This document shows, piece by piece, positions 1-36,542 of a DNA stretch of 36,542 bases. Below the pieces are notes generated by a model. It saw only the letters and a program-made list of their open reading frames with translations. It was not told the origin of the DNA and made no database searches. Within the stretch, counting starts at the first letter, position 1. Each line of letters begins with the position of its first letter. The stretch comes from Anaerolineae bacterium (GTDB taxonomy: Bacteria > Chloroflexota > Anaerolineae > Aggregatilineales > Phototrophicaceae), in the NCBI GenBank assembly GCA_013821665.1, contig JACDGI010000009.1:1-36542 (forward strand), in the 5' to 3' direction. The position numbers and the translations under genes were made by a program.

Positions 1-854
1 GTGTGGAGGTTGACCAAACACTGCTGTGTATCAAGAGCGGTCCAACCACCATCACGGGCATAAAGACTGGTTTTGAAGAGGGCTTCGTTGCGACCACCTC
101 TCTGGCAGTGATAGCGGTATAGATTTTCGAGATCGGTAGACGTGGGTTTGGTTGGCGGAATTGGCGAAATGGCAGCGCGAATACCTGGGATCACCGGTGG
201 GGTTGTAAGCACTGGCGGATGCGTCTTATGACTATTTAGAAAGGCATTTAGGCGGCGAATATCGCGTTCGGTGAGCATTTTGGGCATACCGCCACACGTT
301 ACTTTATAAGCCTGACCGTTGATGATGGTGGGTGGCGCGACCACATAACGACCATTGGAAAGGAGATCTATGCCCTGCCCTTTTTGACTATCGATATGCA
401 GTTGATCCGGTAATTTGAAATACAGATGCGGCAGACCGCGACCGGCCGAGCGGACGATGTGGGTTTCGAGCAAGTCGGGGTATTGGGCTTTGAAGGCGTT
501 GAAGACGGTTTCCGAGTCAAAATCTAGCACGACCAATTGGCTGATGCGTCCGGTGACGATGCCGAGGCCAGCAAAACCGCTTTCTGAAAACCATTGCTTA
601 TAGTCATTTTCATTAGCGCGATAGTGTTGAAAGTCTGACCACGGGAGCGCGGGTGTTTTGGGACGCGAGGGATCGAGGTCGCCCAGCAGCGGAATCACCG
701 AGTAGCCGAGATAAAAATAAGCCTCAGCAATCGTTAATAAAGTTGAGAAACCATTAGAAAATTGCAAATCAAATCCTAACTGCCGGGATTTGACTTGCAC
801 GTATGGAAAATTCTCGCTATCATGTGAAATGAAAGCGGATACGTCTGGGCGCAT
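1..854 (-). CDS. Bifunctional DNA primase/polymerase (prim-pol) N-terminal domain protein, partial (runs off left edge)
   Basis: Open minus-strand frame from ATG at 854 to the window edge, not in the ORF track because it has no stop in the window. Reads MRPDVSAF...TIAEAYFYLGYSVIPLLGDLDPSRPKTPALPWSDFQ...GLGIVTGRISQLVVLDFDSE...HIVRSAGRGRHLYFKLP...GIDLLSNGRYVVAPPT, matching the prim-pol family pattern (GxxVIPL, GIVTG, VLDFD, TxSGRGxHxYF, D...YVVAPPS). Confidence 0.85.
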   Translation of the reverse strand, partial: MRPDVSAFISHDSENFPYVQVKSRQLGFDLQFSNGFSTLLTIAEAYFYLGYSVIPLLGDLDPSRPKTPALPWSDFQHYRANENDYKQWFSESGFAGLGIVTGRISQLVVLDFDSETVFNAFKAQYPDLLETHIVRSAGRGLPHLYFKLPDQLHIDSQKGQGIDLLSNGRYVVAPPTIINGQAYKVTCGGMPKMLTERDIRRLNAFLNSHKTHPPVLTTPPVIPGIRAAISPIPPTKPTSTDLENLYRYHCQRGGRNEALFKTSLYARDGGWTALDTQQCLVNLH

Positions 855-1111
855 TCAATAAAGCTGCCCCGGCGGCTGATGTTGAATGCCTTCTCGAACT
901 TGCTAGGGTCGGGGAAGGCATTTCGCTTTTATAGGGTAAGTTGTGACGACTGAGCGTCTATGGTGTCCCTATCTTCTTAGGACACATTCCCCTGTTATTC
1001 CATATTGCTCCATCATGACAAATAAAAAAGCATCACCTCGCTTGACCGAAAGTGACGCTCCTTTGTTGGATAACGCAGGTTATTAGTTCTCGTTTATGGT
1101 ATAATAGAGAA

Positions 1112-1201
1112 CATACGTCGGACTCGGTCACGCGAGTTCGGCAGTCCATTTGAAACCTAAAGGCTTCTGCACGACGACGAGTACCACCTCGTCGTTTTGC
1201 A
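1112..1201 (+). ncRNA. Candidate small RNA: extended -10 promoter, 5' hairpin, terminator-like hairpin
   Basis: TGGTATAAT (1097-1105) followed by hairpin-forming GGACTCGGTCACGCGAGTTCGGCAGTCC (1120-1147) and ACGACGAG-TACCAC-CTCGTCGT (1174-1195) ending in TTTT; no coding ORF covers it. Confidence 0.3.
1174..1198 (+). terminator. Terminator-like hairpin
   Basis: Perfect 8-bp arms ACGACGAG/CTCGTCGT with a 6-nt loop, overlapping TTTT at 1195-1198. Confidence 0.4.
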
Positions 1202-1808
1202 TTATGGAACTGTTAAACCTCAGTATAATCCCCACCACCAACTCGCGCAACTGAATTTTACCGTTTGCAGCAGGGAAAGTTTCACACTTACAGTGGAATC
1301 ACATCGTATCTAGGCGATTGTGTGCAGCAGGTGCTGAGATCGATGCCGCCATAGGTGACAACACCGTACCGAAGCGCAAGCCAATTAAAAGGCCCTGCTC
1401 ACTTGGTCAAGTGATAGCAAAAGGCCGAAACGCGACAGTAAGGAGGGGCAGCTATCGAATCTTCTGTGAGACACATTCATAAAATGGTCAAAATTTGGCA
1501 TGAAGTTGAGTAATCAAGCGCTTTTAAGAATTCGAAGCATCCATGATTGATTTCAACCTTTCGTGAAGTAACTTCAGACAGATAAATCGTCTCAAAGTGC
1601 TCGATTAGCCGCTAAAATCACCAGTTTACTTCGCAGAATATACCTTCCCTGTAGTATCCTACCGCCGCCTTTCGTCCTTTTGCTATCGCTTGATGGAATT
1701 ATTTTAATAGACATTTGTTATGCACAGGGATTTTACGGTAAGTATATAGTCGTTTTCTCGGATTAGCGGTCATATAATCATCCTATTTATAACGCTAAGG
1801 ATACGACA

Positions 1809-3363
1809 TTGCGCCCACAATATTCTGGCGGAATTCTAGGACAAGGGACTGTTAAGTTCTTTGGGTATCTAGCCGTTGCCATGCTTGTGCTCATAGGAGT
1901 AACGCCTGCTGTAGATGCCCAATTAACGTCTAAAAACCAACCCCACCTGCTGGCAAGCCAGCCCTTTAGCTCGCCCTGTGTAAAGGGAAAAGGAACTTTA
2001 GGATCAGTTACCCTTTGTATTACTAATCCGCAGGACAACAATACGGTATCTGGATTAGTGACTGTCGAAGCGGTGTTGAGCGGACAAACTCCCGATCTTC
2101 GACGAGCGAAGCTGATGTTCGAGTTGAACGGAGAGGTGGTACTAACCGACTATTTGGCCCCCTATATCTTTGTATTGCCAACCGATCACTTTCCCAATGG
2201 CGTGAAAACGCTTTCTGTCGTGGCCGAACTGAATGATGGAACTGTAACTCATGCAGCCACAATCAATCTTCAAATTAATAACGACACGAGCAGTGTGTCT
2301 GATCAAGCCGCCGGATTTACGCCCTATACAGCTCCCCCGCCCCCCACCGGGCCAACCCTTTATGGTCGCAGCGGACGGTGATGGTGTCAGCGGTGAATCA
2401 ACAGCAGTTCCCGATCTGATCGCATCCTGGAATCCTGGTATGTTTTTGTATCTGGGTGATGTATACGAGGATGGGACCTATACTGAGTTCTATAACTGGT
2501 ATGGTTCAGGGGCGAATTATTACTCGCGGTTTCGGTCGATTACGAACCCTACGGTAGGCAATCACGAGTATACGAACGGTGAGGCACCCGGTTATTTTAA
2601 GTACTGGAACAACCCGCCTTCATACTATAGTTTTGACACCGCTGGATGGCATTTCATAAGCTTGAATTCGAATATCCCTAGAGATATGGGAGTGGAAAAA
2701 CCAGAATATAGTTGGCTGGCCCGGGATTTGGCGCAAAACGCATCCCAATGTACGCTCGCTTATATGCACGCACCCCGCTACAGCATCGGGAGCGAGGGCG
2801 GTACGGAACCAGTGGCTCCAATGTGGGCGTTGCTCGTCAACAATCAAGCGGACATCTTCCTAACAGGACATGATCATAATTATCAGCGTTGGCAGCCGCT
2901 CGATGCTTCAGGTAACTTTAATCCTGAGGGTATCACTCAATTTGTCGTGGGCAGTGGTGGACACGGCATTCGCCCCTTCGTGAGTAGCGATACGCGCATG
3001 GTCAAGGGCATAGACGACGTGCAGGAAACCCCGGGTGCCCTTCGGCTACAGTTATATAGTGATCGGGCGACCTTCGAATACATCAACGCCGCTGGCCTTG
3101 TACTCGATTCAGGAGAAATTCCCTGCCACAAAGCAATCTCAAACTTCACCTTTCATGTTCCGAGTTTCTCAACGGCCAATCTGCGTGATTGTCCGGCCAC
3201 CAATTGCAGCCGTATTAAGTCGCTCTCACCGGGAACCCAAGTTATTGTTCTAAGTCAGGTTACGGGAGAAGTGGTGAGTGGGAGCGCCATCTGGTATGAA
3301 GTCTCGGTTGACGACCTGCATGGGTACATCCATAGTTCTCTGCTTATTGGAACGCCTCAATAA
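1809..3363 (+). pseudogene. Secreted metallophosphoesterase (purple acid phosphatase-like) with C-terminal SH3-like domain, split by a frameshift
   Basis: ORF 1809-2381 has a signal-like hydrophobic N-terminus and an Ig-like segment. ORF 2251-3363 carries GDVYEDG, GNHEY, AYMHAPRY, GHDHNYQRW metallophosphoesterase motifs and a C-terminal NLRDCPATNCSRIKSLSPGTQV SH3b-like repeat. The frames join around 2330-2365. Confidence 0.7.
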
Positions 3364-3567
3364 CACTGAGTCACGATGCGGAGAAGACAAGTTAATGGGC
3401 ACCATTTTTGATGGTTTCGAGGGTTTCACGGTCGCTGACCAGACGAATGATGGGCGGATTATGGTCTACTCGTGAGTAACTCACAAATAATTCGCGGATT
3501 GCTGACATCACATTTGCTCAAAAAAACTAAACCCATTCTACGGGATCATCACTTGCTGCTTGCGTAT

Positions 3568-4125
3568 CTATTCATCCTCGAAAATATCAGCAACTGCTAG
3601 CTGAAATCCCGGCAGCACGTCGCCGCCTTCCAACACATCCCCTACTCGCAAACGTTTAACCGACTGGCCGGGTATCCATACATCAATCGTCTTTGTGTCC
3701 GTGTCAGCCAACCACAGTACCGTACCGGTTGTCATATAATTAGCAGTCTTTATTGCCATGTCAGCAGGTTTATTCCCCGGTGACAAGACTTCAATTGCTA
3801 AATCAGGCGCGACGGGGTTATAGGCCACCTTTTTTGGGCGTACGGGTTGTCGCTTATAGGACATGAAAGCGGCATCGGGTATGTAATCTTCGCCGTTGAT
3901 CACGTATCCCCCATCAGAGCCGGTTATCCGTCCTAATTTGTTCGTGAGTACGTAACCTCCAAAGTAGACAATTAAGTTGGCGGCTGCCCCTGATGATTCG
4001 TTGTTGGATACCACTTCAACGATCTCCCCGGCGATGTATTCAAAATTGCGATCCCGATTTTCAGGCCGCATCACGAATTCGTAGAACGCTTCTTTGGTCA
4101 CCAACTTCTGCTGTAGGTTAAGCAT
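3568..4125 (-). CDS. Uma2-family (DUF820) putative restriction endonuclease-fold protein
   Basis: FEYIAGEIVEVVS...YIPDAAFMS...VAPDLAIEVLSPGNK...LWLADTDTKTIDVW pattern typical of Uma2/DUF820. Confidence 0.85.
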   Translation of the reverse strand: MLNLQQKLVTKEAFYEFVMRPENRDRNFEYIAGEIVEVVSNNESSGAAANLIVYFGGYVLTNKLGRITGSDGGYVINGEDYIPDAAFMSYKRQPVRPKKVAYNPVAPDLAIEVLSPGNKPADMAIKTANYMTTGTVLWLADTDTKTIDVWIPGQSVKRLRVGDVLEGGDVLPGFQLAVADIFEDE

Positions 4126-4134
4126 GTCAAACTC

Positions 4135-4671
4135 CTATGCGAATAGCTCGGCAACAGCCAGTGTGAAACCGGGCAGCACGTTGCCGCCATCTAACACATC
4201 GCCCATTGAATATGTTTTCATCGGTTTACCGGGCGCATATACATCCACACTGCGAGACTTATTGTAAATTTCCCATAGTAAGATACCAGCACGGCGGTAG
4301 ATTTCACGCTTCTCACGAATAGCCTCTGCCTTATCTGTAGGGGATATGATTTCTACGGCCCACAGTGGCGCTACAGGGTCAGGATATTCATCACTCATCT
4401 CAGTGGGTTTATAGGCAAAGTCCGGCGCAATCGTATTGCCAACGATGTTATAGGCACCATCTCCACTCGTGGTATGACAGGGAAGATTGAGTTCGCGACA
4501 AAAAAGGCGGACAACAAAAACGAGCACATCCCCCAATTCTGAATTGCGTGTGCGGCTCGGTGACATTTCGACAATTTCCCCGTTGATGAATTCCAACTGG
4601 CGGTCTTCGTTCTCCGGTAAGCTGGCGAAAGTGACAAATTCTTCGAAGGTCATCTCATGTTGTTTTAGCAT
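4135..4671 (-). CDS. Uma2-family (DUF820) protein, tandem paralogue
   Basis: LEFINGEIVEMSPSR...TIAPDFAYKP...PLWAVEIISPTDK...LWEIYNKSRSVDVY; shares the C-terminal GDVL[ED]GG[DN]VLPGF with its neighbour. Start taken at MLKQHEMTF (4671) rather than 4704. Confidence 0.85.
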   Translation of the reverse strand: MLKQHEMTFEEFVTFASLPENEDRQLEFINGEIVEMSPSRTRNSELGDVLVFVVRLFCRELNLPCHTTSGDGAYNIVGNTIAPDFAYKPTEMSDEYPDPVAPLWAVEIISPTDKAEAIREKREIYRRAGILLWEIYNKSRSVDVYAPGKPMKTYSMGDVLDGGNVLPGFTLAVAELFA

Positions 4672-4741
4672 TGCCCTATCCTTTTGAATCAGCTTGCCCT
4701 CCAATTATTGCATACTTTGCAGGGCTGTGACAAAGGGCGGT

Positions 4742-5815
4742 TCATTTCTTTGCATTGAGCCGTGCCAGCGCCAGCCTTAGACCCCCTGCCGCGTTTAAAT
4801 CGGCAGGATGTAAGCCCGAAAACTCGCGCCAGCCGATGTAGTCGATGACTTTGCCGTACCATGTTTGCAGATGCGGAATGATATAGGAGGCGTTCCCACC
4901 GACAATCAGTAAGCTGTTGATGTCTTTGAGTCCATCGTAGCGGGTGTCGAGCGCATTGTTCGCCAGCCAGTCGGCATACTGCTTTGCCAGATGATCGAGC
5001 ATCGTTTTGAGGTCAATGGACGCGCCACCGAACTGAAGCACATAATCCCCACTGGCACTGGCAAGGCGTAACACACGGTCAATGTCATCAAGTGTGACAG
5101 CGGTGAGGTCTCCCCCTGCCCCTTTGACCCATTCGAGCAGCGGCAAACGGATGTGGGTGTTGCCACCACCATTGGCGATGCTGGATTGCGGCAGGTCAGC
5201 GGGGTTGAATGCGCCGTTGTGCAAGCGGAACACGTTGGCGGTATACGCGCCCACATCGAGCAGCACCACATCGCCAGCTAACTTGCCTGCCAGCGGTGAT
5301 TTGTTTCCATTGCCATCCAGCATGAAACAGCCAATGGCCGCATAGCCTTCGGGCAGTACCGATACACTGCTATAAGACCATTCGCGCGGCTTCTTGTCGC
5401 CTTTGAGCTTGATTTCAACACCATGAGTGCTGTAGGCATCGGTCATAGGCTTTTTGAGGTCGTTATACATGGCCGGTGGGCATAAGAGCGTAATATCCAC
5501 GCTGCCGGATTTGATGCCCAGCCGTGCTAAGGCATAAGCGGTTAAGAACTGATGATGTTCGCCGCCATAGCGGTTGGCACCCATATGGCGGTCGATGCCC
5601 TGCCGGTTGAGGATGAGCGCGTCATCACCAATGGCATAAGTGTTATCGTGCCATTCCGCCGAGGTGAAATCGAGTTCATGCCCCTGCTCTAGCCCCAAGG
5701 TTTGGGAGGTGATGCGGGTGCGAATGCTGGCGAAGCTGATACTCTTTTTGGAACCTGCTAGCATGGCACAGGTGTTGCCGTTGCCGCAGTCGACTGATGC
5801 GATATAATTTGTCAT
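4742..5815 (-). CDS. ParM/StbA-like actin-fold plasmid segregation ATPase
   Basis: MTNYIASVDCGNGNTCAML phosphate-1-like motif, VVLLDVGAYTANVF phosphate-2-like, SLLIVGGNASYI adenosine-like motif. ATG at 5815 preferred over the TTG at 5830. Confidence 0.75.
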   Translation of the reverse strand: MTNYIASVDCGNGNTCAMLAGSKKSISFASIRTRITSQTLGLEQGHELDFTSAEWHDNTYAIGDDALILNRQGIDRHMGANRYGGEHHQFLTAYALARLGIKSGSVDITLLCPPAMYNDLKKPMTDAYSTHGVEIKLKGDKKPREWSYSSVSVLPEGYAAIGCFMLDGNGNKSPLAGKLAGDVVLLDVGAYTANVFRLHNGAFNPADLPQSSIANGGGNTHIRLPLLEWVKGAGGDLTAVTLDDIDRVLRLASASGDYVLQFGGASIDLKTMLDHLAKQYADWLANNALDTRYDGLKDINSLLIVGGNASYIIPHLQTWYGKVIDYIGWREFSGLHPADLNAAGGLRLALARLNAKK

Positions 5816-5846
5816 GTTGGCCTGCCTCAATCAGGCTAATCTGAAG

Positions 5847-5870
5847 CCCGTTGTCCACCAACGGGTTTTT
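5847..5870 (+). terminator. Intrinsic terminator-like hairpin between the adaptor and ParM-like genes
   Basis: CCCGTTG-TCCAC-CAACGGG-TTTTT, perfect 7-bp arms plus T5 on the + strand, opposite to the flanking genes. Confidence 0.5.
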
Positions 5871-5876
5871 CAATTC

Positions 5877-6317
5877 TTATTGAAACATGGAGAGAAAATT
5901 TTCGATGAGAGCATCATCGGACACGGGTAGCGATGGTTTGGCTTCTGCTATAGGCGGTGCCGCTAATGGGATGGGCGGATTATAAGTTATGGATTGTCCT
6001 GTGCCAATAACTGTTGGTTGCTGTTGCTGCTTGAGAATTTGCATGAACTGCTCCAGCGCTTCGGCTGTGCTGGGCGCAAATTGAGTTTTATATTGCGGGA
6101 AGGCATCGAATAAAACGGACAGGTCACCCTGCTCCAAGGCATAATAAAGAGCGACCGCTTTGCGAAGATTGGTAATCTCTTGTTTTCCGTTTTTCCAAAA
6201 ATCGAGAATATTTTCAACATGCTGATCAGTTGGATGGTCATTGCGAAACTGATACTTGCGTGTGTGACGTGGAACCGGCTTACGCTTGGGTTGGTTTTTT
6301 TTCTTCGCTGCCATCAT
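5877..6317 (-). CDS. Small basic/Pro-rich protein, candidate ParR-like adaptor of the par locus
   Basis: Immediately upstream of and co-oriented with the ParM-like gene; basic N-terminus, DxxVENILDFW...ITNLRKAVALYYALEQGD segment, Pro-rich linker, short acidic/hydrophobic tail DDALIENFLSMFQ. Confidence 0.45.
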   Translation of the reverse strand: MMAAKKKNQPKRKPVPRHTRKYQFRNDHPTDQHVENILDFWKNGKQEITNLRKAVALYYALEQGDLSVLFDAFPQYKTQFAPSTAEALEQFMQILKQQQQPTVIGTGQSITYNPPIPLAAPPIAEAKPSLPVSDDALIENFLSMFQ

Positions 6318-6323
6318 TCGCTC

Positions 6324-6375
6324 CTAATGGGTCGCTCTAGTGTGTGTCGCACCTAGGTGCGTCTAATGAGTTGCT
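6324..6375. promoter_or_regulatory. Candidate operator/centromere: 14-bp palindrome flanked by two direct repeats
   Basis: CGCACCTAGGTGCG (6348-6361) perfect palindrome, flanked by CTAATGGGTCGCT (6324-6336) and CTAATGAGTTGCT (6363-6375). Confidence 0.4.
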
Positions 6376-6445
6376 GACTCTGTACAGTTTAAACATTTCA
6401 TGTGTATAATTCAAGATCAACTCTATAGAATAAAGGAACTATAAG

Positions 6446-6913
6446 ATGAAAACAGGGAAAGCCGCTAAACTCTTTGGAGTCGACCCCAATACAATTATGG
6501 ATTGGACGAGCCGTTTTCCCGGTTTTTTTACAGCCGAATCAAAGGGAGAAGTTCACAGCCAGCGCGAATATCAGCCGGAAGATCTGATTATACTGAATAC
6601 GATCCGCGTAGCACGCAAGCAGAATGCGCCGTGGGAGAAAATACGGGCTGATCTGGAAGCTGGAGAGCGCGAAACGACACTTCCACCCGAAGCTATGACA
6701 CTTGAAGGTGAGAGCGCTTTGACTCTCTACAGTGAACTCCGGACTACTCAGCTAGAATTACGGAGTACCAAAGAGGAAAACGAGAGGCTTCGTGCTTCAT
6801 TGAGTGAAAAAGACAAAGCGCTGATGGATAAATCTGAAGAAGTCGGTAAGTGGAAAGCACTGGCCGCACTGTATGAGCAGATGTGGAAGGACGAGAAGGG
6901 CAGTGATAAATAA
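6446..6913 (+). CDS. MerR-like HTH protein with C-terminal coiled coil
   Basis: KTGKAAKLFGVDPNTIMDWTSRF...FTAESKGEVHSQREYQPEDLIILNTIRVARKQNAPWEKIRADLEAG resembles a MerR-type winged HTH; followed by a heptad-rich LRSTKEENERLRASLSEKDKAL segment. Confidence 0.6.
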   Translation: MKTGKAAKLFGVDPNTIMDWTSRFPGFFTAESKGEVHSQREYQPEDLIILNTIRVARKQNAPWEKIRADLEAGERETTLPPEAMTLEGESALTLYSELRTTQLELRSTKEENERLRASLSEKDKALMDKSEEVGKWKALAALYEQMWKDEKGSDK

Positions 6914-7156
6914 GAGGTGGAGATGCCTTCGACAGTTCTACTATTGATCTGGCCTAATCTGGCGAATAAAAAAGATCAGTTTGTACGCTTTTAGGTTTGA
7001 AAACTCTAACTATTTTTAGTTGACAAGTTATGAACTTTTGTTCTAAAATGAAAGCCGAAACAGGACTATTTCGGAGAATGTTGAACGCCACCGACTGCCC
7101 CCAATTGCCACGCAAAATGAATGCAAATAGAGCGGCAATCGGCACAAATTGTACAG

Positions 7157-7215
7157 CGGTGGCAGCAGCCGAGCAATCCGCTGCATTTGTGTCATTTCGG
7201 TGGCAGTAGCCGAGC
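7157..7215 (+). repeat. Pair of 18-bp direct repeats
   Basis: CGGTGGCAGCAGCCGAGC (7157-7174) and CGGTGGCAGTAGCCGAGC (7198-7215), 17/18 identical, start-to-start 41 bp. Confidence 0.6.
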
Positions 7216-7457
7216 TTCGCGCCGACATAAAATGTCAATTCAGCGCCTCGCTCCCTCACATCCGCCGCACACTTCAGCGGGAGTTGTACAATTAATGCAG
7301 TAATAGTTGCAACAACTGCAACATTTGCCTCCATAAACCCATATCCATAATTGACCTTATTAAGACTTGCGCTGCTGGTGTAATCTTAAACCGAACGGCT
7401 CCTTCACAATTCCAAGTGAGGTAGAGCGCGGCAATCTGAATAAAGGAGTATCCCAGC

Positions 7458-7751
7458 ATGGCATCAAACAATCAGGGCGAATTGAAGAAGCGCTTCGACG
7501 CTTTCCATCATGAGGCACGGTTTGCAGAGAAACCTTACCGGCTGTTAGGCGGCGCACAGATCACCGACAAACTGGTGAGTGCCTTAGTCGCTTATCCGGC
7601 TGAAGTGGGTGACAAAGCGGCATTTGTTGAAGGTGTGCTGAACACGCTGAAGACCTATGGGCTGGACGCATCCGAACCGGTACGCCAGAAGAACGGCATC
7701 CGTATTCAGGCACGTTTGCTGCCGGTGGAGAAAGAGAAGGAAGAGGCCTGA
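7458..7751 (+). CDS. Small hypothetical protein
   Basis: 97-aa ORF with RBS-like AAAGGAG upstream (7441-7447); the overlapping minus ORFs look spurious. Confidence 0.6.
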   Translation: MASNNQGELKKRFDAFHHEARFAEKPYRLLGGAQITDKLVSALVAYPAEVGDKAAFVEGVLNTLKTYGLDASEPVRQKNGIRIQARLLPVEKEKEEA

Positions 7752-8050
7752 GCGCACGCTTTTAACACTTCTTGATAAGCGCGAACATATAAATATGGAC
7801 ATAATTTAGGCTCCGGTAATGTTCAATTGAAGGACCATCGGGGGCTAAAAGCATGATTGTGATTAAGTTTGTCAGTTGGAATATGGTGTGGCTGAGTGAT
7901 TTGTTCTTGTCCAAATGAAGTAGAAGAGGGTGGCGCTGCGGGATTTAAGCCGGATATGAGGCAGCGCCTCCGCGATCTCATTCATAACACAGGGGAAGAG
8001 AAGGTTTGTGGGGGATAAATCAGATCATTCCACATATATCCTTAAAGTTC

Positions 8051-9403
8051 TCAAATTTTAAGGCGCTTTCTCGCCATAACGAGTAACTTGCTGGCATATA
8101 TTATGTCCTTTTGCGTAGGCAACCATACATTCCACCAAGGAGTACCATTCATTCGACTGAAGATATAGATATGAGCAATCCCATAGTATGCATAAGCTAG
8201 TGTTGATGCTAAAGCAGCTCCAACATAATCGTATTTAGGAATGAGAATTAAATTGACGACCAGGTTGATGATAAATGCAATGCCTGCCTGAGTAGCGGTG
8301 ATGTCAGGACGACCACGACCTGCAATATCAGACCCAAGCATCACACCAAAATTGAAAAGTATGACTCCGGGAAGGATTCCGAGTAGGGCATGGATTGCAG
8401 GTCGAAAAGGTTCTCCGTAAATTAGAACAATTACCCATTCTCCTAATAGCGCTAACCCAATTGCAATGACCAAGCTAAACCAAAAAGTGTAACGTGTAAT
8501 CATTAACGTGAGTTCGGTGCGGTTGGCATCAGCACTTTCTGAAGCGGCAATGCGCGGCAAAATAATTCGGCTGGTAAACCCACTCACTAACCAAACTCGA
8601 TCCGCAAAGAGAACGGCAATAGAATAAATACCAACCGAGGCGGCCCCCCCGCCAAGAAGATTAATGAGCAGCACATCTACACGCAGTAGCAAATAGATAC
8701 TAATGACATTTAATTGCGATTTTAGGCCGTAATTCATCATTTGCTTTAGATAAGTCGGGTCTATTCGCAGTGAAAATAACGGTAGAGATGTACCGCTGCG
8801 TTTCCTGAGAATCATAATTACGGCAATTACAGCTGTAGCATTGCCCAGTAAGTATGCCAATACAATATCTGCTACTTGAACAGATTGCGTCAGCATAAAA
8901 ACAATCAATAAAAAGAACGTAATTAAGGAAGGAATTAGCTCGACAATACTAAAGGCTCGAAAATCTTGCAAACCTTGTAGAATTGCATTTAGATTTCCAC
9001 GGAAATATAGAAAAGGGAGTACTGCTAAACTCAATAGCAGAATGGGGCGCGGAACGCCGGGAAAGACATCAGCACTCCCGAAGTAAACAACAAGAAAGCC
9101 CACTAACATTCCGAATAAGCTGATCCATAAAGACAATGTGATATTTCCGCGCGTTGCTAGCGCTAGATCGTGATCACCATGAGCAACATAGTATGTTGAA
9201 GCTGTAGTAATACCGAGATTAAATATCCACTGAAGCATGATTGGTAGCAACATAGCGACTTCATAAATACCTTTTCCGGTTGTCCCCAACGTTCGCCCCA
9301 CAATTGAAGAGATACCAAAGCCTAACAAAACGGTTAGTATAATTTGGATGAAGTTAATCAAACTATCCGAAGCAAAACGGCGAAGATTGAGATTGTTATC
9401 CAC
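8051..9403 (-). CDS. Polysaccharide flippase (Wzx/MVF-like, lipopolysaccharide biosynthesis protein)
   Basis: 450 aa, about 12 hydrophobic segments, N-terminal FASDSLINFIQIILTVLLGFGISSIVGRTLGTTGKGIYEVAMLLP typical of O-antigen/teichoic-acid flippases. Confidence 0.85.
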   Translation of the reverse strand: MDNNLNLRRFASDSLINFIQIILTVLLGFGISSIVGRTLGTTGKGIYEVAMLLPIMLQWIFNLGITTASTYYVAHGDHDLALATRGNITLSLWISLFGMLVGFLVVYFGSADVFPGVPRPILLLSLAVLPFLYFRGNLNAILQGLQDFRAFSIVELIPSLITFFLLIVFMLTQSVQVADIVLAYLLGNATAVIAVIMILRKRSGTSLPLFSLRIDPTYLKQMMNYGLKSQLNVISIYLLLRVDVLLINLLGGGAASVGIYSIAVLFADRVWLVSGFTSRIILPRIAASESADANRTELTLMITRYTFWFSLVIAIGLALLGEWVIVLIYGEPFRPAIHALLGILPGVILFNFGVMLGSDIAGRGRPDITATQAGIAFIINLVVNLILIPKYDYVGAALASTLAYAYYGIAHIYIFSRMNGTPWWNVWLPTQKDIIYASKLLVMARKRLKI

Positions 9404-9463
9404 GTTACAGTTTGTACTTTCGTTGAAAATCGGTTTATAGACTTTGAGATTTATTCATAGGGA

Positions 9464-9481
9464 ACGAACAAAATTGTTCGT
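9464..9481. promoter_or_regulatory. Operator-like inverted repeat between the divergent flippase and glycosyltransferase genes
   Basis: ACGAACAA-AA-TTGTTCGT, perfect 8-bp arms with 2-bp spacer. Confidence 0.35.
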
Positions 9482-9750
9482 GAGTTCGCAATCAAGAGCT
9501 AACTCGTCTAACAAAATGAATGACCGCTCCTCAAAGCTAAAGCTATAGGGTTTACGGCATCTTCTGGATAATATATGATCAAAACCACAGGTATTGTCAA
9601 ATTCAACATTTTTTGAAATCTAAACTAAAATGGGTTGCAAGACTACAACATGAGGTTGAAATAGGTTAGTAATCCTAAATGATATATCTACCTGTTACGG
9701 TCTATAATTCATAGAATGTTCACGAATATTTTGATAAGTCCATAAAGATT

Positions 9751-10734
9751 ATGACACAAACCCAACCATTTGTGAGTGTAGGGTTGCCGATTTACAATGC
9801 GGAACCATTGGTTCGACGAGCCATTGATACACTTCTGGCGCAAGATTATGCTAACTTTGAACTCATCATTTGCGATAATTCCTCAACAGATGGTACATGG
9901 AACATTTGCCAAGAATACCAGTCTAAGGATTCTCGTATACGGCTTTATAAAAATCCGACCAACATAGGCGCTAGTGCCAACTTTGAACAGGTATTTTCGC
10001 TCGCAAAAGGAGAATATTTTGCATGGGCCGCACATGATGATTACTGGGAGCCTTCTTTTATTAGTAAGTGCGTTGCCAAATTGGAAGCAGTGCCTCAAAG
10101 TCCTCTCTGCCATGTTTTACATGTAGAGGTTGATGAAGCAATAGGGGATTCTAGGGCAATAAATTACCTTGTTAACTTAGACTACGGTTCTGTCTGGGAG
10201 CGAACCTATAGCTTGCTTACTGCCTGGCCGATGCCAAATGTCTACATTTATGGCCTGTTTCGCCGCGAAATGCTCAGCAAAATCATGCCAGTGGTGAATA
10301 TCACGGGTGGTGATACGATACTACTGCTTAAGGCGGTGCAGCTTGGGGTTATTGTAGGTGTCGATGAACCGCTCCATAAATACTCAGTTGGACGCAGGGG
10401 ACGAGGTTTGCGGCTGTATATCCGGCAGTTTGCACCCAACATTAGCCCTTGGCAAACACTCACGTGGGACTGGCAGCTCTTTTTTAGATTGTCGAAGCTA
10501 TCACAAGTCGGTGTACCGAACTTAAGCGCACGTTTACGGAGTGTATACGCCGCTGCTGCCTTGGTACATCGTTACACTGGCTGGCCTCTGTCAGCAAAGT
10601 CGATTCTCAATGTTCTTTATATTCTCATGCCTGAGTCAATGGCTGCTGGTCTGCGACGGTGGCTTGAAAATCATAATCGTGTTGAAAAAATGATTATGCG
10701 TCTAGTTAATAATCAAAAAGCACTTGCGGAATAA
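9751..10734 (+). CDS. Glycosyltransferase family 2
   Basis: VSVGLPIYNAEPLVRRAIDTLLAQDYANFELIICDNSSTDGT...FAWAAHDDYW GT-A motifs. Confidence 0.9.
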   Translation: MTQTQPFVSVGLPIYNAEPLVRRAIDTLLAQDYANFELIICDNSSTDGTWNICQEYQSKDSRIRLYKNPTNIGASANFEQVFSLAKGEYFAWAAHDDYWEPSFISKCVAKLEAVPQSPLCHVLHVEVDEAIGDSRAINYLVNLDYGSVWERTYSLLTAWPMPNVYIYGLFRREMLSKIMPVVNITGGDTILLLKAVQLGVIVGVDEPLHKYSVGRRGRGLRLYIRQFAPNISPWQTLTWDWQLFFRLSKLSQVGVPNLSARLRSVYAAAALVHRYTGWPLSAKSILNVLYILMPESMAAGLRRWLENHNRVEKMIMRLVNNQKALAE

Positions 10735-10771
10735 GCATTAAAGAAAGTTTGGGCGGTTTAGGTAAAAAGCT

Positions 10772-11557
10772 ATGACAAACTACACACCTAAAGTTGTTAT
10801 TCTTGCCGGGGGGCTTGGAACACGTTTAGCTGAAGAAACTGAACTTAAGCCAAAACCGATGATTGAAATTGGGGGGTATCCAATTATCTGGCATATTATG
10901 AAATATTATGCCCATTATGGTTTCAACGAGTTTTTCGTTGCACTTGGTTACAAAGGACATGTCATTAAACGATATTTTCAAGACTATTATACGCTGTCAA
11001 GAAATATGACAGTTAACCTGCAAACCGGTAAGACGGAATTCCATGACCAGAAGAGCGAGGATTGGATGGTCCATTTGATTGATACAGGGCAAAATACATT
11101 GACAGGTGGGCGTGTCAAACGTCTACAACCCTGGCTACAAGATGGAACATTCATGGTGACCTATGGTGATGGGGTCAGCAATATTGACCTCGCGGCGTTA
11201 TTGCGTTTTCATCAGTCGCATGGTCGTCTTGCGACTGTGACGGCTGTCCGACCGCCAGCTCGCTTTGGAGGAATTAGCTTTGAAGGCGAAGCCGTCAAAC
11301 AATTCGTCGAAAAGCCGCAGATTGGTGAAGGTTGGATTAACGGCGGGTTTTTAGTTTGTGAACCCGGAATATTTGATTATCTTGAGGGGGATTCAACAAA
11401 TTTTGAGGCAATAACCTTGGAAAAATTGGCATCTGCTGGTGAGCTTATGGCTTATAAGCATGATGACTTTTGGCAATGCATGGATACGCTTCGTGATTAT
11501 CGGCTATTAGAATCCCTGTGGCAACAGGACAATCCACCGTGGAAAATATGGGAGTAG
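10772..11557 (+). CDS. rfbF: Glucose-1-phosphate cytidylyltransferase
   Basis: [55 protein letters not shown] signature. Confidence 0.92.
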
Positions 11558-12549
11558 TCGTGGACGATTATAATACTTTTTGGCAAGACAGGGCCGTATT
11601 TGTCACAGGAGCGACTGGCCTTGTAGGGTCGTGGGTTGTACGTCGTCTACTCATGCTGGGTGCGGATGTGGTTTGTTTGGTGCGTGATTGGGTACCGCAA
11701 AGTGAATTGGTGCAGCATAATTTAATTGATCGAGTGAAAGTGGTTCGCGGTGATGTAACGAATCAAGCTCTACTGGAGCGTATTTTAGGTGAATATGAGA
11801 TAAGTACGGTTATTCATCTTGCGGCTCAGACGATTGTAGGAATTGCAAATCGTAACCCGATTTCTACTTTTGAAACCAATATAGCGGGTACTTGGGCCTT
11901 GCTCGAGGCCTGTCGTCACACCCCTACAATCAAACAAATCGTGCTGGCATCATCAGACAAAGCATATGGCGATCATGATCAGCTTCCATATACCGAATCA
12001 ACCCCACTGCAAGGTAAACATCCTTACGATGTTAGCAAATCATGCGCTGATTTGATTGCTCAAAGTTATTTCGTTACGTATGGTTTGCCCGTCACTATCA
12101 CCCGATGTGGGAATTTTTACGGTGGAGGCGATCTTAATTGGAATCGAATTGTTCCGGGCACTATTCGATCAGTATTACGAGGGCAGCATCCCGTAATCCG
12201 ATCTAAGGGCGACTCAATTCGTGACTACTTTTATGTAGAGGATGGTGCCTTAGCATATACACTCTTGGTCGAAAAAATGGCGCAAGACCCCTCTATACAT
12301 GGACAAGCTTTTAACTTCTCTAACGAGATACAAGTAACTGTAGTTGAATTGGTGGGATATATTTTGCGACTTATGCAATCGGATTTGGAACCTAACATAC
12401 TCAATCAGGCCAGTAATGAAATCTTGCATCAATATCTTAGTGCTGCACATGCGCGCGATCTTCTCAGTTGGCAACCTTCCTTTTCACTTGAAGAGGGCTT
12501 AAGCAAAACAATAGCTTGGTATAAACAATTCATGGTCAATTCCATATGA
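11548..12549 (+). CDS. rfbG: CDP-glucose 4,6-dehydratase
   Basis: [38 protein letters not shown] Rossmann motif; YxxSK as [10 protein letters not shown]. Start taken at ATG 11548 overlapping rfbF. Confidence 0.88.
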
Positions 12550-13784
12550 GCAACTCACCAATTACTTGTAGATCATGTGGCAATCCGAATCTACAATTGA
12601 TTTTGTCATTAGGCAAAACACCGCTGGCCAATGCGCTGCTCCGTCCGGAACAATTGGATCAACTAGAAGAAACGTATCCTTTGGATCTCGTTTTTTGCCC
12701 TGTATGTACGCTCGTTCAGATTACTGAAACCGTTCCACCGGAAAAGCTGTTCAGCGAGTATCTGTATTTTTCTTCTTTCTCAGATACGATGCTAAAACAT
12801 GCCCAGACTCTAGTGAATAAAGTAATCCCTAAGTATCAATTAACTGATAACAGTCGGGTGATAGAAATTGCTAGTAATGATGGGTATCTCCTTCAATACT
12901 ACAAAGAGAAAAATATCCCTGTATTGGGAATTGAACCTGCTACAAATATTGCCAAAGTTGCCCAAGAAGAACGGGGTATAGAAACGATTTGTGCCTTTTT
13001 CAACACTGAAATGGCTCAACAATTACACAGTCGTGGACAGTTGGCTGACATCGTGCATTGCCATAATGTATTGGCGCATGTCGCGGATTTAAATGGCTTT
13101 GTAAAGGGCGTGGAAATTGTTTTGCGCGATAATGGCACTGCGATTATTGAAGCCCCTTACATCAAGCCGCTTATTAGCCACAACGAGTTCGACACAATTT
13201 ACCATGAGCATTTGTGTTATTTCTCACTCACGGCCCTTGATAAGCTGTTTCAACGGCATGGATTGACTATTTATGATGTTGAACTGCTTGCTATTCATGG
13301 CGGTTCTTTGAGATTATTTGCCGGCAAAACGGGTTCAAATACTTTGCGACAACAATCAGTTAAATCACTTTTAGAAGAAGAAGCTGCTTGGGGCGTAGGG
13401 AATTTTGAGTTCTACCAGAATTTTGGTCAACAGGTAGAGATGCTCAAAACACGCCTCCAAGTTTTCCTGAAAGATCTGAAATCTAAAGGAAACCACATTG
13501 CGGCTTATGGGGCATCTGCCAAAGGCAGTACGTTACTCAATTATTTTGGGATTGATAACCAACTGCTGGATTATGTTGTGGATCGAAGTACACACAAGCA
13601 GGGCTATTATACTCCGGGCACACATCTTCCAATCTATGCGCCGGAAAAATTGTTAGAAACGATGCCCAATTATGTCCTCCTACTAACGTGGAATTTCGCT
13701 GAGGAAATCCTACAGCAGCAATCAGCCTATCGAGAACAAGGTGGCAAGTTCATTATTCCCATCCCTGACATTCAGGTATTGTAA
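12546..13784 (+). CDS. SAM-dependent C-methyltransferase (NDP-sugar C-methyltransferase family)
   Basis: N-terminal CRSCGN...[13 protein letters not shown]...FCPVCTLVQ zinc-binding-like domain, [18 protein letters not shown] motif, [21 protein letters not shown]-terminal [16 protein letters not shown] domain. Confidence 0.85.
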
Positions 13785-14311
13785 TGATTTTCAGAGAGAC
13801 ATTGCTGTCTGGTGCATTCGTTATTGAGCCTAGTCTCATTGAGGACGAACGCGGATTTTTCACACGTACTTTCGACCAGCACGCATTTGAAGAGCGGAAC
13901 TTAAATCCGTGCATCGTACAATGCAATATCTCCTTTAATAAAAAAGCCGGAACGCTGCGTGGGATGCATTACCAAGCCGCACCCCATGAAGAAACCAAGC
14001 TGGTTCGCTGCACGATGGGGGCAGTTTACGACGTTATCATTGATCTGCGCCCGGATTCGTTGACATTTAAGCAATGGTTTGCTGTGGAGTTGTCCGCCTT
14101 GAATCGGTTTATGTTGTATATCCCCAAGGGATTTGCACATGGCTTCCAGACACTTTTGGATGGCACAGAAGTTTTCTATCAAATGGGAACGTTTTACCAA
14201 CCCGAAGCGGCTCGGGGTGTATGCTGGGATGATGAGGCATTTCAGATAGAATGGCCTCTACCGATTACGCTTATGTCAGATAATGATCGAAACTATGCTA
14301 GGTTGCAATAA
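13784..14311 (+). CDS. dTDP-4-dehydrorhamnose 3,5-epimerase family protein
   Basis: DERGFFTRTFDQHAFEE...GTLRGMHYQAAPHEETKLVRCTMGAVYDVIIDLRPDS...YIPKGFAHGFQTL RmlC-family signature. Confidence 0.9.
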   Translation: MIFRETLLSGAFVIEPSLIEDERGFFTRTFDQHAFEERNLNPCIVQCNISFNKKAGTLRGMHYQAAPHEETKLVRCTMGAVYDVIIDLRPDSLTFKQWFAVELSALNRFMLYIPKGFAHGFQTLLDGTEVFYQMGTFYQPEAARGVCWDDEAFQIEWPLPITLMSDNDRNYARLQ

Positions 14312-14343
14312 ATGCCGAATGTAAGGCACTAAGGAGTGTGAAC

Positions 14344-15192
14344 ATGAGTAACACATCATTGCTAACGTCTGATCAAGTTAAAGAATTCAAGGAAAACGGT
14401 GTTCTGGTTGTTAAGGATTTCTATAATGCTCAGAATGAGATTGAGCCGATTCAACGTGCAATTCACGGCATAATCCGAATCATTATTGAAAAGTATGGCT
14501 TTCCCGTCATCCAAGCACCTTTTACACCTGAAACATTTGACAGCGGTTATCAAGAAATTATTGCGCTCAATCGGGCAACAGGTGGCGAGATCTATGATGC
14601 TGTCAAGCAAATTCCTGCTTTTATTCGACTAGTCTCCAATGAACGCCACGATTTCCTAACTTGCCAACTGCGGGATACGGCTTTGCCCGGTATTGCGGCA
14701 GGTGGTTACGGCATACGTATTGATAATCCTAATGAAGAAAAATTCCGAGCTGTGTGGCATCAAGAATATCCCTCACAACTGCGAAGCCTCGATGGATTGG
14801 TGTTTTGGAGTTCTCTCGTTGACGTTACACAGGATATTGGGCCAGTCATTTTCTGTCTAGGATCCCATACAAAAGGATTGGTGCGCGTTCATACGAAAGA
14901 TCCGCGTAACCCCGAGAAAACCTCCGCTTATGCTCTTGTACTGGAAAATGAAGAAGCTCTGGTTGCGAGTTACCCTCAAGTAGCGCCACTCACCAATCCG
15001 GGGGATTTGGTAATTATTGATTTCTTGACCCTCCATGCTTCAGGTGTCAACGTTGGTCATCGTTCACGTTGGACTATGCAGACACGCTACTTCACTTTTA
15101 CGGAGTCTACAGGCGTTAAAATTGGTTGGAAAGGCTCTTTTGCTGCCGGAATCAAATTCAGTGATGTCCATCCAGAACTCATCGTTGACTGA
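14344..15192 (+). CDS. Phytanoyl-CoA dioxygenase (PhyH)-like Fe(II)/2OG oxygenase
   Basis: WHQEYPSQLRSLDGLVFWSSLVD...GPVIFCLGSHTKG...GDLVIIDFLTLHASGVN facial-triad-like pattern. ATG 14344 preceded by AAGGAG. Confidence 0.7.
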   Translation: MSNTSLLTSDQVKEFKENGVLVVKDFYNAQNEIEPIQRAIHGIIRIIIEKYGFPVIQAPFTPETFDSGYQEIIALNRATGGEIYDAVKQIPAFIRLVSNERHDFLTCQLRDTALPGIAAGGYGIRIDNPNEEKFRAVWHQEYPSQLRSLDGLVFWSSLVDVTQDIGPVIFCLGSHTKGLVRVHTKDPRNPEKTSAYALVLENEEALVASYPQVAPLTNPGDLVIIDFLTLHASGVNVGHRSRWTMQTRYFTFTESTGVKIGWKGSFAAGIKFSDVHPELIVD

Positions 15193-16343
15193 TGGCAACG
15201 CTTCAATACTGCAATATCTGTAATCAGGCGTTGGGTGAGCCGGTATACGTGTCTCCGAGGAATATTTCGGTCACATCGAATGCGGATATAGTTCCGATTC
15301 CCACTCAGGTTTATTTTTGTGAAACTTGTGGGCATTTAGAAACGCCGCCATTCGATAATTTAGAATCGTACTATGACACTGGGTACAACATCCTGATTGA
15401 CAGTGACGATGAGGATCAACTTTATCAATCAGTAGACGGACAAAAAGCTTTCCGGGCCGATTTTCAGCTTGAAACGCTGCTGAAAAAACAAACTATTCCA
15501 ATGGATTCTAAGATATTGGATTTTGGGAGTGGGAAGGGGACGACGCTCCGCCGATTAGCTCTACGTCGTCCCGATATTGCCTATTCCCTTTTTGATGTCA
15601 GCCAAGCCTATGTACCGTTCTGGGAGAAGTTTGCTACACCCGATCAGTGGGCAACTTACACACTGCCAGAAAGATGGAATGAGAATTTTGATCTAGTCAT
15701 CTCATTTTATGTTCTGGAGCATGTGGCTGAACTGCGCGAGATTGTAAAGAATATCGTGCGGGTTCTAAAACCGGGCGGAAAGTTTTATTTTCTTGTACCC
15801 AATGTCTATGCCAACATTGGCGATTTTGTCGTCGTAGATCATGTCAATCACTTTTCGGAAAATTCAATTTATCACTTGCTTGAGAGCAGCGAACTATCCG
15901 TCGTTGAAATTGACACGAAGACTCATGATTCAGCCTTCATTGTCACTGCTCAGAAAAAACCAGCAATAGAAAAGCGAAATTTAGAAATTGCTCCATTAAC
16001 CCAGCGGGTTAATCAAATAAGCGAATACTGGAACACTGTGGTTGAGCGTGTACAGGTTTTTGAAACAAAGCATGTGAATGAACCAGTTGCAATCTATGGA
16101 GCCGGCTTTTATGGCACTTATATTGCAACTTGTTTGAGAAACTTATCGTGGGTACAGTGCTTTATAGATCAGAATCCCTACAAGCAAAATGAAAAGGTGT
16201 TGGATAAACCGATAATTGTCCCGGATGATTTGCAAGAAAATATTAAGATCATTTATGTGGGGCTAAATCCCCGTAAAGCGGTTACCACCATCGGCGCAAT
16301 TTCGACGTGGTCTGAGCGCGGCCACACCTATTTTTTCCTATAG
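15192..16343 (+). CDS. Class I SAM-dependent methyltransferase with zinc-binding N-terminus
   Basis: YCNICNQ...YFCETCGH zinc ligands, ILDFGSGKGTTLRRLA SAM motif, FDLVISFYVLEHVAEL, C-terminal AIYGAGFYGTYIATCL domain. Confidence 0.8.
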   Translation: MATLQYCNICNQALGEPVYVSPRNISVTSNADIVPIPTQVYFCETCGHLETPPFDNLESYYDTGYNILIDSDDEDQLYQSVDGQKAFRADFQLETLLKKQTIPMDSKILDFGSGKGTTLRRLALRRPDIAYSLFDVSQAYVPFWEKFATPDQWATYTLPERWNENFDLVISFYVLEHVAELREIVKNIVRVLKPGGKFYFLVPNVYANIGDFVVVDHVNHFSENSIYHLLESSELSVVEIDTKTHDSAFIVTAQKKPAIEKRNLEIAPLTQRVNQISEYWNTVVERVQVFETKHVNEPVAIYGAGFYGTYIATCLRNLSWVQCFIDQNPYKQNEKVLDKPIIVPDDLQENIKIIYVGLNPRKAVTTIGAISTWSERGHTYFFL

Positions 16344-16348
16344 AGAGA

Positions 16349-16873
16349 TTGATTTCCATGTTAAGCGGTTCTCAGGTTATATTGCGCGCTCCAACTGAGG
16401 CAGATTGGGTTTTCTTCTATAACCTACGAAATGATTTTGAATCTCAGTTGTTGTTGATGTCTTTGCCGCGAGCTAACACAATGGCAAGAGTTCAACAATG
16501 GATACATATTATTCTTGATGATCCGGCCAGTGTTTTTTTTGTAATTGCCGATACAGACAATAGTGAGGCGCTAGGATTTGTGCAGGTACGGGGGATGAAC
16601 TTTATTCATGGTACCGGCGAGCTTGGTATTTACATGGACGCAAAAGTGCGCGGCAATGGCTCGACCTCTGAGGCATTGCAGATACTCGAACAATACTTGA
16701 GCGATGTGTTTAAACTACGGAAACTGACATTAGAGGTACTCGCAATCAATAAACGAGCAATTGGGTTTTATTTGAAATCGGGCTGGAGGCAGGTTGGAGT
16801 ATTGACAGCTCATTTTTATCAAAAGCAGAATTATCAGGATGTAGTCTTGATGGAGAAGTTTTTAGAGCCATGA
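16349..16873 (+). CDS. GNAT family N-acetyltransferase
   Basis: VILRAPTEADW...ELGIYMDAKVRGNGSTSEALQILEQYLSDVFKLRKLTLEVLAINKRAIGFYLKSGWRQVG. Confidence 0.85.
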   Translation: MISMLSGSQVILRAPTEADWVFFYNLRNDFESQLLLMSLPRANTMARVQQWIHIILDDPASVFFVIADTDNSEALGFVQVRGMNFIHGTGELGIYMDAKVRGNGSTSEALQILEQYLSDVFKLRKLTLEVLAINKRAIGFYLKSGWRQVGVLTAHFYQKQNYQDVVLMEKFLEP

Positions 16874-17586
16874 AAAAGGTTGTCATTTCTCAACCCATGT
16901 TTTTTCCTTGGGTGGGTATGCTCGAACAGATCAAACTGTCTGATGTCTACATCTACTATGATGACGTTCAATTTTCTAAAGGCAGTTTTACTAATCGTGT
17001 TCAGATTAAGACCGCCGATGGATTCAAATGGTTGACCGTCCCGGTTAATATTGAGTTTGGGCAGACAATCCGTGAGGTAAGAGCGGATGAACGTCACGAT
17101 TGGCGAACAAAACATCTGGCATTTTTGGAGCAAACCTATCGTGATGCACCATTTGTACGCGAGATGCTAACATTGGTGCAAACTGTTTACGAACGTCCGC
17201 TGGAAACCATCGCCGAGATTTCGATCGCCAGCACACAGTCACTGTGTACTTATTTTGATCTAACCAACACCACAGAATTTATGGTTTCATCAACCTTAAA
17301 TATTGGTGGTCACGGTAGCAGGCGTGTACTGGATATCGTAAGACATGTCGCTGGTGATATCTATATCACGGGACATGGAGCAAAAGATTATCTTGAACAT
17401 TCTTTATTCGAGGATCATCAGGTTCGGGTAGAATATATGGATTATGAAAAACGAGCTTATCCCCAGCTATACGGCTCATTTACCCCCTACCTTTCTGCAC
17501 TCGATCTGGCTGCCAATCTCGGTAGAGAAGGCCGCAATGTCATTACTTCCGCATCAATCTACTGGAGGGAGTTTCTCAACCAATGA
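16870..17586 (+). CDS. WbqC family protein
   Basis: VVISQPMFFPWVGMLEQIKLSDVYIYYDDVQFSKGSFTNRVQIKTADGFKWLTVPV is the WbqC signature. Confidence 0.92.
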   Translation: MKKVVISQPMFFPWVGMLEQIKLSDVYIYYDDVQFSKGSFTNRVQIKTADGFKWLTVPVNIEFGQTIREVRADERHDWRTKHLAFLEQTYRDAPFVREMLTLVQTVYERPLETIAEISIASTQSLCTYFDLTNTTEFMVSSTLNIGGHGSRRVLDIVRHVAGDIYITGHGAKDYLEHSLFEDHQVRVEYMDYEKRAYPQLYGSFTPYLSALDLAANLGREGRNVITSASIYWREFLNQ

Positions 17587-18320
17587 ACAAAATTGACGAG
17601 TTTTTTGCCGAGGTTAGTCAAAACATAGAACGTCTAGGTAACGATCATGATTTACAGGGTCTAGGCCGTATTTTGCTGCGTGAGATGACCCGCTATAAAT
17701 ATAGTTACAACTTTACTTGGATGGGGCGACCCATGATTCAACTTCCCCAAGATGTCATAGCCATGCAGGAAATCATCTGGAAGGCTCGACCTGATCTTAT
17801 AGTTGAAACAGGTGTTGCACATGGCGGGTCGATCATATTTTATGCTTCCATGCTGGAATTATTGGGTGGGGAAGGGCGAGTCGTCGGTGTGGATATTGAT
17901 ATTCGACCTCATAATCGGGTCGAAATTGAAAATCACCCTATGTCAAAACGGATTTCCCTTGTGGAGGGATCGTCTATAGACACTCAAGTTATTCAAAAGG
18001 TTCGAGAATTGGCGGTCAACAGCAAGAAGGTGTTGGTCATTCTGGACTCCAATCATACACATGAACATGTACTACAAGAATTAGAACTTTATTCACCTTT
18101 GGTCACGCAGGGCAGTTACGTGGTTGTCTTCGATACACTGATTGAAGATATACCGGATGAATTTTTCGATGATCGCCCATGGGGCAAGGGCAATAACCCC
18201 AAGACTGCTGCACAGGAATTTCTGAAAACCAATGATCGTTTTGAAATTGACCGCGCTATCTCGGATAAACTCCTGATTACGGTTGCGCCTGAAGGCTATT
18301 TGCGATGCATAAAGGACTAA
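17583..18320 (+). CDS. Cephalosporin hydroxylase (CmcI)-family putative methyltransferase
   Basis: RPDLIVETGVAHGGSIIFYASMLELLGGEGRVVGVDIDIRPHNR...VLVILDSNHTHEHVLQELELYSPLVTQGSYVVVFDT is characteristic. Confidence 0.88.
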   Translation: MNKIDEFFAEVSQNIERLGNDHDLQGLGRILLREMTRYKYSYNFTWMGRPMIQLPQDVIAMQEIIWKARPDLIVETGVAHGGSIIFYASMLELLGGEGRVVGVDIDIRPHNRVEIENHPMSKRISLVEGSSIDTQVIQKVRELAVNSKKVLVILDSNHTHEHVLQELELYSPLVTQGSYVVVFDTLIEDIPDEFFDDRPWGKGNNPKTAAQEFLKTNDRFEIDRAISDKLLITVAPEGYLRCIKD

Positions 18321-18325
18321 ATAGC

Positions 18326-19453
18326 ATGGAACATATTTATGTCTCTGGTCCATCGATAACGGAAAAAGAAATTAAGTACGTTACCGATGCTGTGACCAAC
18401 GCTTGGTACGGTAATGCTAACATCTTCAATAAGCGGTTTGAGGAAGCGTTTGCCGCTTATCACGGTATGAAATTTGCGGTCGCACTACCGTCGTGTACTG
18501 CTGCTATTCATTTGGCGCTACTCGCACTTGATGTTCATGAAGGTGATGAAGTCATTGTTCCTGAACTGACGTGGATTGCTTCGTCCGCCCCCATAAGCTA
18601 TGTTGGAGCAACACCCATTTTCGCTGATGTAGATGCGAAAACATGGTGCTTATCCGCGGAGTCCTTCGAGCAGTGCATTACACCGCGCACAAAAGCAGTT
18701 ATCACTGTTGATTTGTACGGCAACATACCTGACATGGATGCCATTCGAACAATTGCAAAACAACACGGGATTGCCATCATTGAAGATGCAGCGGAAGCTG
18801 TGGGAGCAAGTTATAAGGGGTGTAAAGCAGGTAGCTTGGGAGATATAGGCGTTTTTAGTTTTCATGGATCGAAAACTTTAACGACTGGTGAGGGCGGTAT
18901 GCTTATCACCAATGATGACGCACTTTATGAGCGTGTTGTGCTTTATCGTGATCATGGTCGTCGTCCCGGTGACAAAATGTTTTGGAACCATGAGGTTGGC
19001 TATAAATATAAAATGAGCAGCTTGCAAGCCGCACTTGGTCTTGCTCAATTGGAGCGGATTGATGAGCTTGTGGAACGCAAGAGAGAAATATTTTCTCATT
19101 ATGCCGCTCAATTGTCTGGTGTTTCAGGAATTACGCTCAATTATGAAGCATCCGATACCAAAAACGCGTATTGGATGGTCACAGCGATTTTGGACAGCGA
19201 TTTCGGACTCGATAAGGAAATGCTGAGTGTCGCTATGGCAAAGCGGAATATTGACACTCGACCATTCTTTTACCCCTTAAGTTCCATACCAGCTTATTCC
19301 GATACTCCAGAAGCACAAGGGACGATTGATCGCAATCCAGTGAGCTATCGTATAAGTCCTTATGGTATCAACCTACCATGCGGTATGGATATGACTGAGG
19401 AAAAAATCAAATACGTATGTGACTCTCTTAAAGAATGTCTTAATCTGCAATAA
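18326..19453 (+). CDS. DegT/DnrJ/EryC1/StrS-family PLP-dependent sugar aminotransferase
   Basis: ALPSCTAAIHLALLALDVHEGDEVIVPELTWIASSAPISYVGATPIFADVD...IIEDAAEAVGASYKG...FSFHGSKTLTTGEGGML (PLP lysine in HGSK). Confidence 0.92.
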   Translation: MEHIYVSGPSITEKEIKYVTDAVTNAWYGNANIFNKRFEEAFAAYHGMKFAVALPSCTAAIHLALLALDVHEGDEVIVPELTWIASSAPISYVGATPIFADVDAKTWCLSAESFEQCITPRTKAVITVDLYGNIPDMDAIRTIAKQHGIAIIEDAAEAVGASYKGCKAGSLGDIGVFSFHGSKTLTTGEGGMLITNDDALYERVVLYRDHGRRPGDKMFWNHEVGYKYKMSSLQAALGLAQLERIDELVERKREIFSHYAAQLSGVSGITLNYEASDTKNAYWMVTAILDSDFGLDKEMLSVAMAKRNIDTRPFFYPLSSIPAYSDTPEAQGTIDRNPVSYRISPYGINLPCGMDMTEEKIKYVCDSLKECLNLQ

Positions 19454-19462
19454 GGGTGAGGA

Positions 19463-19741
19463 TCAGGCCAGTAGAGCGCCTGAACATAGTTTGGCATCCG
19501 CTCCGACCTCGCCTGTCTGAAATTTGAAGAAGCGGTGGCGTGCTTTGAAGTATCCCATCTGGAGTACACAGTACAACCGAGATTTTTGGCCGCCTAATAC
19601 TTCCAATGCTGCTCGTTCGACGGGCGTCAGTGCAAAATACTGCTCGCGCTCGTCTTGGGTAAAACGAGGCAATCTATACAGGGCCTCAATCTCAGCTTGG
19701 CTGAGAATTTTCAGGTGTTCCTTGTCGTCAGTTTTGGGCAT
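19463..19741 (-). pseudogene. Truncated Tn3-family transposase TnpA, N-terminal (DUF4158-like) fragment
   Basis: ILSQAEIEALYRLPRFTQDEREQYFALTPVERAALEVLGGQKSRLYCVLQMGYFKARHRFFKF matches the TnpA N-terminus; homology ends about 40 bp from the DegT stop codon. Confidence 0.85.
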
Positions 19742-19784
19742 CCCCGTTCCTCTCCTGTTCCAAGTGTCCCTAAAAGTGTACTTC

Positions 19785-19860
19785 TTGAGACATGCCGAAA
19801 TGATGTCTCAATTCATGTCTCGTGCTATATTTCTCGCAAGGTTTAAGACTTTAGGAGACA
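19785..19860. promoter_or_regulatory. res-like resolvase recognition region
   Basis: TTGAGACAT-GCCGAAATG-ATGTCTCAA (19785-19811), further ATGTCTCG (19815-19822) and GAGACA (19855-19860), between divergent tnpA' and tnpR' remnants. Confidence 0.55.
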
Positions 19861-19866
19861 TACAAC

Positions 19867-19968
19867 GTGACATTGATTGGTTATGCACGGGTCAGTTCGG
19901 TGGGTCAAAGTCTGGGGTTAATTGCATATTCCCCCAATAGGGTATATTCAGGATTATTCCAATGTTAA
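19867..19968 (+). pseudogene. Truncated serine resolvase (TnpR) N-terminal fragment
   Basis: GTG start; VTLIGYARVSSVGQSL matches the resolvase N-terminus, then diverges and stops at 19966-19968. Confidence 0.7.
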
Positions 19969-20052
19969 ACAAGGCTCAATCCAGTTCGAGATTGGCAAAT
20001 AAGACAGTTATCAGACTCGCTTTGAGCGACATAATCAAAACATCAGTTGCAG

Positions 20053-20138
20053 ATGTCTCATAAAGTTTTGAGTAATTTGAGAAAAACTGCCAAAAGGCAT
20101 TTTAAGATATGAATTGAGACACGATTTTCGCGTGTCTC
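20053..20138. repeat. Second cluster of TGTCTC/GAGACA repeats (res-like)
   Basis: ATGTCTCA (20053-20060) and GAGACACG-ATTTTCG-CGTGTCTC (20116-20138). Confidence 0.4.
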
Positions 20139-20235
20139 GCCAAGTATGAGCAGCAAAAGTAGGGGAAGTCGCTTCATTATGTAAAATAAGCTACAATGCC
20201 AAATGCGTTGGAAATAACATCGTCGAGTTTGAGTA

Positions 20236-20805
20236 ATGCACGTTTTCATCAGTTATAAACGTGAAGAAGAAGCCTTTGCACGTCGCCTGCATGATGAGGT
20301 CGAAAGCTGGGGCTTCGAGCCTTGGCTCGATGTGCTCAACATTCAACAGGGCGAAGAATGGGATCATGCCATCCATGCAGGCATGAGAGCCGCCGAAATC
20401 GTCATCGGTGTATTGACCCCTGCAAGCCTCACCAGCAAAAACGTTTTGGACGAATGGGGTTATGCCCTTTCAACCGACAAACGATTATTCCTACTTTGGC
20501 TGCAAAATGTACCGGAGCTTGACATTCCTCCACGTTACATCCGTATCCAGAGGATAGATTGTCGCCGCAATCTAGACGACGGTATAGCAATTCTTCAACG
20601 CGCCCTGCAATCTGCCGCCAAGATCGTTCCGGTTCCTGAACCGGTTGACGTTGCCGATACCCTAAATGTCGCACAGAATTCAGTCATTACAGAAGAATTG
20701 CCCCAGCCGGCAAAAGCCGAACCTATCGTCCCAGTTATTGAACCGCTTTCCCCACAAACCAGAACCAACCGCGAACGCATGTTGGAAAAAGTGCAGATTT
20801 TCTGA
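20236..20805 (+). CDS. TIR domain fragment
   Basis: HVFISYKREEEAFARRLHDEVESWGFEPWLDVLNIQQGEEWDHAIHAGMRAAEIVIGVLTPASLTSKNVLDEWGYALS is a TIR domain including a candidate catalytic Glu region (DEWGYAL). Confidence 0.88.
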   Translation: MHVFISYKREEEAFARRLHDEVESWGFEPWLDVLNIQQGEEWDHAIHAGMRAAEIVIGVLTPASLTSKNVLDEWGYALSTDKRLFLLWLQNVPELDIPPRYIRIQRIDCRRNLDDGIAILQRALQSAAKIVPVPEPVDVADTLNVAQNSVITEELPQPAKAEPIVPVIEPLSPQTRTNRERMLEKVQIF

Positions 20806-20853
20806 GTCAAGGGCGTACTGGAGCAGTCCGTTCATGGTGCCGCACTCATTGAG

Positions 20854-23325
20854 TTGGGACTCCAATCGCAGCAGGCTTCGGTGGAGAACCCTTGGGATAC
20901 TGTTTTTCAGAACACCGATTATGGGGACTATCGTTTGCCCACAGGCACCAAAATTGGTGAGGTCTACAAAGATCTAAATGGTGCATTGCTGATCCTCGGC
21001 GATCCCGGTTCTGGCAAAACCACCACCCTGATTGAACTCTGCCGCGATATGATTGAAGTCGCTGAAAATGACGATGCCGAACCCATTCCAGTAATCTTTA
21101 ATCTGTCCTCATGGGCCGACGAACGCAAACCTTTGGCCGGTTGGCTGCAAGACGAACTTGTCACCAAATATCAGGTGCCGCTCAAAGTCGCACAGGATTG
21201 GCTAGAAGCCAACGCGCTCCTACTGCTGCTCGACGGCTTAGATGAGGTTGATAGCCGTTATCGTGATGACTGTGTAAACGCCATCAATGCCTTTCGCTCG
21301 GAGTATGGTTTTACGCGGCTGGTGGTATGCAGCCGCATTGCCGACTATGAGGCACTTACTAATCGCCTCAACTTGAACGGTGCGATTGTCTTACAACCCT
21401 TGGACGACACACAGGTTGACCATTACCTTGCTACCCTTGGCGCGGATATGCAGGGCGTTCGCACAGCCATGTCCGCTGACAGCAGCCTGCGAAAACTGGG
21501 CGATTCACCCCTTATGTTGAGTATCATGACCATAGCATTTCGCGGACTAACCGCCGCTGATTTGCCGCAGTTGGATACAGTTGAAGCCCAGCGCAAACGC
21601 CTCTTTGAATCCTATACCAACCGCATGTTCGAGCGCCGCAAGAGCAACTGGTATTCACCTGAAAAAACCTTACATTATCTCAAGTGGTTGGCAGGCCGCA
21701 TGGTCGAACGCAAGCAGTCGGTCTTTTATATCGAAAACTTACAGGTTGACTGGATTGCCGACGAACGCCGCCGCCGTCTCTACCGGATCGTCGGACGTAC
21801 CAGCTTTGGCGTGCTGGCTGGCGCGGTAGTTGGGGCGTTGGCAGGCCTTGCCACCCTTTTACTGGCCTTTCTCGGCAGCTTCACCATTCGATATTCGACA
21901 CCCGGCAATGTACTGGCTGGAGCATTGCTGTTTATACTCGTACCTGCCGCCATAGGTGGACTGATCTTCGGGACTGCGGGTATTCAAGCTTACGCGCTGG
22001 ATACGCTTCCCGACTCCTTCCAATCCCTAAGCCATTTCATCTGGCGCTTTGCTAATGTGGTCATAGCTGGCACGCTCTTTGGTTTGATCGCTACCGTGTT
22101 AACCTTGCTTACGTTTGCGATCATTGCATTGCTCACAAACACCATGCATCTTTCGGAAAGCGTATTCTATCGGGCAGGCAATAATCAAAGTGTAACGGGC
22201 TTGGCCGCGCTCTTGCTCTATGGTGTGGTCTTTTTCGCAATAGGCGGCGGTTTGGGAGCTTTTACCGGAGCCGTGACCGCGTATATTGCTGCGGTTGTCA
22301 ATATTGTGCAGCCCCGCCGCCAATTGCTACTGGGAGTCATGATATCTGGTCTATTAGGACTGATAATCACTTTAAGTGTAATCGCGATTTGTCTCGCCTC
22401 ATTAAGACTCTTGTATACAGTTCAAAATGATGTCTACTATTCAACCACTAGCCTGCCCGCCCTCATTCTAGCAGGCGCTATCGCGAGCGTTCTACTTGCA
22501 ATTGCGGTCCGTTTTATACCGGCGCGGTTCAAAGCCGCACCCTATATATTGCTCTTGGCTGGGCTATCGGTCTACGGCGCTATGGCGCTCACTTTATCTA
22601 GCCCAATGCAGTTAACCACCGAAACAGGGGTAGTAGGTATCATCCTAACGCTGATCTGCGCAGTGGCAGGTCTTGTAATAGCCCGCATCACCGATAAAGT
22701 TGAAAGTGCCGAGGCTTTACGCTGGAGGTGGAGTTGGCGCTGGTCATTGCTGGGTCTGGCGGGAATGGTAGCACTCGGCTTATTTCAAAGTTTAAGTGTG
22801 CTCAGTTATGCGACCAGTTATACACGAACGCAGGAAGCAAGTTACACCCAACAGTACATTAAGCCTGCTCAAGAAATCGTAAATATCCTTCAACCGCAGC
22901 TCGACCAATTCCGAACACAATGGGAGTCTTACCGCTCGCAATATGCCGATTTTGATGGCATCAGCACTCTAATTACCCGCAAGGTCATTCTCGACTCAAA
23001 AATACGATTTCATGATGGGCATAAAACCGATCCTCAAGCTCCCACGTGGGATGATCTGGATCAATATACGAACTACGCATGGTATGGTCATTTTACTCAA
23101 AAATATGAACTATATACTCAAGCCCCTCAACCCTCTTTTGCGTGGCAAACGGGTTCTTCATATCCTTGGCCAATCGGCCCGAATGAATATCCGGACGTAC
23201 AAAAGCAGCTTCAAGAAGTCGATCAAAAACTCGCTGGCTATAAACTCACAGATGCCCAGATACAAAAATTATCCGACACTCAGTATGCGATTCTTCGCCG
23301 TGATGATCTGATTACACTGACATAA
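20854..23325 (+). CDS. NACHT NTPase plus multi-pass membrane region fragment
   Basis: Walker A LLILGDPGSGKTTTLIELC, Walker B ALLLLLDGLDEVDSRY, VVCSRIADYEAL, then several hydrophobic helices. Confidence 0.88.
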   Translation: MGLQSQQASVENPWDTVFQNTDYGDYRLPTGTKIGEVYKDLNGALLILGDPGSGKTTTLIELCRDMIEVAENDDAEPIPVIFNLSSWADERKPLAGWLQDELVTKYQVPLKVAQDWLEANALLLLLDGLDEVDSRYRDDCVNAINAFRSEYGFTRLVVCSRIADYEALTNRLNLNGAIVLQPLDDTQVDHYLATLGADMQGVRTAMSADSSLRKLGDSPLMLSIMTIAFRGLTAADLPQLDTVEAQRKRLFESYTNRMFERRKSNWYSPEKTLHYLKWLAGRMVERKQSVFYIENLQVDWIADERRRRLYRIVGRTSFGVLAGAVVGALAGLATLLLAFLGSFTIRYSTPGNVLAGALLFILVPAAIGGLIFGTAGIQAYALDTLPDSFQSLSHFIWRFANVVIAGTLFGLIATVLTLLTFAIIALLTNTMHLSESVFYRAGNNQSVTGLAALLLYGVVFFAIGGGLGAFTGAVTAYIAAVVNIVQPRRQLLLGVMISGLLGLIITLSVIAICLASLRLLYTVQNDVYYSTTSLPALILAGAIASVLLAIAVRFIPARFKAAPYILLLAGLSVYGAMALTLSSPMQLTTETGVVGIILTLICAVAGLVIARITDKVESAEALRWRWSWRWSLLGLAGMVALGLFQSLSVLSYATSYTRTQEASYTQQYIKPAQEIVNILQPQLDQFRTQWESYRSQYADFDGISTLITRKVILDSKIRFHDGHKTDPQAPTWDDLDQYTNYAWYGHFTQKYELYTQAPQPSFAWQTGSSYPWPIGPNEYPDVQKQLQEVDQKLAGYKLTDAQIQKLSDTQYAILRRDDLITLT

Positions 23326-23409
23326 ACCACCATCCGCAACGCGCGCGAACGCTACACACAAGATGGCATCCGCGAGAGCTTCGTTCGTGTTATCCGTCTG
23401 ACCCTCGTT

Positions 23410-23904
23410 TTGGGTTTTTCTCTCGTCGTTATCGGCGGCGTAGCAGGCGGCCTCCGCAAAGCCGAAACCGTTGAAATCCGCACCCATCCCAACGAAGGCA
23501 TTCGCAGCACTCTGCGTACTGCTATCCGTGTCATGATCGCCTTTGGTCTGGTTGGTGCATTAGTCGGGGGTCTTATCGGTTGGCTGCTCAGCACTTTGCC
23601 CAATGGGGATTTTGAAGCATCAGCACAGATAAAAAGTGTAATCGTACTCTTCACGCTCATCATTGGTCTCATGAGCGGACTTGGACTCGGCCTAATCATG
23701 GGCGGCAGTGACGCCGTCGTTAAACACTATGTTCTGCGCTTCTTCCTCCAGCGTGCTGGCAGCATCCCCCGCAACTATGCCCGCCTGCTCGACTATGCTG
23801 CCGACCGCATCTTGCTCCGTAAAGTCGGTGGCGGCTATATCTTCATTCATCGCTATCTGCTCGAATACTTTGCAAGTCTTGAACCCAACATCTTTAAAGA
23901 ATAG
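23410..23904 (+). CDS. C-terminal membrane portion of the TIR-NACHT protein
   Basis: Same frame as the upstream fragments; ends YARLLDYAADRILLRKVGGGYIFIHRYLLEYFASL, typical of the C-terminus of membrane NACHT proteins. Confidence 0.65.
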   Translation: MGFSLVVIGGVAGGLRKAETVEIRTHPNEGIRSTLRTAIRVMIAFGLVGALVGGLIGWLLSTLPNGDFEASAQIKSVIVLFTLIIGLMSGLGLGLIMGGSDAVVKHYVLRFFLQRAGSIPRNYARLLDYAADRILLRKVGGGYIFIHRYLLEYFASLEPNIFKE

Positions 23905-24055
23905 AAATGCTAGGCTGTTATGGGTCGTGAACTCAATACATATAATAACCCTCATTTGACCCATCACAAACTTCCGATTAAGCCTGAATAAATTCTGTAA
24001 AGCGGGGTTATCGTGAGTTATTTAGGTCTTGTAAATGAGGCTTATCAGGAGTTAT

Positions 24056-25981
24056 TTAGCTATTCTTTATTTGGTAGCTATGAACCGCACCATCATATAA
24101 AAACAACTGATTATCCTTGCCCCATTCCAAGAGGTAAGGCAGTGTCGCGAACTCATCCATATTCAACAGTGCCTGACCACTCGCCGCATCCATAATAGTT
24201 GTGTGGTCAACCGTTGGATTACTCACCGCCAATAGATTACCGCCCCTATTTATATCGAACCAGATGAGTGGCGCGGGATTGATCGGTTCAATCGGCCCAC
24301 TTGCTGCAACAGCATCCGCTTCGGCGTCATTCAGATGCCATCGCCATAACATGCCCGCACCCGTAAAACCAATTAACCCTGAGCTGTCAGCTAACCATCG
24401 GAAAGTCTCATCAGGCTCCAGTCGGAAGGACCCCATATACGGTAGCTTGACGGTTATCGTGACATCTTTTTGCACATCCCACACGTCGATCTGAGCCCGC
24501 GTCACTTCCACGTCTTCACTCGGTCGATTGTACTTGTAAAATGCAATCCGCTTCCCATCCGGACTCCACAGAACGTCTATCAAACCTTCAACATCGTGGG
24601 TGGTTGTCGACACCTCCCCTGTTTTTGCATCCACAAAGCGCACGGGTACCTTATCTAACCCTGTGTAGCGGGACATCACCGCCAGTTTGCCATCCGGCGA
24701 CCAGCTAAAGCGGTCTACATCTTCCACCTCAATCGGTACTTGGTCAGCATCCTTTTGTATCTGCCAGATGACCAGAGTTGAGCCGCTGAAAGCCAATTGC
24801 TCTCCGGATGGACTCCAACCCAATTGGCTGCCCTCGAGTGGACGCGGCAGGTTCAAGGTTTTTTCGAGGTTGCCAGTTACCGTATCAACCACTAAAACGT
24901 CATAGCTATTTTTATAATAGAGCGCGATCAACTTCCCATCGGGGCTGACCGCCATAGCCTTCAAATATTCTGTAAAAGCCTTGCTTTCACCCACGACGGA
25001 ATACTGCACTATATTCCAAACCTCCAGATGATGTTCGCGGTCAAGTATCGCTAATTGATCGCCGTGCCATGCCAGATGTTCGATCAGATCAAAATACGGC
25101 GCATTGTTGGCAGAGTACAATATCGTTATTTGATCCGTCGCGATATTCCAGATTTTGATGCTGCCGTCGACAAGTGCACCCGCTATTTGGTTACTATCAT
25201 CATTCCATGCAATCTCCCGTGCAAAATGGGCATCAAACGAGCCTTTGACGCGCTCAAAAGTGTCGGTCTGCCATATATTTAACGGCACGTCACCCAAAAG
25301 GGTAACAGCCAATTTGTGACCATCGTGGCTCCAAACCACAGCATGGATATTGGCTGTATCCGCAGTAAATTCTTTTATCGGTTTGTGCGTCGTCATATCT
25401 TGAATCACGATTTCGCCGTTAGCCAACCCGATTGCCAAAAGATTGCCATCCGGGTTCCAGCTTAAAGTGACCACATTCGCGGAATATGTACCCACCACCT
25501 CGGTTTGTTTTCCGCTGTGGCTGTCCCATAATATGACCCTATTTTGCTTTCCCTCCAGATCGGAAAGCGCCAGCACATCACCTTTCGGTTGCCATGCCAT
25601 AACAAGCGCACCAATATACGGCGATGACACCTTGACTTCCCCTGTTTTCACATCGATGACACGAAAAATAGCATCGCCGTTCAAGGTAGCAATCCGCGTG
25701 CCATCCTGGTTGCTTCTGACGCCTTGTGCAACAGCAATGCCTTGATCTAACCGAATCAGAGGTTGTTTGAAGGTGGCATCGGTTAACCACAAACCCGTAT
25801 TGGTTGCCAGAATGAGATTTTGGCCGACCCAATCAAAGTCATAGATGGTCCCTTGCCCGAACTGCCACAACGTTTCAGCCTCAAGCGTGGATTGGTTTTG
25901 CGCATGGGGGTGCGTTACTAAGTTGAGGCTAACTAAGCTCAGTAGCAGTGCAACGAGGCTGGATAATCGCCAATTACTCAT
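24056..25981 (-). CDS. Secreted WD40-repeat beta-propeller protein
   Basis: Signal peptide SLVALLLSLVSLNLVTHPHA; repeated WSPDGKxLA...V(I)xxWD/W motifs through 641 aa. Confidence 0.85.
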   Translation of the reverse strand: MSNWRLSSLVALLLSLVSLNLVTHPHAQNQSTLEAETLWQFGQGTIYDFDWVGQNLILATNTGLWLTDATFKQPLIRLDQGIAVAQGVRSNQDGTRIATLNGDAIFRVIDVKTGEVKVSSPYIGALVMAWQPKGDVLALSDLEGKQNRVILWDSHSGKQTEVVGTYSANVVTLSWNPDGNLLAIGLANGEIVIQDMTTHKPIKEFTADTANIHAVVWSHDGHKLAVTLLGDVPLNIWQTDTFERVKGSFDAHFAREIAWNDDSNQIAGALVDGSIKIWNIATDQITILYSANNAPYFDLIEHLAWHGDQLAILDREHHLEVWNIVQYSVVGESKAFTEYLKAMAVSPDGKLIALYYKNSYDVLVVDTVTGNLEKTLNLPRPLEGSQLGWSPSGEQLAFSGSTLVIWQIQKDADQVPIEVEDVDRFSWSPDGKLAVMSRYTGLDKVPVRFVDAKTGEVSTTTHDVEGLIDVLWSPDGKRIAFYKYNRPSEDVEVTRAQIDVWDVQKDVTITVKLPYMGSFRLEPDETFRWLADSSGLIGFTGAGMLWRWHLNDAEADAVAASGPIEPINPAPLIWFDINRGGNLLAVSNPTVDHTTIMDAASGQALLNMDEFATLPYLLEWGKDNQLFLYDGAVHSYQIKNS

Positions 25982-26341
25982 CAGTTCACACTCAAATCAT
26001 GTGGTGACGTACGGTGGATACTTCTTAGTGGAATCATACTTAGCTTACTATACGATAATGTTAATTTATCTGCGGCTACTCCCCGACTGCTCTATGCTTT
26101 TTAGGGTCAGCATATTTACCTTCGCTCACAAGGGACAGTGTAAACAATTTCAAACCATAAATCTTTATATGCCTCGTATAGCTCACAAACGATCCTCGAA
26201 AAGCCTATGGTGCGCGATGAAATGAGTTCATAACAATCTCACTAAATAAATAATTTGCAAGAAAAACGTTCATTATTTTCCATCATAAATTGCAAGAGAA
26301 CGGTATGTGTCAAGGACATTGAAACAACTTCGTGAAAAAGA

Positions 26342-27325
26342 TTAAGGAAGATTCTCCAGGTGCTTGGGCGGGTTGATGTAGACCGCCGTCGGAGCGCGTT
26401 TGACTACAGGTAGACCTCGGATAAAGCGTTCTGGTTGCGCCGCAAATGCCGCCGCCATAACGCTCTGCCGGTGCTGTTGAATGGCATCCGCCGCACCAAA
26501 ATGAACGCTCACGGGAGTCATCAGGTTCAATCCCGAATGGTAGTGTTCATCGTTATAATAGGCGAAGAATAGCCGCGCCCACGTCCGGGCTTCGTCAATG
26601 GAGGCGAAACGGTCAGGATAATCGGGGCGATATTTCATGGTCTTGAACTGCGCCTCGCTGAATGGGTTGTCGTCGGAGATGTGCGGGCGGCTGTGGCTTT
26701 TAGTAATGCCCAGATCGACTAATAGTTGGCTCAGTGGCTTGCCTTTCATCGGACTGCCGTTGTCGGCGTGCAGCGTGAGTTGGTCAGGCTGAATCCCCTG
26801 TTTACGAGCCGTTTCAGCAATCAGATGTTTTGCTAGATGGCTGCTTTCTTCCTCAGCGATCATCCAGCCGACCACATAGCGGCTGAAAATATCCAGCACG
26901 GTGTAGAGCGGGTACTTTTCCAATTTGCGCGCTCCCCGCAGCCAGGTGATGTCCCATGACCAGACTTGGTTGGGAGCTTGTGCCAGCAGTTCCGGCTTCT
27001 GGTAGGCGGGGTGACGACGGATGAGGCGACGTTCGTAGACCTCCCCATGCGCTGCCAGAATACGATACATGGTGCGCCAATGGCACAGGTAGTGACCTTC
27101 ATCTAACAAGGCGGCATAGACCTGCCGCGGCGCTTTGTCCATGAAGCGCTGGCTGTTGAGCATATCGCGCACGTGTATCCGTTCCTCAGGCGATAAGGCA
27201 TGAGCAGGGATTGGACGCGGCACGGGTTCCGCTTTGGGTTGACGTTCGCGGTAAATCCGACTGCGCGGCATATTCAGCACGGCACAGGCACGCTTCACTC
27301 CGATTCGGCTAGCAAGTTCGCTCAC
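26342..27325 (-). CDS. IS3-family transposase OrfB (DDE integrase core)
   Basis: NQVWSWDITWLRGARK...YPLYTVLDIFSRYVVGWMI...LHADNGSPMKG...SRPHISDDNPFSEAQFKTMKY rve/DDE motifs. Confidence 0.93.
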   Translation of the reverse strand: MSELASRIGVKRACAVLNMPRSRIYRERQPKAEPVPRPIPAHALSPEERIHVRDMLNSQRFMDKAPRQVYAALLDEGHYLCHWRTMYRILAAHGEVYERRLIRRHPAYQKPELLAQAPNQVWSWDITWLRGARKLEKYPLYTVLDIFSRYVVGWMIAEEESSHLAKHLIAETARKQGIQPDQLTLHADNGSPMKGKPLSQLLVDLGITKSHSRPHISDDNPFSEAQFKTMKYRPDYPDRFASIDEARTWARLFFAYYNDEHYHSGLNLMTPVSVHFGAADAIQQHRQSVMAAAFAAQPERFIRGLPVVKRAPTAVYINPPKHLENLP

Positions 27326-27675
27326 GATTGCTCTTCCTCCAGCAGGCGTGCTAACTTTTTTTGGGCATCAATGATGAGTGCCGCTCGTTCTAACTCGCGC
27401 TTCAGTCGGGCATTCTCCGCTTCCAGACGGCGCATCTCGGCACGATTGGGGTTCGCTACCGGGCCACGTTTCTTGTCCAGCTTGCCTTCAGCGGCGGCGC
27501 TGCGCCACTTACCAATCTGGGCGTAGGTCAAGCCCTCGCGTCGCAGCAGTGATCCTAGTTCGCCATGCTGACACTGCTCGGCTTCGGTCACGATCCGCTG
27601 TTTGTACTCCCCTGTGAAGCGCCGACGTTCCGGCTTCGGCTCTACTTCTGGATTCCACTTGGATGATTCTGACAT
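27322..27675 (-). CDS. IS3-family transposase OrfA (HTH)
   Basis: RRRFTGEYKQRIVTEAEQC...GSLLRREGLTYAQIGKWR...EMRRLEAENARLKRELERAALIIDAQKKLA HTH plus leucine zipper. Confidence 0.9.
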   Translation of the reverse strand: MSESSKWNPEVEPKPERRRFTGEYKQRIVTEAEQCQHGELGSLLRREGLTYAQIGKWRSAAAEGKLDKKRGPVANPNRAEMRRLEAENARLKRELERAALIIDAQKKLARLLEEEQS

Positions 27676-27907
27676 GCAATTTGTCCCTGTTCTCCGCCCT
27701 TCATTTCTTTACTAAACTTTGAAGCTGAACTTGTTTCATCCATTATGGCACACTGGGGAAAGGGTTGATTATTCTTGTGACGTATCACTAATTTTAGTGT
27801 GCCAGCTACCTTTGTTTTGCAATCACCATATTTAGGGCTTTAAGTCACTACTTTCACAAATTCATTAAATTGTCTGCAATCCCAAAGTTAAGTCCCTTGA
27901 TGGGAGT

Positions 27908-28585
27908 TTATTGGCCGGTTGAGGCTATCTTCTTATCCACTGAAACGGCTACTTCTGGAGGTTTAGCTGAAGCTTTTTTGAGATCTCCTAGCGCCTTTAG
28001 CGCTTTGGCTTTACGCTCTCCTTTTTCTATCTCTATGCGTCGAGTTTCACGTACACGAACTGCAAAGTCGACAGCATGTTCCCAAGTGAATGGCCGTTTC
28101 TCTTTTTCTCTTAAGTCAGATATATATTCACTAAACGCCATAACAGCCTGAACGGCTGGAGTTCCCAATAGGTCATAGGCTGTATCAAAATCGGCTACAT
28201 GTTGCTTAACTGATAAGCCCAATTCTTCGTATCTTGAGAGAAGATAGTGAATATCTTCAGATAAAGATTCTTTGCTATCCTTATTTCCCTTTTTATCCTC
28301 CTTAATTGCTTTGTCGATTATTTCGAATTTAATGGGTTCTTCGGTCAAGTTATAGTCGGGCAAAGCATCTACTATATGGCTGTAGACTCCTCTCAAATGT
28401 TCAGCATTGTAATTCGAGAAAGCAATAGCTTTTTCTTTTCTCCGCCAAGCATATTCTTTCCGTAGTTGGTAGGCCGTGAAAATCAAACCAGCTGCCACGA
28501 AAAATGTACCAACAACGGCAATAATAATAGTCCACTGTTCAGCTGTTAGCTTTGATAGATCCATTAGGTATTTTATCCTTAACAA
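27908..28585 (-). CDS. Membrane-anchored DUF4760-like protein
   Basis: One N-terminal TM helix (WTIIIAVVGTFFVAAGLIFTAYQL) then R/K-rich start and an all-helical cytoplasmic domain resembling DUF4760. Confidence 0.55.
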   Translation of the reverse strand: MLRIKYLMDLSKLTAEQWTIIIAVVGTFFVAAGLIFTAYQLRKEYAWRRKEKAIAFSNYNAEHLRGVYSHIVDALPDYNLTEEPIKFEIIDKAIKEDKKGNKDSKESLSEDIHYLLSRYEELGLSVKQHVADFDTAYDLLGTPAVQAVMAFSEYISDLREKEKRPFTWEHAVDFAVRVRETRRIEIEKGERKAKALKALGDLKKASAKPPEVAVSVDKKIASTGQ

Positions 28586-29080
28586 CTTTTATATTATTTA
28601 ACACTAGGTAGAGGTAATAGTTGCAACTTTAGTAAAATACTCAACAGCTTTTGGCAGACTAATTATTTGCATCTCTCTCAAAAACGTTGGTTTTCTGGAG
28701 ACTTCATAGTCCCTTCCTTTCAATTCATCTCCATATTTAATCCCTTAAAACTGTGTCTTGAAACCTTCCCCAGTTGCTTCCAAATATAAGATCAAGATTG
28801 ACGTTTTTGACCCTAAAATAGGTGACGAAAATAAGCAGGGAAATCTTCTCACATACCCAGCATATAATCCGCCATATACGATGCCAATCGAGATGTTTTG
28901 GAGTCAGTATAGGTAACTACAATAACCGTGCTATATTTCGATCAATGAAGAGGGCATGTAAATCGAGGTTATCGTGACTTATTTCCCCATGAAATGGGTT
29001 CATACAGCAGATATTACGCTGAGATCTTGCCAAGCTTCTGACAAGATCCCAGCCAGAATCATTGGGGCAGATTTTTCGAT

Positions 29081-29608
29081 TTATTCGCCGACCCTGAGTA
29101 GAGTGTAACCATAGTCTGACTGGCGCGGTGCAAAACAATCCTCGACGAGTGCCAGATTGAGCGCCACAGGCTGCCCACCGACCATAATCACACGCACTAG
29201 ATAACGACCCGATTGGCAATTGGGCAGTAGGGTGTCTAAGGTCGTCCATACACCGTCGGCATCAATGCTAGAGGTGCCAGCGGGATAGCCTTCGACGGAA
29301 GCCGCTGAAGTGCTTTCCGCCGTGTTGCCGGTGACCCATGTGCCATCGGCATTGAAGCGGAGAAAGGCAGGTTTGCCACCAAAATAAACCGCCCAGACGC
29401 CCACCATATCTTCGGCTTTTGTGGCGATGATGTCACAAACTGTGGTTGCAGTAACATCCGCAGGGCAAAGCATCAATGGATCAGTTGGGACGGGCGGTGG
29501 GGCAGCCTCAGCAGTGGGTTCGGCGGTGGCATCCTGTGCAAAAACCGCTGCTGAAGTGAGACACAATAAAACCATTAGGACTGCGCCGAACAAACGTATT
29601 CTACTCAT
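29081..29608 (-). CDS. Secreted small hypothetical protein
   Basis: Signal peptide VLMVLLCLTSAAVFAQ, Pro/Thr/Ala linker, then GVWAVYFGGKPAFLRFNADGTWV lipocalin-like beta-rich segment. Confidence 0.65.
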   Translation of the reverse strand: MSRIRLFGAVLMVLLCLTSAAVFAQDATAEPTAEAAPPPVPTDPLMLCPADVTATTVCDIIATKAEDMVGVWAVYFGGKPAFLRFNADGTWVTGNTAESTSAASVEGYPAGTSSIDADGVWTTLDTLLPNCQSGRYLVRVIMVGGQPVALNLALVEDCFAPRQSDYGYTLLRVGE

Positions 29609-29772
29609 CAGGATCTCCTCATTGTGTATTTTTATTTCAAGGACAGACTAATATCATTCTGGACCTTATTGAAACCTATTTAATAGCTATTTAGAAGTAC
29701 TTTCGGATACAAAAACTTATACAAGTTGGATACCGCTTAAGCTATAATGGGCGAATTCATGAGGGCGGAGGC

Positions 29773-32154
29773 ATGATGGTCGCCAAAACTTCATTTGGTC
29801 AGTGGCTCAAGCGGCGTCGCAAAGTCTTTGATCTCACACGGGATGATCTCGCAAGCCGCATCGGCTGTGCCGCTGTCACGATTACAAAAATTGAGGCGGA
29901 TGAGCGCCGACCCTCTAAACAGATGGCTGCACTCCTCGCTGAACATTTACACATCCCGCCCGATGAAATCGCCACGTTCATAAACTTCGCCAGAACCGAG
30001 GGCGCAATATCAACAGCACCTTGGGGTACGCCGTTTCATTCTCCTACCAACCTACTTGAGCAACCCACGCTACTTATCGGTCGAGACGAGGATGTAACCG
30101 TCATAAGTAAACAGTTGCTCCAGCCTGAATCGCGTTTACTCACCTTCGTCGGCCCACCGGGGATTGGCAAAACACGCCTGGCATTGCAAGTGTCTCGCGT
30201 GGTGTTGGATAAATTTGTCGACGGCGTGTTCTTCATTTCGCTTGCGACAATCAACGATGCCGATCTGGTGATCGCGACAATTGCGAATACACTTGGCATA
30301 CCGGATGTTGGCCCACAAACGTCATTAGAGCGTTTGAAAGCCTTTTTACGCGACAAACAGACCTTGCTTGTATTGGATAACTTCGAGCAAATTCTGGCAG
30401 CAGCTCCGCCAATCGCTGAACTCCTCGCCGGATGCTCATTGCTCAAAATTCTCGTCACCAGCCGGGCACCACTGCGTATCCGCCAAGAACGACAGTTGCC
30501 TATTGCTGCGCTTGCCTTGCCTGATCTCGCCCATCTGCCCGATGTTGAAACTGTTGCTCATTACTCTGCCGTTACCCTCTTTCTCGAACGGGCGCAGGCG
30601 GTAAAGCCGGATTTTTCGCTCACTGAGGATAATGCGCCAACTGTAGCGGCCATCTGCACCCGGCTAGATGGATTACCGCTGGCGATTGAATTGATCTCGG
30701 CGCGGGTCAAACTGCTTTCCCCGGCGGCGCTGTTAGAACGATTGCATGGGCGGCTGATGTTGCAATCCGATGGGCTGCGGGACATTGAGCCGCGCCACCG
30801 GACGCTGAATGCCGCCATTGACTGGAGCTATCAACTCTTGAGCACAGAAGAACAAATCCTGTTCCTGCGATTGGGGGTATTTGTCGGCGGTTGGACGCTA
30901 GAGGCAGCAGAGGCGATCTGTAGCGAAAATTTGAATCTTAATATTCTTGATGGCCTAGCATCCTTGCTGGACAAGAATCTGATTAAACAGAATGAGCGTT
31001 TTACGATGCTCCAGACGATCCGCGAGTATGCGCTGGAACGATTGGCATCAAGTGGAGAACCGGATAATTTGCGCCAGCACCATGCCGAGTATTTCACAGC
31101 CTTCGCCGAACACATCGAGGCATATCATGCACGCTGGGCGAATAATATGGAAACAGAGCATGATAATTTGCGGGCAGCATTAGCATGGGGCGAAACCGGG
31201 CTGCGACTAGCGGTGGCGCTGGGCATATTCTGGCAGCAGCGAGGTCACTTGAGCGAGGGGAGCGCTTGGCTGACCGAGGGGCTAATGCGGCAAGACATTG
31301 GGACATTGACGGTAGCAGATCGTAGACTTCGGGCAAGTGCATTCGGCTGGCTTGGTACATTGCAGGCGTGGCAGGGTGACTTAGACGCGGCTCAGTCAAG
31401 TCATGAGGAAAACGTGGCACTCTTTCGAGAACTTGGGGATCAAGCAGGACTGGTCGAAGCGCTGCAAACATACGGTATGCTATTCATTATGCGCGGCGAC
31501 CCTGAACACGCTGGTCCTCCCTTAGAGGAGAGCTTAGCCCTCGCTCACAAAATTAGGGATGCAGCCTCCGTCGCTCAATCCCTCTTCTTCTCAGGTATTC
31601 TGGAGTATTTACAGGGTTACGTCCAGCAGGCGAGTGCACTCTGGGAAGAGAGCTTAGCGCTCCGCCGACCCGAGGGCAATCAATGGTTCATCGCGATTGT
31701 ACTGGCTCATCTGGCAATGGCGGCTATTGATGAGAGCAATTATAGGCGAGCGACGAGTCAACTGGCCGAGAGCTTGACCCTCTTGCGGACAATAAGCGAA
31801 AAATGGCAGACTGCCCACACGCTAGAAGTCATCGCATGTCTGGCTGCTATGCAAGGGCATTTCCTCCGAGCCGCACACATTTTCGGCGCGGCAAGGAGAC
31901 TTCGGGAAATTCATAGCATCCCCATGTTATCGTTTCTACAGAAATTCTATGAACGAGGCGTTGCTACCCTCCGCGCTCAACTTGACGAGGCAACATTAGC
32001 CACAGCGTGGGCGGAAGGACGAGCAATGACACTGGAGCAAGTCGTCGCATATGCCCTTCAGAACGACACTTCACCCACCGAAATTCCACTCATCCCAGAG
32101 GTTCGTGCTGCCGGCCCATTTTATGATCACATCATTGGTGGCGTTTCAGACTAA
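29773..32154 (+). CDS. XRE-family HTH plus STAND ATPase plus TPR-like regulator
   Basis: SFGQWLKRRRKVFDLTRDDLASRIGCAAVTITKIEADERRPS HTH; FVGPPGIGKTRLALQV Walker A; QTLLVLDNFEQIL Walker B; LDGLPLAIELISARVKLL; C-terminal helical repeats. Confidence 0.9.
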   Translation: MMVAKTSFGQWLKRRRKVFDLTRDDLASRIGCAAVTITKIEADERRPSKQMAALLAEHLHIPPDEIATFINFARTEGAISTAPWGTPFHSPTNLLEQPTLLIGRDEDVTVISKQLLQPESRLLTFVGPPGIGKTRLALQVSRVVLDKFVDGVFFISLATINDADLVIATIANTLGIPDVGPQTSLERLKAFLRDKQTLLVLDNFEQILAAAPPIAELLAGCSLLKILVTSRAPLRIRQERQLPIAALALPDLAHLPDVETVAHYSAVTLFLERAQAVKPDFSLTEDNAPTVAAICTRLDGLPLAIELISARVKLLSPAALLERLHGRLMLQSDGLRDIEPRHRTLNAAIDWSYQLLSTEEQILFLRLGVFVGGWTLEAAEAICSENLNLNILDGLASLLDKNLIKQNERFTMLQTIREYALERLASSGEPDNLRQHHAEYFTAFAEHIEAYHARWANNMETEHDNLRAALAWGETGLRLAVALGIFWQQRGHLSEGSAWLTEGLMRQDIGTLTVADRRLRASAFGWLGTLQAWQGDLDAAQSSHEENVALFRELGDQAGLVEALQTYGMLFIMRGDPEHAGPPLEESLALAHKIRDAASVAQSLFFSGILEYLQGYVQQASALWEESLALRRPEGNQWFIAIVLAHLAMAAIDESNYRRATSQLAESLTLLRTISEKWQTAHTLEVIACLAAMQGHFLRAAHIFGAARRLREIHSIPMLSFLQKFYERGVATLRAQLDEATLATAWAEGRAMTLEQVVAYALQNDTSPTEIPLIPEVRAAGPFYDHIIGGVSD

Positions 32155-32244
32155 TCATTAAGGTGGTTAAAGACTGAAAAAGCATCAATTTTTAGGTGAA
32201 AATAGGTGACTAAAATAAGGATTTTAGCCTGCAAATACACCTGC

Positions 32245-32409
32245 TTATGCTGCTGATAGTAGGCTTTGATTTGTCAGTGCTTCACTAACGCTCAATTGCC
32301 CCGCTCGTCGTCGCTCTTGTCTGCGGCTTGATAACAAGCATCCCGTCTGTTCTTCATATATGTGTTTGCAGAAATCCTCGACGGCGCAGAATAGTTCCAG
32401 TAAACTCAT
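32245..32409 (-). pseudogene. Truncated transposase N-terminus (IS982/IS4-like)
   Basis: MSLLELFCAVEDFCKHIYEEQ...RRQERRRAGQLSVSE resembles the N-terminus of IS982-like transposases (LFCxVDDFC...KRxRPGxLSLSE); homology ends abruptly. Confidence 0.45.
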
Positions 32410-32543
32410 TCTGGATGCCTCTCGTTCGGTTTGTTCACCTGAATGATTACTCGATCTCTCGCTTTGAGGCATCACTTTATCCGTACTGGTGTTAATTAAG
32501 CTAGAATGTAGAAATATAATATTGATACTAAAGGCAGATTTTG

Positions 32544-35500
32544 ATGTCCCAAGACCAAACTCAACTCACCGCCCAAATCCGTCGATCTCAACGCTGGGCA
32601 ATGGGACTAGGCGCAATCGCAATCGTCGCCATCCTTGTGGCGATAGGCACATCGGTGATGGGTATCCAAGCGGGAAATGCAGCCGCGACCGCGACAGTGG
32701 TTCAAGGGGCAGCGCTCTATGCTCAAAGCACGGCTGTCGCTCAGGCTGATGCGGCGCAGCAAGCCGCTGCCAGTGCGACCTCCGCCCAAGGAGTCGCTTT
32801 ATATGACCAAGCGACAGCCGTTGCCCAAGCGGATGCGGCACAGCAAGCCGCTGCAAGTGCCACACAGGCACAAGGTCAGGCACAAAATGCTGCTGCCAGC
32901 GCGACAATGGCACAGGGACAAGCTGAGAATCAAGCAGGGACAGCGACCTTACAACAGGGCAAAGCGCTTAACGCTGCCGCAACCGCGACTGTCGCGCAGG
33001 GAATGGCGATTAATGCACAAAGTACGGCGGTGCTTCAAGCACAACAGGCCATCAGCAGTGCCACCGTCGTCCATGTTCAGGCACAAGTGGCAATTGCGAC
33101 AGCCGCCGCCGCTCAAGGCGCAGCACAACTTCAGGCGCAAATCGCTCGCACGCAAGTAGCTATTGCCAATATGACACTCGCGCCGATTCCAGCAACTTTA
33201 TCAGCGGCATCCGCACAAATTGCTAACGTGCAAACTCAACTGAATATGGATCAGCAGTTGATGGATGCCGGACTGAACGCAGGCTTCGGTTTGCCAGAGT
33301 TTTCGGTTGACATTATCAATCAGCTCATGCGAGACAATCCGAACGCGGCGGCTCCCCATATCTATATGGGCATTATTGATGCACAAAATAACCAGGTCTT
33401 ACGCGGTGTTGCGGAGTTCGGCAAAGCCATTCAGCTCGAACCGGACAATACCCAAGCCTATTACTATCGCGGCCAATTGTTTTTGATCTACTTGCAAGCG
33501 CGTCCGCAGGCCATATCAGACTTCACCAAAGCAATTGAACTTGATCCTAATAACGTGCTTGCTTACAACAGTAGAGGGCTTGTTTATTCAACTACATTCC
33601 ACCAGTACGACAAAGCACTGGCTGATTTTAGTAAGGCTATTGAGATTAACCCCAATTATGCAGCGGCTTACGCCAATCGAGGCATTGTCTACATCAGTTT
33701 AAAGGATTCGGATAAAGCGCTGGTTGACCTCAACAAAGCCATCAAACTCAATCCCGAATTGGCTCAGGCCTATAACTATCGGGGTCGCGCATTATTCATA
33801 CAATCGAAATACGATGATGCATTTACTGATTTTACCAAGGCGATCAATCTAGATCCTTCTAATGCGGCGGCTTATAGCAATCTGGGGCGCGTATACATTT
33901 ATTATGCGGAATATGACACCGCAATTCTTTATCTTAATGAAGCAATTATTCTTAATCCAAAATACGCCGAAGCCTATAACAACCGTGGCCTCGCTTACTC
34001 CTATAAACGTCAGTACAGCGATGCCATCAGCGATTACAACAAAGCCGTTGACCTCGATCCTAATTATGCGGACGCCTATAACAATCGTGGGCTTGCTTAT
34101 AATGCCCTCGAAGATTACAGCAACGCGCTGACTAACTTTAACAAAGTCATTGAATTGAATCCGGATGATATTTATGTCTACAACGACCGTGGGAACGCCT
34201 ATAGCGGTTTACAGCAATATGATAGGGCGCTTGATGACTTTAATAAGGTGATCGCGTATGATCCGAACCTCGCCTATGCCTATAACAATCGCGGGATCAT
34301 TTACTATAATCAACAAGAATATGACAAGGCGCTCGTCGACTACAACAAAGCCATTGACCTCGATCCTAATTTTGCGGATGCCTATAACAATCGTGGACTT
34401 GCTTACTATAAGCTCTTTGATTATCACAAAGCGATTAATGATTTTGACCGAGTGATTGACCTTAATCCTAATTATACGGATGCCTATAACAATCGTGGGC
34501 TTGCTTATAACGCCCTCGAAGACTATAGAAACGCGCTGACTAACTTTAACAAAGTTATTGAATTGAATCCGGATAATATTTATGTCTACAACGACCGTGG
34601 GAATGCCTATAGTGGTTTAAAACAATATGACAGGGCGCTTGATGACTTCAATAAGGTAATCGCGTATGACCCGAGCTACGTCTATGCCTATAACAATCGT
34701 GGGCTTGCTTACTATTATCAGCAACAATATGACAAGGCGCTTGTCGACTACAACAAAGCCATTGACCTTGATCCTAATTTTGTGGATGCCTATAACAATC
34801 GTGGGAACGCCTATAGTGGTTTAAAACAATATGACAGGGCGCTCGATAACTTTAATAAGGTGATCGTGTATGATCCGAACTACGCCTATGCCTATAACAA
34901 TCGCGGGATCGTTTACTATAATCAGCAACAATATGACAAGGCGCTCGTCGACTACAACAAAGCCATTGACCTTGATCCTAATTTTGCGGATGCCTACCAT
35001 AACCGGGGCTTAGTGTATTCTGCACTTCATCAATACGACAAAGCTGTTACCGATTACCTCAAGGCGGTCAACATCGAGCCAGATTTTAGCGGAGCCTATA
35101 ATGACATTGGCAACGCCTACGGTGAATTGAAGCTATACGATAAGGCGATTGTCAACTTTAGCAAAGCCATTGAACTGAACCCGAACTATACTTTTGCTTA
35201 CGACAATCGGGGTCAGATATATAGCAACAATCTCCAACAGTATGGTAAAGCAATCCTCGACTTCAACCAAGCGATTAAGCTCGACCCCAAATTTGGTGAT
35301 GCCTATGTAGATCGTGGTGTTGCATACTTCAGAATTCAGGAATATGACAGGGCGCTTGATGACTATGCCAGAGCGATTTTAGTCGATCCGAATAATGTTT
35401 ATGCCTACGGTAATAGGGCTTATCTCTACTATGACCGCAGTGAGTATAAAAAAGCTATTGCCGATTACACCAAAACCATTGAACTCGATCCTACAGCAGC

Positions 35501-36020
35501 TTACGCCTACGCGAATCGTGGGTCGGCTTACTATCTCCTCCCGAATTACGACAAAGCGGTCGACGACTACAATAAAGCGCTTGAACTAAACCCCCGTGAT
35601 TATTATTCTTATACCAACCGTGGGCTGATTTATGCCTTGCGAAACCAGCATGATAAAGCAATTAAGGATTACACATCAGCCATCGAAATTAACGCCGAAT
35701 ACGACTATTCCTATCTGTTGCGCGGGGAATCCTACTTCGATACTAAGCAATTCAACAAAGCGATAGCCGATTGGAATACATATGAAGGGTTTGGAAATAC
35801 GCTGCCGTTTAAAGATAAGATTTTGAAAAATCAGGCGGCAATTAACCTAACTGGAACGCCAGCACCCACACTGATGGCGAGTGCGACTCCAACCGTAACG
35901 ACTACAGTAAGAGCCACTGCGACTATAACACCAACGACTATTGCAACAATAAGAGCTACTGCGACTGTAACACCAACAACGATTGCAACAATAAACTCGA
36001 CCGCAACAATGGTAAAGTAA
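32544..36020 (+). CDS. Membrane-anchored giant TPR-repeat protein with N-terminal 14-residue repeats and Thr-rich tail
   Basis: N-terminal TM (WAMGLGAIAIVAILVAIGTSVMGIQAG), Ala/Gln-rich 14-mer array, about 24 TPR units (AYNNRGLAYxxxxxYDKALxDYNKAIDLDPN), Thr/Pro/Ala C-terminal tail. ATG 32544 preferred over TTG 32541. Confidence 0.92.
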   Translation: MSQDQTQLTAQIRRSQRWAMGLGAIAIVAILVAIGTSVMGIQAGNAAATATVVQGAALYAQSTAVAQADAAQQAAASATSAQGVALYDQATAVAQADAAQQAAASATQAQGQAQNAAASATMAQGQAENQAGTATLQQGKALNAAATATVAQGMAINAQSTAVLQAQQAISSATVVHVQAQVAIATAAAAQGAAQLQAQIARTQVAIANMTLAPIPATLSAASAQIANVQTQLNMDQQLMDAGLNAGFGLPEFSVDIINQLMRDNPNAAAPHIYMGIIDAQNNQVLRGVAEFGKAIQLEPDNTQAYYYRGQLFLIYLQARPQAISDFTKAIELDPNNVLAYNSRGLVYSTTFHQYDKALADFSKAIEINPNYAAAYANRGIVYISLKDSDKALVDLNKAIKLNPELAQAYNYRGRALFIQSKYDDAFTDFTKAINLDPSNAAAYSNLGRVYIYYAEYDTAILYLNEAIILNPKYAEAYNNRGLAYSYKRQYSDAISDYNKAVDLDPNYADAYNNRGLAYNALEDYSNALTNFNKVIELNPDDIYVYNDRGNAYSGLQQYDRALDDFNKVIAYDPNLAYAYNNRGIIYYNQQEYDKALVDYNKAIDLDPNFADAYNNRGLAYYKLFDYHKAINDFDRVIDLNPNYTDAYNNRGLAYNALEDYRNALTNFNKVIELNPDNIYVYNDRGNAYSGLKQYDRALDDFNKVIAYDPSYVYAYNNRGLAYYYQQQYDKALVDYNKAIDLDPNFVDAYNNRGNAYSGLKQYDRALDNFNKVIVYDPNYAYAYNNRGIVYYNQQQYDKALVDYNKAIDLDPNFADAYHNRGLVYSALHQYDKAVTDYLKAVNIEPDFSGAYNDIGNAYGELKLYDKAIVNFSKAIELNPNYTFAYDNRGQIYSNNLQQYGKAILDFNQAIKLDPKFGDAYVDRGVAYFRIQEYDRALDDYARAILVDPNNVYAYGNRAYLYYDRSEYKKAIADYTKTIELDPTAAYAYANRGSAYYLLPNYDKAVDDYNKALELNPRDYYSYTNRGLIYALRNQHDKAIKDYTSAIEINAEYDYSYLLRGESYFDTKQFNKAIADWNTYEGFGNTLPFKDKILKNQAAINLTGTPAPTLMASATPTVTTTVRATATITPTTIATIRATATVTPTTIATINSTATMVK
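35910..35993 (+). repeat. Two tandem 42-bp repeats in the C-terminal tail of the TPR protein
   Basis: Encodes RATATITPTTIATI then RATATVTPTTIATI. Confidence 0.75.
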
Positions 36021-36038
36021 TCCCCACTAGAATCAGCA

Positions 36039-36077
36039 GGGCGACACTATATGTTGCTGTCGCCCCATCTCTATTTT
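36039..36077 (+). terminator. Intrinsic terminator after the TPR protein gene
   Basis: GGGCGACA (36039-36046) / TGTCGCCC (36058-36065) stem, then CATCTCTATTTTT. Confidence 0.65.
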
Positions 36078-36401
36078 TAACTTCTTGGAGGCAAATAATA
36101 ACTATTGCGCAGCGGATTAAGCAGCGCTAGCCAGAGCTATGCGCGTTCCTGCTCGATGACCTATATTGTTATGCTGTAGATTGATACAAGAATGCATTCA
36201 ATGAGGTGGAATATAAAGACTTTAGAAAACTAAATAGTCGTTCATTTTGTGAATAAAATAGGTCGTGTAAATAACCAATATCCTGCGTGAAACTTATTAC
36301 GCCCAGTTGAAGATGATGAAGCTATCAGTGGATGAGGTTCTCATCGAGTCTAACGCTAAGGGCAAGAAGCATCTGGGCAAGCGACTGGATGGCAATCGCT
36401 T

Positions 36402-36542
36402 TCTTATGTAAGCGTAGGTAACAAAATTACACCGCGTAACATCGAGAGTGCTATTGAGACCTACCCTGCCAAGTAAACAGCCAACAGGTAACGTAGCCTG
36501 CCACGATCTGCGACGCACCTATGCCAAAATCAGCAAGCAAAG
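36402..36542 (+). pseudogene. Degraded tyrosine recombinase (phage-type integrase) fragment, running off right edge
   Basis: LSYVSVGNKITPRNIESAIETYPAK* (stop at 36474-36476), then in the next frame SKQPTGNVACHDLRRTYAKISKQ with the HxLRRT catalytic motif (HDLRRT from 36502). Confidence 0.65.

What the first reader, a model, noticed from the sequence alone, without database searches (positions are those of the whole stretch)
20236..23904. TIR-NACHT-membrane protein in one uninterrupted frame except for two nonsense codons (TGA and TAA)
All three ORFs are in the same frame and no indel is needed to join them. Across the first stop the frame reads ...NRERMLEKVQIF-TGA-VKGVLEQSVHGAALIELGLQ..., where a Trp codon (TGG to TGA) would give FWVKGVLEQS, which I recall as a common linker style in membrane NACHT proteins. 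Across the second it reads ...DDLITLT-TAA-TTIRNARERYTQDGIRESFVRVIRLTL... Keeping an open frame over 3.6 kb with only two point stops suggests very recent inactivation, readthrough, or function as split TIR / NACHT-TM / C-terminal polypeptides. A TIR NADase effector separated from its NACHT sensor would be an unusual arrangement for an NLR-like immune protein.
Basis: partly seen in the sequence, partly recalled or inferred. Interest (0 to 1): 0.75.

Follow-up and report, generated by a model that had tools for sequence, protein, structure and literature searches.

The report
Broken TIR-NACHT membrane immune-type gene
This is a bacterial gene for a membrane-anchored, NLR-like immune-type protein that has been cut by two stop codons; its relatives are intact single proteins, so it is most likely an ordinary, fairly recent broken gene (or an assembly error) rather than a new split immune system.

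Summary
Window 20236-23904 (+) is one reading frame, interrupted only by TGA (20803-20805) and TAA (23323-23325), with no indel. It encodes TIR, NACHT, a polytopic membrane region and a conserved C-terminal tail. The window is a contig of an 8.1 Mb, fragmented Chloroflexota (Anaerolineae-type) MAG.

Relatives are intact single frames. The TGA sits on a near-invariant Trp: 30/30 in members not selected on it, 97/98 overall. That Trp lies inside the first helix of the NACHT module, not in a linker. The TAA lies near the end of a ~190-residue loop, nearly all of it found only in this copy, so no homologous column exists. Catalytic and NTPase motifs are intact and coding signal continues through all segments. 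No suppressor tRNA and no distinctive restart site were found.

Best reading: a recently disrupted STAND immune-type gene that can still make only a TIR fragment. Assembly or strain-mixture error is the main rival and cannot be excluded without reads. Functional splitting or readthrough is unlikely. One further TIR-NACHT gene in the same GTDB family also carries an in-frame stop between TIR and NACHT, at a different place, so such breaks recur sporadically. New member of a known kind; low interest.

The parts
20236..20805 (+). TIR-domain ORF (189 aa) ending at the premature TGA; the only segment with a normal ATG start
   Evidence: TIR_2 PF13676 E=4.6e-22; start MHVFISYK aligns with MQVFISYK/MEVFISYK of relatives
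20452..20454 (+). GAA, residue E73, equivalent of the TIR NADase catalytic glutamate; intact
   Evidence: invariant E73 in alignment A4; aligned with the Glu of the TIR chain 8qlo_A
20767..20832 (+). First conserved helix of the NACHT module (NRERMLEKVQIF-stop-VKGVLEQS)
   Evidence: predicted helix with pLDDT above 90 at its start
20803..20805 (+). Premature TGA at a near-invariant Trp column (W190)
   Evidence: Trp in 30/30 profile-found and 67/68 pattern-found members with a residue there
20989..21021 (+). Walker A / P-loop (LILGDPGSGKT), intact
   Evidence: invariant columns; NACHT PF05729
21226..21249 (+). Walker B (LLDGLDEV), intact
21799..22806 (+). First part of the polytopic transmembrane region
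   Evidence: hydropathy; helices in the predicted model, partly low confidence
22807..23373 (+). ~190-residue polar loop between two TM helices, inferred extracytoplasmic; the nearest relative has about 20 residues here
   Evidence: only its last residues match relatives among 154 order-level genomes, one weak hit apart; relative L068
23323..23325 (+). Second premature stop, TAA, near the end of the loop
23374..23709 (+). Last TM helices
23773..23874 (+). Conserved C-terminal helix / beta-hairpin / helix (NYARLLDYAADRILLRKVGGGYIFIHRYLLEYFA), winged-helix-like end of the STAND core
   Evidence: present in 73 of 79 genome contigs members in the same frame as NACHT; predicted helix-hairpin-helix, pLDDT about 86-95

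Best explanation
The locus is a disrupted (pseudogenised) member of a large family of membrane-embedded STAND/NACHT proteins with exchangeable N-terminal effectors, here a TIR NADase-type domain. In intact members the likely mechanism (inferred) is: the membrane region or its extracytoplasmic loop senses a signal, the NACHT core exchanges nucleotide and oligomerises, and the clustered TIR domains hydrolyse NAD+, stopping growth of the infected cell. In this copy two nonsense mutations cut the protein: TGA on a structural Trp inside the first NACHT-module helix, and TAA in the loop. Only the 189-aa TIR fragment, without its sensor, is expected to be translated. Shown here: architecture, intactness of relatives, Trp at the TGA column, intact motifs, continuing coding signal, absence of indels. 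Inferred: that the stops are real in the organism, that inactivation is recent, and the defence role.
For: Relatives are single open frames. Trp at the TGA column in 97/98 members, 30/30 in those not selected on it. An intact paralogue exists in the same genome (G000:C627, 961 aa, TIR+NACHT+TM). Motifs intact and only one substitution at 40 near-invariant core columns besides the stop. In-frame coding signal equal to intact genes. No distinctive restart site. No stop-reading tRNA found. Interrupted family members occur elsewhere: UBA6055 / G122 TIR-TAG-NACHT, frameshifted L220 and L221. The recognisable neighbouring genes on this contig are full length, and both stops fall in this one gene.
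Against: No reads are available, so base-call or strain-mixture errors are not excluded. Under neutral decay two nonsense mutations imply about 39 missense ones (19.4 per nonsense) and probably some indels; no indel is seen, so the gene must be very young as a pseudogene, or the stops are errors. The core-column test has little power (about 1.3 hits expected). No ortholog closer than about 55% identity was found in the collections searched, so dN/dS could not be measured.
Confidence: 0.64

Rival explanations
1. Assembly, polishing or strain-mixture error: the gene is intact in the living population and the two stops are consensus artefacts of a fragmented MAG.
For: 1025 contigs, completeness 88, contamination 6.48; all motifs intact, no indels, coding signal unbroken; TGA replaces a near-invariant Trp by a single base change.
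Against: Two separate substitution errors in one gene while the recognisable other genes on the contig read through full length; if errors were random, the chance that the second also fell in this gene is roughly its share of coding sequence, about one eighth (my estimate).
Confidence: 0.23
2. The truncated TIR protein alone is retained and functional as a standalone TIR protein, the rest being debris.
For: The 189-aa ORF keeps its own start, the whole TIR domain and the catalytic Glu; the genome carries 42 TIR_2 matches, several in short frames.
Against: The downstream frame is not decayed, so there has been little time for such a role to be selected; no relative shows a stop at this place.
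Confidence: 0.07
3. Functional split or programmed readthrough: TIR, NACHT-TM and C-terminal parts are made as separate chains or joined by stop bypass.
For: Unbroken frame; one other TIR-NACHT gene in the same GTDB family (G122 = UBA6055) also has an in-frame stop (TAG) between TIR and NACHT.
Against: Stops are at non-equivalent places; the TGA removes a near-invariant Trp inside the NACHT module; no ATG before the P-loop and no distinctive ribosome site after either stop; no suppressor tRNA found; TAA is the stop least prone to readthrough (general knowledge); 11 of 13 TIR-NACHT matches in the family have no stop inside the match.
Confidence: 0.05
4. Alternative genetic code (TGA = Trp) in this organism.
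For: Trp is expected at the TGA.
Against: Other genes on the contig end at TGA; TAA would also have to be recoded; tRNA-Trp has anticodon CCA and none with TCA was found.
Confidence: 0.01

Closest known systems
Bacterial NACHT (bNACHT) anti-phage proteins (PMC12169576 and the work it cites)
   Same: Central NACHT module with an N-terminal effector and C-terminal sensor side; NLR-like logic
   Different: The bNACHT proteins described there have nuclease effectors or none recognised and SNaCT / NCH1 C-termini; here the effector is TIR and a polytopic membrane region sits between the NACHT core and a conserved C-terminal tail. No anti-phage test of this family was found in the papers I read.
TIR chain of PDB 8qlo/8qlp (from memory: the SPARTA short-Argonaute system) and other bacterial TIR NADase effectors
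   Same: TIR fold and catalytic Glu position align
   Different: SPARTA TIR is activated by an Argonaute partner (from memory); here TIR is fused to NACHT, and in this copy cut off from it
Animal NLRs NOD2 / NLRC4
   Same: The predicted model of an intact relative matches them best among solved structures (E about 1.6e-7)
   Different: Low sequence identity (13-17%); membrane helices lie inside the chain instead of a C-terminal LRR
Intact family members L077, L078, L135, L079 (Chloroflexota MAGs)
   Same: TIR-NACHT-TM-tail in the same order, about 40-48% identity
   Different: Uninterrupted; they lack the ~190-residue loop and the extra TM helices of the window copy

Membership tests
TIR_2 domain proteins (PF13676) | Match above the Pfam gathering score | tested here: met
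   79.2 bits against cut-off 28
TIR NADase | Catalytic Glu at the conserved position | tested here: met
   E73 invariant in A4 and aligned with 8qlo
TIR NADase | NAD+ hydrolysis | not testable with these tools
   needs biochemistry
NACHT / STAND NTPases (PF05729) | NACHT match above gathering score with Walker A and B | tested here: met
   32 bits against 26.7; motifs invariant
Membrane NACHT family defined here (Trp helix - NACHT - TM bundle - GGGYIFxHRxLLExF tail) | All elements in one continuous open frame | tested here: not met
   interrupted by TGA and TAA; met by 73 of 79 relatives from the NACHT core to the tail
Membrane NACHT family defined here | Trp in the first module helix | tested here: not met
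   TGA in its place; Trp in 97/98 others
Pseudogene | Premature stops in a gene intact in relatives | tested here: met
Pseudogene | Relaxed selection (dN/dS near 1) | not tested
   nearest relative about 55% identical over the best stretch; synonymous sites expected to be saturated
Pseudogene | Stops present in the organism's DNA | not testable with these tools
   no reads held
Anti-phage defence system | Protection against phage | not testable with these tools
   PADLOC gives only partial TIR and NTPase matches

The most novel reading that the evidence does not exclude
In-frame stops between TIR and NACHT recur in this family (window TGA; UBA6055 TAG) because separating the NADase from its sensor, reversibly by point mutation or by low-level readthrough, is selected as a way to silence or free the effector.
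Probability: 0.05. Interest if true: 0.6.

Novelty: new member of a known kind. Interest (0 to 1): 0.2.

Why it matters
As a locus it is mostly a caution: an open frame across a stop does not make a split immune system. It does point to a widespread, effector-swapping, membrane-embedded NACHT family (Chloroflexota, Cyanobacteria, Chlorobi, ANME and related archaea; effectors TIR, Ser/Thr kinase, CHAT, others) that looks like an NLR with a membrane or extracellular sensor and that gave only partial hits in the defence libraries used here. It also gives two examples of TIR-NACHT genes broken while otherwise intact, as expected if such suicide-type genes are costly.

Tried and rejected
Alternative code or suppressor tRNA (none). 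Restart sites after the stops (none distinctive). Natural TIR / NACHT separation as the family norm (14 of 81 members have the TIR fused in frame; 3 have a TIR in an upstream frame, of which L116 is the same gene broken by TAG, while L081 and L083 carry more distant TIR genes in another frame). Extra 'stops inside' reported for G263 and G218 were checked and lie upstream of the true starts. Searching IMG/VR for a closer relative found nothing. Plasmid records gave only distant relatives covering the NACHT part. RNA families in the window: none. DGR or programmed variation: not pursued. A first tail-motif script was wrong and was redone. dN/dS abandoned for lack of a close ortholog.

Full report
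Observation. Translation of window 20236-23904 gives TIR (189 aa), TGA, 839 codons, TAA, 192 codons, final TAG, all in one frame with no indel. Pfam finds TIR_2 (4.6e-22) and NACHT (1.3e-7). The contig is G000:C670 of an 8.13 Mb, 1025-contig assembly. Relatives with readable record titles are Anaerolineae and other Chloroflexota MAGs. A 1-kb piece of this gene occurs only once in the genome.

Relatives. A search of related genomes found many homologues, nearly all reported without stops. Reading the best ones shows single open frames of about 740-1050 aa: TIR-NACHT-TM (L003, L005, L008-L013, L016, L017), Ser/Thr kinase-NACHT-TM (L004, L006, L007, L014, L069), and NACHT-TM without an effector that begins just before the conserved helix (L068, MSNNRQQMIENVRRFWIDGVL...). 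A scan of 84,980 species genomes returned 79 loci in Chloroflexota, Cyanobacteria, Chlorobi, archaea and others. In 73 of 79 members the frame runs from the NACHT core to the tail GGGYIFxHRxLLExF. All 51 rows of one family alignment match NACHT and 13 match TIR_2.

First stop. The TGA column is Trp in 97 of 98 distinct members with a residue there. Because the scan pattern itself contained this Trp, the unbiased set is the 30 of 30 found by whole-genome search. The one exception is a diverged duplicate in L099. The residue lies in the first helix of the NACHT module, predicted with high confidence, so the stop is inside a folded unit and not at a domain boundary.

Second stop. The TAA is in a polar stretch of about 190 residues between two TM helices. 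Matches to this region in 154 order-level genomes begin only after the stop, apart from one weak hit, and the nearest relative has about 20 residues there (L068). No ancestral residue can therefore be named. By comparison with the compact relative, whose model shows pairs of TM helices alternating with short strands, the loop is inferred to face away from the NACHT side. The same comparison suggests that the STAND core is completed by the C-terminal helix-hairpin-helix after the membrane region. Foldseek matches the model to NOD2 and NLRC4, consistent with but not proof of this.

State of the gene. Motifs are intact: TIR E73, Walker A, Walker B, CSR. At 40 near-invariant core columns the window departs at two, one of them the stop; 57 of 94 relatives depart at none and 18 at one. 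In-frame codon scores are normal in every segment. With this sequence's codons, neutral drift gives 19.4 missense and 7.5 synonymous changes per nonsense, so two stops under long neutrality imply about 39 missense changes and probably some indels. The lack of indels argues for very recent loss or for artefact, but the column test has little power.

Could it still work? After the TGA the in-frame starts are TTG 20854, GTG 20881, TTG 20935 and TTG 20986; the first ATG (21049) is after the P-loop, and none has a distinctive ribosome-binding site. All tRNA anticodons found are ordinary; Trp is CCA (assembly 88% complete). Some genes on the contig end in TGA. Readthrough, recoding and functional restart are therefore unlikely. 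The TIR fragment itself can be made.

How unusual is the break? In the same GTDB family 13 TIR-NACHT matches were found. Besides the window, one (G122:C4, the same gene as L116 from UBA6055) has an in-frame TAG between TIR and NACHT, about 50 codons upstream of the NACHT module. Elsewhere in the class two members are frameshifted. Stops reported for G263 and G218 proved to lie upstream of the genes; one reported for G829 was not examined. Sporadic breakage is thus a low but real background in this family. Among the rest of this genome's 16 NACHT and 42 TIR matches none has a stop inside the matched stretch, and an intact TIR-NACHT-TM paralogue exists.

Verdict. Observation confirmed; a disrupted member of a known kind of NLR-like protein. 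Real pseudogene 0.64, assembly or strain artefact 0.23, retained TIR fragment 0.07, split or readthrough 0.05, recoding 0.01. The defence role and the sensing mechanism are inferences from family knowledge, not shown here.

Noticed in passing
L003-L017, L068-L070, L074-L152, L220: A widespread membrane-embedded NACHT family with exchangeable N-terminal effectors (TIR, Ser/Thr kinase, CHAT-like, a response-regulator-like domain, none), a near-invariant Trp in its first helix and a GGGYIFxHRxLLExF tail after a TM bundle; only partial hits in PADLOC and NCBIfam.
   Followed up: partly
L116 5982-8500 (same gene as L255, G122:C4): A second TIR-NACHT gene with an in-frame stop (TAG) between TIR and NACHT; runs of N interrupt its repetitive TM region.
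   Followed up: partly
window 22807-23373: A ~190-residue polar, inferred extracytoplasmic loop in this copy, mostly without detectable relatives; a candidate sensor domain.
   Followed up: partly
window 23996-24063 and 28957-28990: A 34-nt repeat (two tandem copies and one about 4.9 kb away) flanking a WD40 gene, an rve-type transposase pair and a DUF4760 gene; possibly a mobile unit next to the broken gene.
   Followed up: no
window 19779-19820 and 20105-20146: 42-nt inverted repeat arms (79% complementary) just upstream of the TIR start.
   Followed up: no
window 29773-32154: HTH-NB-ARC-TPR STAND protein, intact, about 6 kb downstream of the broken gene.
   Followed up: no
window 8051-19453: Surface polysaccharide cluster (glycosyltransferase, nucleotidyltransferase, epimerase, dTDP-sugar isomerase, methyltransferases, WbqC, DegT aminotransferase), all intact.
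   Followed up: no
L099 5998-9780: Two tandem NACHT-TM genes; the first is diverged and is the only member with a different residue (Gln) at the Trp column.
   Followed up: no
G000 whole genome: 42 TIR_2 and 16 NACHT matches in one assembly: a genome very rich in immune-type genes.
   Followed up: no
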